Assembly (NCBI RefSeq): GCF_011068285.1
Contig: NZ_CP049616.1
Location: 2,770,501 to 2,834,500, forward strand
Direction of reading: 5' to 3'
Source: Flagellimonas oceani
GTDB taxonomy: Bacteria; Bacteroidota; Bacteroidia; Flavobacteriales; Flavobacteriaceae
Length of the DNA stretch: 64,000 nt
Part shown: positions 1-64,000 of the stretch, piece by piece
Numbering within the stretch: the stretch's first letter is position 1
Layout: every line of letters begins with the position of its first letter
The notes under the pieces: model-generated
The model's input: only the letters and a program-made list of their open reading frames with translations
What the model was told of the DNA's origin: nothing
The model's database searches: none
Program-made: the position numbers and the translations under genes

Positions 1-1043
1 GTCTTGGTCTGGCCCTCGAACTGCGGCTCTGCCACTTTTACGGAAACAATGGCCGTCAATCCTTCACGGAAATCATCCCCGGATATCTCGAACTTCAATT
101 TGTCCAACATCCCAGAATTATCGGCATACTTTTTCAAGGTAGTGGTCAACCCCCTTCTAAAACCTGAAAGGTGCGTACCCCCTTCGTGTGTATTGATATT
201 GTTCACGTAGGAATGAAGGTTTTCGGAATATCCCGTGTTGTAGACCATGGCCACTTCTACAGGGATACCGTTTTTCTCACCTTCCATCGAAACTACGTTC
301 TGAATCAAAGGTTCCCTATTCCCATCCAAGAATTTGATAAATTCCTTTAATCCTTCTTCGGAATGGAAAGTTTCTGAAATGAACTCTCCTTTCTCGTCCT
401 TGTTTCTTTTATCTGTTAGTATAATGGTAATCCCTTTGTTCAAATAGGCAAGCTCGCGCATTCTATTGGACAAGGTCTCGTAATTATATTCTGTAGTTTG
501 GGTAAAAATGGTATCGTCGGGAACAAAGGTCACTATGGTACCTGTTTCCTTGCTTTCACCAACACTTTTTACCGGATATTGGGTTTTCCCCCTTTCATAT
601 TCTTGCTCCCAGATTTTTCCGTCTCTATAAACCGTGGCTTTTAAGTGTACAGAGAGGGCATTTACCACGGATACCCCAACCCCGTGCAGTCCACCAGAAA
701 CTTTATAGGAGTCCTTGTCGAACTTACCGCCCGCACCGATCTTGGTCATTACCACCTCAAGTGCGGAAACACCTTCTTTTTTGTGCAGGTCCACTGGGAT
801 GCCCCGACCATTATCCTCCGTAGTTATGGAGTTATCCTCATTGATGGTCACACTGATTTTATCGCAATAACCGGCCATCGCCTCATCGATGGAGTTGTCC
901 ACCACCTCATACACCAAATGATGCAATCCCCTGACCCCTACATCCCCAATATACATGGAAGGTCTCATACGTACGTGCTCCATTCCCTCGAGGGCCTGGA
1001 TACTATCCGCGGAGTATTGTTTCTTGTTAGCTTCTTCGCTCAT
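1..1043 (-). CDS. gyrB: DNA gyrase subunit B, N-terminal part (cut by window edge)
   Basis: This is the ATPase half of DNA gyrase B, which hydrolyses ATP to drive negative supercoiling with GyrA. The reading frame starts at an ATG at 1043 and runs off the left edge, giving about 347 residues. The N-terminus reads MSEEANKKQYSADSIQALEG, followed by RPSMYIGD and then the GHKL ATP-binding motifs: YEVVDNSIDEA, EDNGRGIPVD and the lid GGLHGVGVSVVNALS. These match the start of bacterial GyrB closely, and ParE is less likely given the overall match. A TATATTTG -7 box at 1080-1087 lies about 37 bases upstream on the same strand. The C-terminal TOPRIM part is outside the window. Confidence 0.95.
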   Translation of the reverse strand, partial: MSEEANKKQYSADSIQALEGMEHVRMRPSMYIGDVGVRGLHHLVYEVVDNSIDEAMAGYCDKISVTINEDNSITTEDNGRGIPVDLHKKEGVSALEVVMTKIGAGGKFDKDSYKVSGGLHGVGVSVVNALSVHLKATVYRDGKIWEQEYERGKTQYPVKSVGESKETGTIVTFVPDDTIFTQTTEYNYETLSNRMRELAYLNKGITIILTDKRNKDEKGEFISETFHSEEGLKEFIKFLDGNREPLIQNVVSMEGEKNGIPVEVAMVYNTGYSENLHSYVNNINTHEGGTHLSGFRRGLTTTLKKYADNSGMLDKLKFEISGDDFREGLTAIVSVKVAEPQFEGQTK

Positions 1044-1079
1044 ATATTTTCTGTATTTGCCTCAAAATTTCAAATCTTA

Positions 1080-1087
1080 CAAATATA
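1080..1087 (-). promoter_or_regulatory. Candidate -7 box of the gyrB promoter
   Basis: On the minus strand this reads TATATTTG, a perfect match to the Bacteroidota -7 consensus TAnnTTTG, and it sits about 37 bases before the gyrB ATG. No clear TTTG -33 element is seen at the usual spacing, so only the -7 half is supported. The rest of the 320-base gap (1044-1363) holds AT-rich DNA with no convincing gene. Confidence 0.45.
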
Positions 1088-1363
1088 ATCAATACCCTGC
1101 GTAAATGGCTCTAAACTACCTATCGGACACCCTAAGTTATCAACAAAAACTGTGGAAAAAACAGCTTGTTCCCAACACGCTTCAAAAATTGGCAAACATT
1201 TATTGCCCATTGATTTTTTTTGGAAACCGGATACAGAACACCCAACGGATACTCTTGATTTATTTTATCATCAAAAGAATATTTTTTAAGAATTTGTAAG
1301 AATTTTTATCGATTTTTTAAAAAAATGATATTTTTACCTGTAGATAAACACAAACTTTACATT

Positions 1364-1897
1364 ATGAGAAAAATTCTATTTGTACTGGCCGCAACAATTG
1401 GTTTTGTATGCACCAGTAACGCACAAGATGGGTCGCAAACAGACCAAGGAAGTTGGCTAATTGAAGTAAATACCGGGTTTGGTGGCGGAGATACTGGTTT
1501 AGCCCATACAGCCAACACAGGTTTTGGACTTACCTCGATCGACGGCACCACTATTTGGAGCATTGGTGGGGAAGGTGGTTACTTTATTGCAGATAATCTT
1601 GCCGCAAAGGTAGGATTAGGATATTCCGATCTTGATGGTGCAACTATTTTCTCCTATAAACTGGGGGCCAAATACTACATCATCAATACTATTCCCGTTC
1701 AATTGGACGTAACAGGCGCCAGTATAAAGGACGCTAACGAAAATCCTCTTTGGTTGGGCTTACAAGGAGGCTATGCCATCTTTATTGGCGATATGGTCAG
1801 TATTGAGCCCGGTTTGCGCTATAATCTTAGCCTTAATGAGGATTTCACCGATGAAGGAATATTTGAATTCCGAATCGGATTTGCACTTCACTTCTAG
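1364..1897 (+). CDS. Small outer-membrane beta-barrel protein
   Basis: A secreted protein of 178 residues with a Sec signal (MRKILFVLAATIGFVCTSNA, cleavage before QDG). The mature part has alternating hydrophobic/polar strands rich in Gly and Tyr and ends in FRIGFALHF, a terminal aromatic as in outer-membrane barrels that use the BAM machinery. The size fits an eight-stranded OmpA/OmpW-like barrel. The ATG at 1364 is chosen over an in-frame ATG at 1325 because it begins exactly at the signal peptide. It is monocistronic, with a hairpin terminator just after the stop. The function is unknown; candidates are a structural porin-like protein or an adhesin-type barrel. Confidence 0.8.
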   Translation: MRKILFVLAATIGFVCTSNAQDGSQTDQGSWLIEVNTGFGGGDTGLAHTANTGFGLTSIDGTTIWSIGGEGGYFIADNLAAKVGLGYSDLDGATIFSYKLGAKYYIINTIPVQLDVTGASIKDANENPLWLGLQGGYAIFIGDMVSIEPGLRYNLSLNEDFTDEGIFEFRIGFALHF

Positions 1898-1925
1898 TTA
1901 GGTACCAACGTTTTTGATACAACTA

Positions 1926-1951
1926 AAAAGCCCCTTTGACAAGGGGCTTTT
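1926..1951. terminator. Hairpin terminator between the barrel gene and asnB
   Basis: The arms AAAAGCCCCTT and AAGGGGCTTTT are separated by a four-base loop. With A and T runs on the two sides it can work in both directions, for the plus-strand barrel gene and the minus-strand asnB. Confidence 0.8.
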
Positions 1952-2018
1952 CGGACTAATTAAAAAATGAAACTAGTTAGATTACTGCTTCACTACGTTT
2001 GGTTGGTTTAAACGGGGG

Positions 2019-3689
2019 TTATTTCACATATGCATCGGTATGGACCTTGGCCACAGCTCTTCCCGATGGGTCGTTCATATTTTTGAAGGCCTCGTCCCAC
2101 TCCAAGGCAATCTTGGTGCTGCAAGCTACCGATGCTTCCTGGGGAACGCATAGTGCTGCTGCATCCGAAGGGAAATGACTTTCAAAAATTGAACGATAAT
2201 AATATTCTTCTTTTGATGTAGGCGTCTGAATTGGAAACTTGAAATGTGCGTTCTCCAACTGCTCATCCGTAATTTCCTCTTCCACCAAGGCTTTCAAGGT
2301 ATCTATCCAGCTATATCCGACACCATCCGAAAATTGTTCTTTTTGCCTCCAAGCCACACTCTCTGGCAGATAATCCTCAAATGCCTTGCGCACCACCCAT
2401 TTCTCCATACGTTCACCGTTGATCATCTTATCTTTTGGGTTGATGTTCATTGCCACATCCATAAACTCTTTGTCCAGGAAGGGAACACGCCCTTCAATGC
2501 CCCAAGCGGCTAATGACTTGTTCGCCCTTAAGCAATCGTACATGTGGAGCTTGTCCAGTTTTCGAACCGTTTCCTCATGAAAATCCTTTGGGCTCGGCGC
2601 TTTGTGGAAATACAGGTATCCACCGAACAATTCATCGGCTCCTTCACCCGAAAGAACCATTTTGATCCCCATGGATTTGATTACCCTTGCCATTAAGTAC
2701 ATTGGAGTTGAGGCTCTTATGGTTGTAATATCGTAAGTTTCTAGATTATATACAACATCTTTTATGGCATCCAGACCTTCTTGAATGGTAAATTTGATCT
2801 CGTGGTGCACTGTTCCGATATGATCTGCCACTTTTTGTGCTGCCGCCAAATCGGGCGAACCTTCCAATCCTACGGAAAATGAATGCAACTGCGGCCACCA
2901 GGCATCGGCAGTGTCCCCGGATTCGATTCTTTTTTGGGAATATTTTTTGGCGATTGCAGAAGTAACGGAAGAATCCAATCCACCTGAAAGCAACACACCA
3001 TAGGGCACATCGGACATCAATTGACGATGCACTGCGGCTTCCAAGGCATCCTTTATTTTTTGGATACTGGTCTCGTTCTCCTTTACGGCATCGTACTCCA
3101 TCCAATCGCGCTCGTACCATCTTACAAACTTACCATCGGAGCTGTGCATGTAGTGCCCTGGAGGAAACAGTTGGATTTTGGAACAGGTTCCTTCCAATGC
3201 CTTTAATTCGGAGGCTACGTAAAAGGTACCGTTCTTGTCCCAGCCAATGTACAATGGAATAATTCCCATGTGATCGCGAGCGATGAAATACTCTTCCTTT
3301 TCGGCATCATAAATGGCAAAACCAAAGATTCCGTTCATTTCGTCCACAAAGTCCACTCCTTTTTCTTGATACAAGGCTAATATGACTTCACAGTCCGATT
3401 TGGTTTGAAAGTCATACTTCCCCTCAAACTGTTTTCTCAACGCTTGATGATTATATATTTCCCCGTTTGCGGCCAAGACCAGTTTACCATCGGCGCTCAA
3501 CAATGGTTGTTTTCCTGAAGCAGGATCTACAATGGCCAATCGCTCATGGGCCAAAATGGCGTTATCGTCGGAATAAATACCGCTCCAATCGGGCCCACGG
3601 TGCCTTACTTTCTTCGACATCTCCAACAATTGGGGCCTAAGTACTTCCGTACTTTCTTTTACATCAAATACGCATACAATACCACACAT
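2019..3689 (-). CDS. asnB: Asparagine synthetase B (glutamine-hydrolysing)
   Basis: Converts aspartate, glutamine and ATP to asparagine, glutamate and AMP in the cytoplasm. The protein has 556 residues, the usual length for the class. Cys2, exposed after Met removal (MCGIVCVFD), is the glutaminase nucleophile. RGPD (31-34), NGEIYNH (75-81) and the synthetase PP-loop LSGGLDSS (234-241) are all present, followed by SGEGADELFGGY, typical of AsnB. The ATG at 3689 is fixed by the need for Cys2. It stands alone, with a TATATTTG box at 3757-3764 about 70 bases upstream on its strand and a shared terminator at 1926-1951. Confidence 0.96.
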   Translation of the reverse strand: MCGIVCVFDVKESTEVLRPQLLEMSKKVRHRGPDWSGIYSDDNAILAHERLAIVDPASGKQPLLSADGKLVLAANGEIYNHQALRKQFEGKYDFQTKSDCEVILALYQEKGVDFVDEMNGIFGFAIYDAEKEEYFIARDHMGIIPLYIGWDKNGTFYVASELKALEGTCSKIQLFPPGHYMHSSDGKFVRWYERDWMEYDAVKENETSIQKIKDALEAAVHRQLMSDVPYGVLLSGGLDSSVTSAIAKKYSQKRIESGDTADAWWPQLHSFSVGLEGSPDLAAAQKVADHIGTVHHEIKFTIQEGLDAIKDVVYNLETYDITTIRASTPMYLMARVIKSMGIKMVLSGEGADELFGGYLYFHKAPSPKDFHEETVRKLDKLHMYDCLRANKSLAAWGIEGRVPFLDKEFMDVAMNINPKDKMINGERMEKWVVRKAFEDYLPESVAWRQKEQFSDGVGYSWIDTLKALVEEEITDEQLENAHFKFPIQTPTSKEEYYYRSIFESHFPSDAAALCVPQEASVACSTKIALEWDEAFKNMNDPSGRAVAKVHTDAYVK

Positions 3690-3756
3690 AAAAATAAATT
3701 TAGTAACAATTTTGAAACAAAAATGAATTTAAACATTATAAAACAAAACACTAAAA

Positions 3757-3764
3757 CAAATATA
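3757..3764 (-). promoter_or_regulatory. Candidate -7 box of the asnB promoter
   Basis: The minus strand reads TATATTTG, matching TAnnTTTG, about 68 bases before the asnB start. An ATTG at 3780-3783 could be a poor -33 element, but its spacing is short. Confidence 0.4.
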
Positions 3765-3803
3765 GATTACATATTAAAACAATAAATTTAAAATAAACAC
3801 CAA

Positions 3804-3832
3804 TTTGAAATCAATATATAGATTTATCTTTT
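3804..3832 (+). promoter_or_regulatory. Candidate promoter of the DUF2911 gene
   Basis: TTTG at 3804-3807, 17 bases, then TATCTTTT at 3825-3832, a one-mismatch fit to TAnnTTTG. It would give a leader of about 90 bases before the ATG at 3928. Confidence 0.35.
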
Positions 3833-3927
3833 TAACGCCCTCCTTTTGTAAGGTTGCTTAATTTTCCCGTCTGTATGTTTAAACAGCATTTAATTAACTA
3901 GTTTTGAAAGAAACTTAAATCACAATC

Positions 3928-4461
3928 ATGAAGAAATTAACAGTATTACTTTTAGTGCTTTGCACAGGTTTGGTATTCTCTACGGAGGCCGTAGCCCAAA
4001 AATTCAGTGGATTGGACAAAAGTCCTGCGGACATCGCCTATTATCCATCCAGCTCAAGGGAAGCTGACAAAGCTGCCCGTGTTATTTACAGCCGTCCACA
4101 ATTAAAAGGACGTAGCCTTGCCGAATTAGCCCCCGTTGGAAAGGTTTGGAGAACAGGTGCAAATGAAGCCTCGGAAATTACTTTTTACAAGGACGCCAAA
4201 ATTGGTGGAAAAACTATTAAAGCCGGTTCATACGCTTTGTTCACCATTCCAGGTGAAGATGAGTGGACAGTTATCCTGAACAGTAACCTGCACCAATGGG
4301 GTGCATACTCTTACGATAGCGATAGCGATGTGGTAAGAGCTACAGCATCTACCTCTACGGATAGCGAGGAATTGGAAGCTTTTGGCATTGCTTTTGACGA
4401 TGATGGAAACTTGGTCATGGGTTGGGGAACCACAAGAGTTACCCTACCTATAAGCTACTAA
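3928..4461 (+). CDS. Secreted DUF2911 family protein
   Basis: A protein of 177 residues with a Sec signal (cleavage after TEAVA, before QKFSGLDKSP). The body shows the DUF2911 pattern: SPADIAYY near 32, VIYSRPQLKGR near 52, VWRTGANEASEITFYKD near 72, and AGSYALFTIPGEDEWTVILN. Members are common in Bacteroidota as exported or periplasmic proteins, and no biochemical role is established. It stands alone, ends at a strong hairpin at 4483-4503 and converges with the amidohydrolase gene. Confidence 0.85.
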   Translation: MKKLTVLLLVLCTGLVFSTEAVAQKFSGLDKSPADIAYYPSSSREADKAARVIYSRPQLKGRSLAELAPVGKVWRTGANEASEITFYKDAKIGGKTIKAGSYALFTIPGEDEWTVILNSNLHQWGAYSYDSDSDVVRATASTSTDSEELEAFGIAFDDDGNLVMGWGTTRVTLPISY

Positions 4462-4482
4462 AAAGTCTTAGTTCGTAATATG

Positions 4483-4503
4483 AAAGCCCCAATTTGGGGC
4501 TTT
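4483..4503. terminator. Hairpin terminator after the DUF2911 gene
   Basis: AAAGCCCC, five-base loop, GGGGCTTT, then a T run. It lies between two convergent genes and overlaps the region just before the amidohydrolase stop. Confidence 0.85.
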
Positions 4504-4505
4504 TT

Positions 4506-6125
4506 TTATTTCTTTTGGACTCCGCCCAAGAAAACCTGCTCGGCAATTACATTCGGGATTTCTTCGGAGGGAATTGTCATAATATCATCGCTCAATATCA
4601 CAAAATCGGCAAATTTACCGGGCTCAATGCTACCCTTTTCTTCTTCTTCAAAATTGGAATAGGCCGCCCAAATGGTCATCCCTTTCAGGGTTTCCTCCCT
4701 GCTCAGGGCATTCTCCATCTGAAAACCGCCTTCGGGGTACTGTTCCACATCTTGGCGGGCCACTGCGGCATAAAAGGTCAAAAATGGACTCACCTGTTCT
4801 ACGGGGAAATCGGTGCCCAATGCGACCAATCCTGCTTTATCCAACAAATCCTTGTAGGCATACGCTCCCTTTATGCGTTCTTCGCCCAATCTATCCTCGG
4901 CCCAGTACATATCGCTCGTGGCATGGGTCGGCTGCACGGATGGAATAATGCCGTTTTTGAAATAATCGAAATCGGATTGCGAAATCACTTGCGCGTGTTC
5001 CACTTTCCATCTGCGGTCGGTTTTGCCTTTCAAAGCTTTATCATAGGCCCGCAACACAACAATATTTGCCGAATCCCCAATGGCGTGGGTGTTCATTTGG
5101 TAATCGGTGGCGGCGATTCGCTGCGCCAAGGCCTCAATTTGGTCCACTGGTGTTACCATTGCCCCAAAATGTCCATGCTTGTCGGAATAAGGCGCCCTTA
5201 ATGCCGCTCCCCGGGAACCCAAGGCACCATCGCCATATACCTTTACGGAGCGGACATTTAAACCCTCTGTTTTGATGATGCCCTTTTCCAAAAAGTAATC
5301 CAAATTTTCGGGATAATTGGATACCATCGCATAAACTCTAATGGATAGTTCACCTGCTTGTTGCAGACTATCTATCAATTCGATGATGTCCCTTGGCAAT
5401 CCGGCATCGTTTACGGTGGTCAATCCGTAATCCAAAGAAATTGCTTCGGCATCCTTAAGTGCCTGTATTTTTTGTTCTAAACTGGCTTCGGGAACCACTT
5501 TATCCACAAGCCCCATGGGGTTGTCCACCAAAACACCGGTAATCTCACCATTCTCCTTCACGATCTCACCGCCTTCTGTTTCCGTTTTAGCTGTAATACC
5601 GGCCAAATCCAATGCCTTTTGATTGACCAAATAGGCATGCCCATCTACTCGTTCCAGTGCAACGGGAGTATCGGGAAACAATTCATCCAGTTTATCCTTG
5701 GTCGGAAATTCCTTTACTTCCCAATCGTTTTGGTCCCATCCCCTTCCTCGTATAAAATTTGACGGACGTTCTTTTTGAAAGGCCAATACACGCTCAACAA
5801 CTTCTTCAAAACTTTGGGTGCCTACCAAATCCACCACCTGCTGGTTCTGCCCCAAGCCATAAAAATGACAGTGTGCATCGATAAGACCGGGCACTATGGT
5901 CTTTCCTGTTGCATCCAGCTGTTTCTTCGCGTTGTACTTTTTTAGAATGTCATCCGAACTGCCAACGGCAACAAATTTTCCATCTTTGACGGCTATACCG
6001 GACGCCTTGGAAAAATCGGCATCTACGGTATAAATATTTGCATTGGTAACGATTAGGTCCACTTCTTCCTTAGTGGCACAAGAAAAAATAAATAGACTGG
6101 CAACAATGAATAGGCACTTTTTCAT
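4506..6125 (-). CDS. Lipoprotein amidohydrolase, YtcJ type (Amidohydro_3)
   Basis: A metal-dependent hydrolase of 539 residues anchored as a lipoprotein: MKKCLFIVASLFIFSC gives a lipobox with Cys16. Amidohydrolase signatures follow: GLIDAHCHFYGLG (HxH metal site), the YtcJ-type segment GRGWDQNDW, then MNTHAIGD and KVEHAQV further on, and a C-terminal SIEPGKFADFVIL typical of the family. Substrates of YtcJ-like enzymes are mostly unknown; hydrolysis of an amide or formyl group outside the cytoplasm is a guess. It is divergent from the AraC regulator at 6282, with 156 bases between them that must hold both promoters. Confidence 0.88.
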   Translation of the reverse strand: MKKCLFIVASLFIFSCATKEEVDLIVTNANIYTVDADFSKASGIAVKDGKFVAVGSSDDILKKYNAKKQLDATGKTIVPGLIDAHCHFYGLGQNQQVVDLVGTQSFEEVVERVLAFQKERPSNFIRGRGWDQNDWEVKEFPTKDKLDELFPDTPVALERVDGHAYLVNQKALDLAGITAKTETEGGEIVKENGEITGVLVDNPMGLVDKVVPEASLEQKIQALKDAEAISLDYGLTTVNDAGLPRDIIELIDSLQQAGELSIRVYAMVSNYPENLDYFLEKGIIKTEGLNVRSVKVYGDGALGSRGAALRAPYSDKHGHFGAMVTPVDQIEALAQRIAATDYQMNTHAIGDSANIVVLRAYDKALKGKTDRRWKVEHAQVISQSDFDYFKNGIIPSVQPTHATSDMYWAEDRLGEERIKGAYAYKDLLDKAGLVALGTDFPVEQVSPFLTFYAAVARQDVEQYPEGGFQMENALSREETLKGMTIWAAYSNFEEEEKGSIEPGKFADFVILSDDIMTIPSEEIPNVIAEQVFLGGVQKK

Positions 6126-6281
6126 TTCTGATGGTTTCCGTCAAAAATAGAAAAAGCATGGACAAGACAATCCTGTTTACCCATATAAAGTGAACCTGAT
6201 ATTTCTTAAAAATTTAAATATTAAGTATTTCGATTCGTTTTTATCACTACTTTTCGAAGCATTATTGATAGCTAATTTACC

Positions 6282-7445
6282 ATGTATACCGTATCGGCTT
6301 TTTCCTTTTGGGCAAAGGCTATACTGCCTTTAAATAGTATTGAGACCGCTATCCCCAGCGAACTCAATCTACTCCATTTTATATTCATTGGAATATCCCT
6401 TTTGGGTGCTGGAGTTGGCAGTTACCTTATTTTTTTGAAAAAACATAACCTGTACATGGGAATTTTTATGATCACCATGGCGGCCATCCTTCTTGAGCTT
6501 ACCTTATTATGGTGGGACGGCGTGCTCCACATTCCCAAAATCCCTTTTTATTCGAGCATTTCCTTTCTTTTGGGGCCCTCTCTTTTTCTCTATATCCAAA
6601 AGAAGGTCTACCCCAACCAAAAAGAAAGAACGTCAAAAACAGCACTCTACTTCTCCATATTTATAGTCAGCTTAGCGTTGATGCTGGTTTTGACCAACAC
6701 CTATGAAAACATACCCAAAAATGGTCTTGGGGGGCTAGGGGTCCAACTCTTGAACAGCACCTCCCTAAAGAGCATTTATTGTGGTATATTTTTAATGCTG
6801 ATGATCAAACAATATCTAGGTTATCGTACCCGCATTGATCCGATGGACCGTAACTGGCTACGGACTCTTGTCATATTCTTTTTTACCATATTTCTGATCT
6901 CGATAATCGGAGCTGTATTTAAAAATGAGTTTTCCCTGATGCATGTTACCAGATACGTGCTGGCCTACTTCTTTTCAGTTTTCATCATCATCATTTCTTT
7001 CCTATTGTACCTATTGCCCACCATTGTAACGGAATCTCTGTTGATACGACTGGACAAAGATCAGATCAAGGAAAAATACCAAAACTCCGGCTTGACCATT
7101 GCCATGGCAAGCGCATTAAGGCTACAACTTTTAAATTCCATGGAGGAAAAAGTGTTTTTGGACCCGACCTTGTCATTGGAGATCTTGGCCAAAAAACTCA
7201 ATACGGACAGGTACAGCCTCTCACAAGTCATAAATCAAGAATTCCACAAGAATTTTTATGAATTCATCAATGATTACCACATCAACGAGTGCTTGGCCTA
7301 TATCGATGAAAACCCGCATCAAATTGACTCTATCACGGACATTATCTACGCATCTGGATTCAATAACAAAGTGTCCTTCTACAACGCCTTCAAAAAGAGA
7401 AAAAATATTACTCCGGCGCAGTACATAAAAGCCTTAAATCAATAA
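6282..7445 (+). CDS. AraC-family regulator with seven-helix membrane domain
   Basis: A protein of 387 residues in two parts. Residues 27-250 hold about seven hydrophobic segments (for example LHFIFIGISLLGAGVGSYLIF and VFIIIISFLLYLLP), a 7TM sensor. The C-terminal 110 residues form an AraC/XylS DNA-binding domain with two helix-turn-helices (LSLEILAKKLNTDRYSLSQV and SITDIIYASGFNNKVSFYNAFKKR), ending GITPAQYIK-like. Such proteins are typical of Flavobacteriia. It lies 320 bases before a SusC/SusD pair on the same strand, so it probably senses an envelope signal and controls that pair, by inference from position. Confidence 0.88.
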   Translation: MYTVSAFSFWAKAILPLNSIETAIPSELNLLHFIFIGISLLGAGVGSYLIFLKKHNLYMGIFMITMAAILLELTLLWWDGVLHIPKIPFYSSISFLLGPSLFLYIQKKVYPNQKERTSKTALYFSIFIVSLALMLVLTNTYENIPKNGLGGLGVQLLNSTSLKSIYCGIFLMLMIKQYLGYRTRIDPMDRNWLRTLVIFFFTIFLISIIGAVFKNEFSLMHVTRYVLAYFFSVFIIIISFLLYLLPTIVTESLLIRLDKDQIKEKYQNSGLTIAMASALRLQLLNSMEEKVFLDPTLSLEILAKKLNTDRYSLSQVINQEFHKNFYEFINDYHINECLAYIDENPHQIDSITDIIYASGFNNKVSFYNAFKKRKNITPAQYIKALNQ

Positions 7446-7765
7446 ATTTTTTGCCTTTTTTTAAGAAAAATCGTCTATCCTGAAATTATTTAACAATATC
7501 ACAATTCACTTATTATCAGTATATTATATAAAAGTACAGGTTAATATTCGTCGGTAAACCTTAAACCTAGGTCGGTCGTAATCATCATCCCATCACCTCT
7601 CATTTATTTTATCCGCTGATTAAGATTAGCTCGGTCATATTTCAAAACATTATGCAGTCTAACTGGCCCATTTGTTTATTTGGATTAGTCACCAAAAATT
7701 GACCGGCTTTTCTTAGTCAATAAACTAATTCAAAAAATGAATCTATTAATTAACACTCAAATTAA
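7446..7765. other. Intergenic leader before the first SusC gene
   Basis: A 320-base AT-rich stretch with no open frame of note. It must hold the promoter of the susC-susD pair and probably a regulator site, but I see no clear TAnnTTTG box or strong palindrome. Confidence 0.5.
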
Positions 7766-10700
7766 ATGAGAACAAAAACAAAAGTATTACTGGCACTTTT
7801 GATGGCATTTGTTGTGCATCTGTCTTCCGCACAGGAAAAAATGATAAGTGGTACAGTAACTGATGGGAGCGGACTGCCATTGCCAGGCGTAAACGTTGTT
7901 ATCAAGGGAACCACACAAGGTACCCAAACCGATTTTGACGGTAACTATAATGTACAAGCCCAAGTTGGCCAAACGCTTGTATTCAGCTATTTGGGCCAAA
8001 AAGAGACCCAAGCCACCGTTGGCGCACAAAACGTTATCAACATACAAATGGAAGAAGACGCACAAGCGTTGGAAGAAGTTGTTGTGGTCGGTTATGGTGT
8101 TCAAAAAAGAAAGGAAATCACAGGGGCGATTGCCAGTGTTTCCGGTGCCGACATCCAAGGCCTTGTTACCCCCAGCTTCGAGAGCCAATTGGCAGGTAGG
8201 GCAGCTGGTGTACAGATTACCACCAACAACGGTATTATCGGGGAAGCCCCAAGAATCAGGATCAGGGGTCTGGGTTCCATAGGTTCTGGAACCTATCCTT
8301 TGGTGGTCGTTGATGGTATTCCGATCATTACAGGAGATACTGGTGGATATGCATCGACCAACGCACTGAGCAGTATCAATCCCAATGATATCGAATCCTT
8401 CGAAATTCTAAAAGATGGTGCCGCAACAGCCATTTATGGATCTCGTGCAGCCAATGGTGTAATCTTGATCACCACCAAAAAAGGTAAAAAAGGTGCCACC
8501 CAAGTGAGCTACAACGTGGTGACCGGTTTTGCATCACCGATCAAAACCTTTGATTTGTTGAACACAGCACAGTTCTTGGAAACTGCAAACGAAAAACGCA
8601 CCAACAGAGGACAAGCTCCTTGGGCCGTTGGAAATGACTATGATACCGATTGGCAAGATGCGGTGCTTAGGTCAAACGCACTCCAAATGGACCATAACCT
8701 ATCCGTAAATGGAGGAACCGACAGGACGAAATACTTCATGTCCCTTGGTTTCACCGATCAAGATGGTGTGGCCATACCAAACAACTTAAAACGTCACAGT
8801 ATAAGAACCAACCTTGAGCACGATGTGTTCGATTGGTTGACAGTGGGTGGAAGTGTTGCCGTTACCAGAAGTGAATTCAATGGATTGAACACTGGAGGAA
8901 ACTCACTCTCCGGGAACATTTTCAATGCTACAAGACAGCTTCCCAACACCCCGATCTATGACCCAAACAACCCTACCGGTTTTAACCTGTCCGCAGATGG
9001 AAGCGTAGTGGGCCAGTGGGACAACACCGACCCTGTTGGTGACAACATTTCCAACATTGCTTACGTGCTTGCCAATAACAAGTTCCAATCCAAAGAAAAC
9101 AACACTTTGGTCAGTGTGTTTGGCGACGTAAAACTGATGAAAGGTCTTACCTACAGGTTTCAGGCCAGTGCCAACAACACCCTTACCTCAGGTTTTAGAT
9201 ACTGGAGCCCGGTACATGGTGATGGGCGTGGTTCAAATGGTAGATTGGACAACGATAACAGAGATATTCTAAGATGGAATATCCAGAACATCATCAATTA
9301 CAATACCAGTATAGCCGACGCACACAATATTGCCGTCACTGCCGTAGCCGAATATCAAAAAGACAAAAACCAATATTTCTTTGGGTCAGGTACCGATCTT
9401 TTGGATGAGTTCTATAACAAAAACTTAGTAACAGGAGCTTATGGTACGCAAACTTCAGGGGGTAGCGTTACCGAAAACGGAATCAGCTCCTATGTAGGTC
9501 GTTTAAGCTATAATTTTAAGGAACGTTATTTCCTTCAAGGATCTATTCGTAGGGATGGTATTTCCAAGTTGAGCGAAGCTACCCGTTGGAACAACTTTAC
9601 CGGATATTCTGCAGGTTGGAACATAGCCAACGAAGAATTTTTCAGTGGTTTGAATCCGACCATTTCCCTCTTCAAACTTAGGGGGTCATACTCTGAGGTA
9701 GGAAACACCGATATCGGCAGCTATCCATACTTAGGATTGACCTCAGCTTCGCAATACGGCACGCTTAACGGTATTGCATTCACCCAATTTGGCAACGACC
9801 AGTTGTTGTGGGAGACCAGTAAAAAGACCGATTTCGGGGCTGATTTAGGCTTCTTTAACGATAAATTGACGGTAAGCGTTGATTACTATAAAAACGATAT
9901 CGATGGTTTGATTCTTGATGTTCCCGTACCACACTCCTTAGGTGTTCCTGACAACACAATAAAGAAGAACATCGGAGCAATGAAGAATGAAGGATTTGAA
10001 TTCTCAGTAAATTACACGCCCTTCAATACGGAAAACTTCAGCTGGAATGTTTCTGCCAATTTAACCTTGGACAAAAACACCGTGACCAGTATTCCTGATG
10101 GACAGGATATTATCGGAGGTACTTCTACCAACACCAATATTGCTCCCAACCTGATCATAAGGGAAGGTGAATCCATCAACTCCATTTATGGACACAGGTA
10201 TTGGGGCGTAAACCCGGCCAACGGAAACCCGGTTTACTATAAGGCCGATGGCTCTTTGGTACAAGGAAATTTGGAAACGCAAACCTATTTTGTATTCAAC
10301 CCTAGCAACCCAGGAGACCTATCTGAAGCTTCTTCTTTGAGTGCTGCGGACGACAAGTTTATTCTTGGAAATTCCTTGCCCACCTATTATGGTTCTGTAA
10401 TCAACAGGTTCACCTACAAGGGCTTCGATTTCAGCTTTATGTTCCGTTACAGCGGTGGCAACGAAGTGTTCAACGCAACTCGAAGGGATTTAGTGACCCA
10501 GAACTTCAACAACAACTCTACCGAGATCTTGGGAAGATGGCAAAGTGCTTCCAATCCTGGAGATGGAATTACACCTAGGCTTTACGCAAGTAGCAACACT
10601 TTCACCAACCTGACCGGACATGCCACTACCAGATTCCTGGAAAAAGGTGATTTCATCAGTTTGGACAACATCACTTTGGGCTATACACTCCCATCGATCG

Positions 10701-10870
10701 TAACCGATAAGTTGAACGTGGACATGGTAAGGTTCTTTATCCAAGGACAAAACCTATTGACCATTACAGACTATAAGGGCTTGAACCCAGAAATGGAATC
10801 CAGTGGTGTTGACATTAACGGTACACCAAGATCAAAAGTATTATCCATAGGTCTAAATGTTAATCTATAA
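7766..10870 (+). CDS. SusC/RagA-type TonB-dependent transporter
   Basis: An outer-membrane active importer of 1034 residues that works with the SusD lipoprotein encoded next. Order of parts: Sec signal ending SSAQ (residue 23), carboxypeptidase-D-like domain (about 27-110, ISGTVTDGSGLPLPGVNVVI), TonB-box-like EEVVVVGYGVQKRKEITG, plug with LAGRAAGVQITT and RIRIRGLGS, then a 22-strand-type barrel ending VLSIGLNVNL. There is no STN signalling domain, so control through a FecR anti-sigma factor is unlikely; the AraC regulator upstream is the better candidate. No glycosidase lies nearby, so the substrate (glycan, peptide or other) cannot be named. Confidence 0.93.
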   Translation: MRTKTKVLLALLMAFVVHLSSAQEKMISGTVTDGSGLPLPGVNVVIKGTTQGTQTDFDGNYNVQAQVGQTLVFSYLGQKETQATVGAQNVINIQMEEDAQALEEVVVVGYGVQKRKEITGAIASVSGADIQGLVTPSFESQLAGRAAGVQITTNNGIIGEAPRIRIRGLGSIGSGTYPLVVVDGIPIITGDTGGYASTNALSSINPNDIESFEILKDGAATAIYGSRAANGVILITTKKGKKGATQVSYNVVTGFASPIKTFDLLNTAQFLETANEKRTNRGQAPWAVGNDYDTDWQDAVLRSNALQMDHNLSVNGGTDRTKYFMSLGFTDQDGVAIPNNLKRHSIRTNLEHDVFDWLTVGGSVAVTRSEFNGLNTGGNSLSGNIFNATRQLPNTPIYDPNNPTGFNLSADGSVVGQWDNTDPVGDNISNIAYVLANNKFQSKENNTLVSVFGDVKLMKGLTYRFQASANNTLTSGFRYWSPVHGDGRGSNGRLDNDNRDILRWNIQNIINYNTSIADAHNIAVTAVAEYQKDKNQYFFGSGTDLLDEFYNKNLVTGAYGTQTSGGSVTENGISSYVGRLSYNFKERYFLQGSIRRDGISKLSEATRWNNFTGYSAGWNIANEEFFSGLNPTISLFKLRGSYSEVGNTDIGSYPYLGLTSASQYGTLNGIAFTQFGNDQLLWETSKKTDFGADLGFFNDKLTVSVDYYKNDIDGLILDVPVPHSLGVPDNTIKKNIGAMKNEGFEFSVNYTPFNTENFSWNVSANLTLDKNTVTSIPDGQDIIGGTSTNTNIAPNLIIREGESINSIYGHRYWGVNPANGNPVYYKADGSLVQGNLETQTYFVFNPSNPGDLSEASSLSAADDKFILGNSLPTYYGSVINRFTYKGFDFSFMFRYSGGNEVFNATRRDLVTQNFNNNSTEILGRWQSASNPGDGITPRLYASSNTFTNLTGHATTRFLEKGDFISLDNITLGYTLPSIVTDKLNVDMVRFFIQGQNLLTITDYKGLNPEMESSGVDINGTPRSKVLSIGLNVNL

Positions 10871-10879
10871 TTCTTTAAA

Positions 10880-12448
10880 ATGAAAAAGATATTCAAATAC
10901 ATCACCCTTTCCTTTTTTGGAATTAGTGTGATCTCATGTTCTGACGAAACTGTTCTGGACCTCAGTCCAATCAACAACATCTCGTTGGGCGATGCCTTTT
11001 CATCCCCATCTTTGATAGAGAGTTCGGTAAACGGGATGTACAATGCTGCCGCCATTGGGCAGTACAACTCAACAAACCCCAATGCAGGCCGTGGATATAT
11101 CTGGGGTGCCGCGTTCGTACAACAAGGGGACAACAGAGGGGAAGATGTGGTAAACGTCGCAACCTTCTACCAGTTGACCTACACGGCCACATACGACCCA
11201 ACAACAGCGAACAACGTGTATTATTGGGTGGATGGTTACCGTTTGATCAACAGGGCCAACTTGGTGATCGAAGGAGTTACCACAGCAGCTGAAGCAGGTA
11301 TCATTACCCAAGACGTAGCCGATGATTATATTGGTCAAGCTAAATTTTTAAGAGCGATCACTCACTTCGAGTTGTTGAACTTCTTTGCAAGACCCTATAA
11401 CTTTTCTGCAGGCGCTTCACACCCTGGAGTTCCTTACAGAGAGGTAGGTATTGACACTCAGGCTGAAATCGATTCTGAAATCGTGCTAGGTAGAAACACC
11501 GTAGCGGAAGTTTATGCAAAAGTATTGCAGGATTTGGACGATGCAGAGAGCCTGATCACCAACACCTCATTGACCAAGGCGTCTGCAAACGCCGCCGTTG
11601 CCTTTAAAACAAGAGTGTATCTTCATATGAGAGACTGGGACGGTGTTATTGCCGAGGGCAACAAACTTGCTGGTGAGTACACCTTGGAAGATTCTCCAAA
11701 TGGACCCTTCCTTGACAGTTATGGAAACTCCGAGTCAATTTTCTCATTGACACAGGCCGCAACCATGAACCCAGGTGTGAACGCTGCTTTGGCCTCTCAG
11801 TACAACAGAAGAAGATTGGTGGCCATTAGCCCTATCATCTGGAGAGATCCTAGCTGGTTGGCTGACGATTTGCGTCGTGAGGACAATTCAACAGAAACCG
11901 AAGTGGGCACCGGAATGGTATTTACCGCCGGAGGAGCAAAATTCACCCTAAAATATAAAGATGGAGTAAACTATACCGATGCTTCCCCTGTTATCCGCTA
12001 TGCCGAAGTATTGTTGAACATGGCCGAAGCACAAGCTAGAAAAGCTGCTCCAGACCTAGGTGCCTCATTGGCCCTATTGAACCAAGTAAGAAACAGATCT
12101 CTTGCAGACCCAGACACTCAAGCTTATGTAGCCGGTGATTTTGCAAATGCCGGAGAACTTGTTGGCGCAATCCTTAAAGAAAGAAGAATCGAGTTTTTGA
12201 TGGAGGGCAGAAGATGGTCCGATATCCACAGACTTCAAGGAGATGATCTTCAACCCATCAACGGAATACCACAAAAGGTAGCCAATGGAACACCTGCAGC
12301 TGAACTGTACACTTTGGGAACTCCATACGATGGCCCTTATGGTGTGCCTGCGGTTCCTTATGCAGACTTCAAGTTTCTCTGGCCAATTCCCCAGATAGAG
12401 GTCAATGCCAATCCAACTCTGGCAGAACAACAAAACCCAGGCTGGTAA
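10880..12448 (+). CDS. SusD/RagB-type surface lipoprotein
   Basis: A ligand-binding lid for the SusC partner, 522 residues, starting nine bases after the susC stop. The lipobox ends at Cys20 (ISVISCSDETVLDL). SusD marks include the early NISLGDAFSSPSLIESSVNGMYNA segment, TPR-like helices around QAKFLRAITHFELLNFFARPY, the late VIRYAEVLLNMAEAQAR and LKERRIEFLMEGRRWSDIHRLQ, and a C-terminal WPIPQIEVNANP. A hairpin terminator at 12478-12507 ends the unit. Confidence 0.93.
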   Translation: MKKIFKYITLSFFGISVISCSDETVLDLSPINNISLGDAFSSPSLIESSVNGMYNAAAIGQYNSTNPNAGRGYIWGAAFVQQGDNRGEDVVNVATFYQLTYTATYDPTTANNVYYWVDGYRLINRANLVIEGVTTAAEAGIITQDVADDYIGQAKFLRAITHFELLNFFARPYNFSAGASHPGVPYREVGIDTQAEIDSEIVLGRNTVAEVYAKVLQDLDDAESLITNTSLTKASANAAVAFKTRVYLHMRDWDGVIAEGNKLAGEYTLEDSPNGPFLDSYGNSESIFSLTQAATMNPGVNAALASQYNRRRLVAISPIIWRDPSWLADDLRREDNSTETEVGTGMVFTAGGAKFTLKYKDGVNYTDASPVIRYAEVLLNMAEAQARKAAPDLGASLALLNQVRNRSLADPDTQAYVAGDFANAGELVGAILKERRIEFLMEGRRWSDIHRLQGDDLQPINGIPQKVANGTPAAELYTLGTPYDGPYGVPAVPYADFKFLWPIPQIEVNANPTLAEQQNPGW

Positions 12449-12477
12449 TTATCCAGACCATAAAAGTATATGCAACA

Positions 12478-12507
12478 AAAAACCCGTGGGCTCTCCTACG
12501 GGTTTTT
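12478..12507. terminator. Hairpin terminator after the first susCD pair
   Basis: AAAAACCCGT and ACGGGTTTTT enclose a ten-base loop. It also touches the stop codon of the convergent gene at 12507. Confidence 0.8.
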
Positions 12508-13112
12508 CATTGCTCTCGGATTAACTTTTCACCATCCCATAAGAATACTTTTTCTTCTTGGAATGATCTAACTTCATAGGCCTGAGATAAATCCAAGTAA
12601 CCAAGTACAATTTTGCCTGGGACACCAAACATCTCATTAGGGAACCTATACTGCCAATAATTAAATTCTTCCCCACAATTTTCAACTTTTAATTCAGGCA
12701 AGTGAACAAAACGACCCTCGGTAGTTTCAATTATGTAATTCAAACTTATAGAGAGGCAACAAAAAGTATAGTAATCTTCTACCAATATGATTCTTTTGAC
12801 TCCTTGAATATTTGGCAAATCATTTACCGAAAGATCTAGGCTGGAATCTTGCACATCACTCGCATATTGATCCAAAACTGGGACAAGTGTATCATTTTCC
12901 TTAACAAGATAAATTGTAGATTTAGTGTAATCTTCAAGAAGCATTAGAGATTCCTCATCCATATCTGCCCATATAGATTGGGTCAATGAGTAAACATCCG
13001 TAGGATAAAATCCACTCCCAAATTTTGGATGTTCCATATCCTGTGCGAATAGACCAAAAGTTCCTAAAGCACATCCTACAATGAACATTCGTATGGCATA
13101 AGTATTTTTCAT
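12507..13112 (-). CDS. Secreted protein of unknown function
   Basis: A protein of 201 residues. The ATG at 13112 is preferred over one at 13163 because it starts the Sec signal MKNTYAIRMFIVGCALGTFG, with cleavage likely after LFA before QDM. The mature part is acidic and has three cysteines: a CC pair in the YYTFCCLSISLN segment and one in the VENCGEEFNYW segment. I do not recognise a family. It lies between two convergent or co-oriented units and seems to be transcribed alone; its stop overlaps the susCD terminator. Confidence 0.65.
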   Translation of the reverse strand: MKNTYAIRMFIVGCALGTFGLFAQDMEHPKFGSGFYPTDVYSLTQSIWADMDEESLMLLEDYTKSTIYLVKENDTLVPVLDQYASDVQDSSLDLSVNDLPNIQGVKRIILVEDYYTFCCLSISLNYIIETTEGRFVHLPELKVENCGEEFNYWQYRFPNEMFGVPGKIVLGYLDLSQAYEVRSFQEEKVFLWDGEKLIREQ

Positions 13113-13284
13113 AAGATTCAATTTTAAAGAATCCGATAAAAATACATTTAACACCAATACCATTTGTCGAGAATTGATGGATGTTGCTTTTCAATTGATG
13201 GATAGCCAATTATTAACCAATCACCAATCCAAATTTCCTATTTTATTGCTCAATCTATGATTTAGATACTATCAAAAAGTCTCC

Positions 13285-15030
13285 CTAAAAATCAAACTTA
13301 TAGGACACTCCTGCCAAGGCTTGGAAACCTTGCACCCTAAAATTAGCCCAACGCTGGTAATTGTTATTGGCGATATTGGATGCTTTCACAAAAATGGAGA
13401 GCTGTTCATTAAAACGGTATCCTACGTGTGCATTGGCATCAAAAAAGCCATCTAAAGTCACTTGTTGGAATTGTAATTCTGAATCAAGCGGGTCGATTTG
13501 AGACAATAGATCATCCCTTTCCCCAACATAGAACAAATTAGCTCCCATGTACCATTGGTCTGAAATCTGGTAATCCATGAAAACCGACCCTTTAATGGAG
13601 GGTAGGTTCCAAGCCGGATTATCCGTTTCGGTATCGTAATCATAGAATTCTCCGTTGACGCCCAACGAAAAGTTGCGGTTAATATCCAGATTGATTTCCC
13701 CGAAAACGCCCAAGGTTTTTACATCATCATAAAATACCTGAAAGGAATTGCCGTAGAAATAGCTTTTTTCATCATCCCGGGAAGTATTGATGGGGTTATG
13801 AAAAAACAAAGGCTTCCTGTTCTCTGCCATATACGAACCTTTGATGTTATAGCCCACATTAGAGGTCAACTGTCCTTTTAAACCCAAATACCCTTCGTAC
13901 TGTTGATCGGTCGGGACAATATCCAAAGTCGGGGATACAAAAGGGTTATCATTGACAAAATCGTAATAGGAATTTTGCCTTAACTCCCCCTCTATTCCAC
14001 CGTAGGCAATTACATTTTCGTCCATAACACGGTACGAAGCGGTCACGGCCGGATAGATATAAAAGTTGTTCTCGCTGTTTTCCATATCCAATCCGTAAAC
14101 AAGGTTCGCCCCCAGGTTAATCGTCAAATCATCACGTAAAATCAACAAGCTTGGCGTAACACCGGCCTGCAGATTGCTATATTTCTTCTCTCCCTCATTG
14201 GCAGCTTCCGTAATGGAGCCATTTTCAAAACTACCCCCCACATAATCTACCTTGGCCGAAATTGTGATCAATTCCTCCGTTACCGGAAGTTCAAAAGTTG
14301 GATTGATCACCGCGCGGTTCTCAGCAGATTCCGTGGCGTCCCAAAAACGTCGCAACAACAGGTTACCGCTCTTAAAATAAGAATCCTCCATATTAAAATG
14401 TGCTTTGGCCTCGGCATTGAAATAGTTTTGCGTCTCATCCATCGTATTGATCTCATCTTCACTGAACAATTCGCTCTGGATGCCGTACCAATTATAAAGT
14501 TGGTGTTGAAGGCCAATAGACGCACCCCAATCCATGTAACGGTCTTTTTTGGCATACGAAGCGTTCACCTTGGTGTCATAAAAATCGGTTTCCAAGGGTG
14601 TGGAATCCAAATCTCCCCGTGACGAATTGTGCGTCAGCCCAAAATCCAACAAATCCTCCCCTCTATTGAATTCACGACTTGTGTAAAAATCCACCAAGGC
14701 ATTGTTGTAATTGCCCAACCCGATGGACGCATAGGAATTGTACAAAGTGGGCGGCGGTGTTTTTTCCACCCCCGAAGCCTTTCCCTTTGCCGGGGTAAAT
14801 GTGGATGCTACGGGCACCGAAAATATGCTGTAATCGATTTTCTTTTTTTGGAGCACGATGGAATCGTTCAAACTGGGCGACGATTTAATTTTAAAGGCAT
14901 CCGAAACGGTCGGGGAATACGGCTTTACCACCGTTACCGTTTCCGTACCAATGTTATCCTCTTCCTGGGCGATAACCGTTCCGCAAAGGCTCAAAAAAAG
15001 TAATGAAAATATATAGGTTCTCTTTTGCAT
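13285..15030 (-). CDS. Outer-membrane barrel protein, TonB-receptor-like, paired with TPR protein
   Basis: A protein of 581 residues with a Sec signal (MQKRTYIFSLLFLSLCGTVIA). After a short proline-rich start with VTVVKPYSPTVSDAFKIK it consists of beta strands, many ending in aromatic residues, and the C-terminus VSYKFDF fits BAM-dependent insertion. The second half resembles the last strands of TonB-dependent receptors (NEQLSIFVKASNIANNNYQRW), but no plug domain is visible and it is shorter than full receptors. It begins 12 bases after the stop of the large TPR gene, so the two are surely co-transcribed and probably form one envelope complex. The function is unknown. Confidence 0.75.
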   Translation of the reverse strand: MQKRTYIFSLLFLSLCGTVIAQEEDNIGTETVTVVKPYSPTVSDAFKIKSSPSLNDSIVLQKKKIDYSIFSVPVASTFTPAKGKASGVEKTPPPTLYNSYASIGLGNYNNALVDFYTSREFNRGEDLLDFGLTHNSSRGDLDSTPLETDFYDTKVNASYAKKDRYMDWGASIGLQHQLYNWYGIQSELFSEDEINTMDETQNYFNAEAKAHFNMEDSYFKSGNLLLRRFWDATESAENRAVINPTFELPVTEELITISAKVDYVGGSFENGSITEAANEGEKKYSNLQAGVTPSLLILRDDLTINLGANLVYGLDMENSENNFYIYPAVTASYRVMDENVIAYGGIEGELRQNSYYDFVNDNPFVSPTLDIVPTDQQYEGYLGLKGQLTSNVGYNIKGSYMAENRKPLFFHNPINTSRDDEKSYFYGNSFQVFYDDVKTLGVFGEINLDINRNFSLGVNGEFYDYDTETDNPAWNLPSIKGSVFMDYQISDQWYMGANLFYVGERDDLLSQIDPLDSELQFQQVTLDGFFDANAHVGYRFNEQLSIFVKASNIANNNYQRWANFRVQGFQALAGVSYKFDF

Positions 15031-15042
15031 TTTGTGTCTCGT

Positions 15043-18000
15043 TTAATTTTGGTTGGGATCTACGGATGAATTGCTCTCTGCCTCTTTGGCCTTAACAGTG
15101 GCCAGTTCACTCTTGGCATCCGCAACGATGTCCTCAAATTCGGAAAAATTGGTAATCACACTTTCCAGAATGTAGGTCGCTTGGAATGCATCTCCCAGAT
15201 TGTAGAAGTTCTTCGCCATGATCACCAAACCTTTTCCTGCCCATTCCTTGTAGGCCGCATAATCCTTCGCCAATTTTTGAACCGCCTCGTTGGACGCCTT
15301 AAAATTCTGCTCCTTATTCTTAAAATAGGCATCGTAGTACCAAGCTTCGGCCGCCAACTCTCCAGATGCAATCTGCTTCACATTTTGATATGCGGTCTTG
15401 GCCAAATTTTCATTGTTGGTCGCAATAGCGGATCGCGCGATCATGATCTGTGCATCACTTTTGATGCGGTCATCGATTTTTGGAGCGTTCAACACTTTTT
15501 CAGCATAAGCAATGGTCTGCGAGTAATCCTTTTGGCCGTAATACCCTTTCATCAAATTGGATTGGGCAAAGGTTTTGTTCTCCGAAATATCGGCGCTACT
15601 TTCCAATCTTTTTAAATATGGAATAGCGCTATTATAGTCTTGCCTGTCCACGTATATCTCACAAACACGGGTCAAAGCCTGCTCGGTGTACTCCCCATTG
15701 CCACCATCGGCAACGGCTTTGTATTTAGGTAGGGCTCTTTCCTTTTCCCCGTTGGCAAAATAGAGTTGCGCCAAGGCGAAATTTGCGTTCTGTGCGTGCA
15801 ATCCGTTGGGAAATTGCTTCAAATAATCCTCATATCCACGTATGGCAGCAGGAGTTTTTCCTTCGATTTGTTTTCTTTCGGCGGATTCAAAGCTCGCATT
15901 GTCCAGTTCCGAATCGGTTACCTCCACAAAGTCCAAGTTTCTGGCCCAAGCAGCGTATTCGCTTACCCTACCTTCATCCACATAAACCAACTTGGCAGTG
16001 GCCACCGCTTGTTTGGCCTCTTGGGTGTTTGGATATTTTTGAACCACTTCCTTAAGCTTGTCCAAAGCTTGATTGTTACGACTTGAGTTGTAATACACCA
16101 ATCCGGAACGCAACAATCCGCGTGGAGCAAACTTGCTGGTGGCGTATTCCGCCACGATACGATCATAGGTTTGCAGCCCCAGACTCTCCTGGTTATTGTT
16201 GATATAGGAATTTCCCAGTTCAAAGAGGGCATCATCCCGAAGGGAAGAGGAAGGGTACTTGGTCAAAAACTCGTTCAAACCATCGATTTTTGCGGAATTA
16301 TTCCCCAAAAAGCCATCGCATAGCGTTTTTTGAAAGGCCGCATAATCGCGCTCGGGACCGTTCATACCGGATGCCGTATCGTAAGCCTTCTTTGCCAATT
16401 GATATTTACTGTTTACAAAGTAACTATCCCCCAACCTGAGATAACCATCGTTCTTTCTTTGGTCATCAATAGCATTGGAGCTCACCACATTCTGAAAATA
16501 GGAAATGGCGTTGTTGTAGTCTTTTAGTTTGAAATAGGTGTAGCCCAGATTATAATCCAAATGCTCATACTCTGGAAGCGATTTGGAGACCGGTGAGTTC
16601 TGGAAACGCACAAAATCGACCAAAGCCTCCTCAAAACGGTTCAACCTATAAGCTGATTCCGCTTTCCAATAAAGTGCCCGGGCCTCAAAATTTGTGTTTG
16701 CTGCGCTTTTCAGGGATTTATCGAACCGTTCCCAAGCACCTTCATAATTGCCATCGATAAACAATTCAATTCCTCGGTAGTACGCCACTTTTTGATAGGT
16801 TTCCTTGCTCGCATAGTTTTGGTTCTCTTCCAAAAGTTGCATCGCTCCCTCAAAATTTCGTGAAGTAATATAGGAATCCACCAAAAGTTCCTGAACCTCC
16901 ATTTGATGTTCATCCTTTGGATATTTTTCCAGATAGGTGGTCAAAACCTGTGGAACGGGTTCGTAGGCATTCCCGATTTCGTAGCTCAAACGGGCATAGT
17001 TCAACCAAGCATCTTTTTGGATTTCCGGGCTGAACTCCATTTGCGAAGCATTTCGGAAAGCGTTCAATGCTTCGGATTTTTTATCCAATTTCAAATAGCA
17101 CTCCGCTAGATGGTAATATGCATTTTGGGAAACGGCGTTGTTGCCCCCTATAATTTTATTGAACTGTTGAACGGCCTGTTCGTAGTTGCCCAACTTATAA
17201 TGGCTATAGCCCAAGAGGTAATAATCCGTATTGTTCCATTTTCCGCGTTTGCCCCGATATGCTTCCAAATAGGGAATGGCCTCGGCATATTGTTCCAAAT
17301 TGAAATAGCTCTCGCCAATGATTTTGTTGAGTTCGGAAATTTCTTCCCTATTTGATTTTGACAATTGTTTCTTGGCAAGCTCAATGGCCTCATCGAACTT
17401 ACCCAGTTTAAAATTCAGGTCGGCCTGATAGTACGTCAACTTTTCATCGAGCAGTTCTGGGTCCCTGATTTGGTCGAACCGTGCACTTGCCGAGTTGTAA
17501 TCGTCCTGCTCGTAGGCGATATATCCCAAGTAATATTTGGCCTGTGAACCATATTTTTGGGAAGTCGTCACCTTGTTCAGATAGCGCTCTGCCTCTTGTG
17601 GACGTTTGGACGCATAAAGGGCATATCCGTTGTTAAAATTAAAACGGTCGCGTTCCGAATAGGGCATGGAATTTTCATCCACTTTTTTGTACCATTTTAA
17701 AGCGTAGGGATATTTTCCCGTTTCAAAATAGTAGTCGGCCACGTCCAAAAAAGCTGAATTTCGTTTGGTAGATGTTGGGTAACGCTCTACAAAGTCTTCC
17801 ATCATTTTATCCGCTCCGCGCTGGTTCAAACGTATAGCGGCGTTCGCGGCATAATAAGCGCTGTTGGCTTCGGTCTCCCCATCTTTGGTGGATGTCTTTA
17901 CGGACTCAAAAATGTTCTGAGCGGCCTGGTATTGCTCGTTGTTGTAGAGCGCCAAGGCATCTTGATAGGCTTTGTTTTCGTGGGTATATATTTTGGTTTC

Positions 18001-18066
18001 CTGTGCGGACGGCACAAAAAAAGTTCCCATAAAAATGGGAATTAAAAGGAGGCTTTTTCGATTCAT
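15043..18066 (-). CDS. Large secreted TPR-repeat protein
   Basis: A protein of 1007 residues with a Sec signal ending FVPSAQ. Almost the whole mature length is tetratricopeptide repeats with the W-LG-Y-A-P pattern, for example YYHLAECYLKLDKKSEALNA, DYYLLGYSHYKLGNYEQA and NLGYTYFKLKDYNNAISYFQ, so around twenty repeats forming a long superhelix in the periplasm. Parts read like YbgF/CpoB and BamD-type repeats. It is the first gene of a two-gene unit with the barrel protein downstream, which suggests a scaffold for an outer-membrane assembly. No specific role can be assigned. Confidence 0.85.
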   Translation of the reverse strand: MNRKSLLLIPIFMGTFFVPSAQETKIYTHENKAYQDALALYNNEQYQAAQNIFESVKTSTKDGETEANSAYYAANAAIRLNQRGADKMMEDFVERYPTSTKRNSAFLDVADYYFETGKYPYALKWYKKVDENSMPYSERDRFNFNNGYALYASKRPQEAERYLNKVTTSQKYGSQAKYYLGYIAYEQDDYNSASARFDQIRDPELLDEKLTYYQADLNFKLGKFDEAIELAKKQLSKSNREEISELNKIIGESYFNLEQYAEAIPYLEAYRGKRGKWNNTDYYLLGYSHYKLGNYEQAVQQFNKIIGGNNAVSQNAYYHLAECYLKLDKKSEALNAFRNASQMEFSPEIQKDAWLNYARLSYEIGNAYEPVPQVLTTYLEKYPKDEHQMEVQELLVDSYITSRNFEGAMQLLEENQNYASKETYQKVAYYRGIELFIDGNYEGAWERFDKSLKSAANTNFEARALYWKAESAYRLNRFEEALVDFVRFQNSPVSKSLPEYEHLDYNLGYTYFKLKDYNNAISYFQNVVSSNAIDDQRKNDGYLRLGDSYFVNSKYQLAKKAYDTASGMNGPERDYAAFQKTLCDGFLGNNSAKIDGLNEFLTKYPSSSLRDDALFELGNSYINNNQESLGLQTYDRIVAEYATSKFAPRGLLRSGLVYYNSSRNNQALDKLKEVVQKYPNTQEAKQAVATAKLVYVDEGRVSEYAAWARNLDFVEVTDSELDNASFESAERKQIEGKTPAAIRGYEDYLKQFPNGLHAQNANFALAQLYFANGEKERALPKYKAVADGGNGEYTEQALTRVCEIYVDRQDYNSAIPYLKRLESSADISENKTFAQSNLMKGYYGQKDYSQTIAYAEKVLNAPKIDDRIKSDAQIMIARSAIATNNENLAKTAYQNVKQIASGELAAEAWYYDAYFKNKEQNFKASNEAVQKLAKDYAAYKEWAGKGLVIMAKNFYNLGDAFQATYILESVITNFSEFEDIVADAKSELATVKAKEAESNSSVDPNQN

Positions 18067-18248
18067 AGTGTTCTACGCTGTTCTCGAGTGACTTTACTCA
18101 TAACGTCAAATTTAAGGCCAAAGTATAATTTTATATGTCATTTACCGAAATTTACAATACAACACTTGATTTATCGCCCCGAAATAGTACTTTTGGACCT
18201 CACTGTTGAAAAACCTCATCAACAGCAATAATTCTAAACCTCAACATA

Positions 18249-18269
18249 TAGGGTCTTTTTTAGACCCTA
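18249..18269. repeat. 8-bp inverted repeat upstream of the lemA gene
   Basis: TAGGGTCT, a five-base T loop, AGACCCTA. It lies 60 bases before the LemA start and could be an operator or a hairpin of the divergent transcripts. No known regulator site is matched. Confidence 0.5.
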
Positions 18270-18329
18270 CGATTACAAAAAAGGACAGCCCCCGGGTTGG
18301 TCCCAACGTCTAATTTATACCATGTTGAG

Positions 18330-18878
18330 ATGTATTATTTTATTTTTATTTCCGTACTGGTTCTATTGTTCTGCATATTCCTGTACAATAACCTGATCAG
18401 TAAAAAAAACAAGGTCGAAGAATCTTACAGCACTATTGATGTGAAGCTAAAAAAGAGAACCGACTTAATTCCCCAGCTCGTTACCACAGTAAAAGGTGCG
18501 ATCCAGCACGAGCGGGAAACTTTGACCGAACTCACCCAGCTTAGGGAAAAATTATTGGAGAAGAATATCCAACCCGAAGAACGCTTTCAATTGGAGAGTC
18601 AATTGGGAATGATGCTCGGCAAATTACAGGTACGTGCCGAGGCCTACCCGGATTTAAAGGCAAACCAAAACTTTCTTTTGCTGCAATCCAGCCTAAACGA
18701 AGTCGAGGAGCAACTCTCCGCGGCTCGTAGGGCCTACAATGCCGCCGTGAATTCGTTTAACAATGCCATTGAGATGTTCCCCTCTAACATTATGGGCAAA
18801 ATGATGGGATACTCGCGAAAGACACTTTTCACCATCAAAGAAGAAGAAAAGAACATACCTACAATCTCCTTTAATTAA
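18330..18878 (+). CDS. lemA: LemA family membrane protein
   Basis: A protein of 182 residues with one N-terminal membrane helix (YYFIFISVLVLLFCIFLYNN) followed by the LemA helical bundle: VEESYSTIDVKLKKRTDLIPQLV, QSSLNEVEEQLSAARRAYNAAV and NSFNNAIEMFPSNIMGKMMGY. LemA proteins are anchored with the bundle outside the cytoplasm; their biochemical role is not settled. The ATG at 18330 is chosen over an upstream in-frame TTG at 18297. It precedes the DUF3137 gene by eight bases, a pairing typical of this family. Confidence 0.9.
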   Translation: MYYFIFISVLVLLFCIFLYNNLISKKNKVEESYSTIDVKLKKRTDLIPQLVTTVKGAIQHERETLTELTQLREKLLEKNIQPEERFQLESQLGMMLGKLQVRAEAYPDLKANQNFLLLQSSLNEVEEQLSAARRAYNAAVNSFNNAIEMFPSNIMGKMMGYSRKTLFTIKEEEKNIPTISFN

Positions 18879-18886
18879 AGAACATA

Positions 18887-20014
18887 ATGATCGATTATAA
18901 AAAAATCCAAGAGGAGCTCCATCCGCTTTTGGTGAAGGCCGAACACGTGCGAAAAAAGCATTTTTTCTTTCAAAAAGGATTTTCGGTCATGGTGGTGGTG
19001 ATCATCTTGGGGTTCTTGCTCATACCCATTATGACATTTATCAACAACGCAGGGTTTAGCAGATGGATCGCAAACACGACCCAAGGGAAATCTTTTGGAA
19101 CGGTACAGCTACTCATGGCTTTTTATTGGTTGCCCTTCTTTATTTTTATGATCGGCTCTTATTCGTATAAAAATAAGTTCAAGTCATACGAAAGAAAAAT
19201 CATGAAAATTGCCTTGGACAAAATGTTGCCGGAGTTCAAGTTTGATCCCCGCAAACAAATCTCTGCAGAACAGATCGAGGAAAGCAAATTGCTCCCGAGC
19301 TACTTTCAAGTTGGAAAAAAGCGATCCCAACGAGGTGCCCATAACCTTCACTTTGGCACTTTGAGCGGTAAGGTAGGGCAAACCTCAATATCCATGGGAG
19401 ATGTCAATATCATCAATCAGGGGTTTTATGGTTCTGTTTTAATGTACATTCCCTTATTGCCATACTTTTATATGGTTTATAATTACATTAGGCCTTGGTT
19501 TTCCAAACATCATTCCACAGAGAATTTGGGAAGCAATTTTGTTGGGATGTTCGCTGTGGTGGACTTTAACAAGAACTTTAACGGGCACACTATTATTTTG
19601 CCCGATGTGATGGAAAAAAGGGTGGGTTACTTGGCCAAGAACCTTCAAACCATGAATATGTCCAGAGGCCAATTGGTGCATCTTGAAGATACCGATTTCG
19701 AAAATGATTTTATGGTCTACAGTACCGATCAGGTCGAGGCCCGCTATATTCTTTCTACTTCTTTAATGGAAAGAATCACGCAGTTGAAAAGGAAAGTCGA
19801 TAAACCGATCATGCTCTCATTAAACAAAAACAAATTGTATTTGGGCGTACAGCACCCGCAGGGCTTTTTATGCTTGAACAAAGAAAAAAACTTATTGACA
19901 GAGGATATTTTTGAAAAAATACACGAGGACATCAAAACCGCCATCGGCATTGTGGAAGATCTAAACCTGAATACAAGAATTTGGAAAAACGAATCTGCGG
20001 AAGTTTCAAAATAA
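18887..20014 (+). CDS. DUF3137 membrane protein, LemA partner
   Basis: A protein of 375 residues with two N-terminal membrane helices (about 32-52 and 78-95), a middle domain with FVGMFAVVDFNKNFNGHTIILPD and a C-terminal part with LVHLEDTDFENDFMVYSTDQVEARYILSTSLMERI, the hallmark of DUF3137. It lies eight bases after lemA and almost certainly shares its transcript. A third hydrophobic region (VLMYIPLLPYFYMVYNYI) is also present. The function is unknown; the pair is seen across many bacteria. Confidence 0.85.
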   Translation: MIDYKKIQEELHPLLVKAEHVRKKHFFFQKGFSVMVVVIILGFLLIPIMTFINNAGFSRWIANTTQGKSFGTVQLLMAFYWLPFFIFMIGSYSYKNKFKSYERKIMKIALDKMLPEFKFDPRKQISAEQIEESKLLPSYFQVGKKRSQRGAHNLHFGTLSGKVGQTSISMGDVNIINQGFYGSVLMYIPLLPYFYMVYNYIRPWFSKHHSTENLGSNFVGMFAVVDFNKNFNGHTIILPDVMEKRVGYLAKNLQTMNMSRGQLVHLEDTDFENDFMVYSTDQVEARYILSTSLMERITQLKRKVDKPIMLSLNKNKLYLGVQHPQGFLCLNKEKNLLTEDIFEKIHEDIKTAIGIVEDLNLNTRIWKNESAEVSK

Positions 20015-20034
20015 ATTTGGGATTAACCTCTTAT

Positions 20035-20069
20035 TTTGATACCGCTTACCATATTTTCAAATACTTTTG
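20035..20069 (+). promoter_or_regulatory. Promoter of the ftsE-like gene
   Basis: TTTG at 20035-20038, 23 bases, TACTTTTG at 20062-20069, which fits the Bacteroidota sigma-A consensus. The ATG follows at 20090. Confidence 0.6.
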
Positions 20070-20089
20070 TATAGATTTTAAGCAAAATT

Positions 20090-20773
20090 ATGCCCGAGAC
20101 AATCGTTAATTTAAAAGATGTAGCCGTATTTCAGGACGAAAATTTGGTTCTCAACAACGTTGACCTTGAAGTCAAAAAAGGGGAATTTGTCTATGTAATC
20201 GGAAAAACGGGGAGCGGAAAAAGTAGTTTTATGAAAACCCTGTATGCCGACCTTCCCTTAAAGCAGGGTGATGGACAGGTAGTGGATTTTGACCTGAAGA
20301 CCCTGAAAGAAAAGGACATTCCATTTCTGCGAAGAAAACTGGGCATCGTTTTTCAGGATTTTAAATTGCTTCCCGATAGAAACATCAACAACAATCTTAG
20401 GTTTGTTCTTAAGGCGACCGGTTGGACGGACCCCAAAAAAATGGACGATAAAATTGAGGAAGTACTCGATAAAGTGGGCATGAAAACCAAAGGCTTTAAG
20501 TTTCCCCACGAACTATCGGGCGGCGAACAACAGCGTATCGCCATTGCAAGGGCCCTTTTGAACGACCCGGAACTCATCTTGGCGGACGAGCCCACGGGTA
20601 ACCTTGACCCGCAGACCAGTGTAGAGGTGATGAAAGTTCTGCAGGACATTAACCAAAATGGGCGGACGATTATCATGGCGACGCACGATTATGCATTGAT
20701 CCTAAAATATCCGCATAAAACCTTAAAATGCGACGGCAGTAAAGTATTTGAAGTGATTCAAAAAGCGATATAA
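20090..20773 (+). CDS. ftsE: FtsE-like cell-division ABC ATPase
   Basis: A cytoplasmic ATPase of 227 residues that would pair with FtsX at the division site and control peptidoglycan hydrolases. Walker [10 protein letters not shown] (about 38-46), Q-loop [17 protein letters not shown], signature [15 protein letters not shown] (about 143-157), Walker [14 protein letters not shown] and the switch histidine ATHD are intact. The DRNINNNL segment is typical of FtsE rather than LolD. No ftsX lies beside it, so FtsX must be encoded elsewhere; LolD-like function is the alternative. Confidence 0.85.
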
Positions 20774-20869
20774 CGCCAAAATTCCATTCTAGCTGATTGA
20801 TTTCCACCAAAATTGCTCGATCAACAAAAGTTTTTGTTTCTTTGTTTAAACTAACATTGATTCCTTTCT

Positions 20870-21628
20870 ATGGAAATTCTTGGTATTGACATTGGCGGGT
20901 CGGGCATTAAGGGTGCCCTTGTGAACGCCGAAACTGGGGAAATGTTGACAGAACGCTTCCGAATTCCGACCCCAAAATCAAAAAAGCCCAAAGATATGGC
21001 CAAAGTGGTGGCCGAAATCGTGGAGCACTTCAACTATGAAGGGCCTGTGGGCTGCGGATTCCCATCCATAGTAAAGAACGGGGTGTGCAAATCGCCAGGA
21101 AATTTACATCCAAGTTGGGTCGGTGTCAATATCGATGAGTTGTTCACCGAATATACGGGCCAAGAATTTACGGTGCTCAACGATGCGGATGCCGCTGGCT
21201 ATGCCTCGATGAACTACGGTATCGGAAAAGGTAAAAATGGTCTCGTTATAATGATTACCATTGGGACAGGACTGGGCAGTGGCGCTTTCTACAACGGGGT
21301 ACTTATCCCAAACTTTGAGCTGGGCCAGATTCCCTACAAAAAACACAAAAAGATTGAAAAATGGGCGGCCGCTTCGGCAAAGGAGCGAGAAGAACTCAGT
21401 TATAAAAAATGGGGGAAACGCTTCAATAAATTCCTGAAATTGGTGGAACTGATCGTTTGCCCGGACCTGATCATCGTTGGCGGGGGAACTTCTAAAAACT
21501 GGGAAGAATTCAGTCACCGTATCGACATTGAGACCGAGGTGGTCAAGGCAGAACTTATGAACCATGCAGGAATCATCGGAGCTGCCGTAGCATGTTTACG
21601 TGAGCAGCACCACGGGCATTTGCATTGA
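20870..21628 (+). CDS. ppgK: Polyphosphate glucokinase (ROK family)
   Basis: Phosphorylates glucose to glucose-6-phosphate using polyphosphate (and often ATP). The protein has 252 residues, the usual length. The ROK marks are [14 protein letters not shown] (4-17), [22 protein letters not shown] with the sugar-binding N/H region, the catalytic [10 protein letters not shown] and the [10 protein letters not shown] loop. The FPSIV and [11 protein letters not shown] segments are typical of the PPGK subfamily. It lies between ftsE and typA, on the strand opposite typA, and looks monocistronic. Confidence 0.88.
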
Positions 21629-21752
21629 TATTTTTTGTGAGACCAAACCAAAGGAATCAAAATCCAAAGACTGGACTCAGTGATTTTCGAAAGAAAAGCG
21701 AATGAAGTATGTAACCCCATCCGCTTTGTTCAAATGTCAAATTGAATCTTTC

Positions 21753-23552
21753 TTAAACTACTTTGTTTCTTTTTCTATCCACCTCTTTTAGGTAAATTTT
21801 CCTGAGCCTCAAGTGGTTTGGAGTCACTTCTACGTATTCATCCTTTTGAATGTATTCCAACGCTTCTTCCAATGAAAATTTGATGGCAGGAACAATCTTC
21901 GCCTTATCATCGGCACCAGAAGAACGAACGTTCGATAGCTTTTTGGTCTTGGTCACGTTCACCGTCATATCATCTTGACGGGAGTTTTCACCGATTACCT
22001 GTCCTTCGTAGATATCCTCTCCCGGGTCAATAAAGAATTTACCCCTTTCCTGAAGTTTATCAATGGAATAAGGAATCGCTGTTCCGTTTTCCATAGAGAC
22101 CAATGAACCGTTCAATCGCTGTGCGATATCCCCTTTCAATGGTTGATATTCAAAAAATCGGTGCGCCATAATGGCCTCACCTGCGGTAGCCGTCAACAAT
22201 TGGTTCCTAAGTCCGATGATTCCTCTGGATGGAATAATGAATTCACAAACCATTCGGGAACCTCTGGCCTCCATACTGGTCATCTCACCCTTACGGATGG
22301 ATACCATTTCAACAGCTTTTCCTGAAACTTCTTCTGGTAGGTCAATGGTCAAGTGCTCCACCGGCTCACATTTTACTCCATCAATCTCCTTGATGATTAC
22401 CTGTGGCTGACCGATTTGAAGCTCGTAACCTTCCCTGCGCATGGTTTCGATCAATACGGAAAGGTGCAATACCCCACGGCCATAGACCAAGAATTTATCG
22501 GCACTATCCGTTTGTTGTACACGAAGCGCCAAGTTTTTCTCCAATTCTTTTTCCAATCGCTCCTTGATGTGACGGGAAGTAACAAACTTTCCATCCTTAC
22601 CAAAAAACGGACTATCGTTGATTGTGAAAAGCATACTCATGGTAGGCTCATCAATAGCGATGGTCTTCAATTTTTCTGGATTTTCGATATCGGCAACGGT
22701 ATCCCCGATCTCGAATCCTTCCATACCCACAATGGCACAAATATCACCAGCGACCACTTCTTCTACTCTTAAACGGCCCAAGCCTTCAAAAGTGTAAAGT
22801 TCCTTGATCCTAGTTTTTACGATGGAACCATCTCTTTTCACCAAAGAAACCTGTTGTCCTTCACGAAGTTTACCACGTTGCAATCTACCAATCGCGATTC
22901 GCCCTGTAAACGATGAGTAATCCAAAGAAGTGATCAACATTTGAGTGGTACCTTCTTGAGGTTTGAACTCAGGCACGTGTTCGATCACCATATCCAACAA
23001 CGGCTCAATGTTCTCGGTCTGTACTTTCCAATCCTCGCCCATCCAGTTGTTCTTTGCAGAACCGTAAACGGTCGGGAAATCCAACTGCCATTCTTCGGCA
23101 CCCAATTCAAACATCAAATCGAATACTTTCTCGTGCACTTCTTCCGGCGTACAGTTTTCTTTATCCACTTTGTTGATCACCACGCAAGGCTTCAAACCAA
23201 GGTCAATCGCTTTTTGAAGCACAAAACGGGTCTGTGGCATTGGCCCTTCGAAGGCATCCACCAACAACAAAACCCCATCGGCCATGTTCAAAACACGCTC
23301 TACCTCACCACCGAAATCGGCGTGACCAGGGGTATCTATAATATTAATTTTTGTGTCTTTGTAAACAACGGAAACGTTTTTGGAAACAATGGTGATTCCA
23401 CGCTCCCTTTCCAGGTCGTTGTTATCCAATATCAGGTCGCCCTTGTTCTCGTTTTCGCGGAACAACTGGCAATGGTACATGATTTTATCGACCAAGGTAG
23501 TTTTACCGTGGTCTACGTGTGCAATGATTGCAATATTTTTGATTTTGGACAT
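21753..23552 (-). CDS. typA: Ribosome-associated GTPase TypA/BipA
   Basis: A translational GTPase of 599 residues, full length. G1 is AHVDHGKTT (10-18), switch II is DTPGHADF, and NKVD is the guanine-specificity motif. The EF-G-like domains III and V and the BipA-specific C-terminal domain follow ([25 protein letters not shown], near 418-444). It acts on the 70S ribosome in ribosome assembly and stress adaptation. A TATCTTTG -7 box lies at 23572-23579, about 20 bases before the ATG. Confidence 0.96.
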
Positions 23553-23571
23553 AACCTATTTTTTAAGCCCG

Positions 23572-23602
23572 CAAAGATACTGCTATTTTTTCTTGTGCAA
23601 CA
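23572..23602 (-). promoter_or_regulatory. Promoter of typA
   Basis: On the minus strand, TATCTTTG at 23572-23579 matches TAnnTTTG, and a GTTG about 18 bases upstream is a weak -33 element. Confidence 0.5.
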
Positions 23603-23651
23603 CTCCTAAATGTTATTTTTATCTTATTGATTTTGTGCAAGTTCCGACATA

Positions 23652-24191
23652 TCAGTTTCTGCTGACCACCCAACCGAGCTTCAGGGCAAGAAAAATACCG
23701 AAGTTACTTTCAAATTCATCGAAGAAATAACCTGGTCCGAACTCAAATCTAAATTGCAATCCTTTTTGGCCCGTACGCTGAAGACCGTACACGGCGCCAA
23801 TTCCTGCAAAATAATCCGACATGTAATTCAAGTTCCCGATTATCGCCTTGCCGCCCTGAATGGCGATAATGGGAGATATATAGTTTCCCGTATTGCCAGC
23901 AATGCGTTTTCCTCTTTCAAGCCTTCTCTCAAAATTATAGTAATGTCGGTATTGAAGTCTTCCAATGGGATAAATACCAAATCCGTTATCCGTGAAACTA
24001 GACTCTACATAAGCAAACCCCATTGTAGCCTCAGCCGCTATAGTTGAGTTTTGGGAAAGTCCCTGTTCGTAAATAACACCAGGCAGCAGTACATTTAGGG
24101 TAAGTTGATGGTCTTCAACATTCTTTGCGGATTGTGCTATCCCTATAGCTTCAACGAATAAACATAAAAATAAGAAGGAAATGGTTTTCAT
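23652..24191 (-). CDS. Secreted barrel-like protein, paralogue 3 of a tandem trio
   Basis: A protein of 179 residues with a Sec signal (LFLCLFVEAIGIAQ). It shares a plan with the next two genes: LTLNVLLPGVIYEQGLSQNS near 31, RYHYYNFERRLERGKR near 80 (ERR/RxxER motif), AGNTGNYISPIIAI, YGLQRTGQKGLQFRFEFGPGY, and the closing LGWVVSRN. The alternating strands and Gly-aromatic content suggest a small outer-membrane barrel. The three genes read on the same strand with gaps of 54 and 63 bases. Function unknown; I recognise only that the trio arose by duplication. Confidence 0.75.
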   Translation of the reverse strand: MKTISFLFLCLFVEAIGIAQSAKNVEDHQLTLNVLLPGVIYEQGLSQNSTIAAEATMGFAYVESSFTDNGFGIYPIGRLQYRHYYNFERRLERGKRIAGNTGNYISPIIAIQGGKAIIGNLNYMSDYFAGIGAVYGLQRTGQKGLQFRFEFGPGYFFDEFESNFGIFLALKLGWVVSRN

Positions 24192-24245
24192 AAATGGTTA
24201 GTTTGTATTTCCTCTTTCACAATCAAATACTGTACCAGATAGAGG

Positions 24246-24803
24246 TTACAAACCAACGCACCAGCGCTTTTCGCTGATAATCCAACCAATACTCAAGTTT
24301 ACCACGGGTTGAATGGTCCCTTTGAACGGCCCTACATAGTAGCCTGCACCGGCATCAATGGAAAAACTAAAACCTGAATCAAAACTACGTTGGATGCCAT
24401 AGACAAGACCACCGTAGCCATGAACACCTTCCACTATACGGCCCTCTACCACACGGTCCCCGGGAGAAAAGATAGCTGCTGAAGGTGCGATGTAGTTGCC
24501 CGAATTCCCATAAATGGACCTTCTGCGCCTTTCACGACTGTTCAAGTTGTGATAATATCTGTTTTGGACGGTAATGGCTGGGAAAAAATCAAAATCTTCC
24601 AATGGTCGGGAGCTCGCCGGCTCTAAAGCGGCCTGATAAGCGACTCGAATATCCAATGTGCTGTTTACCCCCAAAGCCATCTCATACTCAATACCGGGAT
24701 TAAAGGCATTGAGCTTAAACTGGCGGATTTCGCAGTTTGTCCCATATTGAGCTTGGGTCAGAAATCCAATCAAAAGGAAAGCCAGAAATAATAAGCGACG
24801 CAT
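24246..24803 (-). CDS. Secreted barrel-like protein, paralogue 2 of a tandem trio
   Basis: A protein of 185 residues with a Sec signal (RRLLFLAFLLIGFLTQAQ). The core matches its neighbours: QFKLNAFNPGIEYEMALGVNS, RYYHNLNSRERRRRSIYGNS, GNYIAPSAAIFSPG, YGIQRSFDSGFSFSIDAGAGYY and SIGWIISEKRW. It differs by a Cys after the signal (CEIRQ) and a longer tail ending CVGL. Function unknown. Confidence 0.75.
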   Translation of the reverse strand: MRRLLFLAFLLIGFLTQAQYGTNCEIRQFKLNAFNPGIEYEMALGVNSTLDIRVAYQAALEPASSRPLEDFDFFPAITVQNRYYHNLNSRERRRRSIYGNSGNYIAPSAAIFSPGDRVVEGRIVEGVHGYGGLVYGIQRSFDSGFSFSIDAGAGYYVGPFKGTIQPVVNLSIGWIISEKRWCVGL

Positions 24804-24866
24804 GTAGGCTAATTTGGTAGTACTATAACCCCAAGTTGAGCAAAATAGTATGCTTTAATGTCCTTT

Positions 24867-25448
24867 TTAGTCAAAATACGGGTTTTTTTTCTTCCGTTTG
24901 GTCGCCACCCAACCAAAGGTAAAGTTTATCAAAGGTCCGTAACCATCGGGCACACCATCCCCTTTGTAATATCCTGCACCAAGTTCCAAATTAAAATTGA
25001 AGCCTTTCTCATACGTACGCTGTATACCGTAAGCCAGTCCGTAAAAACCTAGATTGAAATCGTCCGGACCTTCAACGTTTGTGGAAATCCGAAGTTGTGA
25101 AAAGAAAATAGCTTGAGCGGCGGCGATATAATTCCCAGAGTTGCCAGAGGTATTTTTGTCCAACCGCTCCCTCCTATCAAAATTATGGTAATAGCGGTAA
25201 CGGTTGTTCATTGCCAAACCGAGCACATAGCCCTCTTCGTATGTAGCATTGGCCAAACCAAGGTTGGCGGACACACTCTGGTTTTTAAACAGGCCCAGTT
25301 CATACGTAAATCCCGGACTCAGCAAGTTCAGTTTAAACTGATGCCGCTCCAAATGGGCCAAATCAAATGTTCCGCCCCGCTCTTGCCATTGGGCTTGCAC
25401 AAAAGTCGACACTGAACAAAGCAAAATAAGAACATATGTATTTTTCAT
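24867..25448 (-). CDS. Secreted barrel-like protein, paralogue 1 of a tandem trio
   Basis: A protein of 193 residues with a Sec signal ending TFVQAQ. The core reads HQFKLNLLSPGFTYELGLFK, RYYHNFDRRERLDKNTSGNS, GNYIAAAQAIFFSQ, YGIQRTYEKGFNFNLELGAGYY and FTFGWVATKRKKK, clearly the same family as the two genes downstream. It is the first gene of the trio and is divergent from kdsA. Function unknown. Confidence 0.75.
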   Translation of the reverse strand: MKNTYVLILLCSVSTFVQAQWQERGGTFDLAHLERHQFKLNLLSPGFTYELGLFKNQSVSANLGLANATYEEGYVLGLAMNNRYRYYHNFDRRERLDKNTSGNSGNYIAAAQAIFFSQLRISTNVEGPDDFNLGFYGLAYGIQRTYEKGFNFNLELGAGYYKGDGVPDGYGPLINFTFGWVATKRKKKNPYFD

Positions 25449-25497
25449 GGTTGATGGTTTGTATCGATAAATCTAAAAAGGAACCATGGTTTAATAG

Positions 25498-25505
25498 TAT
25501 ATTTG
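25498..25505 (+). promoter_or_regulatory. Candidate -7 box of the kdsA promoter
   Basis: TATATTTG matches TAnnTTTG and lies 15 bases before the kdsA ATG, implying a very short leader. No good -33 element is seen. Confidence 0.4.
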
Positions 25506-25520
25506 TGCAAACTTTAAGAA

Positions 25521-26339
25521 ATGGATATCACCAAAATCCCACAGATAAAACACACGGACAGCGATAATTTTTTCCTATTGGCAGGTCCTTGCGCCATTGA
25601 AGGCGAGGATATGGCCATGCGTATTGCGGAAAAGGTCACCGCCATTACGGACAAACTGAACATCCCCTATGTGTTTAAGGGAAGTTTTAAAAAAGCGAAC
25701 CGTAGCCGTATTGATTCATTCACTGGAATTGGAGATGAAAAGGCCCTTAAAATTCTAAAAAAGGTTTCCGATACATTTGGAGTTCCGACCATTACCGATA
25801 TCCATGAAATATCTGATGCTGCCATGGCTGCCGAATATGTGGATGTGCTTCAAATACCAGCTTTTTTGGTGAGACAGACCGATTTGGTCATAGCTGCTGC
25901 AGAAACGGGCAAAGTCGTCAACTTAAAGAAAGGGCAGTTTATGAGCCCTGAAAGTATGAAACATGCGGTAAGCAAGGTAACCGATACTGGAAATGGACAA
26001 GTGTGGATCACTGATCGTGGAACCATGTTCGGTTATCAGGATATGATCGTGGATTTCCGTGGTATCCCTACCATGAAACAATATGCACCAGTGGTACTGG
26101 ATGTGACCCATTCCCTTCAACAGCCCAACCAATCTTCCGGAGTTACGGGCGGTCGTCCCGCATTGATTGGAACCATGTCCCGAGCAGGAATTGCTGCCGG
26201 TGTCGATGGACTTTTTATGGAAACCCATTTTGACCCCTCCAATGCTAAAAGTGATGGCGCCAATATGTTGGATTTAAGTTTATTGGAAAAACTTTTGACC
26301 GATTTGACTGCAATCAGAAAAACCATCAATTCCCTGTAA
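25521..26339 (+). CDS. kdsA: 3-deoxy-8-phosphooctulonate (KDO-8-P) synthase
   Basis: Condenses phosphoenolpyruvate with arabinose 5-phosphate to KDO 8-phosphate for lipopolysaccharide. The protein has 272 residues, full length. Motifs are LLAGPCAIEGEDMAMRIAEK (20-39), the PEP-binding KGSFKKANRSRIDSFTG, DVLQIPAFLVRQTDL, the GTMFGYQDMIVDFRG segment and the C-terminal GLFMETHFDPSNAKSDGANM. It is monocistronic and divergent from the barrel trio. Confidence 0.96.
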   Translation: MDITKIPQIKHTDSDNFFLLAGPCAIEGEDMAMRIAEKVTAITDKLNIPYVFKGSFKKANRSRIDSFTGIGDEKALKILKKVSDTFGVPTITDIHEISDAAMAAEYVDVLQIPAFLVRQTDLVIAAAETGKVVNLKKGQFMSPESMKHAVSKVTDTGNGQVWITDRGTMFGYQDMIVDFRGIPTMKQYAPVVLDVTHSLQQPNQSSGVTGGRPALIGTMSRAGIAAGVDGLFMETHFDPSNAKSDGANMLDLSLLEKLLTDLTAIRKTINSL

Positions 26340-26411
26340 ATTCTTTGTAAACTACAATTTTAACAAAATCAATCTTTTGATTTAAAACCAATTACAATTA
26401 AATTTTAGTTT

Positions 26412-26432
26412 TATTTATAATTAGTCTAAATA
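26412..26432. promoter_or_regulatory. Upstream 21-bp operator of the siderophore-receptor operon
   Basis: Read on the minus strand the site is TATTTAGACTAATTATAAATA. It matches the site at 26479-26499 in 19 of 21 positions and is itself an imperfect palindrome. It ends three bases before the -33 element. An iron-responsive repressor (Fur or DtxR type) is the likely ligand, by inference from the operon content. Confidence 0.6.
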
Positions 26433-26435
26433 TTT

Positions 26436-26467
26436 TTTGCCGGATTGAATGTTGGAACATACATTTG
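26436..26467 (+). promoter_or_regulatory. Promoter of the iron-uptake operon
   Basis: TTTG at 26436-26439, 20 bases, TACATTTG at 26460-26467. This is one of the best fits to the Bacteroidota promoter in the window, and it lies between two copies of a 21-bp palindrome. Confidence 0.7.
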
Positions 26468-26478
26468 CAATCGAAATT

Positions 26479-26499
26479 TATTTAGATTAATTACAAATA
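26479..26499. promoter_or_regulatory. Downstream 21-bp operator of the siderophore-receptor operon
   Basis: TATTTAGATTAATTACAAATA, in the opposite orientation to the site at 26412-26432. It covers the start of the transcript and ends four bases before the ATG, so a bound protein would block transcription. Confidence 0.6.
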
Positions 26500-26503
26500 A
26501 CTA

Positions 26504-28840
26504 ATGAAAAATATACTACTCATCCTCAGCCTAGCTGTCTTTTCTTTTTCGCAAGCCCAAACAGGAAGTTTGGAAGGAAAAGTGACAGACCAAAGAAACA
26601 GCCCCCTACCCGACGTAAACATCATGCTATCCAACACCAGTTTGGGTGCCACATCCGATAGTTCGGGATCCTATAAAATCGACGACCTTGCAGCTGGCTC
26701 CTACACCCTTACCTTTTCTATGGTGGGTTATGGTATGCAAACTAAGACCATCACTATTAACGCCGGACAAACCACACAGGTTCCAACGGTTAAAATGATG
26801 GAAAAACAAGAACAACTTAACGAAGTGATTGTTGAAGGCCATCAAAATAAATATTTAGAAAAAGAACCTTCAACATCGCTAAGGCTAAAAACCGAATTGG
26901 TGAAACTACCGCAAAATGTACAGGTCATAAGCAATGAACTGCTCAAGGACCAACAGGTTACCACCATAATGGACGGACTTACCCGAAACGTGAGCGGTGT
27001 GACCATGCTGGAGCACTGGGGTCAATTTGCCAGGATCAATATGCGCGGTTTCCGTTTACCAGCCTTCAGGAACGGGGTAAACGTTCAGGACAGTTGGGGG
27101 CCTTTGGCCGAAGATATGAACACAGTGGAACGCATTGAGTTTGTAAAAGGCCCTGCCGGATTTATGATGTCCGCTGGCGAGCCCGGTGGTTTTTATAACG
27201 TAGTCACCAAAAAACCTACGGAAGAATTTGTCGCCAATGCCTCTTTTACGGCAGGAAGCTTTGATTTTTATCGCGGTACCATTGATGTGGGCGGTAAAGC
27301 CTCCGAAAATGGAAAGTTGCTCTATCGTTTTAATGCCATGTATCAAACTACCGACACCCACCGAGGAAACGAAAAGACGGATAGGTTTGGCATTGCCCCC
27401 GCCCTAACTTACAAGTTTAGCGATAAAACTTCCGTTACAGCAGAGATGAACCTACAGGATGCCGAATCCTTCTTGGGATCTGCCTATATTTTTGCGCCTG
27501 TGGAAGACGGATACGCGAGCCTGCCCCGTGATTTCAACTTTGTTGATACCAATTACCCCAAAACCGACATTCAAGAAGTTACCTTCTTTTTAAATGCCAA
27601 GCACGAATTCTCCGATAACTGGAGCGTTGAAGGTCAAATGGCATACCTAAGATATGATCAAGTTGGGAACTCCGCATGGATTGGAGGACTTGATAGCGAT
27701 ACCGGAGATGTGGTTAGGACCATATCCCAGTGGGATGCACTATCCGTAGGTAAATATGCCCAGTTATATATCAATGGAGCCTTCAATACCGGCGCTGTTT
27801 CCCATAAAATATTGGGAGGCTTCGATTTCAGCGACAAATCCTATTGGGCCGATTTCTCGGTTACACTTCCCGTGGACACTGCTGCTCCCTTCAATATTTA
27901 TAATCCCCAATATGGTGTCACTATCCCAGAATTTGACCGTTCCGTTAATGTTCAGTACAGAAATGGCGGTACTCCATATAGCGCAAATACGTTAAGAGGA
28001 TACTACCTGCAAGATGAGATTGGTTTCTTGGAGGATAAAATTCGATTGACCTTGGCCGGACGGTACACGAACTTGTACACGCAAGGAAAAACTGAAAACG
28101 ATGATGTATTTACGCCACGTGTTGGTTTGAGCGTTGACATTTTGCCCGATTTGACCGTCTACGGACTCTATGACCAATCTTTCTTGCCACAAGCGGGAAT
28201 GAGCGTTGATATGGAACCTTTGAACGACCCTGTTGATGCGAACGATATTGAGGGTGGTATTAAGAAGATTTTCTTCGATGGAAGATTACGGACTTCCTTG
28301 GGCGTCTATCAAATTACCAAAGAGAACATTTTGACCACAGACCCATCAAACCCAAACTTCTCCATGTATTTGGGTGAAGTCCAATCAAAAGGTATAGAGT
28401 TCGACTTGCAAGGGGAAATTACTCCAGAACTCAATGTAGTCCTGAACTACGCCAACACCAAAGTTGAAGTGACCGAAGACCCCAATCCGGACATTGTGGG
28501 CACCAGAGTGGCCGGCCACGCCAAACATGTAACCAATGGGTGGTTGAACTACAACTTCGCCCAGACATCATCGTTGAACGGGTTCGGTGTTTCCTTGGGC
28601 TACCAATACCAAGTGGATAGATCTACTTGGGCCTGGGCCGCAGATAACCAGTCCGACCTTCCAGATTATTTTAGGATGGATGGTGCCCTATCATGGAGAA
28701 ACAGCAATTTCAGGGTTCAGTTGAACATCAACAATATTTTGGACGAATATCTATATTCCGGTGCCAATTATGGTTCTTACCTCTATTGGCAATCGGAACC
28801 GGGAATCAACGGAAGACTTACCGTGGCATATAGTTTTTAA
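26504..28840 (+). CDS. TonB-dependent siderophore receptor
   Basis: An outer-membrane receptor of 778 residues for a ferric siderophore. Parts: Sec signal ending FSQAQ, carboxypeptidase-D-like domain (about 23-100, LEGKVTDQRNSPLPDVNIML), plug with LKLPQNVQVISNELL-type start, ARINMRGFRLPAFRNGV, VERIEFVKGPAGFMMSAGEPGGFYNVVTKKP (the FhuE/FpvA-type plug signature), and a barrel ending INGRLTVAYSF. It heads an iron-uptake operon with DUF4198, two small membrane proteins and a PepSY protein. Paired palindromes at the promoter point to iron repression. The ligand siderophore is not known. Confidence 0.9.
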   Translation: MKNILLILSLAVFSFSQAQTGSLEGKVTDQRNSPLPDVNIMLSNTSLGATSDSSGSYKIDDLAAGSYTLTFSMVGYGMQTKTITINAGQTTQVPTVKMMEKQEQLNEVIVEGHQNKYLEKEPSTSLRLKTELVKLPQNVQVISNELLKDQQVTTIMDGLTRNVSGVTMLEHWGQFARINMRGFRLPAFRNGVNVQDSWGPLAEDMNTVERIEFVKGPAGFMMSAGEPGGFYNVVTKKPTEEFVANASFTAGSFDFYRGTIDVGGKASENGKLLYRFNAMYQTTDTHRGNEKTDRFGIAPALTYKFSDKTSVTAEMNLQDAESFLGSAYIFAPVEDGYASLPRDFNFVDTNYPKTDIQEVTFFLNAKHEFSDNWSVEGQMAYLRYDQVGNSAWIGGLDSDTGDVVRTISQWDALSVGKYAQLYINGAFNTGAVSHKILGGFDFSDKSYWADFSVTLPVDTAAPFNIYNPQYGVTIPEFDRSVNVQYRNGGTPYSANTLRGYYLQDEIGFLEDKIRLTLAGRYTNLYTQGKTENDDVFTPRVGLSVDILPDLTVYGLYDQSFLPQAGMSVDMEPLNDPVDANDIEGGIKKIFFDGRLRTSLGVYQITKENILTTDPSNPNFSMYLGEVQSKGIEFDLQGEITPELNVVLNYANTKVEVTEDPNPDIVGTRVAGHAKHVTNGWLNYNFAQTSSLNGFGVSLGYQYQVDRSTWAWAADNQSDLPDYFRMDGALSWRNSNFRVQLNINNILDEYLYSGANYGSYLYWQSEPGINGRLTVAYSF

Positions 28841-28857
28841 CATCAAACAAATTAATC

Positions 28858-28884
28858 AAGCCCCATGTACTCGCATGGGGCTTT
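28858..28884. terminator. Hairpin between the receptor gene and the DUF4198 gene
   Basis: AAGCCCCATG and CATGGGGCTT with a six-base loop, but only a short T run (CTTTAAATG). It could attenuate rather than end the transcript, giving more receptor than downstream proteins. Confidence 0.6.
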
Positions 28885-28898
28885 AAATGTAAATCATC

Positions 28899-29615
28899 AT
28901 GAAAACAAAATTCATCCTCTTTTTAACCTGTCTCTTTGGGACCCTTAGTGCCCAGGCCCATTACTTGTGGATAGAGACCAATGGAACCGGAAAACTTGGT
29001 CAAGCACAGGAAGTACGCGTGCACTATGGGGAATACACCTATGGTGTTATCGAAAAAGTAGCAGGTGAAGCCTTTCCCGCCGTTTCCAAATTTACCCTTT
29101 GGGTAATTGCTCCCGATGGCACCAAAACCGAGTTGAGCACCGAAGCCAAAGAAGATCATTATCTGGCCAGCTTCACTCCATCACAAAATGGTGTTTATAC
29201 CGTTGCCCTGAACAACAACGAAATTGATGTAATCGATTATACCCAGTACGACTTTGGTATTTTCAAAACGCATTACCATTCCACTGCAAAGGTTCAAGTA
29301 GGTGCTGATGGTGATACAAAAACGGCAAATCCTGATGGAATCGTTGTAAAACAATTGGAAAATGATGGGAAAGAAATCAAGCTCCAAGTGCTGTACAAGG
29401 GCGAGCCCATTGCCGAGAACGAACTTAAAGTTTATGTTGCAGACCTGTGGTCCAAAACCTTGTACACCGATGATAACGGCGAGGTTTCCTTTGCCCTGCC
29501 TTGGGACACCAAGTACATTGTGGAGACGACGACCAAAGAAGAAATTCCCGGCACCTACAATGGTGAGGACTATGAATTTATCTGGCATTGTGCCACCTAT
29601 TGCATAAAGAGATAA
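28899..29615 (+). CDS. DUF4198 domain periplasmic protein
   Basis: A protein of 238 residues with a Sec signal (LTCLFGTLSAQA) directly followed by HYLWIE, the classic start of DUF4198/NikM-like proteins, in which the new N-terminal His may bind metal. The body has two beta-sandwich-like parts: LWVIAPDGTKTELSTEAKED with YLASFTPSQNGVYTVAL, then VLYKGEPIAENELKVYVAD with YTDDNGEVSFALPW. It probably handles metal or a metal complex in the periplasm. It lies in the iron operon, two bases before the next gene. Confidence 0.82.
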   Translation: MKTKFILFLTCLFGTLSAQAHYLWIETNGTGKLGQAQEVRVHYGEYTYGVIEKVAGEAFPAVSKFTLWVIAPDGTKTELSTEAKEDHYLASFTPSQNGVYTVALNNNEIDVIDYTQYDFGIFKTHYHSTAKVQVGADGDTKTANPDGIVVKQLENDGKEIKLQVLYKGEPIAENELKVYVADLWSKTLYTDDNGEVSFALPWDTKYIVETTTKEEIPGTYNGEDYEFIWHCATYCIKR

Positions 29616-29617
29616 CC

Positions 29618-29950
29618 ATGGCCACCGGAATTTCCCTTCTTGCGTTTATTTCCTTTTACTTGCTGTACAGTACATCAAAAAAAATGTCGGGAATCGGAAA
29701 TTTAGGTTTTGAGGAATTGATAGGCGCACACGAAAAAGCCTCCAAATATATCGGCCTGGCCCTTATGATTTTTTCATTGGGGCTAAGCTGTTTTTACTGG
29801 GGCCTTGGCGCCGGAACATTCACTTTTTTTATAATCTTAATGACGGTTGCCAGTTTAGTGATACTTTTGGCACCTCTTCGGTTGATGAACTACCCTTTTT
29901 TGATTCTGATCTTTGCCTGTTCGTTTATTTTTGAAATCCTGTTGTTTTAG
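29618..29950 (+). CDS. Small membrane protein, DUF3325-like
   Basis: A protein of 110 residues with about four membrane helices (residues 4-16, 45-60, 63-83 and 90-108). The ATG at 29618 lies two bases after the DUF4198 stop and is preferred over an upstream ATG inside that gene. In Proteobacteria, siderophore operons often have a DUF3325, DUF3649 and PepSY gene set; order, size and topology match here, so a distant DUF3325 relation is inferred. Function unknown, perhaps an inner-membrane accessory of iron release. Confidence 0.65.
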   Translation: MATGISLLAFISFYLLYSTSKKMSGIGNLGFEELIGAHEKASKYIGLALMIFSLGLSCFYWGLGAGTFTFFIILMTVASLVILLAPLRLMNYPFLILIFACSFIFEILLF

Positions 29951-29953
29951 ACT

Positions 29954-30253
29954 ATGCCAGCCAACAAAAAATATTTGACCCCCTCCCCCGCACAACGATT
30001 CGCGAAAATTTCCGCAGCCATCTTGGGCGGTCTGATCGTTGCGGTAATGTTCCATATGGCCTTGGCCAGTTGGTTCGACCATGTTACCGTAATAATCACC
30101 AGTACTTTTTCCGCCTTTATTTTATGGGCCGTGTTGATGGTAGTTGCCTTTTTGGGCAAAAATGGCTGGAAAATTTGGGGCATTTACCTTTTGGCGAGTT
30201 TAGTGCTCGGTGCCATATTCTATTTTGGAAACCAAACCAACCCTATTGTTTAG
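29954..30253 (+). CDS. Small membrane protein, DUF3649-like
   Basis: A protein of 99 residues with three membrane helices (about 19-37, 45-65 and 73-92). The segment SPAQRFAKISAAILGGLIVA followed by a central helix and GKNGWKIWGIYLLASLVLG resembles DUF3649 proteins, the usual partner of PepSY proteins in siderophore operons. It lies four bases after the previous gene and four before the PepSY start. The assignment is by similarity of pattern and context. Confidence 0.65.
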   Translation: MPANKKYLTPSPAQRFAKISAAILGGLIVAVMFHMALASWFDHVTVIITSTFSAFILWAVLMVVAFLGKNGWKIWGIYLLASLVLGAIFYFGNQTNPIV

Positions 30254-30257
30254 CATT

Positions 30258-31820
30258 ATGGGAAACCGCATTTATAATATACTCTTCCATACACATACCG
30301 TAAGCGGCATTGTAATCAGTGTTGCACTTTATGTCATCTTTTTTACAGGATCTTTTTCCTTTTTTCGGGATGAGATAACCAACTGGCAACGTGGGCATGC
30401 CGTTACCCAAGAAGATGCAATAACTGGAAGTATAGACGGATATTTGGACGAACTCTCCAAAGAGCATGACCTTAATGGCCGGGATGTGGAGCTCCGCCAC
30501 TATTATAACGAAAGGAACATTTCCGTGAGCATGGGTGCTTCGCAAGATTCATTGGCCGCGGAAGAGGACAAGGCACGTGTCTTTTTTTACCTGGATACCA
30601 TGGACAAGACCAAAGGGGATTACGAAGGCAACTACCATTTGGGCGAGTTCTTGTACCGCCTTCATTTTTTGGACCAAATTCCCTATCCCTACGGTAGATA
30701 TTTGTCAGGTTTGGTTGCCTTTTTCTTCCTGTTTGCCATTATTACAGGGATTTTGGTGCACTGGAACAAGATCGTTTCCAACTTTTACACCTTCAGGCCT
30801 TGGGCCAAGATCAAAACGATTTGGACGGATGCCCATACCGCGCTTGGAGTGATAGGATTTCCATTTCAGTTTGTGTATGCCGTTACCGGAGCCTTCTTTT
30901 TGCTCAAAGGTATTTTGATTCTTCCCGTGGTCATGGGCATGTACAATGGTGACCAGAACAAACTATATGAAGACCTTGAGTACAATCATCCCGTATATGA
31001 ATTTCAGAACGAGAAACTGAACAAAGAGATCCATTTGGATCAACTCGTAAACCAAATGAAGAAGGATTGGCCCGATTTTAAAATGACCGAAACCCACATC
31101 TTCAACTATGGCGATAAAAACATGCACGCCGCCATTAGCGGATACCTTGGTTACGAGACCAAAATGAACGGTCTTGGGTATCGTATTTACAAAATTGCGG
31201 ACAATTCCGTTGTAGAGGAAAAAGTGCCCACTACGAACAATTCCTATTTGGATGGTGTAAAAAATATGATGTTCCGGCTTCATTTTGGCGATTATGCAGG
31301 TTACGGCCTGCGGGTGATCTCATTTGTACTTGGGTTGATTTCCTGTTTTGTGATATTGTCCGGAATTATGATCTGGCTGGTCGCCCGCGATAAAAAGGGC
31401 ATCCCCGAAAAACGCAGAAAGTTCAACCATCAAGTTGCGAATTGGTATATGGCAATTTGCCTTAGTTTGCTTCCTGTGACTGCCTTGGAATTCATCCTTG
31501 TGAAGTTTGCGCCAGAAGTGAACCGTGCCTTTTTATACCAGACGTACTTCCTTGTTTGGTTAGCTGCATCGGTATTCTTTATCCTTAAAAAGAACATTGC
31601 CTTTACCAATAAATGGACGTTGATCTCAGGTGGCGTGTTGGGATTGTTGGTTCCGATTGCCAACGGAATTGCATCGGGCAATTGGATGTGGGTAGCCTAT
31701 CAAAATGGATATCAGCACATCCTTTTGGTGGATTTGCTCTGGTTGGTTTTGGGAATCGTATCGCTCTGGATCGCTTTCTTTAAATTGAAAGATAAAGCGA
31801 CCAAACCGGTTTCCGCATAA
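30258..31820 (+). CDS. PepSY-associated transmembrane protein (putative siderophore reductase)
   Basis: An inner-membrane protein of 520 residues. The ATG at 30258, four bases after the previous stop, fits the family start (RIYNILFHTHTVSGIVISVALYV). It has about eight helices and a large periplasmic loop between helices 1-2 and 3-4 that includes PepSY-like repeats. His residues in the helices (HTH near 11, LVHWNK near 170, FRLHFGDYAGYGLR near 343) could bind haem. Related proteins (FoxB/PiuB type) reduce ferric siderophores. It ends the iron operon. Confidence 0.82.
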   Translation: MGNRIYNILFHTHTVSGIVISVALYVIFFTGSFSFFRDEITNWQRGHAVTQEDAITGSIDGYLDELSKEHDLNGRDVELRHYYNERNISVSMGASQDSLAAEEDKARVFFYLDTMDKTKGDYEGNYHLGEFLYRLHFLDQIPYPYGRYLSGLVAFFFLFAIITGILVHWNKIVSNFYTFRPWAKIKTIWTDAHTALGVIGFPFQFVYAVTGAFFLLKGILILPVVMGMYNGDQNKLYEDLEYNHPVYEFQNEKLNKEIHLDQLVNQMKKDWPDFKMTETHIFNYGDKNMHAAISGYLGYETKMNGLGYRIYKIADNSVVEEKVPTTNNSYLDGVKNMMFRLHFGDYAGYGLRVISFVLGLISCFVILSGIMIWLVARDKKGIPEKRRKFNHQVANWYMAICLSLLPVTALEFILVKFAPEVNRAFLYQTYFLVWLAASVFFILKKNIAFTNKWTLISGGVLGLLVPIANGIASGNWMWVAYQNGYQHILLVDLLWLVLGIVSLWIAFFKLKDKATKPVSA

Positions 31821-31834
31821 CCAACCTGAACGGT

Positions 31835-32212
31835 TTAGCGCTTATAGAAACCTTTATGCTTTAAAGAGTAACATTCCTGCAGTACGTCCACCAACACCTC
31901 TTGGTCGATTTCCTCCAAAGTAAAATACCGTAGGGATTTGACCACTTTACGATTTTCCGTAACCATTTTTTCCAAATGAAGGGTCAAATGTGCCGAGTTC
32001 CAAAACGCAATGTCCACAAACTTCCCTTTTTGGGACACATTTAAATAGCAAATGGGCTGTTTGCCTGCATAAAAGCAAGGAATGCTCCATTTGTATTTCA
32101 TGTCCACATCAGGAACAACAGACTCGATTACAGCTTTTAGGTGCAACAAAATGCTTCTGAAGGGTTCTTTTTGATTGAGGATATAGTCTTCGGCCGGGTT
32201 CACTCTGGTCAA
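31835..32212 (-). CDS. DUF1801 (YdhG-like) protein
   Basis: A cytoplasmic protein of 125 residues with the DUF1801 pattern: PFRSILLHLKAVIESVVPDVDMKYKWSIPCFYAGKQPICYL, followed by VDIAFWNSAHL and a C-terminal helical part. The fold resembles frataxin-like YdhG proteins, and a role in iron handling has been suggested for relatives, which would suit the iron operon next to it. It is convergent with that operon, 14 bases away. The role is not proven. Confidence 0.78.
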   Translation of the reverse strand: MTRVNPAEDYILNQKEPFRSILLHLKAVIESVVPDVDMKYKWSIPCFYAGKQPICYLNVSQKGKFVDIAFWNSAHLTLHLEKMVTENRKVVKSLRYFTLEEIDQEVLVDVLQECYSLKHKGFYKR

Positions 32213-32233
32213 ATTTGAATTTAAGGAAGAATC

Positions 32234-33103
32234 CTAGTTACGTTTAAAAACCTTCTTTACCACCTGCATTAGCAGAACTGCCACAAGACCCACGACCAGC
32301 CCCACCAGAAAATCCTTCAGCAAAGAAGGAAAAGCGGGAAACAAATGGTGCAAGAATTCAATATTGTGATTAAAAATTCCGCCCGACACCAATAACAATG
32401 CAAGTGTTCCCACTATGGACAATCCCTTAATTATGATTGGAAGGCCTTTCACCAAGACCTTACCAACTTTATCGGAGAAACTGTCTGTTTGTTCGTTAAG
32501 GTTGATGAGCCGATAGCCATAATCATCCATACGCACAATAAGGGCCACAATACCATAAACCCCTACCGTGGCCAATAGCGCCACTACAGAAACTACGGCT
32601 ATGCGCGTTACCAACGGTTCGTTCACCACGGTGCTCAGCGCAATGATCACAATTTCAATGGACAGTATAAAGTCTGTGATAATGGCTTGTTTTATTTTTT
32701 TCTTTTCCAGTTCGGGCAACTCCTCTTCGGGAATTTCGGTAGGGTCTTCGGCTACGCCCTTATCATCTCTATGAAAAATATACTCATAAATTTTTTCCGC
32801 CCCTTCGTACGCCAAGTAAACACCTCCCAATAAAAGAATGATCGTGATCGCGGTGGGCAGATAGGCGCTCAATAAAAATGCGACCGGGAGAATGATCAAT
32901 TTGTTAATAAAGGACCCTTTGGTAATGGCCCAGAGCACTGGGATTTCCCTGTTGGACAAAAAACCTGTAGCCTTCTCGGCATTTACCGCCAAGTCATCGC
33001 CCAAAATGCCCGCCGTTTTTTTGGTTGCTACCTTGCTCATGGTCGCCACATCGTCCATAAGTGCGGAGATATCGTCCAAAACAGCGAAAAAACCTGAGGC
33101 CAT
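32234..33103 (-). CDS. DUF808 family membrane protein
   Basis: An inner-membrane protein of 289 residues. It starts MASGFFAVLDDISALMDDVA, then KVATKKTAGILGDDLAVNAEKA, the clear DUF808/YedI signature, followed by about seven hydrophobic segments. The function is unknown. It is upstream of the DUF1801 gene by 21 bases and may share its transcript. Confidence 0.88.
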   Translation of the reverse strand: MASGFFAVLDDISALMDDVATMSKVATKKTAGILGDDLAVNAEKATGFLSNREIPVLWAITKGSFINKLIILPVAFLLSAYLPTAITIILLLGGVYLAYEGAEKIYEYIFHRDDKGVAEDPTEIPEEELPELEKKKIKQAIITDFILSIEIVIIALSTVVNEPLVTRIAVVSVVALLATVGVYGIVALIVRMDDYGYRLINLNEQTDSFSDKVGKVLVKGLPIIIKGLSIVGTLALLLVSGGIFNHNIEFLHHLFPAFPSLLKDFLVGLVVGLVAVLLMQVVKKVFKRN

Positions 33104-33196
33104 AGAAGTATTTTAAAATTAATGATCCGTTGAAAGCAAAATAAATAAAACCATGGATAACAACCTGCACAAAAAGAATAAAATAACGAAGTAATA

Positions 33197-33655
33197 TTAA
33201 TTAACGCCCTCCATGGACATTAAGGTGGCCACCCAAATTATTACTGAGGAGAAAAAGATGCCTATGGTATTTGCGGCGAAAGCTTCACGTTTTTTCATTT
33301 TGAAAAGATACGCGGCTATACTTCCTGCGTAGACACCGGTACCAGGCAGCGGAATCATTACAAACAACACAATGCCCAAGAAACCGAAACGCTGTATTTT
33401 TTTTCCGGAACCTCTTTTTGCCCTTTGGCCGACGAATACGGCGGACTTTTTATAAAAACGCCATTTGACCAAATGCCTGTTGATATACTCCAAAAAGAAC
33501 ATCATTAAAGGAAATACCATTACATTGGCCAAAAAACACACAATAAATACGACGTACTCATTAGCTCCTTGGTACATACCGTAGGGAATGCCCACCTTGG
33601 CCTCGCCAAAAGGGGAAATACTCCAAAGTGCCGCTATGATCAAATCCTTGTGCAA
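33197..33655 (-). CDS. Small multi-drug export family membrane protein
   Basis: A membrane protein of 152 residues with about four helices. ALWSISPFGEAKVGIPYGM at the start and MIPLPGTGVYAGSIAAYLF near 100 are marks of the Sm_multidrug_ex (COG2426) family, which despite its name has no proven drug transport. It lies on the same strand as the DUF808 gene with a 93-base gap. Confidence 0.82.
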   Translation of the reverse strand: MHKDLIIAALWSISPFGEAKVGIPYGMYQGANEYVVFIVCFLANVMVFPLMMFFLEYINRHLVKWRFYKKSAVFVGQRAKRGSGKKIQRFGFLGIVLFVMIPLPGTGVYAGSIAAYLFKMKKREAFAANTIGIFFSSVIIWVATLMSMEGVN

Positions 33656-33753
33656 CGTACTGATATTTTAAGCCGACAAAATTAATCAGGAATTTACGTT
33701 CTACCTCTTTGGCAATCCTTAAATATTTATTAATTGTGATGAAAGGGACACGC

Positions 33754-34023
33754 TTAGGCCACGGAATAAAAAGAAGACCCATTGATGGCCTGATTAAAAT
33801 CCGGCAATATTTTTTGGATATATTCTTGTGGGGTGTTTTCCGAGATTGATACCCATTTTTTATCGACATTGACATCAAAGTGGAAAGATGAAAAGTCAGC
33901 ATCTACGTCCAATTTTGACAACAAGAACCGCATGATTCTTGGCCTAAGGCTGTACTCTAGATCGATACAGGTTCGTTGCATTGCTGGATTGTCATCTCCA
34001 GAAAATACCCAATTGAATTTCAC
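33754..34023 (-). CDS. Small conserved-looking protein of unknown function
   Basis: A protein of 89 residues with a GTG start (VKFNWVFSGDDNPAMQRTC). The pattern of hydrophobic and charged residues (FHFDVNVDKKWVSISENTPQEYIQKILPDF) looks like a real folded protein, and no longer frame exists on either strand here. No strong ribosome site precedes the GTG, so the start is uncertain. I do not recognise the family. It lies between the export-family gene and the saccharopine dehydrogenase-like gene, on their strand. Confidence 0.55.
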   Translation of the reverse strand: MKFNWVFSGDDNPAMQRTCIDLEYSLRPRIMRFLLSKLDVDADFSSFHFDVNVDKKWVSISENTPQEYIQKILPDFNQAINGSSFYSVA

Positions 34024-34103
34024 TGGCTTTTGAGAGTTAGGGCATACAATATACTAAAAATCAGTCCACAGCCAACTTTTAGCAAATGTTTTTGGACAAA
34101 GAG

Positions 34104-35309
34104 TTATTCTTTACCGTCAACGTAGTTTTGTAGATAGGTATAGCGTTGTGTCAACTTTCCGTTTTGGGTCATAAGGGCCCTTTCCAAGATACCGTCTTTA
34201 TCGCCATTGAAAAAGGAAGGTATCACATATTTGGAAAACGCATCACCAAAACCAACGCTGGCATCCCTTGGCAATTCGCAGGGCAGATTGTCCACGGCCA
34301 TTACGGCAATGGCATCTTCATTTTTGAAATCAGTTTCCGTTTCGGATTGTGGGTCGTAACCATAAATGGGTTCCGCTATGGTAGATGAACGAACGGTGGA
34401 TGCCACGGGGCCATCTATATCGCAACTGATGTCGGCCACCACTTTTATTTTGAATTCTTGTTGCTTGGCATCCTCTCGAGTATAAAGATAAGGAGCTCCG
34501 TCTCCATAAAAATGCCCCGCAATATAGAAGTCCGTCACTTTGGCGAAACGGAAAAAATCAGATCTGTATTCTCCTGGGTTTTTAAAAAAATCCGCTTTGC
34601 TGCCACGAACGGCATCTTTTCGTTTGTTATACTCAGAGGCATCTATCTGGCAATACACGGGTTCTTCAAATGAATCGTTCAGGTATTCGGATACGCTTAC
34701 TTTTTTTAACTCCATGGCATCGAGCATTTCCTTGGCGCCATTGCCCACCCTACCCTTTCCGGTAAGTAGAATTTTAATGTTGGACAGTTGTATTTTTTTG
34801 AGTTCGGCGATCAAGGCTTGTTGGTCCAGAAGTGATTCCGCTTTGGGCAGTTGGAACAAATCGTACTTAAGTCCGTAGGCCCTGAACCCGTTGTAGGCTC
34901 CAACAATACCTGCGTAGCGACCAAAGGCCACCAATCTAGCCCCTTTGGCATTGGTAATGACTTCGTGATCATACAGTTCGATGTTTTTATCGAGTACGGC
35001 TTGGAGCAGTTCCTGGTTATAGGGCTGTTTTTTTATGGTATGGGAAAAAAAGAAATACTTTTTATTGGGAAGCAATGCATCAATAGGCACTTCCTTGACG
35101 CCGAGCAGCACTTCGCAGGTTTCCAAATCATTGACCACTTTTAGGCCTTTATCGGCATATTCTTGGTCAGAAAACACGCGAATGGGCGAAGATTCGACCA
35201 AAATCTCGGCTTTTGGAAATTTGGATAGGACATTTTGACACTCCTCTGGTGATAGTACCACCCTGCGATCTGGCGGGTTTTTACGTTCCCTGATGATTCC
35301 GAACTTCAT
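34104..35309 (-). CDS. Saccharopine dehydrogenase-like NAD(P)-binding oxidoreductase
   Basis: A protein of 401 residues. The N-terminal half has the alanine dehydrogenase/transhydrogenase fold: FGIIRERKNPPDRRVVLSPEE (with the RE-K-P-D-RR-P pattern), then FFSHTIKKQPYN, DHEVITNAKGARLVAFGRYAG. The NAD-binding motif is ILLTGKGRVGNGAKEMLDAM. This matches LYS1-type lysine-forming saccharopine dehydrogenases, which oxidise saccharopine to lysine and 2-oxoglutarate, although many flavobacterial members are untested. It is divergent from the small RNA at 35405. Confidence 0.78.
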   Translation of the reverse strand: MKFGIIRERKNPPDRRVVLSPEECQNVLSKFPKAEILVESSPIRVFSDQEYADKGLKVVNDLETCEVLLGVKEVPIDALLPNKKYFFFSHTIKKQPYNQELLQAVLDKNIELYDHEVITNAKGARLVAFGRYAGIVGAYNGFRAYGLKYDLFQLPKAESLLDQQALIAELKKIQLSNIKILLTGKGRVGNGAKEMLDAMELKKVSVSEYLNDSFEEPVYCQIDASEYNKRKDAVRGSKADFFKNPGEYRSDFFRFAKVTDFYIAGHFYGDGAPYLYTREDAKQQEFKIKVVADISCDIDGPVASTVRSSTIAEPIYGYDPQSETETDFKNEDAIAVMAVDNLPCELPRDASVGFGDAFSKYVIPSFFNGDKDGILERALMTQNGKLTQRYTYLQNYVDGKE

Positions 35310-35391
35310 ATGGTGTTTTGGTATAATTATTGACCAAAATAAGGGGAAAAGGCAGGGTAAGCAAACTTTTTATTGTTTGATGGATATGCGT

Positions 35392-35399
35392 TACCTTTG
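35392..35399 (+). promoter_or_regulatory. -7 box of the small RNA promoter
   Basis: TACCTTTG fits TAnnTTTG, and the structured element starts six bases after it, where transcription is expected to begin. T-rich sequence at 35366-35379, including TTTG at 35376-35379, may supply the upstream element, but the spacing is not ideal. Confidence 0.55.
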
Positions 35400-35404
35400 C
35401 CGAC

Positions 35405-35503
35405 CGCGTTAGGGATAGAGGTAGGTACCCTGCCTGCAGCAAGCAGGCATGTACGGCCGATAGCCCGACCGAGATTTTGCGAAGCAAGGTCTCGGGAACG
35501 CCC
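35405..35503 (+). ncRNA. Structured small RNA or leader element upstream of tmRNA
   Basis: A compact three-way fold can be drawn: closing stem GCGTT (35405-35409) with AACGC (35497-35501); GGG (35411-35413) with CCC (35464-35466); a hairpin of GTAC (35424-35427) and GCCTGC (35431-35436) with GCAGGC (35442-35447) and GTAC (35450-35453); and an 11-base stem CGAGATTTTGC with GCAAGGTCTCG (35470-35494) around a GAA loop. GTTAGGGATAGAGG, TAGCCCGACC and GGGAACGCCC recall a recurrent element of Flavobacteriia, possibly the Rfam flavo-1 motif; that name is from memory and not verified. It starts at the expected distance from a TACCTTTG box. Confidence 0.6.
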
Positions 35504-35556
35504 AAACTTCGATTCTGCTCAGTGCAGGGCTAAGTTCTTTGATAAAAAAGTGAGAG

Positions 35557-35600
35557 ATTCCTGCCGAAGTTTATGCTGAGCGTAGACGAAGTGCAGGAAT
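35557..35600. repeat. Inverted-repeat unit, probable dispersed repeat
   Basis: ATTCCTGC (35557-35564) and GCAGGAAT (35593-35600) flank a 28-base loop that contains GAGCGTAGACGAAGTG. Such sequences occur as dispersed short repeats in many genomes. A related piece (CTGCTCAGTGCAGGGC) lies just upstream near 35515-35530. It separates the small RNA from tmRNA. Confidence 0.5.
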
Positions 35601-35608
35601 GACATTAT

Positions 35609-36005
35609 GGGGCCGACCGGTTTTGACAGCAAGACCAATGGCGATGTAAGCATGCCGAGCGCTGGGATACAGCTCGTAAATCTCATGTTTCACACTTTTA
35701 ATTGGCGAAAATAATTACGCTCTTGCCGCATAATCTGAATTATAGTAAGATTAGCCTCGTCCCTACAAGGTAGGGAAGCGAGATGTCCCTTGGTAGCCCT
35801 TGTTGACGGCGACCTTTTTAGGGGCACCAAAAAAGTCAACACAAGGGTGTTCGTTCGCTTTGGCGACACCTCTAAAACCTAAAGAAGCTAAGTGTATGTT
35901 AGGCCGTATCTGGTCAGGCATGCATCGAAAATCAAACAGATACTAAGCATGTAGAAAGCATGGTTATTGCTTGTTTGGACGAGGGTTCGAATCCCTCCGG
36001 CTCCA
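35609..36005 (+). ncRNA. ssrA: Transfer-messenger RNA (tmRNA)
   Basis: The RNA that rescues stalled ribosomes and adds a degradation tag, with SmpB. The 5' end GGGGCCGACCGGTTTTGACAG and the 3' end GGGTTCGAATCCCTCCGGCTCCA form the tRNA-like part: GGGGCCG pairs with CGGCTCC, and the T arm is intact. CCA is not encoded in full (CTCCACTA), so it is added after transcription or trimming. The tag frame is at 35704-35733. A hairpin terminator follows. No promoter box is seen immediately upstream, so it may be processed from a transcript that starts near 35405. Confidence 0.96.
35704..35733 (+). other. tmRNA tag reading frame
   Basis: Codons GGC GAA AAT AAT TAC GCT CTT GCC GCA TAA encode GENNYALAA, so the appended tag is AGENNYALAA counting the alanine carried by tmRNA. 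The ALAA end is the protease recognition signal typical of Bacteroidota tags. Confidence 0.93.
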
Positions 36006-36009
36006 CTAC

Positions 36010-36033
36010 AAAAGCCACCTCCGGGTGGCTTTT
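36010..36033 (+). terminator. Terminator of tmRNA
   Basis: AAAAGCCACC, four-base loop, GGTGGCTTTT, then a run of T, directly after the tmRNA 3' end. Confidence 0.85.
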
Positions 36034-36467
36034 TTTGTTTCGCTTTCGGGCTTCGAAGGCCAACGCGACAAGCTCGCCCCTTCGCTAAAAAGGTCTGCAA
36101 GACCTTTTCTTAACGTTTGGTCATCTCCGGGCTCTGCCCTGTTTTTTGATGACCCGAAAAACAACCAGAGCTTCTTTTATTACGGACCCTTAAAATTTGA
36201 TGGGCTACTGGGCTGATTTTCGGCCTTTCAGTAAGGCCCCAAGTAGGGTTTGCCAAGAAAGGACGGGGCAAAAATCCCCTGACCGGCAATTCCGCTTCTG
36301 GAACAAGCATGTTAATGAAACTCCTTGCCCGAATAGAAAAGCACAGAATCTATTCGAGTTACTAATTCGTGCAAATGGAGTATTATTTTAAGAACTGAAA
36401 CTCTACATTTCCACCTCTTTATCGTAATTGTATTTAATGTTATTCCGTCATATAAAATTAGAGGTTT
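36034..36467. other. Non-coding scar-like stretch after tmRNA
   Basis: About 430 bases without a convincing gene. It contains a perfect nine-base hairpin AAAAGGTCT/AGACCTTTT (36088-36108) and GGCC-rich short repeats (36219-36238). The 3' end of ssrA is a common integration site of mobile elements, so this may be the remains of an insertion; no integrase or second ssrA end is visible. Confidence 0.4.
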
Positions 36468-36618
36468 ATGGAAAACAAAGAACGTTCTTAAGGCCCACCT
36501 TAAAAAAACAGAATCCAATATCAGGGACTTTCAATCCATATTGGACGGGATGGAGCAATTCAGTAAACACCCAACCTACTTCTCTCTTAAACTTAAATTA
36601 ATCTTTAAAAAAATCAAT
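36468..36618 (+). pseudogene. Short possibly frameshifted gene before the first receiver
   Basis: An ATG at 36468 with AGAGG before it encodes MENKERS and then stops. In the adjacent frame the sequence continues as LKAHLKKTESNIRDFQSILD, then GMEQFSKHPTYFSLKLK and a stop near 36618, which has normal amphipathic protein character. A single frameshift would join the two. It ends a few bases before the receiver gene. This may be a decayed small gene, or chance. Confidence 0.3.
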
Positions 36619-36624
36619 TAGACC

Positions 36625-37056
36625 ATGAATATCTTTTTAGCTGACGACGACGAAGAGGACAGGTTGTTTTTTGCCGAAGCCCTGAAGGAAATCCCTTTGT
36701 CCATAGAAACCTCTGCCTTTGCAGATGGCGTAGGTTTAATGGGAAACCTGTATTCCGATGAAAAACTTCCCGACATTATCTTTTTGGATTTGAACATGCC
36801 GATGATGAACGGGTTTGAATGTTTGTCGGACATTCGAGATGATGAAAAATTCAAAAACATTCCGGTTATCATTTATTCCACGTCGTATCTTAAAAAAGAA
36901 ATAGAGCAGCTTCGTAGAATGGGGGCTACCGGGTATCTCAGAAAACCTTCTTCCTTCAATCAATTAAAAACTTTGATCTACAAGTGTGTCAAAAACCTTC
37001 AGGATCTGCAAATGGCCCTTAAAAACGCTACAGGTAATTTTTTCATTTATGATTAA
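36625..37056 (+). CDS. Single-domain response regulator (CheY-like)
   Basis: A receiver of 143 residues with no output domain. Acidic pocket D7-D9, phosphorylation site Asp55 (IIFLDLNMP), Ser85/Thr86 (VIIYSTSY) and Lys107 (GYLRKPSS) are all present. The LADDDEEDRLFF start is typical of receivers that work with membrane or phytochrome-type histidine kinases in Bacteroidota. It is 43% or so alike, by eye, to the receiver at 38346; the same IYST and IRKP/LRKP blocks recur. No kinase lies nearby. A terminator at 37148-37173 ends it. Confidence 0.9.
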   Translation: MNIFLADDDEEDRLFFAEALKEIPLSIETSAFADGVGLMGNLYSDEKLPDIIFLDLNMPMMNGFECLSDIRDDEKFKNIPVIIYSTSYLKKEIEQLRRMGATGYLRKPSSFNQLKTLIYKCVKNLQDLQMALKNATGNFFIYD

Positions 37057-37147
37057 TCCAGTGGGGCACCTTTAACGTGGCCATCAATCAATACTATATT
37101 TGAATTGCATTTTTCCACTTATTCTTTTATACAAACTCCAAAAACAA

Positions 37148-37173
37148 AAAGAGTCGGCTATTTCCGACTCTTT
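37148..37173. terminator. Hairpin terminator between receiver and PA2169-type gene
   Basis: AAAGAGTCGG, six-base loop, CCGACTCTTT. It lies between convergent genes and can serve both. Confidence 0.8.
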
Positions 37174-37207
37174 CTTGTTTTGAATTGAAGCTGTTCGCAT
37201 ATAAAAC

Positions 37208-37657
37208 TTACATTACATCTTCCAATCTTTTGATTTTATCAAGATTCGTTACGATCCAATTCCGTTGTTCTCTAATGATTTTGGCCGTCTCAACAGGTAA
37301 ATCCGTTTTGGCAAGCACCTCATTGTACTCCTCCACGGCAGCTTTGTCACCTCGAATGGCCTCTTCCAACATAGCTTCATCGTTATCTCCCGAGAAAAAT
37401 GCCTTTACGTCCATCCATGCTCTGTGTACGGCTCCAGTTGCACTACCGTTCATGTCATCCCTGGTTTCCAATGCAGGAACGGTGGCCTTCAATCCAACCA
37501 AAAAATTTCTTCGTTCTTTGGATTTGGTAAGAAAATAGTGTTTTAAACCAATCTCTTTGGCATTTTCAGCTGCCTTTTCATATCCTTTGATGGCATCTTC
37601 ATTTTTCTGGATAATGTCGTTTATACTGTCCTCAATTTCTTTTATATCGTTGTTCAT
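37208..37657 (-). CDS. PA2169 family four-helix-bundle protein (DUF2383)
   Basis: A cytoplasmic all-helical protein of 149 residues, ferritin-like in outline. Marks are NDIIQKNEDAIKGYEKAAENA near 13, the FLVGLKATV segment, GSATGAVHRAWMDVKAFFSG near 72 and EEAIRGDKAAVEEYNEVL near 98. Members are linked with general stress or stationary phase in several bacteria; the exact activity is unknown. The neighbours (receivers, ribosome hibernation factor) support a stress role. Confidence 0.85.
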   Translation of the reverse strand: MNNDIKEIEDSINDIIQKNEDAIKGYEKAAENAKEIGLKHYFLTKSKERRNFLVGLKATVPALETRDDMNGSATGAVHRAWMDVKAFFSGDNDEAMLEEAIRGDKAAVEEYNEVLAKTDLPVETAKIIREQRNWIVTNLDKIKRLEDVM

Positions 37658-37957
37658 AATTATTTAAAATTTACGGTAACAAAATGCCTACCGTTTAGCA
37701 TCTACATTAAAAGTAGTTCCACGGTTTCCATTTATTTAATGCAAAGAAAAATCTTTTGGACTCAATACGTTTTAGCATTCTTTGGCTGAAAAACTTGACA
37801 CTTACAGTCAAACTTTAATTTTTTAAAGTCATTTGACCGGATAATGTTTTATTGAATCAAATGGATTTACAGCACAGGACTGATACCATACCCAAGGAAT
37901 CAAACCTAAGTAATCCAAGGACTCAACAGTACCATAAGATCCAAAATTAGAATATGG

Positions 37958-38090
37958 TGAGCCTACAAATTAGCACATATACCAAAAAAGCCGGAAGTCC
38001 TGTAGGTCTGGCCCAATTACCGGGCGGTTCCCTTTTGATGTCTGATGACAGCAACGGAAAATCTTATGATATGAAAGGTGAGCCCTTGCT
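37958..38090 (+). pseudogene. Fragment of a PQQ-type sugar (sorbosone) dehydrogenase C-terminus
   Basis: The frame reads KKAGSPVGLAQLPGGSLLMS, then DDSNGKSYDM. This closely resembles the last blade of glucose/sorbosone dehydrogenases (SPVGLAQLPDGSLLVSDDxNGxIWRI pattern). The upstream part of the enzyme is absent, and the sequence after the motif runs into an unrelated tail, so it is a remnant rather than a gene. The surrounding 690 bases (37658-38345) hold nothing else I can support. Confidence 0.55.
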
Positions 38091-38345
38091 TCTTGATTTA
38101 CGTTTTTATAGCGGTGCCGCACCAACCGAACGACCTCCTGTAATTTGATGCTTAGAGCCAATTTTTCTTTTTATCGGAGTAAGAATTTGCCATGGTATTC
38201 ATCATTTTTGATTACCGACCTTTCACCTTTTCAATATACGGTTTTGAAACACAATATGGTACAGCATGGAAAGCGAAGGATTGATTTGGACAATCATATT
38301 TAAAGGTTTACTATAAAATAAGAATATAAAAAGATAGATTCCTGT

Positions 38346-38777
38346 ATGGATGGTCTACGTATTTTTTTAGTTGATGACGATAAAGAAGATCAAGAGTTTT
38401 TCAGAGATGCACTCTCGGAAATCAATGAGGCAGTGCTGCTCTCAATATTTAATAGTGGTGATGAGCTCCTTAGGGCCCTTCGCCAAAAGGATAGCAAACC
38501 TGATATGATTTACTTGGATCTACACATGCCCATTTTGGATGGGGAAGAGTGCCTTGATATTCTACGTAAAAATACCGATTTAAAATCAGTTCCAATCGTC
38601 ATCTATTCCACCGAACTTGATATGGACCGCATAGCGCAGTTATTTTTTAAGGGAGCCAATAGATATATCCGAAAACCTGATTCATTTGATTCCTTGGTCG
38701 CATCTATCAAAGCTACCATCAACTCCTTGAAACGAAATTCGTTGGGCGGAAATGCGATTATAAATATTGTGGTCTAA
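38346..38777 (+). CDS. Single-domain response regulator (CheY-like), second copy
   Basis: A receiver of 143 residues. Acidic residues D10-D12, phosphorylation site Asp58 (MIYLDLHMP), Ser88/Thr89 and Lys110 (YIRKPDSF) are intact. It has the same length and layout as the receiver at 36625 and must be its paralogue. No output domain and no adjacent kinase. It precedes the ribosome hibernation gene by 171 bases. Confidence 0.9.
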   Translation: MDGLRIFLVDDDKEDQEFFRDALSEINEAVLLSIFNSGDELLRALRQKDSKPDMIYLDLHMPILDGEECLDILRKNTDLKSVPIVIYSTELDMDRIAQLFFKGANRYIRKPDSFDSLVASIKATINSLKRNSLGGNAIINIVV

Positions 38778-38948
38778 GCTTTTTTGGCAAATGATAGTCG
38801 AAATGAATTTATATGGATTCAACGCAACATACGCCAAGATTAAAAAACGAAAAACTTGAGGTAGATTTTACAAGGAGCATTCGGCAATAAAAAGTAAAAC
38901 TGAACTGAGTTGGTTAGACAAAATTTAATACATAAAATATAAATTGAC

Positions 38949-39248
38949 ATGCAAATAATATTTGAATATCATGATGTTGCCCAAAGCGATCGCTTGGAAC
39001 AATTGGCCAAGGAAAAGTTGGAAAATCTTTCAAGAAAATTTGATATGGTCATCCGGGCAGATGTCTTTTTCAAGGAAGAGAACACCACTTCCAATGAAAC
39101 CGGTAAAATCTGTAACATAAGGTTGAGCCTTCCAGGACCCAGACTGTTTGCCGAATCCAGCAATGAGAGTTTTGCACATTCAATAGCCGAATCCGTCAGT
39201 GATCTGGAACGACAATTGAGAAAGCGCAAGGAAGCCATGAATTCATAG
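38949..39248 (+). CDS. Ribosome hibernation factor (HPF/RaiA family, short form)
   Basis: A protein of 99 residues that would bind the small ribosomal subunit and make idle ribosomes inactive. It starts MQIIFEYHDVAQSDRLEQLA, with KLENLSRKFDMVIRADVFFK and a C-terminal basic helix (DLERQLRKRKEAMNS), the usual pattern of S30AE domains. The long-form dimerisation domain is absent. It sits in a stress-type gene group. Confidence 0.87.
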   Translation: MQIIFEYHDVAQSDRLEQLAKEKLENLSRKFDMVIRADVFFKEENTTSNETGKICNIRLSLPGPRLFAESSNESFAHSIAESVSDLERQLRKRKEAMNS

Positions 39249-39376
39249 TAAAAATGACCGCCCTACCCTTCGCTTTTTCGCAGTGGATGAATTCCGAATT
39301 TTTCAAAAATCAACTATCTGCAAAGTTTGATAAGGTGCAATAAACAAATGTTTTGGGTCAAGGCAAGGGATGTGCT

Positions 39377-40573
39377 ATGGATATCTTTATCCTAATGTTG
39401 AAAAAGCGTAAAGAAATAACATTTGAAGTATGCCCCTTACAGAAATGGTTGGTGACCTTGACCAGACCCTGGACCATCATATTGACCATTCTGGCATTTA
39501 CTTCCTGCCGTGAGGTGCAGCATATTACGGATATATTCGTGCAACCTACCGATAGGGAAAAATATGTGAGGACATTTGAAAAGAACGACCCCCGTATTCT
39601 GGCTTGGAACAAGGCGACCCAAAGTGCTTTGTCAGATACGCTGTCCATTGCCCTGCCCTATGCTGAAGTAGGTATCCTTCCATCGGAATTTAGCTTTGCC
39701 TATGGGTATGATGTACAACTTCAAAACGGTCGGAAATTGAAAGTGTCCGTTACTTCCGCATCCGATAGCTTGGATGTTTTTGTGGACATTTACCAATTCC
39801 CATATAATCTGGCTAAGAAACCTTTGCTGAGCCAGCGCATCAAAGGTTCGAATACGGTGGAGCTCCATGTCAAGGAGACGGGGGATTATAAGGTGCTGAT
39901 ACAACCTAAAATTGGTCTTTCTTCTGATTTCAGATGGGAGTTGTACAGCGAACCTACCCTGATTTTTCCAGTGTTGGATGTGGATTCCAAGGCCATTCAA
40001 AGTTTTTGGGGAGATACCAGGGCCGGCGGTGCCCGACGCCACGAGGGAGTTGATATCTTTGCGCCACGGTCAACGCCCGTGGTTGCCGTAACCGAAGGAA
40101 GGGTCAGTTCTGTAGGCAACAAAGGATTGGGCGGAAAACAGGTATGGTTCAGGGACGGATTGTTCAATAATTCCTTTTATTATGCCCATTTGGATAGCAT
40201 AAACGTGTCCTTTGCACAAAAAGTGGAACAAGGAGATACCTTGGGCTTCGTGGGCAACACGGGAAATGCCCGAACTACCGTGCCACATCTCCATTTTGGG
40301 ATATATTCAGGCAAAGGGGCCATAGACCCTTTACCGTTCATAAAAAAAGACCAGCAGTCTAAGCTGGATTTGAATACCCCGTTGCCGAGGGGCCATATTG
40401 GTGCTGCTCTTGCCAATGTTCGAGTAGGGCCCAGTGTGGAAAAGGAGAAAACAATGTCCCTGGAAAAAATGCACCCTGTCATTATTTTGGGAAAAACGAT
40501 CAATTGGTACCATGTACTATTAAACCATAACATCCAAGGTTATGTGCACCATAGCTTGGTGGTTGAAGGGTAA
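39377..40573 (+). CDS. Lipoprotein M23 peptidase with C-terminal SH3-like domain
   Basis: A peptidoglycan endopeptidase of 398 residues. The zinc site is complete: HEGVD (H222, D226) and HLHFG (H304, H306). A lipobox ends at Cys44 (TILAFTSC), after an unusually long n-region; the ATG at 39377 is preferred over an in-frame TTG at 39353. Residues 60-180 form a beta domain, and the last 60 residues (ALANVRVGPSVEKEK to IQGYVHHSLV) form an SH3-like domain that probably binds the cell wall. Role: cell-wall remodelling at the envelope. Confidence 0.87.
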   Translation: MDIFILMLKKRKEITFEVCPLQKWLVTLTRPWTIILTILAFTSCREVQHITDIFVQPTDREKYVRTFEKNDPRILAWNKATQSALSDTLSIALPYAEVGILPSEFSFAYGYDVQLQNGRKLKVSVTSASDSLDVFVDIYQFPYNLAKKPLLSQRIKGSNTVELHVKETGDYKVLIQPKIGLSSDFRWELYSEPTLIFPVLDVDSKAIQSFWGDTRAGGARRHEGVDIFAPRSTPVVAVTEGRVSSVGNKGLGGKQVWFRDGLFNNSFYYAHLDSINVSFAQKVEQGDTLGFVGNTGNARTTVPHLHFGIYSGKGAIDPLPFIKKDQQSKLDLNTPLPRGHIGAALANVRVGPSVEKEKTMSLEKMHPVIILGKTINWYHVLLNHNIQGYVHHSLVVEG

Positions 40574-40669
40574 GCACCATTGGCGAGCTAAGGACTTTTG
40601 ATAATTTTCTATGGGATGGTTTTACGTCTTTAGTGGTATCGACCATCCGACTCATCCTGTTTTTGCCTG

Positions 40670-40880
40670 CTTTCAAATAAAATCCGTGTCCGGCACAACT
40701 GCAAATTACTGATAGAAAACAAGTTTAGTATCGATCAAATTTGTGAAGAATCAGGATTTAACAACCTTTCCCTTTTAAATATACAATTGAAAAAAATAGT
40801 AGGGAACCCCTAAAGAGTATCAAAAAGAACATAAGAACAACTCCCTGGTACTTCTCCACAAACCAACTCCATTTTCTTGA
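40670..40880 (+). pseudogene. C-terminal remnant of an AraC-family regulator, frameshifted
   Basis: The frame from 40670 reads CKLLIENKFSIDQICEESGF, then NNLSLLNIQLKKIVGNP, the second helix-turn-helix of AraC proteins, and hits a stop at the proline. One base shifted, the family's conserved end follows: PKEYQKEHKNNSLVLLHKP, with a stop at 40878. The N-terminal part is missing. The gene is therefore dead. It lies just before the esterase genes, so it may be the lost regulator of that block. The rest of 40574-41108 shows no gene. Confidence 0.75.
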
Positions 40881-41096
40881 TGCACATGGGTTTTCAAGAA
40901 TTTCTTCTAGATTCATTTCCAATGTGTTGAATAAACACTTATATTGGTATCAGAAAACACAATATGCAATTTACCCCAACGCTCAGGCCATTGCCCTAAT
41001 GACTCCATTTTGCGCAATGGAGAGAAGTAAACCGTATAGCGTCCAACTATTTTATAACTACAAATAAATAATCAATTAGAAACTAAAAAGAGTTAA

Positions 41097-42227
<1,131 letters not shown>

Positions 42228-42309
42228 TCCCTAAAAAGAAAGTCAAATGAAATATGCACAATTGCTCTTTAAATAGTGTTGACGCAGCACATTTCTAAAC
42301 ACTGATGAT

Positions 42310-43497
42310 ATGAAAATTACAAGTTTATTTTATAATGCCTTCGCCTTTCTGGTTATTTCAAGCTTTGGCTATGGTCAACAGGCAAATGTAAACCTGGACT
42401 ATAATCCACAGGAAGATACAGAAGGACTTATTCCCTTTAGTGCACCTGTAAATTCTCCCGAAGTGCATGATGACCAAACCGTTACGTTTCGGGTGAAAGC
42501 ACCAGAGGCAGAAAAAGTGGAATTGAATCCCGGAGCCATCAATACCGCTCTGGGCAAGGGTAGGGAGCCAATTCCATTTACAAAAGGCGAACAGGGTGTT
42601 TGGACCTTGACCATTGGACCACTCCCTCCTGATATGTATGCCTATCATGTTCGGGTGGACGGCGTGCAAATTGCGGACCCCAGCAATACGTATGCCGCAT
42701 TTACGGCCATGCCACCCTATAGTGAATTGATTGTTCATGGTGATGGCCCAGCATATTATGATGCAAAAAATGTCCCTCATGGAAACGTTACCCGTCACAT
42801 TTATCATTCTGATGTAACCCAGGGCGAACGTGAACTCTATGTGTACACACCGCCCGGCTACGATTCCGGTAAAAAATATCCGGTACTCTATTTATTGGGT
42901 GGAAGTGGTGAACTGCCTTCCAATTGGGTGTATGATGGAAGAGCCAATTTAATTATGGACAATCTTTTGGCGGAAAACAAAGCCAAGCCCATGATCATAG
43001 CAATCCCCAACAACCAAGTGATTCACCGGAACCATCCACAGCATTCAGAGCTCACCTTCGACATTTTTGAAAAAGAGCTCAGAAACCATGTGATTCCCGT
43101 GGTGGATGAAAATTACAGTACAATTCAAAGTCCAGAAGGAAGGGCCATTTCAGGATTGTCCATGGGGGGTCGCCATAGTATGTTCGTAGGCTTTAGATCT
43201 CTAGATCTCTTTGCTAATTTTGGTATTCTCAGTGCTGGGGACACCACTGCGGAAACCACCTTATCCCAGTTTTTAAATGACCCAGAAATAAATAACAAGG
43301 TAGATTATCTTTTTGTGGGGCAGGGCACCAAGGAAGCGGAAGGTTTTTTCAACTCAAGGGTTCAGGGTCTCGTCGATGCATTAAATAACCATGATATAGA
43401 ACACGAATACTATGTAGGGGGTAACGGGGGGCACGACTGGTCCACTTGGCGTCATCTCCTGTATTATAGATTCTTGCCCAACCTTTGGCAGGATTAA
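42310..43497 (+). CDS. Secreted CE1-type esterase with E-set domain, second
   Basis: A protein of 395 residues with a Sec signal (LVISSFGYGQ). An E-set domain (about 55-150, FRVKAPEAEKVELNPGA) precedes the hydrolase with [20 protein letters not shown], nucleophile Ser284 (SGLSMGG) and His375 (GGHDWSTWRHLLY). It is a paralogue of the preceding gene and of both CE1 parts of the next one. The usual HG before the oxyanion site is LGGSG here, a small difference. Substrate: probably feruloylated or acetylated glycan oligomers. Confidence 0.87.
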   Translation: MKITSLFYNAFAFLVISSFGYGQQANVNLDYNPQEDTEGLIPFSAPVNSPEVHDDQTVTFRVKAPEAEKVELNPGAINTALGKGREPIPFTKGEQGVWTLTIGPLPPDMYAYHVRVDGVQIADPSNTYAAFTAMPPYSELIVHGDGPAYYDAKNVPHGNVTRHIYHSDVTQGERELYVYTPPGYDSGKKYPVLYLLGGSGELPSNWVYDGRANLIMDNLLAENKAKPMIIAIPNNQVIHRNHPQHSELTFDIFEKELRNHVIPVVDENYSTIQSPEGRAISGLSMGGRHSMFVGFRSLDLFANFGILSAGDTTAETTLSQFLNDPEINNKVDYLFVGQGTKEAEGFFNSRVQGLVDALNNHDIEHEYYVGGNGGHDWSTWRHLLYYRFLPNLWQD

Positions 43498-43583
43498 TCC
43501 AATACCAATGAAAAAGATTTTAGAAGATATGGTTTCAGTGGGCATATTTTCCACTCGTTGGCAGATTTAAAGTGGTCTTTTAG

Positions 43584-46370
<2,787 letters not shown>

Positions 46371-46435
46371 TAAGTCCAAACAAGAATTCATTAAAACGGT
46401 CAATGTTGAAAACGAACAGTGAAAATCAAAACAGT

Positions 46436-48367
46436 ATGAAAGGTATTTCTTTTAGTCTTAAAGTTGCTTCCATGTTATTTGTATTTATTTTAATTGGTGG
46501 TTGCAATTCCTCTTCCAAACCGGAATGGGAGGAGCGGAACAACGAATTAATAAAGCAATACGGACTCCAGGTGAGGGAGCTGCCCGGATTGCCGTCTACA
46601 GAAATAAGGCCCAATTTGGAGGTAGGAACATCCACAAATCTCCAAAATTTGGAAAGTGTGCAATTATATCCTGGTGTCATGGCCAAAATTTTCTGGGGAA
46701 ATGGGAATCTGGTCAGTGTATTGGAACTGGAACCCAATTCCAACATCCCAAAAGAAAACTTGCCTGCGGATAGATTTTTGATTGTAACTGAAGGTTCCAT
46801 TGAGTTGTTTGGCAATGGCAACAAGCATGATATGATGGCGAGGGAACGGGAAGAACCGGATGGCACCCATAGCGGCACACCTAGAAATGATTTTATTTAT
46901 CAAGAAAAAGGAAACGAAAGCGAGATTGTCGCTGGAGATGCTGGAGCCAAGGTAATGGAAATTTATAGCCCTATAAGGTTTGATTATCTAGAAAAAATGG
47001 GGGTTAATGAACTTCCTTCGGAAAATCAGGGAAGGGTTTCCAACAATGAACCGACCGTTGTTCCCAATAAGGTTTATGACCTTTTCGACATTCAGTTTAC
47101 CCAATTAACCGAAGGGGTCTATGCAAGATTGGTTTCTGGAGGGGACATACAGCTAAGTTTTGTCTTGGCGGACCCAAATTCCAAGTCACCGGCACACATT
47201 CATCCAGAGGAGCAAATTACGGTTCTATTAAGGGGAACCCTAAAGCAAACCGTCTTGGACCAAGAGATGGGATTGAACCCTTACGATGTGATCCTTGTTC
47301 CTGGAAACGTAGTGCATTCTGGTGTAGCAGGCGAGTTGGGTTTTGATGCCCTTGATATTTTTTGGCCCGTTCGGGAAGATTATCTAGCCAAGCAACAGGC
47401 CGCACTTGAAAGATATCACGAAATCATACCCAAGGACGCACAGCCAGAATTGGTCATAGATGGTTCCAAAACAAAACCGCAACTGACCTTTAGTGAAGGT
47501 CCCAAGTGGATGGACGGGAAACTCTATTTTTCCAACATGTACTTCGACCAAAACTGGAACGCCGACCCCAAAAGGAGTTCCATTGTGGCATTGGAACCTG
47601 ATGGAACACACCAAAATATTATGGAAGGTAAAATGCAGGCTAACGGATTGTATCCGTATAAAAATGGCAATTTATTGGTCTGTGACATGATTGGGCACCG
47701 GGTGGTGGAAATGACCACATCCGGGCAAGTGGTCCAAGTTATTGCCGACACCTATAACGGCAAGCCCATAGACGGTCCAAACGATATTATCACCGACACC
47801 AAGGGCGGCATCTATTTCACCGACCCCCAGTTTACGATGGAAGCGGAAAAATTCCAACCGGGCAGGGCCGTTTACTATATTTCCCCTGAAAAAGAAGTGA
47901 CCCGCTTGGTGGAACCCAATGAATTTGCCATGCCCAATGGAATATTATTGACTCCCGACGGGAAAACGCTCTACATCAATAATTGTTATGATGACGAATC
48001 TTGGTATCCGGTAAACAGTTCAAAGGATAATTTTATTTGGGCGTATGATGTGAACGAGGACGGTACCATTTCAAACGGTCGGAAATTTGCAGAACTGCGT
48101 TTGACCGGCAACGTTTTGGACCGCAAAGGAAAATCCTCCAGCGCGGACGGGATGGCCATTGACACTATGGGAAATATTTATGTGGCCACCTATTTTGGGG
48201 TCCAGATTTTTGATTCCAAAGGTTCTTTTGTCGGCATGATCAATCTACCATCATTTCCGGTAAGTTTGGGTTTTGGAGATGAGGATATGAAAACGCTCTA
48301 CATTGTCAGTTATGATAAGGTGTACAAGATTCGCACCAATAGAACAGGGTATGTCAATTATCTTTAA
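46436..48367 (+). CDS. Lipoprotein with two cupin domains and an SMP-30/gluconolactonase domain
   Basis: A protein of 643 residues. The ATG at 46436 begins a lipobox signal (VFILIGGCNSS, Cys23). Two cupin segments follow: the first has VLELEPNSNIPKENLPADRF and the second has AHIHPEEQITVLLRGTL with metal-type His residues. From about 345 to the end is a six-bladed SMP-30 domain with the three expected metal ligands: Glu in TFSEGPKWMDGKLYFSN, Asn in GPNDIITDTKGGIYFTDP and Asp in SADGMAIDTMGNIYVATYFG. SMP-30 enzymes open sugar lactones. Its lipoprotein signal puts it outside the cytoplasm. It converges with the cupin gene at 48385. Confidence 0.87.
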   Translation: MKGISFSLKVASMLFVFILIGGCNSSSKPEWEERNNELIKQYGLQVRELPGLPSTEIRPNLEVGTSTNLQNLESVQLYPGVMAKIFWGNGNLVSVLELEPNSNIPKENLPADRFLIVTEGSIELFGNGNKHDMMAREREEPDGTHSGTPRNDFIYQEKGNESEIVAGDAGAKVMEIYSPIRFDYLEKMGVNELPSENQGRVSNNEPTVVPNKVYDLFDIQFTQLTEGVYARLVSGGDIQLSFVLADPNSKSPAHIHPEEQITVLLRGTLKQTVLDQEMGLNPYDVILVPGNVVHSGVAGELGFDALDIFWPVREDYLAKQQAALERYHEIIPKDAQPELVIDGSKTKPQLTFSEGPKWMDGKLYFSNMYFDQNWNADPKRSSIVALEPDGTHQNIMEGKMQANGLYPYKNGNLLVCDMIGHRVVEMTTSGQVVQVIADTYNGKPIDGPNDIITDTKGGIYFTDPQFTMEAEKFQPGRAVYYISPEKEVTRLVEPNEFAMPNGILLTPDGKTLYINNCYDDESWYPVNSSKDNFIWAYDVNEDGTISNGRKFAELRLTGNVLDRKGKSSSADGMAIDTMGNIYVATYFGVQIFDSKGSFVGMINLPSFPVSLGFGDEDMKTLYIVSYDKVYKIRTNRTGYVNYL

Positions 48368-48384
48368 AGTGTCAATGACAATGT

Positions 48385-49599
48385 CTAATTCTGTACATCG
48401 TCGCCCATAACATCATAACCGCGCCATTTGAATTCCTTGCCAAGTCCTGATGCTGCTGGCCAAGCAATTTGGTGCTGATCACTGGCCACCCACTTTCTCC
48501 TGTTTTCCTCCGTATCAAAAGATATTTGAATCTGATAGTTGTATGTAGTAGGTTCCGCCTGTATTTCCTTGGCTAAATCCTGTGGAAAAAGCCGAAGTAG
48601 TTTTGAACTGAGATACCCGTCTTGGACAACCATGGCAGGGACGTAGATGGAATAGTACATTTCTTCAAAAGCCTTGGCATTTTCCTTTTCCACCACAAAA
48701 TCCATTTGTAGGACCATGGCTTTGGGTGTTTCCAAAGGTTTGACAATTGACAATCCATTGTTTTTTGAAGCTGCAATACCAATTATTAGAATTTCAAGAT
48801 TTTCATTTCCACTACTTGACCAAGCTATTTCTTCTCCCAAACCAGCATGGAACGAATCATCCTTTTGAATCTTTACCGTCTCAGCACCTACCGTTACCGA
48901 CCCATTTCCGTTCATGATATAATACACTTCTTCAATACCTTCCAACAAATGTTTTTCCGTTGAACTGCCAGGTGGAATTACCAAGTGATCCACATAGTTC
49001 CAATCCGTTCTAAAAACTTCTGGACTAAAAATCCTTCCATACAAAACTCCTTTTCCACTATAAACATCGTTGTCTTGCTTCAGTTTATCCGTGTCCAATC
49101 GGGAAGAAACGAATGTCGGGACAACATCTTTTTTCGATCTGGCAAGATCATCCCCCAAATCAAACGCATCTCCTTGTGACTTGACTTCACTTACGGCAAA
49201 ATTCAGCCATTTGAGCGGTTTATCAGATGCATTATAAATACCATGGGAATCTCCCAGTTTACAAGGAACCAAAGCTGGTCCCTTTATTTTTGATGTTCTA
49301 CCATTAATGGTAAACTCAGCCTCTCCATCCAGAATAACATACATTTCTTCAATGGAATGGTGAAAGTGGTGACCAATACCCGATTTAGGCTGAATAACTC
49401 CAGAATGCAAGTACAAGAATTTGGTTGCCAGATCATTTCGCCCTATCAATTGGGTAAAACCCATTTTACCGGCACCGGCATGTACACTGGATAATTCCCT
49501 ATACGTCGAAGGATCATTGTGAACCACTCTTTCATTAAGATTTTGGGCCATACAGATACTGCCCATCAAACAGAACAAAAAACTGAATATTGGTTTCAT
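48385..49599 (-). CDS. Secreted double-cupin protein with C-terminal alpha/beta-barrel domain
   Basis: A protein of 404 residues; the ATG at 49599 begins the Sec signal (SFLFCLMGSICMAQ). Cupin 1 (about 60-125) has the metal motif GHHFHHSIEEMYVILDGEAE and cupin 2 (about 195-250) HLVIPPGSSTEKHLLEGIEE. The last 120 residues (VLQMDFVVEKENAKAFEEMY onward) look like a dimeric ferredoxin-like domain. The family is not named with certainty; sugar isomerase/epimerase or a binding role are possible. It is the last gene of the minus-strand catabolic block, 29 bases after the PQQ dehydrogenase. Confidence 0.78.
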   Translation of the reverse strand: MKPIFSFLFCLMGSICMAQNLNERVVHNDPSTYRELSSVHAGAGKMGFTQLIGRNDLATKFLYLHSGVIQPKSGIGHHFHHSIEEMYVILDGEAEFTINGRTSKIKGPALVPCKLGDSHGIYNASDKPLKWLNFAVSEVKSQGDAFDLGDDLARSKKDVVPTFVSSRLDTDKLKQDNDVYSGKGVLYGRIFSPEVFRTDWNYVDHLVIPPGSSTEKHLLEGIEEVYYIMNGNGSVTVGAETVKIQKDDSFHAGLGEEIAWSSSGNENLEILIIGIAASKNNGLSIVKPLETPKAMVLQMDFVVEKENAKAFEEMYYSIYVPAMVVQDGYLSSKLLRLFPQDLAKEIQAEPTTYNYQIQISFDTEENRRKWVASDQHQIAWPAASGLGKEFKWRGYDVMGDDVQN

Positions 49600-49628
49600 A
49601 ATAATGTATTTGTATCTTTTCATATAGG

Positions 49629-51902
49629 CTACTTTTTGTCCGGTATACCATAAACCAGGTAGCCTTTTGCAACTGCTCCGGGCTTCTTGGAGTGGTCGTA
49701 ACTATCGCTTCTAAAATTAGAGGTTGCATTGATTACCAAATATTCCTTGCCATCCAAGGTAAACATACTGGGTTGTGCATTGGTCTCATGACTCAGTGTA
49801 GTTTCCCATAGCACATCCCCATTTTCGGCATCAAGCGCATAAACCTTGCCCCCTTTTGCCGTGGCAAACACAATGCCCGTAGAGGTAATGACCATGCCTT
49901 TTCGCTGGGTACCATTGGGGGCTCCTTTGGTTTCGCCTCCTTGCGCATAAAGCGAATCAATACCAATAGGTCGGCGCCACTTAATGGTTCCTTCGTTCAG
50001 GTCATAAGCCACAATAGAGGACCAAGGTGGATCTATCAAACCGGGCCAATCCAGACCGTAATCCGTAGTATATTGGTCTTCTGGTTGTTCCACGCCTTCA
50101 GGATAATCCTGCATTGGGGCTCCTCGCTTTAAATCTGGTGGAATAGTCACCCCTCCTGAAGCTACGACAGGGCCATCTACTGATTCTGCTTGTTGATTGC
50201 TTCTTCTAAAACTTCTGCGTTCAGGGTCTCCTCCTATATAACGGAACAAGGCTTTCAAGGAAGCTTCATCCACATGCACCAGACCGGGCATTACACCTTT
50301 TCCATTGATCACTGTATTTCTGAATTCTTCGTAGTACATATGATGCCCCAGATTCTTTAGGGAGGGTCCTGCCCCACCCTCCATATTGGAACCATGGCAG
50401 GCAATACACGAGGAGCCATAAAGGGATTTGACCTTGTCCACATCATTTTCCGTAAGCTCGTTTTTTGGTGGTTCCACCTTGCTCAATCTGTAAGTCGATG
50501 CATATTCCTGGGTCATTATGTACATCATTCCATTGCGAGGGTCGGCCGCTGTGTTTCCATAATTGGCACCACCCAAAGCCCCTGGCATCATAATGGTCTC
50601 GTATTTATCTGAGGGAGGTACGTACAATCCTGTTTTTGCAGAATCCAATCTTTTGAGCCAATCCTGCCGAAGACTATCCGAAAAATAAGGGTTCAAGTTT
50701 TCTTTGGTCACCTCATGTCTCGTAAAACTCGGAAGTGAGGTGATGGGTTGGGTGGGCCAAGATTCCTCCCCTGGCATTTCGCTTTTGGGAAACGGTTTTT
50801 CCTCTATGGGAAATAGTGGTTCCCCGGTTACCCTATCAAATACAAAAACAAAACCATGTTTGGTAGCAATGGCCACTGCATCCACTTTTTTGCCATCTTT
50901 GTCCACTGTGAGCAATTGTGGTGCCGGTGACAGGTCATAGTCCCAGAGATCATGGTGCACCGTTTGGTAGTGCCAGAGCCTCTCCCCCGTTTTTGCATCA
51001 AGGGCCACCAAAGAGTTGGCGAAAAGATTACTTCCCAACCGATCAGCGCCATAATAATCATAGGTTGGCGAACCGATGGGCAAAAAGGCAATTCCACGTT
51101 CCGTATCTACCGATATTTCGCTCCATACGTTGGCACCTCCTACATATTTATAAGCATCCTTAGGCCAAGTTTCATATCCATATTCCCCGGGATGGGGTAT
51201 GGTGTGAAAAATCCACTCCATTTTACCGGTAACCACATTATAGGCCCTTACGTGACCAGGTGGAGAAAAATAGGCCTCCCCGGGCGCGGACCCCAGTATC
51301 AACAGATTTTCGTAGATAACACCCGGCATCATGGGCTGTATCCTTGTTATGGATGTTGGATCTCTATCTAAACCTTCCCTAAGATCAACATAGCCATTGT
51401 TGCCGAAATCCATAACAGATTTTCCAGTAACGGCATCAATCGCCTGAATGGAATTGTTCAGCGTGAACAGTAATCTTTTGCTTTTTTTGTCCTCACTTTC
51501 CCAATAATTGATACCTCTTCGGGTAATTCCCGGTAAATCCGCATGTATCCAAAGTTCTTCACCCGTTTTGGCATTGATGGCAATAAGGGAGCTATTTTTC
51601 CCGAGAACGTACATGGTACTGTCCACAATAATGGGGCTGAAAAAATAAAAACGATCATCTCCCGACGGGTAGCTCCACAACAATTCCATTTGCTCAACAT
51701 TAGACTTGGTGATACTGGGCGACTCGAAAAACTTGGATTGGTCTGGACTACCTCCATAGTGTGACCATGTGATGTGTTCAGCAACTACGTTTGAATGGTT
51801 CCGACATCCCAATATAGTAGCCAAGATTATCAGCATGGTCGAGATAGGTCTCGACGTAGAAGTGAATTTAGTAGTTGACATTGTTCTCGATGAAAAGTCC
51901 AT
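49629..51902 (-). CDS. PQQ-dependent sugar/alcohol dehydrogenase with haem c domain (lipoprotein)
   Basis: A quinoprotein of 757 residues that would oxidise an aldose or alcohol outside the cytoplasm and pass electrons to its own haem. A lipobox ends at Cys33 (LATILGC). The beta-propeller has repeated PQQ blades (AINAKTGEELW, AYNVVTGKMEW, ALDAKTGERLWHYQ, ALDAENGDVLWETT). An inserted cytochrome c domain holds CIACH (C499, C502, H503) and a Met ligand (GVMPG, M538). The overall layout matches membrane-bound quinoprotein glucose dehydrogenase relatives. The start at 51902 may instead be the ATG at 51881. It follows the RraA-like gene by 64 bases. Confidence 0.88.
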   Translation of the reverse strand: MDFSSRTMSTTKFTSTSRPISTMLIILATILGCRNHSNVVAEHITWSHYGGSPDQSKFFESPSITKSNVEQMELLWSYPSGDDRFYFFSPIIVDSTMYVLGKNSSLIAINAKTGEELWIHADLPGITRRGINYWESEDKKSKRLLFTLNNSIQAIDAVTGKSVMDFGNNGYVDLREGLDRDPTSITRIQPMMPGVIYENLLILGSAPGEAYFSPPGHVRAYNVVTGKMEWIFHTIPHPGEYGYETWPKDAYKYVGGANVWSEISVDTERGIAFLPIGSPTYDYYGADRLGSNLFANSLVALDAKTGERLWHYQTVHHDLWDYDLSPAPQLLTVDKDGKKVDAVAIATKHGFVFVFDRVTGEPLFPIEEKPFPKSEMPGEESWPTQPITSLPSFTRHEVTKENLNPYFSDSLRQDWLKRLDSAKTGLYVPPSDKYETIMMPGALGGANYGNTAADPRNGMMYIMTQEYASTYRLSKVEPPKNELTENDVDKVKSLYGSSCIACHGSNMEGGAGPSLKNLGHHMYYEEFRNTVINGKGVMPGLVHVDEASLKALFRYIGGDPERRSFRRSNQQAESVDGPVVASGGVTIPPDLKRGAPMQDYPEGVEQPEDQYTTDYGLDWPGLIDPPWSSIVAYDLNEGTIKWRRPIGIDSLYAQGGETKGAPNGTQRKGMVITSTGIVFATAKGGKVYALDAENGDVLWETTLSHETNAQPSMFTLDGKEYLVINATSNFRSDSYDHSKKPGAVAKGYLVYGIPDKK

Positions 51903-51966
51903 TATACCAAGTTTTCATACACTCGGCAGGGCAAATGGCATTTGTCAAAATTTGATAGGTTTAGGT

Positions 51967-52902
51967 TTACCAAGTTCTTTTCTTCAAAATTTCTTGAATC
52001 TGCTCTCTGGAAACAGGAAGCTCATCAATATGTTCGTTGAGCCACTTGCTAAAATCCTTTTCGATTTCATCGGACCAACGCGTATCAATCTGTCCGGCAG
52101 TATAGGTTCCTTCTTTGATACGTTGATGTCCGAACATATCACGTAAGCGAACAACTTCGGAAGTTGTCGCCACTTTTTCTGCCAAATGGGCCGGTATAAA
52201 GGTGACCACCCCCATTTTGCCCAAAACAACATCCCCGGGCATTACGGTTACGGTTCTAATCCTTGTAGGTTGATTGATTCCGATGAGCATCGTGTTCAAG
52301 TCCCCCGGGGGATTATGGTGGGAAGCGTCGTAACTGGTGTAATAGGAAGTAAAACCGCCAATTTCCATGAGTCCTTCCACATCCCTTAGTGCGCCATCAT
52401 AAACAATTCCGTTACCTGTTTTTGCAAAAATGGCGTTACCCACGTTGTCACCAATTGTTGGGCCATCCTTGTCCGCACCAAATTGGTCGGCTACATAAAC
52501 ATCTCCCTTCACCAAAATATCCACGGGCCACGTATTCTGTCCTCGTTTTCCCTGGGCCTTACCACGATCATCGATGGCTTTCCAAACATCGGGGCGACCA
52601 GGCATAAAGGTTGCCGTGACAGCACGCCCGACCAAAACACTATCTGGATTTATCATTTTCCAGTCCTCTGCGATTTGATATCGATAGCCTTCGTTTTTCA
52701 TTACGGCCCAAGCCTCTTCCACACTAACGGATTTTATCCTTTCCAATAATGCATCCGAAACTTTTGGCCTTCCATCATCAAAGCGTTCTCCTTTCCATTC
52801 CGGGGTTAAAAAAATAAGTTCTTCCTTACTGATCTGTTGACCTATCAATTGGGTTGCCAGACCAACAAGAACCATTAGGATCATATACTTTTTTCGTAAC
52901 AT
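51967..52902 (-). CDS. Secreted RraA-like protein (HMG-aldolase fold), copy 1
   Basis: A protein of 311 residues with a Sec signal (MILMVLVGLATQLIGQ). The RraA/HMG-CHA aldolase core is present: KGDVYVADQFGADKDG, GDNVGNAIFAKTGNG and YDGALRDVEGL with R173 and D174 at the catalytic positions of the aldolases. True RraA proteins are cytoplasmic, about 160 residues, and inhibit RNase E; this one is exported and nearly twice as long, so a metabolic class II-type aldolase is more likely. The extra N-terminal part (KGERFDDGRPKVSDALLERI) is shared with the copy at 55858. Confidence 0.85.
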   Translation of the reverse strand: MLRKKYMILMVLVGLATQLIGQQISKEELIFLTPEWKGERFDDGRPKVSDALLERIKSVSVEEAWAVMKNEGYRYQIAEDWKMINPDSVLVGRAVTATFMPGRPDVWKAIDDRGKAQGKRGQNTWPVDILVKGDVYVADQFGADKDGPTIGDNVGNAIFAKTGNGIVYDGALRDVEGLMEIGGFTSYYTSYDASHHNPPGDLNTMLIGINQPTRIRTVTVMPGDVVLGKMGVVTFIPAHLAEKVATTSEVVRLRDMFGHQRIKEGTYTAGQIDTRWSDEIEKDFSKWLNEHIDELPVSREQIQEILKKRTW

Positions 52903-52929
52903 AATAGTATCTGTTTAATGAGTTATCGA

Positions 52930-54213
52930 TTATTCAAAAAATGGTATTCCCTCGGGCGCATATTTTCTCATGGCCTCTTCATTGATGTCTACTCCAATAC
53001 CTGGTTTGTCCGAAACCTTTACAAAACTGTCCTTCACCCAATCCCCTTCATCATAGGTCACAATTTCCTTAAACATGGAATCGGTGTGGAAATAGGATTG
53101 CCACTCCATTAAATGGAAATTAGGTACAGAGGCGCAAACATGGGCACATGCCATGGCCCCCAAAAACGAGGCTACCATATGTGGTGAAAAAGGCACATAA
53201 TAAAGATTCGCAAGATTGGCGATTCTTTGTCCTTCTCCCAGTCCACCACACTTTTGCAGATCTGGCATTATAATATCCACGCCATTATCCAATAATTGTT
53301 TAAATCCGTGACCTAAGTATACGTTTTCACCTGCAGAAATGGGCGTACTGGTTTCCTCTGCCAGCGTTTTAAAAGCGTCGAAGTTCTCTGCCGGAATTGG
53401 CTCTTCCAACCATGTTAGATTCAAATCTTCTACTTTTTTGGCAATGGTCTGGGCGGTCACATGATCATATCGTCCATGCATATCCACACATAGATCAATT
53501 TTTGGTCCTACCGCTTCCCTGACCGCAGCAAGTTGGTCATACATTCTTATAATTTCCCCAGGGCTGGCTGTCCAATTATAGCGATCGTATTTATCAGGGT
53601 CACTGGCATAATCCAAGTCGAATTTCAATGCATTGAAGCCCCAATTTTTAATGGCGTCCTTGGCCGCGGTAGCGAAATCATCGGGTGAAGGGAACCGAAC
53701 ACGGTATAAAGCGGTATCACAATATACCCTTACTTTATCACGGAACTTACCTCCCAACAATTGATAAACGGGCAAATCAAGTGCCTTACCCGCCAAATCC
53801 CATAAAGCGGTCTCTATCGCAGAAAGAACAGCTACGTATGCCCCTGATTGCCCACCACCGAAATGACCTGCACGACGAATGTCTTCAAATATTTTATGGA
53901 CATTGAACGGATTTTGGTCCCTCAAAAAAAATCCCATTCTTTTGACCAAGTGGTAGGTTCCGGGCACGGCATCCACGCCCTCTCCGCAACCATAAATTCC
54001 CTGATTGGTGTGTATTTTAACAAACAATCCGCTTCCTCGTCTAATATATCCGCATTTAACATCCGTGATTTTTAAATCAGATGGTGCGGATAATTTTGGA
54101 TTTTTATCTATTGCTTTTTGATATTCTGAACCATATGTCGCTGATGACACCATTCCCAATCCTGCACTGGCCATGATTGATTTGGATATAAAAGATCTTC
54201 TTGAATTTTTCAT
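52930..54213 (-). CDS. Tat-exported enolase-superfamily sugar-acid dehydratase, copy 1
   Basis: A protein of 427 residues, mandelate racemase/muconate lactonising type, similar to gluconate/galactonate/mannonate dehydratases. A Tat signal (NSRRSFISKS with R5R6) exports it folded. Capping domain about 48-160 and barrel 165-390. Active-site residues: K197-x-D199 (ALKFDLD), D244-x-H246 (VDMHGR, acid/base pair of the dehydratase group), metal ligands D244, E270 (WLEEP) and E296 (SAGEN), D318 (MPDLQKCGG) and H345 (SPHM). It would turn an aldonate into a 2-keto-3-deoxy acid. The neighbours are a BASS carrier and an RraA-like protein, 37 and 27 bases away. Confidence 0.88.
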   Translation of the reverse strand: MKNSRRSFISKSIMASAGLGMVSSATYGSEYQKAIDKNPKLSAPSDLKITDVKCGYIRRGSGLFVKIHTNQGIYGCGEGVDAVPGTYHLVKRMGFFLRDQNPFNVHKIFEDIRRAGHFGGGQSGAYVAVLSAIETALWDLAGKALDLPVYQLLGGKFRDKVRVYCDTALYRVRFPSPDDFATAAKDAIKNWGFNALKFDLDYASDPDKYDRYNWTASPGEIIRMYDQLAAVREAVGPKIDLCVDMHGRYDHVTAQTIAKKVEDLNLTWLEEPIPAENFDAFKTLAEETSTPISAGENVYLGHGFKQLLDNGVDIIMPDLQKCGGLGEGQRIANLANLYYVPFSPHMVASFLGAMACAHVCASVPNFHLMEWQSYFHTDSMFKEIVTYDEGDWVKDSFVKVSDKPGIGVDINEEAMRKYAPEGIPFFE

Positions 54214-54250
54214 AATTTGAGAATTTTTTTAAAATGGATAAAATATTATT

Positions 54251-55357
54251 TTAGTTGACTACTATAGGTTTAGGGGGGTCAGGGGTAGGCTTTCTATGCC
54301 AGTATGAGGCCAAGATTGAGCCGGTGATGTTCATCAGAGGTCCAAATACTGCGGGTGCCAATCCCATCGTGGCAATTTTACCCAAACTGTTTGCTATACC
54401 TGATGCCAATCCTCCGTTTTGCATTCCCACTTCAATGGCAATGGTCCTGGCATCCCTTTCGGACATCCTAAAGAGCTTTGCGTACCAATATCCCAGTAAA
54501 TACCCAAAAATATTGTGCATCAACACCAGCAACATCAACGTTCCACCGATTTCCAAAAGGCTGTCCCTACCCGCTGCAGTAATGATGGTAATTATAAGCC
54601 CAATTGCCAACATGGATATTAAGGGCATTGCCCTACCCAACCATTTAGTGTTATTGCCAAATAGTTTATTAAACAATAGTCCGGCCCCAATGGGTAGAAT
54701 GATCATCTTTATGATACTCCACATCATGGTTAACACATCAATTTCAATGAACTCCCCAGCGAATAACTTCATCATTAAAGGCGTAAGAAATGGTGCCAAA
54801 AGTGTTGCGATGGAAGTAATGGTTATCGAAAGTGCGACATTTGCCTTGGCCAAAAAAGCCATTACGTTGGAGGCCACACCACTGGGAGAACAGCCTATGA
54901 GCACTATTCCTGCCGCAATTTCTGGTGGAAAGTTACTGATCTGTGCCAAAAAATAGCCCATTAGCGGCATTACGACCAATTGTGCCGAAACTCCGATCAC
55001 CACCCCTTTTGGGGATTGAAATATGGCGGCAAAATCTTTGATACTCATTGTTGTTCCCATACCGAACATGATAATCTGTATCAAAGGAATTATGAGTGCC
55101 GTGAATTTGAAATCACCAATTTGGGTAAAGTAATCAGGAAAATAAAGTGCTGCCGTCACCCCTGCAAAAATCATGGTTGTGAAAATCAATCCCTTCATTT
55201 TTTCGTACCCGTTAAACCCGAAGGCCAACAAAGCAAAAAATCCAAGGATAAATGGTCCAGCTTGATCGATATGGCCCATGATGACCATTCCAATTATAAC
55301 GATGAAAAGCAGAGCTGCCAACCCTAATGCTATAGAATAAATACTTATCTTTTTCAA
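54251..55357 (-). CDS. Sodium symporter of the BASS (bile acid:Na+) family
   Basis: An inner-membrane carrier of 368 residues with about ten helices. The family motifs are IIMFGMGTTMSIKDFAAIFQSPKGVVIG (95-122), GIVLIGCSPSGVASNVMAFLAKANVALS near 150 and the late EVGMQNGGLASGIA. BASS carriers import organic anions with sodium; some carry pyruvate, pantoate or keto acids. Its place between the dehydratase and NTF2-like genes suggests uptake of the organic acid made outside the cytoplasm. The spacing to neighbours is 12 and 37 bases, so one operon. Confidence 0.87.
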   Translation of the reverse strand: MKKISIYSIALGLAALLFIVIIGMVIMGHIDQAGPFILGFFALLAFGFNGYEKMKGLIFTTMIFAGVTAALYFPDYFTQIGDFKFTALIIPLIQIIMFGMGTTMSIKDFAAIFQSPKGVVIGVSAQLVVMPLMGYFLAQISNFPPEIAAGIVLIGCSPSGVASNVMAFLAKANVALSITITSIATLLAPFLTPLMMKLFAGEFIEIDVLTMMWSIIKMIILPIGAGLLFNKLFGNNTKWLGRAMPLISMLAIGLIITIITAAGRDSLLEIGGTLMLLVLMHNIFGYLLGYWYAKLFRMSERDARTIAIEVGMQNGGLASGIANSLGKIATMGLAPAVFGPLMNITGSILASYWHRKPTPDPPKPIVVN

Positions 55358-55369
55358 AATAGGAGAGAT

Positions 55370-55831
55370 TTAAAGTTTATAGGCCTGTCTTGCCAGCAAT
55401 TTCCATTGTTTGCCTTCTTTTTGAAAAACCAACAGACAACCAATATTCACTGTCGCGGGTGTACCATTATTCGTTCCTTCTCCCTTAAAAATATGGCGTA
55501 CTACACCGGTTTTACCAGAAGTTGTTATGGTTTGATCTACCGGGGTTATCGAAGAAAATTGGAAACCACCATTTAAAACACCGTCCACGTATTCCTTTTT
55601 GTTCTCTATCTTACCGCTAGAGTGGCCGTAGGTTAGACTTTCCATAGTCAATTCTTCCAGTTTATCTTTGTTTCTATTGACCATGGCTTTGTAAAGTTGA
55701 CTTACGGCATCATCGATTTTTTTGACTTCGGCAGTATTTTTTTGGGCCACTAAAGTGGTGGAGAAACAAAGAAGTATTCCTAAAAAACAGTGTTTTGTTA
55801 TGGTTGAAAATTCAATAAGGTATTTTTTCAT
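55370..55831 (-). CDS. Secreted NTF2-like (DUF4440) protein
   Basis: A protein of 153 residues with a Sec signal (LGILLCFSTTLVAQ). The rest is a SnoaL/ketosteroid-isomerase-like fold: KKIDDAVSQLYKAMVNRNKD, LEELTMESLTYGHSSGKIEN and a strand region ending in LLARQAYKL. Related proteins bind small organic molecules or serve as isomerases. It lies 26 bases after the RraA-like gene and 12 before the BASS gene. The substrate is unknown; a lactone or keto-acid isomerase is conceivable. Confidence 0.75.
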   Translation of the reverse strand: MKKYLIEFSTITKHCFLGILLCFSTTLVAQKNTAEVKKIDDAVSQLYKAMVNRNKDKLEELTMESLTYGHSSGKIENKKEYVDGVLNGGFQFSSITPVDQTITTSGKTGVVRHIFKGEGTNNGTPATVNIGCLLVFQKEGKQWKLLARQAYKL

Positions 55832-55857
55832 TCTATTGGTTTTATGCTGGCAGTTAT

Positions 55858-56796
55858 CTATTGTTTTTTAGATGCCATATAATCATTGAGTTCTTTTCTG
55901 GACATGGGTAACTTGCTATCTGGATATTCCTTTAGCCAGTTTTCGAAATCTGTATTGATCTCTTCCGTCCATTTCGTGTCTATCTGTCCTGCGGTGTATT
56001 TTTTCTCCCGTAATCTTTGGAACCCAAACAGATCGCGCAGGCCTACGATTTCAGAAGACAGTACCAATTCCGAAGCCAAATGTGAAGGAATAAAAACGGT
56101 ACCATGCCGGTTCGCCAAAACCACATCGCCCGGTAATACGGTTGCCCTTCCAATTCGGATGGGCATATTAATACTGGTCAACATTTCCTCCTGCAGATAA
56201 GAAGGATCCGCACCTTTGTGCCAGCCATTGAATCCCTCAATATCCAAGAGCCCTGCGACATCCCTTACGCCACCGTCAAAAATTACCCCGTTTTTGGAAT
56301 TGGTATAAATGGCATTTCCTAAATTGGAACCGATCAGCGTGCCATCTATAATTCTTCCATAGCCATCTGCCACGTAGACGTCTCCAGGCACTAATTGTTG
56401 AATGGGCCATGAATTGCTTCCTCCAATGGTATCCCGTTTCTCCTGTGCGCCTTTAAGTTTCACCAACTGCTGATAGTCTGGTCTAAGTGGCATATATTGT
56501 GCCGTTACCACCCTACCGGTCATGGCTCTCTCTGGATGGATTATTTCCCATTCACCTTCATATTGGTTGTTATATCCCTTTCTTCTTAAAAAGCCCCAGG
56601 CCTCTTCTATTTGAATATTTTTCATTCTTTGCAATAAGGCATCGGAAACCTTTGGCCTTCCGTCCTCAAAACGCTCTCCGGTCCAGTTGGAGGTCAATTC
56701 CATAATGTATTCCGGTGAAGCGGTAACTCCTTGCGGTTTGGCATAAAAAAAAGCAAGAAAGCAACTTAGCCCCAATACCATCCTTAAATTTCTCAT
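55858..56796 (-). CDS. Secreted RraA-like protein (HMG-aldolase fold), copy 2
   Basis: A protein of 312 residues with a Sec signal (VLGLSCFLAFFYAKPQG). It is a clear paralogue of the protein at 51967: TGERFEDGRPKVSDALLQRM near 39, VPGDVYVADGYGRIIDG, GSNLGNAIYTNSKNG and FDGGVRDVAGL with R178 and D179. It keeps the Arg-Asp pair of pyruvate-releasing aldolases of this fold. It is likely a second activity or partner of the same pathway. It starts a tight minus-strand run after a 218-base gap with a large hairpin. Confidence 0.85.
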   Translation of the reverse strand: MRNLRMVLGLSCFLAFFYAKPQGVTASPEYIMELTSNWTGERFEDGRPKVSDALLQRMKNIQIEEAWGFLRRKGYNNQYEGEWEIIHPERAMTGRVVTAQYMPLRPDYQQLVKLKGAQEKRDTIGGSNSWPIQQLVPGDVYVADGYGRIIDGTLIGSNLGNAIYTNSKNGVIFDGGVRDVAGLLDIEGFNGWHKGADPSYLQEEMLTSINMPIRIGRATVLPGDVVLANRHGTVFIPSHLASELVLSSEIVGLRDLFGFQRLREKKYTAGQIDTKWTEEINTDFENWLKEYPDSKLPMSRKELNDYMASKKQ

Positions 56797-56856
56797 GTTC
56801 TATATTTTTTAATTTTCCTTTAAAAGGGATCCGTTCTTCACTAATTCCCTACTGTG

Positions 56857-56908
56857 TTAAGTTGGATAGGAAACCCCCGTTAACACGGGAGTTCTCCCAT
56901 CAACTTAA
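56857..56908. repeat. Long imperfect hairpin in the gap between the two halves of the minus-strand operon
   Basis: TTAAGTTG (56857-56864) pairs with CAACTTAA (56901-56908), and CCCGT (56876-56880) with ACGGG (56885-56889) around TAAC. It lies between the first dehydratase gene and the RraA-like gene. It could end, slow or process the transcript. Confidence 0.6.
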
Positions 56909-56942
56909 ACTAAATCAAACTAACTCAAACTAAATCCAAACT
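56907..56942. repeat. 10-bp tandem repeat
   Basis: AAACTAAATC, AAACTAACTC, AAACTAAATC, then C and AAACT: three and a half units of ten bases, about one helical turn each. It overlaps the edge of the hairpin at 56857-56908. Confidence 0.6.
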
Positions 56943-57014
56943 TGTCCCTACTACAGGGTCAATGATAATCTATTGGCACATCCTCATTCAGTAGGATGTT
57001 ACCACCTTTATTCG

Positions 57015-58514
57015 TTAACTATAAGTTCTATCGTGGGAACGAAGCTCGTTCCATTCCTCGGTAGATTTAAAGAATGTTTTATCCGAAGGATGTAAATGCG
57101 CCTTCACCACTTCTTCATCCAACTCTATCCCCAAACCTGGTGCGGTAAGTGGAACCGTGGCAAAACCTTTATCGATCATCTTAAAACCTCCAACCGTTTT
57201 TACCAGACTTTCCCACCATGGCACATCCACCGAATGGTGCTCCAGAGCCAAAAAGTTTTGGGTCGCAGCCGCACAATGCACATTGGCCATAAAGGAAACA
57301 GGTGTGCCTGCTTGGTGCATGGCCATTCCAATTCCAAATTCCTCTGCATAATCACCAATCCGTTTTGTCTCCAAAAGACCACCTGATGATGCTAAGTCTG
57401 GGTGTACAATATCAACCGACCTGTTATGGATGATGGGCTTGAAGTTCTCCAAGAAATGGATATCCTCACCTGTGGTGGTAGGCGTTTCCAGAGCTTCGGA
57501 GATGGTTCTCCACTGCTCTGTGTATTGCCATGGCACCATGTCTTCCAACCAAGCCAGTCTAAATTTGTCCAGCGCTTTTCCTAAACGGATTCCATTGTTA
57601 AGGTCGAAGTGTCCGTAGTGATCGGTGGAAATTGGAACTTCCCAACCTACCATTTCCCTAACATCCGCTACGCGTTGGGCCAACATTTCAAGGCCTTTCT
57701 CCGTAATCTGGATTTGGGTGAAGGGATGCATGGTGTTACCGTAGGACATATAGTTCCTGGCATCTCCCCACTGGGACAAACGACCGTTGTCATCTCTCCA
57801 GAATTTATCATTCACCAAGGTTCCGGAATCTGGTGGAAGTGAAGAAATAGCCACATCCATTTTCAACCAGGTATACCCTTGGGTATTCATTCTATAGTCG
57901 ATCAGCTTCTTTTGTTCCTCGGAGCTTCTTGCCTGGGGCGTATCAGCATAAAGTCTTACCTTATCGCGATAGCGTCCTCCCAGCAATTGCCAAGCGGGTA
58001 CATTGTAGGCCTTGCCACAAATATCCCAGAGTGCCATTTCCACCGCACAAACCCCGCCAGCTTGCCTGGCAGGTCCCCCAAATTGTTTTATACTCTTGAA
58101 TATTTTCTCGACATTACAAGGATTTTTACCCAAAATCCTACTTTTAAGAAATAGTGCATAACGTACGTCTGCGGCGTCCCTTACCTCACCAAGACCATAG
58201 ATTCCTTGATTGGTCTCTATCTTGATTATGGCCGTCCCGCCCATCACATTTGTGAGGGCATACCTCATATCGGTAATCTTGAGTTCCGAAGGGGCGGACA
58301 TACGGCTGACCTTGGATGTGGTCTGTGCTATGGTTTCCTCGATGCCCAGTCCAACCATACTGGTCATTGCAATGCCTCCCAATGCGGTTTTTTTCAGAAA
58401 GCTTCTTCTGTCATCCGCGGTTTTTGGGTTCTCAATTTCTGCCTGCCTCGCCAACCTAAGGTCTCTTTCTTCTTGCTTGTTCTTGGCTATGATTTGTTTT
58501 AATACTGATTTCAT
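57015..58514 (-). CDS. Tat-exported enolase-superfamily dehydratase, copy 2
   Basis: A protein of 499 residues. A long N-terminal stretch (35 residues) comes before the Tat motif DDRRSFLKK at 35-43. The enolase-type core has ALEMAL/WDICGKAYNVPAWQLLGG, K218 (WLKMD), D298, E324 (WLEDM), E350 (TGED), D373 (HPDLASSGG) and H400 (MAMHQAGTP). The usual D-x-H is replaced by TDHYGH (298 H 299 Y 300), so the acid/base chemistry may differ from copy 1. It follows susD by 33 bases. Substrate likely another aldonate or a different epimer. Confidence 0.85.
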   Translation of the reverse strand: MKSVLKQIIAKNKQEERDLRLARQAEIENPKTADDRRSFLKKTALGGIAMTSMVGLGIEETIAQTTSKVSRMSAPSELKITDMRYALTNVMGGTAIIKIETNQGIYGLGEVRDAADVRYALFLKSRILGKNPCNVEKIFKSIKQFGGPARQAGGVCAVEMALWDICGKAYNVPAWQLLGGRYRDKVRLYADTPQARSSEEQKKLIDYRMNTQGYTWLKMDVAISSLPPDSGTLVNDKFWRDDNGRLSQWGDARNYMSYGNTMHPFTQIQITEKGLEMLAQRVADVREMVGWEVPISTDHYGHFDLNNGIRLGKALDKFRLAWLEDMVPWQYTEQWRTISEALETPTTTGEDIHFLENFKPIIHNRSVDIVHPDLASSGGLLETKRIGDYAEEFGIGMAMHQAGTPVSFMANVHCAAATQNFLALEHHSVDVPWWESLVKTVGGFKMIDKGFATVPLTAPGLGIELDEEVVKAHLHPSDKTFFKSTEEWNELRSHDRTYS

Positions 58515-58547
58515 TCTTTATTCCTTTTTGATAATATCGGTTTCTAA

Positions 58548-60083
58548 TTAATCCACATCCCACCAAACCTTGGTATCCAAGTTATCGGGTCCCATTCTGG
58601 AAACCGCTTCTTGAAGGTTTGCCTGATTTACAGCTATCTCGGCAGGAGGATAAGTCAACCTATTTATGAAATCTCCTGTGATATCCTGGGCAGGATATGG
58701 GTTGGGCGTCAAATCCGGATACCCGGACCTTCTAAAATTGGCGAACAACTCCGGTCCGTTCAAAAAGGAAGCCACCCAGTATTGTGTATTGATCTCCTCA
58801 ACGGCATTGGCCAGGTTCAAGGGGTTGGCAGCTATATAAGAATCAATATCAGTTCCAGCAATGGCCACACTTTCACCATAGGCCGCTACCTGCTCCATAT
58901 GTCCGCGTATCCCATTTTCGTAATACTCGGACGGGTCGCCCGCTACCCATCCATTGACGGCGGCTTCTGCCAATAACAATTGGGTCTGTGCATAGGTGCA
59001 GAGAAACATTGGCGACGACTGGGCACCGTAGGTAAACCGATCCACTTGTGAAAAGTCATAGAAACTGGCAAGTCCTTCACTGGTCGCAACAGTGCCAATG
59101 GTACTGTTGTCATACCCCATGGGCATCCCTATTTGATCATCAGCATCCTTGGAGGCAATTGCCTCGACTTGGTCCGGTCCCGATGCAGCACCCACATATC
59201 TGATTGCCAACGAAGCCAATCTTGGATCATCGTTATTATATAAGTAATCCACGAATACATCCGTTAAATAGAAGTTGTTGGCTTCCGTTCCATTAAAGGT
59301 AAAACTGTATGGATTGGTGAAATTGTTATCGTGCCTGACCACAAAGTTATCATCATTGGACTCCATAACCCCTCCGTTAAAGCCACTTTGAACGGTCTGT
59401 TGTGCCAAGGTGGGATCTACATTTGAAAGTCGCATACCCATCCTGACCAAGAGGGAATTGGCCAATTTTCTCCACTGGTCCAAATCTCCTGCATACATGG
59501 CTTCTCCACTTTCGGCAGGAGCTGAATCGCTCAACGCGTCCCTTGCCTCTGTCAATTCATTGATCAAATCCGGATAAATCTGTTCCTGGGGATCATAACT
59601 TGGCAGTACCACCTGCTCGGACAAGCCCTTACCTGCTTCAAAATAGGGGATTTCCCCGTATTCATCAGTCAATACCATGAAAGCATAGGCTTCCAAGATA
59701 CGGGCCATCTGCAATAAATTGGAACGGTCCGATTCTTCAGTATTAAGCTGAAGAATAACGTCACTGGTATGTTTTATGACATTTTGATAATATGCATCCC
59801 ACTGGTTACCGGTATTGTTACGGTTATCCTGATTATAGTTGGCTCCGGCCACAAATCCCGAATTGGGTGTAACAATTTGCTGTACAATCGCTTCATCGTA
59901 GTAGATATTGGTACCACTTGGGAAGGAAAGTCCAACGATTGCATTGTTCAACAAGAACACTGGGTCTATACTTTCACTTGTTGGATCTACAGTGTTGGTA
60001 TTGAGTTCATCAAAATTTTCTTCGCATCCCAATAGACCTATGAGGATTACAAAGATTATGATTCTATTCCCTATATTTTTCAT
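58548..60083 (-). CDS. SusD-like surface lipoprotein
   Basis: A protein of 511 residues with a lipobox ending at Cys20 (IGLLGCEENFDELN). It belongs to the SusD-like_2 type: VDPTSESIDPVFLLNNAIVG near 32, the central ANSLLVRMGMRLSNVDP, FLCTYAQTQLLLAEAAVNGW and a C-terminal RLTYPPAEIAVNQANL. It binds ligand on the surface and closes over its SusC partner, whose gene ends 10 bases before it. Confidence 0.92.
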   Translation of the reverse strand: MKNIGNRIIIFVILIGLLGCEENFDELNTNTVDPTSESIDPVFLLNNAIVGLSFPSGTNIYYDEAIVQQIVTPNSGFVAGANYNQDNRNNTGNQWDAYYQNVIKHTSDVILQLNTEESDRSNLLQMARILEAYAFMVLTDEYGEIPYFEAGKGLSEQVVLPSYDPQEQIYPDLINELTEARDALSDSAPAESGEAMYAGDLDQWRKLANSLLVRMGMRLSNVDPTLAQQTVQSGFNGGVMESNDDNFVVRHDNNFTNPYSFTFNGTEANNFYLTDVFVDYLYNNDDPRLASLAIRYVGAASGPDQVEAIASKDADDQIGMPMGYDNSTIGTVATSEGLASFYDFSQVDRFTYGAQSSPMFLCTYAQTQLLLAEAAVNGWVAGDPSEYYENGIRGHMEQVAAYGESVAIAGTDIDSYIAANPLNLANAVEEINTQYWVASFLNGPELFANFRRSGYPDLTPNPYPAQDITGDFINRLTYPPAEIAVNQANLQEAVSRMGPDNLDTKVWWDVD

Positions 60084-60093
60084 GATGTCTTAT

Positions 60094-63000
60094 TTAGAAT
60101 TTGACGTTTAGGTTAAATCCGATACTTCTCGTGGTCGGTACACCTGTGGATTCCAGTCCAGAAACGTTGTCCGAACTATACGCAAAGGAGTCGGGATCAA
60201 TATTGGGGACCCATTTTTTAAGTATCGCCACATTGTTTGCGACCAAGCTCAGGGTAACCCCTTGTACAAAGGAGTCCTCTGGAATGAGCTTTTGGAAATC
60301 ATACCCTACGGTGATCTGCCTCAATTTCCAGAATCCAGAATTGTACACAATGGGCTCTATCAATTGCTGTGAGCGCACAACTTCCCAATAAGTTTGGGAT
60401 TCTGTTGCAACAGTATTGGGTTCTCCCGCTTGGTTTACACCATCTCCGATAACCCCGGTATCCCTACCAGGAAGGGTCATTTTATGGAGACCATGTCTAA
60501 CGGCATTGAAGTTGGTACCGGAAATCATCTTACCGCCCAATTTGAAATCAATCAAAAAGGAGAAGTTGAAATCCTTGTAACGTACGGTATTTGTAATACC
60601 ACCAACCCATCTGGGCAATGCACTACCAAAAAATTTGATGTCGTCCGACCTTAAAGGTCTTCCATCATTTGCAAATATTTGTCTTCCTTGGTCATCGAAC
60701 TTATAACCAAAACCGGCCAATTGACCGATTTCCTTGCCTACCACTTGGTAGAGATAACCGTTAAATACGTGGTTCCCCACCAAAATACTCTCTCCCTCCT
60801 CATCACTAAGCAGGCTGATTACTTTGGTTTTATTGTAGGATGCATTGAAATTAAAATCCCATCTTAGGTCATCATTACGAATTGGTGTCAAATTCAATAA
60901 CATTTCAATACCGTCACTCCTACTTTCACCACTGTTGATCAACTGGCTTATAAATCCTGAAGAATTGGAAATCTGAGCGGGTATGATCTGATCTATTGTG
61001 GTCTTACGGTATACAGCCACATCCAATCCGACCCGGTTATCGAACATTCTTAGATCGACACCTAGTTCTGTTTCTTTCACCCTCATTGGGCGGAGATTGG
61101 GATTGGGCAGTATGGATGTATTGGCTCCGGCAACCGGCTTGGGTGATCCATCCGGTCCTGGGAAGAAGTTGGCGTTGATATCATAGAATAGTGCGTCAGA
61201 ATAAGGATTTACGTCCGTATCGCTGCCCACTTCGGCATAGGCGGCCCTGAACTTACCAAGCGTCAACCATTCTGCACTATCACCCAACAGATTGGAGAAT
61301 AGTACACTACCTGAAACGGAAGGATAAAGAATACTTCGATTTGCCTCAGAGAGTGTTGAAAACCAATCGTTACGGGCAGTACCACTTAAAAAATAAGTAT
61401 CTTGATAAGATAGGTCAACTGCTCCGTACAAGGAGTTGATACCTCTCTCGGACAATGAATAGGTCGGGTCCTTCACCCTACCGTTTTGTACAGTATACAG
61501 GTCACGGATCACAAAATCAGTCACATCAACCCTATTTAAATCTTGTCTTCTTCTCATCTGGTTGCCTCCCAAATTGTATGAGACCCCAAAATCTTCACTT
61601 ACATCAACATTTCCTGAAAGCAGGAAGTCGACGTTGGTTTCACGGTAACTTCTTGCGGTTTGGGTAAAGGTTCCATTAAAGAAAGGGGCTGGTGCCGCAG
61701 GTCTGGAAGCTTGTCCGGTGGGATACCCATTAAATTGTTGGGAACGCGACCAATAGTCCTGCCCTACCCGTATCTGCCCTGTAAGCCATGAAAGAATTTT
61801 ATAGCGTGCGGCAACGTTACCGAATATTCTATCTCTCCGTATTTCGTTGAACTGTTCGGAAAGCGTAAAATATGGATTGGTACGGTTTCTGAACCTGCTG
61901 TATACAAATTCGTTCCCATTCTCATCAAGCTTTTTCTCCTCCAATAAATCAAAAGGCATGGAATTGGCCATATTATAAAGGGCCACCGGGATAGTATTGT
62001 CCTGTTGGCCTACGTTGGGCGGGTTTATGTTTTTCTCGTAGGAATAGTTGACATGGGCCTCAACGCTAAGCTTGTCGGACAGGTCATAATTTGCCCCAAA
62101 GTTTACCGTCTTCCTGTTGAACTCGTTATTGGGGGTGATGCCTTTACTCCCTAGATTGGAAAGTGAAAGGTTGAACCCTCCTTTTTCTGATCCACTTGAA
62201 ATGGATACGGAATTGGTGATGTCCAGACCACTTCTATAAAACTTTTTGATTCTGTCGTAAACCGGAACATAAGGAACTTCCACACCATCAAAAAGAACCT
62301 GTGTCATTCCCGGTTGAAAACGTTCCCCGAAGGACCATTGTCCGGATGTGGGATTGGCCGATGTAGGCCTCACTCCGTTCTCTCCTTGCCCATACTCATA
62401 CTGATAGTCTGTAAAATCCAAAGGGGTATGGTCGGTTATATTAAGGTTATAGGTAACCCCTATTCCTTGTTGACGCCCACGTGACTTCGTGGTGATCATG
62501 ATAACACCATCCTTTGCCCTAGATCCATAAAGCGCTGCACCAGTGGCCCCCTTTAAGATGGTCATGCTTTCTATATCGTCTGGATTGATACTGGAAAAAC
62601 CATCACCACCATCAGAATAGACCCCATCACTATTGGTGCCCACTTCTGTACTGGTACTTCCCGGGCTTGTACCGAAGGAAGTATTGTCTATTGGCACACC
62701 ATTTACCACTATTAGGGGATTATTGGTACCGGAAATTGAGGATTGACCTCTGATCCTAACTTTTGATGATCCACCTGGTCCTGAACTCAATGAGGATATA
62801 TTCACACCTGCTACCTTGCCCTGAAGGGTGTTCATAAAGTTGGAAGACCTGTTCACATTGACCTCTTCAGCATCAACCTGAGCAATGGAATATCCCAATT
62901 TCTTGGTTTCTTGCTTGATTCCCAAAGCAGTTACCACGACCTCGTTCAAGTTCTGGGTATCTTCTTGCAATACTATATCAAGGGTAGTGGATCCACCAAC

Positions 63001-63600
63001 CGGGACTTCTTTTCTTGTAAACCCGATGGAACTGACTATCAAAACGGCATTGGTATTCTGAACAGTTATCTGATAAACCCCGTCAAAGTTGGCGGCAACA
63101 CCATTGGTCGTGCCCTTTTCTATCACAGATGCCCCTGGTATGGGTACACCATTGGAGTCCGTAATTACACCTGAAAGTGTGGTTTGGAAGTCATCATCAG
63201 GAGATGGGGAAAGACTTGATTCTGCCGGAGCTACATCGATTGCGTTTCTAGTCTTTAAAATAATTTGTTGTTTGTTAAAAAGATAAGAAACATTAGTTCC
63301 CTGGAAAAGTTGGTCCAGTATTTCAGTGATCAATTTTTGGTCTACATTGATAGAGACCTTTCTGTGAGCATTTACTTTTTTGTTGTCATAAAAGAACTTG
63401 AATTCTGAAACAGATTCAATCTGTTCGAACACTTGCATGATTTCTACATTTTTCATGTCCAAACTGAGTTTGGTATTTTGGGAGTAGGAATTTGCATGTG
63501 TCGAAAAAAAGGAAACTATCAAGAAAAGTGCAGTTAGTTTCACCGTCAGCGACAAGTTGTTTGTTAAACAAGGCAGAGTGCTCTTGATGTAATTTTTCAT
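60094..63600 (-). CDS. SusC/RagA transporter with STN signalling domain
   Basis: An outer-membrane TonB-dependent transporter of 1168 residues. Order: Sec signal (FLIVSFFSTHANSYS), STN domain (about 43-118, KLSLDMKNVEIMQVFEQIES to VSYLFNKQQIILKTR), carboxypeptidase-D-like domain (about 140-215), TonB-box-like LNEVVVTALGIKQETKK, plug (LQGKVAGVNISSLSSG, KVRIRGQSS), and barrel to the end (SIGFNLNVKF). The STN domain lets it signal to a FecR anti-sigma factor, and a FecR gene lies just upstream. It should import the oligosaccharide or sugar acid of this locus. Confidence 0.93.
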   Translation of the reverse strand: MKNYIKSTLPCLTNNLSLTVKLTALFLIVSFFSTHANSYSQNTKLSLDMKNVEIMQVFEQIESVSEFKFFYDNKKVNAHRKVSINVDQKLITEILDQLFQGTNVSYLFNKQQIILKTRNAIDVAPAESSLSPSPDDDFQTTLSGVITDSNGVPIPGASVIEKGTTNGVAANFDGVYQITVQNTNAVLIVSSIGFTRKEVPVGGSTTLDIVLQEDTQNLNEVVVTALGIKQETKKLGYSIAQVDAEEVNVNRSSNFMNTLQGKVAGVNISSLSSGPGGSSKVRIRGQSSISGTNNPLIVVNGVPIDNTSFGTSPGSTSTEVGTNSDGVYSDGGDGFSSINPDDIESMTILKGATGAALYGSRAKDGVIMITTKSRGRQQGIGVTYNLNITDHTPLDFTDYQYEYGQGENGVRPTSANPTSGQWSFGERFQPGMTQVLFDGVEVPYVPVYDRIKKFYRSGLDITNSVSISSGSEKGGFNLSLSNLGSKGITPNNEFNRKTVNFGANYDLSDKLSVEAHVNYSYEKNINPPNVGQQDNTIPVALYNMANSMPFDLLEEKKLDENGNEFVYSRFRNRTNPYFTLSEQFNEIRRDRIFGNVAARYKILSWLTGQIRVGQDYWSRSQQFNGYPTGQASRPAAPAPFFNGTFTQTARSYRETNVDFLLSGNVDVSEDFGVSYNLGGNQMRRRQDLNRVDVTDFVIRDLYTVQNGRVKDPTYSLSERGINSLYGAVDLSYQDTYFLSGTARNDWFSTLSEANRSILYPSVSGSVLFSNLLGDSAEWLTLGKFRAAYAEVGSDTDVNPYSDALFYDINANFFPGPDGSPKPVAGANTSILPNPNLRPMRVKETELGVDLRMFDNRVGLDVAVYRKTTIDQIIPAQISNSSGFISQLINSGESRSDGIEMLLNLTPIRNDDLRWDFNFNASYNKTKVISLLSDEEGESILVGNHVFNGYLYQVVGKEIGQLAGFGYKFDDQGRQIFANDGRPLRSDDIKFFGSALPRWVGGITNTVRYKDFNFSFLIDFKLGGKMISGTNFNAVRHGLHKMTLPGRDTGVIGDGVNQAGEPNTVATESQTYWEVVRSQQLIEPIVYNSGFWKLRQITVGYDFQKLIPEDSFVQGVTLSLVANNVAILKKWVPNIDPDSFAYSSDNVSGLESTGVPTTRSIGFNLNVKF

Positions 63601-63648
63601 ACCTTTGTAATGTTTTTAGTTAACTTATTTTTTTGAGTTAATAATCTC

Positions 63649-63681
63649 AAATCGGGAAGGTGTTGCAGCATCTCCCGATTT
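63649..63681. repeat. Hairpin between fecR and the STN-type susC gene
   Basis: AAATCGGGA and TCCCGATTT with a 15-base loop. The T run is on the plus-strand side, so as a terminator for the minus-strand fecR it is weak. It may process or attenuate the transcript before susC. Confidence 0.5.
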
Positions 63682-63727
63682 TTTTTTGTGCATTTATTTC
63701 ATAGGCGTATAACTGGTTTTTGGTTAT

Positions 63728-64000
63728 TTATTCTAAGATGATTATCTGGTTGTTTTCTATCACGTAATCAAAACTTGTTTCGGATGTGAAAGTGCTGAGC
63801 ACTTCCTCGATAGTTTCCACATCAAAAGTGGCAGTGAACACCCTATCTTCCATTTTTTTATTCCTGTTCTCTATGATTACCCCATAGTGCCTTTCAAGTT
63901 TTTTCTCTATATCCTTAAACTTCATTCCTTTAAGTACAAGTTTGCCTTGCATCCAACTGGTGTGTAATTCGGTATCAACTTTTTCTACGCTTATTTTTTT
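63728..64000 (-). CDS. FecR-type anti-sigma factor, C-terminal part (cut by window edge)
   Basis: The open frame enters from the right edge with no in-window start needed, giving 90 residues. The sequence (SWMQGKLVLKGMKFKDIEKK, then LERHYGVIIENRNKKMEDRV and FTATFDVETIEEVLSTFT) is the C-terminal DUF4974-like STN-binding part of FecR proteins of Bacteroidota, ending NNQIIILE. FecR would hold an ECF sigma factor at the membrane until the SusC STN domain signals. The sigma factor gene should lie just beyond the window. Confidence 0.85.
   Translation of the reverse strand, partial: KKISVEKVDTELHTSWMQGKLVLKGMKFKDIEKKLERHYGVIIENRNKKMEDRVFTATFDVETIEEVLSTFTSETSFDYVIENNQIIILE

Follow-up and report, generated by a model that had tools for sequence, protein, structure and literature searches.

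A conserved gene set of Flagellimonas oceani that looks like an extracytoplasmic route of sugar oxidation and breakdown

The locus described here raises the question of whether the breakdown of a sugar can proceed beyond the sugar acid before anything crosses the inner membrane. To our knowledge, no steps after the sugar acid occur outside this membrane; they are taught as cytoplasmic. The candidate enzymes that would follow the lactonase here, EnoA, EnoB, RraA and RraB, carry predicted export signals instead of appearing cytoplasmic, and the conserved gene set to which they belong looks like a route of extracytoplasmic sugar oxidation and breakdown, its gene pattern being firm. In the window, i.e., the whole stretch of 64,000 nt that was analysed, the set comprises ten co-directional genes (48385-63600) and one convergent gene, which are given below with their neighbours.

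41109..46370, plus strand: three carbohydrate-esterase genes (Esterase family) upstream of SGL, the third with SASA and two esterase domains
46436..48367, plus strand: SGL, lipoprotein with a cupin region followed by an SMP-30/gluconolactonase propeller; convergent to the operon
48385..49623, minus strand: CUP, two cupin domains, Sec signal
49629..51902, minus strand: PQQ, PQQ-dependent dehydrogenase with an inserted c-type cytochrome, lipoprotein (TILGC)
51967..52902, minus strand: RraB, predicted exported RraA-fold protein of the D-X20-R-D type, partner of EnoB
52930..54213, minus strand: EnoB, candidate enolase-superfamily (MR/MLE) dehydratase, nearest to galactonate dehydratase, Tat signal SRRSFISK
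54251..55357, minus strand: BASS/SBF-type inner-membrane carrier; nearest curated model PanS, below its cut-off
55370..55831, minus strand: NTF2/SnoaL-like protein (DUF4440), Sec signal
55858..56796, minus strand: RraA, predicted exported RraA-fold protein of the S-X20-R-D type, partner of EnoA
57015..58514, minus strand: EnoA, candidate enolase-superfamily (MR/MLE) acid-sugar dehydratase, Tat signal DRRSFLKK
58548..60083, minus strand: SusD-like lipoprotein (PF12771, PF12741)
60094..63600, minus strand: SusC-like TonB-dependent receptor with an STN domain (STN, Plug, CarbopepD_reg_2)
63728..64000, minus strand: 3' part of a FecR-type anti-sigma gene that crosses the window end (whole gene at L029:429-1592)
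L029:1717-2205, past the window end: ECF sigma factor

Domain matches to all the families named in the original prediction were found in the window where it had placed them. Of its 'two cupin proteins', one is the separate double-cupin protein CUP, and the other turned out to be the cupin region within the SMP-30 protein. All genes had been placed behind the SusC/SusD pair, but SGL lies on the plus strand, convergent to the rest, and thus belongs to a separate transcript. The SGL start at 46436, that of the original prediction, yields a lipobox (FILIGGC) and is preferable to that at 46403. In the PQQ propeller protein the c-type cytochrome domain covers residues 487-556; the protein matches the general PQQ Pfam domain and scores 325.9 bits against TIGR03074 (PQQ glucose/quinate/shikimate dehydrogenase), missing the cut-off of 832.65. 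A search of the genome for PqqC gave no match, and gave none in the controls either. The C-terminus of CUP contains a weak DUF4286-like stretch, below cut-off, and BASS reaches 237.4 of the 400 bits of the PanS (ketopantoate/pantoate) model. Past the FecR and ECF sigma genes, L029 carries divergent genes for an FAH-family enzyme and an aldehyde dehydrogenase, the latter by homology of the ketoglutarate-semialdehyde (KGSADH) type; neither has an export signal, and as homology matches they pass no curated equivalog cut-off. The esterase genes are a possible supplier of the sugar, a link that we only infer.

The signal prediction proposed earlier gave Tat signals for both enolase-superfamily proteins. 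By eye, DRRSFLKK of EnoA, preceded by a 34-residue n-region, and SRRSFISK of EnoB each stand before a hydrophobic stretch; this RRxF arrangement, together with TatC in the genome, is what is expected of Tat substrates. Sec-type leaders were recognised by eye in RraA, RraB, the NTF2-like protein and CUP, and lipoboxes in PQQ and SGL. Related loci were examined with one home-made caller (L068 was omitted as a duplicate of L016), which called Tat in 30 of 31 full-length EnoA proteins (nine of the 31 from one locus, L023) and in 17/18 EnoB, and an export signal in 28/31 RraA, in all 21 RraB and in all 18 NTF2-like homologues judged. The five exceptions among the enolase and RraA-fold proteins all come from the Chloroflexota loci L026-L028. 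The same caller found no signal in the controls: FAH (0/6), KGSADH (0/3), UxuA (0/4), UxuSDR (0/5), ECF sigma (0/11) and FucDH (0/2). Its Tat calls were false or doubtful in three of four FucLac rows, those of L009 and L022 having the RR motif inside a leaderless lactonase, and so were its Sec calls in 1/3 rows matching the FlDet type, 3/17 FecR and 1/2 ZnADH. Database searches, limited to 8,000 candidates each, yielded at least 7,997 relatives of RraA and at least 7,416 of EnoB, with export inspected in the best 120 of each; among the best 120 EnoB relatives 114 have the Tat motif, and the remaining six have later starts.

In the alignment both window enolases keep all three metal ligands as well as the Asp-His dyad, roles that we presume for the MR/MLE motifs: D (DMHGR/DHYGH), E (LEEP/LEDM), E (GEN/GED), D (MPD/HPD) and H. 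The aligned EnoA rows of Bacteroidota have K-M-D, D-H-[YF]-G-H, ED, GED, HPD and H, except two copies of L023 with K-x-H and DHIGQ or DHMGH, one of them also with QPD. The best scores of EnoA and EnoB are to sugar-acid dehydratases, although the D-galactonate dehydratase model NF010624 (cut-off 311 bits) is missed by both (EnoB 241.8, EnoA 180). In the RraA-fold proteins the Arg-Asp of the catalytic motif is invariant in 15 aligned rows. RraB has D-X20-R-D, with the Asp 21 residues before the Arg as in HMG/CHA aldolase, a spacing observed in 3NOJ; we take this to be the catalytic and metal motif of HMG/CHA aldolase-like class II pyruvate aldolases. RraA has Ser in place of the Asp, as do all of its best 120 relatives. 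Both miss the HMG/CHA aldolase model TIGR02798 (cut-off 304.5 bits; RraB 32.9, RraA 50.8). PMC5065237, in the part available, regards the majority of HMG/CHA aldolase and RraA homologues as likely class II pyruvate aldolases. The role of aldolase, originally assigned to both proteins, would be likelier for RraB, which keeps the aldolase residue, than for RraA, since an RraA-family enzyme characterised from Flavobacterium acts as a dehydratase/decarboxylase. In the tree the exported RraA proteins group in a single clade of 39 rows (support 100/100), and three signal-less Chloroflexota proteins fall beside it in an enclosing clade of 42 rows. RraA and RraB of the window lie outside the FlDet clade, which, FlDet itself being absent from the tree, was picked visually on the basis of the published N-terminus and of close relatives reported in Zobellia.

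The comparison of gene neighbourhoods shows that the exported dehydratase and the RraA-fold protein stay together. Of the 26 loci retrieved by RraA alone, 23 have EnoA at a distance of no more than 5 kb; L026 and L027 are without EnoA, and L022 is broken at a contig end. Conversely, when seven further genomes of the phylum were selected by EnoB alone, RraB was adjacent in all seven, the Tat motif was present in all seven, and BASS was near in four. Confluentibacter has the order BASS-RraB-EnoB-SGL-SGL-like, with PQQ alongside, and Adhaeribacter has RraB-CUP-PQQ; gene adjacency is retained between different classes of the phylum. The original idea of an exported non-phosphorylative set, in which the dehydratase and RraA act outside the cytoplasm, is supported by this persistence of pairing and predicted signals and by the intact catalytic residues described above. 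Against the reading preferred below counts that PQQ accompanies the set in only 6/26 loci, and that of 27 genomes (own genome included) 8 have FAH and 7 have KGSADH adjacent. In five loci (L066, L070, L071, L076 and L078) a DgaE-like PLP lyase replaces the enolase beside RraA, which makes it most likely, judging from gene context, that RraA acts on 2-keto-3-deoxy acids. Tat was called in five of six copies of this lyase, and BASS is present in three of the five loci; the two proteins tested (L070, 196.7 bits; L066, 175.9) miss the DgaE-family model TIGR01437 (cut-off 385.3). A further point against the preferred reading is that no exported lyase was found within 5 kb of the exported RraA gene in L075, L079 and L080 or at the second copy in L069. 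In apparently cytosolic cousins RraA is paired with MR/MLE or L-arabinonate dehydratase.

From gene order, families, predicted signals, conserved pairing and catalytic residues, which were observed directly, we infer which reactions take place and on what substrate, which way transport runs and where the proteins are really located. The cluster is rather probably an extracytoplasmic non-phosphorylative (Dahms/Weimberg-type) route of aldose breakdown, free of ATP and soluble NAD, with a split entry to 2-oxoglutarate. SusC/SusD would carry the sugar or an oligosaccharide through the outer membrane; the PQQ/haem lipoprotein, judging by its family, would oxidise the aldose to the lactone and pass electrons to cytochrome c, and the SMP-30 protein would open the lactone. 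Removal of water by EnoB, and by EnoA for a second acid, would give 2-keto-3-deoxy acids, which RraB, and perhaps RraA, could cleave to pyruvate and a short aldehyde, the keto acid passing the inner membrane via BASS. A sugar dehydrogenase, a lactonase and an aldonate dehydratase, as expected of a Weimberg or Dahms route, occur together here as families, not as demonstrated activities. Two points of the earlier scheme call for revision. The FAH-family and KGSADH-type genes without signals flank the operon here and in some related genomes, so that flux may also enter as 2-keto-3-deoxypentonate or KGSA and end at 2-oxoglutarate, and not only the last product would cross the inner membrane; the entering 2-keto-3-deoxypentonate would be dehydrated by the FAH-family enzyme and the product oxidised by the KGSADH-type enzyme. 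The duplicated Eno-RraA pairs, in turn, suggest two substrates rather than a single linear chain.

Our best guess for the substrate is a pentose, e.g., D-xylose or L-arabinose. EnoB-RraB stands in line with araA-araD-araB-galM-GH127-GH51 genes in L085, and a xylose-dehydrogenase-like Tat Gfo6 (about 160 bits, below the cut-off of 350) adjoins RraB in L009 and lies 5 kb off in L086. The adjoining FAH and KGSADH genes point the same way; D-2-keto-3-deoxypentonate dehydratases (D-KdpDs) are described as FAH-family members in the portion of PMC7374468 available. There is a tension with the preferred reading in that D-KdpD-type FAH proteins are D-specific, yet the best context of EnoB is L-arabinose.

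As regards known systems, PQQ dehydrogenases of Gluconobacter and Pseudomonas carry out direct sugar oxidation in the periplasm, with the dehydrogenase and lactonase outside and the acid imported. That oxidation ends outside at the acid or keto acid, whereas here the dehydratase and RraA are predicted to come next outside. HMG/CHA aldolase, a cytosolic enzyme of an aromatic pathway with a 238-aa chain, shares with the window proteins the fold and the active-site Arg-Asp, and with RraB the Asp, but sequence similarity is modest and below the curated cut-off. In DgaE-type amino-sugar acid clusters (TIGR01437, TIGR03583) a lyase producing a 2-keto-3-deoxy acid adjoins an amidohydrolase and a KDPG-type aldolase comes next, whereas the five related loci pair a DgaE-like, mostly Tat-type lyase with exported RraA. 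The Weimberg and Dahms pentose pathways, as outlined in the available part of PMC9795676, have the same order of families, i.e., dehydrogenase, lactonase, aldonate dehydratase, then 2-keto-3-deoxy acid dehydratase and KGSADH or an aldolase; in contrast, here the dehydratase and the next step carry predicted export signals, and an RraA-fold protein stands in the aldolase's place. The same part reports enolase-superfamily dehydratases for archaea and assigns bacterial ones to the Fe-S IlvD/EDD family, unlike those of the window. SAR202 enolase-paralogue pathways likewise employ MR/MLE dehydratases in non-phosphorylative sugar-acid breakdown, RraA being unmentioned in the available part of that paper (PMC10444878); the nearest signal-less RraA relatives are chloroflexotal (L026-L028). 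FlDet of Flavobacterium sp. UMI-01 is an RraA-family dehydratase/decarboxylase acting on 2-keto-3-deoxyglucarate from alginate; its 237-aa chain has a native N-terminus at Met (PMC8563752) and so no cleaved leader. The FlDet/FlDeg system resembles the one proposed here in having a flavobacterial RraA-family enzyme act on a 2-keto-3-deoxy sugar acid, followed by KGSADH. FlDet is the one characterised sugar-acid RraA enzyme found, and its not being an aldolase counts against the preferred reading.

Other explanations overlap with the preferred one, and their probabilities do not sum to one. In a Weimberg route split between compartments, EnoB (with EnoA) would make periplasmic 2-keto-3-deoxypentonate, BASS would import it whole, and FAH and KGSADH would convert it to 2-oxoglutarate, the RraA proteins serving, e.g., isomer handling or by-product removal. 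The KGSADH-like neighbour, although below curated cut-offs, speaks for this, as do FAH and KGSADH together beside the operon in the own genome, G001-G004 and G008, and FAH alone in G006 and G007. The dehydratase's most constant partner is nevertheless RraA, above FAH, KGSADH, PQQ and BASS, and FAH of at least 60% identity was found in 13/27 genomes, several of the other 14 keeping the Eno-RraA pair. We consider such a route rather unlikely. Just as unlikely is a route in which aldarates arise outside from the oxidation of uronates, EnoA dehydrates them to 2-keto-3-deoxyglucarate, and a FlDet-like RraA forms alpha-ketoglutaric semialdehyde that enters and is oxidised by KGSADH. It has the precedent of FlDet (PMC8563752), and the Ser before X20-R-D in RraA recurs in four of five FlDet-type rows, but may do so by chance; the FlDet-type proteins branch in a separate clade (the one that was aligned shares 21% identity with RraB), and EnoA is far under the curated models of glucarate (28.9 of 828.7 bits) and talarate/galactarate (91.9 of 500) dehydratases. 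Aldarates would also fit the presence of UxuA genes in the neighbourhood of EnoA-RraA in Kriegella and Zobellia, and that of UxaC/UxuA in Ulvibacterium near an RraA-NTF pair that lacks EnoA; in Kriegella KGSADH adjoins EnoA-RraA-NTF-BASS with no FAH beside it, but that genome has FAH elsewhere.

It is quite improbable that the signals are non-functional, or that the proteins share no pathway and merely belong to a common type of polysaccharide-use locus with a loose assembly of genes. Prediction was solely by eye and by a caller with false calls; on the other hand, every full-length EnoA, EnoB, RraA and RraB judged from Bacteroidota has a leader, those of Chloroflexota have none, and adjacency persists across classes. 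Least probable of all is that the exported proteins oxidise and cleave aromatic or phenolic acids set free by the products of the Esterase/SASA genes nearby (41109-46370), with a role for RraA like that in protocatechuate 4,5-cleavage. HMG/CHA aldolase does share the RraA fold, and muconate cycloisomerases are also MR/MLE members, but a scan of genes of the window and of L029 showed no ring-cleavage family, the top scores of both enolases are to sugar-acid dehydratases, and relatives lie near arabinose and hexuronate genes.

If the preferred reading, extracytoplasmic aldose breakdown, is true, electrons could be harvested at cytochrome c with no ATP or NAD spent, one carrier for small keto acids could replace many sugar transporters, intermediates could be kept from competitors or leaked to neighbours, and exported RraA-like and Tat-type mandelate-racemase-like proteins would gain a function. 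A broader proposal is tentative, our judgement leaning slightly against it: a portable Bacteroidota module for extracytoplasmic C-C cleavage, made of an exported 2-keto-3-deoxy-acid maker, an exported RraA-fold pyruvate aldolase and often BASS. It would complete the path from sugar to pyruvate outside without ATP or soluble NAD, only small keto acids being imported, its RraA enzymes having moved outside once from a cytosolic Chloroflexota-like ancestor. The maker in such a module is proposed to be an enolase-type dehydratase for sugar acids and a DgaE-like lyase for amino-sugar acids.

The putative exported sugar-oxidation genes of the window centre on an operon of ten co-directional genes separated by gaps of 5 to 218 bases. 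It contains EnoA and EnoB, candidate dehydratases of the enolase superfamily (MR/MLE), paired with RraA and RraB, respectively, two proteins of the RraA fold. The operon and its neighbours are arranged as follows:

48385-63600, minus strand: SusC, SusD, EnoA, RraA, an NTF2-like (DUF4440-type) protein, BASS (candidate inner-membrane keto-acid carrier), EnoB, RraB, the PQQ dehydrogenase and a double-cupin protein (CUP), in this order
Plus strand, convergent with the operon: SGL, a lipoprotein in which a cupin region is combined with an SMP-30 propeller
Locus L029 of the same genome, just beyond the window: a FecR-type anti-sigma factor and an ECF sigma factor
L029, divergent, past the sigma and anti-sigma genes: an FAH-family enzyme of 405 aa
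L029, divergent, with the FAH gene: an aldehyde dehydrogenase of 527 aa, of the ketoglutarate-semialdehyde type (KGSADH)

FecR-type anti-sigma factors and ECF sigma factors are the customary regulators of SusC proteins that carry an STN domain. The structure nearest to the FAH protein, 9kkt, is named by family only, and no pathway context was found in the Caballeronia and Rhizobium loci holding FAH relatives. A PqqC search of the F. oceani genome gave no match, though a PQQ enzyme is encoded, and the same search matched no control either; uptake of PQQ from outside the cell is only a possibility. Two single esterase genes and a third whose 926-aa product has three esterase domains, one of them SASA (43590-46370), also lie in the window. 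Farther along in L029 (7702-10352) an AtuA-family protein adjoins a CitMHS-type carrier, which exceeds its cut-off, and a carboxylesterase-like gene, the membership of this group in the pathway being not obvious.

EnoA and EnoB begin with classical twin-arginine (Tat) leaders, RraA, RraB, the NTF2-like protein and the cupin protein with Sec-type leaders, while the PQQ and SMP-30 proteins carry lipoboxes; the genome encodes TatC. In the related loci, counted without L068, a duplicate of L016, a simple signal caller assigned Tat leaders to 30 of 31 full-length EnoA proteins (nine of them from L023) and to 17 of 18 EnoB proteins, and export signals to 28/31 RraA (in one case a Tat signal, read from an upstream start), 21/21 RraB, 18/18 NTF2-like, 6/6 CUP and 7/7 PQQ proteins (likewise including one such Tat call), as well as to all six SGL rows, which represent five genes since L081, a repeat of the L006 SGL gene, was kept. 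All five misses among EnoA, EnoB and RraA are Chloroflexota proteins. No signal was called in the controls FAH (0/6), KGSADH (0/3), UxuA (0/4), UxuSDR (0/5), ECF sigma (0/11) and FucDH (0/2), but false or doubtful calls were obtained for FucLac (3/4 Tat, two being internal RR pairs and one, in L072, seemingly genuine), for rows matching the type of FlDet, a characterised Flavobacterium RraA-family enzyme (1/3), and for FecR (3/17) and ZnADH (1/2), so that the caller is weak on its own. The case for export therefore depends on the caller and the alignment agreeing: when aligned, the Chloroflexota proteins start at the point at which the leader stops in the other sequences. Among the best 120 relatives listed, the Tat pattern is present in 114 for EnoB, the remaining six having later starts, and the Sec rule holds in 104 for RraA, most of the other 16 being called from a start within the leader.

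A scan by RraA only, with one genome per species for 84,980 species, yielded 26 loci, the nearest named relatives of RraA being from Flagellimonas/Allomuricauda. In 23 of these RraA-selected loci EnoA is no more than 5 kb away from an RraA-type gene, the exceptions being two Chloroflexota loci with no EnoA nearby and a contig that begins within RraA; BASS is near in 17/26, NTF2 in 16/26, EnoB in 12/26 and PQQ in 6/26. A search by EnoB only (E <= 1e-130) in 296 genomes of the phylum, meant to avoid selection by RraA, found EnoB to be rare, in eight genomes including that of F. oceani; in all seven others an RraB-like gene directly adjoins EnoB (in L085 in two pieces) and EnoB bears the Tat motif, with BASS near in four. 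In an order-wide sample of 146 genomes, RraA (E <= 1e-50) occurs in three and EnoA (E <= 1e-100) in one, F. oceani being counted in both cases. The gene set, rare in this sample, is accessory, and the pairing of dehydratase and RraA is not background. The exported gene set noticed in the original prediction was soundly observed and is broader than was then known, its pairs being conserved in related loci. In L085 (10618-11582) and L014 RraB is split in two by a frameshift or sequencing error and the adjoining EnoB is intact; in L090 (10554-11216) a single frame fuses the start of RraA to the end of EnoA, as if the intervening stretch had been lost, next to intact RraB and EnoB.

The two pairs also occur independently: EnoA-RraA stands alone at the corresponding place in L017-L021, and EnoB-RraB is found in L067, L073, L077 and the seven phylum loci selected by EnoB, in L090 with the EnoA remnant. 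This weakens the idea of one linear pathway for one sugar; most simply, each pair would serve an acid of its own. The arrangement varies further. In Confluentibacter BASS, RraB, EnoB, SGL, an SGL-like gene and PQQ lie alongside in a different order, and in Adhaeribacter RraB-CUP-PQQ form one group and an EnoA/RraA array lies elsewhere; in this array, of Adhaeribacter aquaticus (L023, 1-20909), ten EnoA paralogues in tandem, 57-66% identical to the window EnoA and one of them truncated at the edge of the locus, surround three exported-type RraA genes. The double-cupin (48385-49623) and NTF2-like (55370-55831) proteins accompany the other genes of the set, CUP staying with PQQ and RraB in Adhaeribacter too, and isomerase or mutarotase roles are possible for them. 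In L009 (14992-20237) and L022 PQQ and CUP are replaced by a Tat-type Gfo6-like dehydrogenase, a Zn-type dehydrogenase, an L-fuconolactonase-like protein, an L-fucose dehydrogenase (over its cut-off) and an MFS sugar permease. RraA genes with an export signal and no exported lyase within 5 kb are present in L075, L079, L080 and as a second copy in L069; that of L079 sits among apparently cytosolic hexuronate genes (UxaC, UxuA, KDG kinase-like, KDPG aldolase).

Judged from its residues, EnoB retains the motifs expected of acid-sugar dehydratases, with DMHGR in 118 of the best 120 relatives listed and DLHGR in the other two; among curated models it scores highest with galactonate dehydratase, at 241.8 vs a cut-off of 311. 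EnoA belongs to a distinct subgroup with D-H-[YF]-G-H and GED motifs, from which two Adhaeribacter copies deviate; the matching positions of a Rhizobium etli protein read DHIGH and GED. In the alignment RraB has an Asp 21 residues ahead of Arg-Asp, like the HMG/CHA aldolase 3NOJ, a class II pyruvate aldolase in which Arg123 is critical (PMC5065237). At this position RraA has Ser, as do its best 120 relatives listed, and a third exported-type group has Ala. The RraA-family enzyme FlDet, from Flavobacterium sp. UMI-01, acts as a dehydratase/decarboxylase; of the keto acids offered to it, 2-keto-3-deoxyglucarate was the only one accepted (PMC8563752). Sequence comparison thus makes RraB a likely aldolase, and RraA may be an aldolase or a dehydratase/decarboxylase. 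Regulation of RNase E by the RraA proteins is improbable since these carry export signals and keep the catalytic Arg-Asp; a role in aromatic-acid degradation is likewise improbable, as relatives lie near arabinose and hexuronate genes and no ring-cleavage family was found among the genes scanned.

Three lines of evidence point to a pentose as the substrate. FAH and KGSADH-type genes flank the operon in F. oceani and in genomes G001-G004 and G008, with FAH alone in G006 and G007; EnoB-RraB of L085 is in line with an L-arabinose cluster; and a Tat-type, xylose-dehydrogenase-like Gfo6 protein, scoring under the family cut-off, adjoins RraB in L009 and lies 5 kb off in L086. According to PMC7374468, the studied D-specific 2-keto-3-deoxypentonate dehydratases belong to the FAH family and the L-specific ones to the DHDPS family. 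Several points count against this reading. The FAH genes favour the D series, the arabinose cluster favours the L series. UxuA genes lie close to EnoA-RraA in Kriegella and Zobellia, and UxaC/UxuA genes close to RraA-NTF in Ulvibacterium. The FucDH and fuconolactonase-like genes of L009 hint at L-fucose or D-arabinose.

These enzyme families are not known to require cofactors other than PQQ, haem c and divalent metals, so the steps could proceed outside the cytoplasm without ATP or free NAD. Many bacterial aldopentonate dehydratases belong to the Fe-S IlvD/EDD family, enolase-type ones being reported from archaea (PMC9795676); the word 'periplasm' is absent from the main text of that paper. 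No exported dehydratase-RraA pathway was found in the open-licence literature searched, nor in the portion of PMC5698469 consulted. The proposed extracytoplasmic oxidation of sugars down to pyruvate and an aldehyde holds in outline as a prediction; its final step is hypothetical, and the proposal did not mention the cytoplasmic half beyond the window.

A different source of keto acid appears in five loci (L066, L070, L071, L076, L078), where a DgaE-like PLP protein lies near the RraA-type gene; L070 and L071 belong to the other two RraA-bearing genomes of the order-wide sample (G107, G100). Tat leaders were called in five of the six copies, BASS is present in 3/5 loci and an amidohydrolase with a predicted export signal in 4/5, that of L070 exceeding the PRK09237 cut-off. 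For the two DgaE-like proteins scanned the best model is DgaE ammonia-lyase, both scoring under the cut-off. Lyases of the DgaE type convert an amino-sugar acid phosphate to a 2-keto-3-deoxy acid, and in classic clusters a KDPG-type aldolase follows; none was found in the five stretches by a weak test, a single query at E <= 1e-15. These loci look like an extracytoplasmic amino-sugar-acid route; what they would have in common with the enolase loci is an exported protein that yields a 2-keto-3-deoxy acid, accompanied by an exported RraA protein.

In a tree of 61 of the 66 RraA-family rows collected (those shorter than 215 aa or near-duplicates excluded), the 39 Bacteroidota exported-type rows form one clade (100/100), with three Chloroflexota proteins just outside it in a clade of 42 rows (100/100) and the FlDet-type rows elsewhere, deeper joins being unsure owing to long branches. 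Apparently cytosolic RraA proteins accompany MR/MLE dehydratases and sugar ABC transporters on plasmids of R. etli and R. brockwellii, are paired with L-arabinonate dehydratase in Rhizobium sp. T1473 and Terrarubrum, and lie near it in Sulfitobacter. These alphaproteobacterial pairings, in plasmid loci chosen by similarity to EnoA or RraA and amounting to a handful among hundreds of records, suggest that the link of RraA with dehydratases is old and that export is a Bacteroidota novelty. On the Terrarubrum plasmid (L033:1167-3501) RraA, an NTF2-like protein and a mannonate dehydratase stand in a row, an NTF2-like gene beside RraA outside Bacteroidota too hinting at a role in common.
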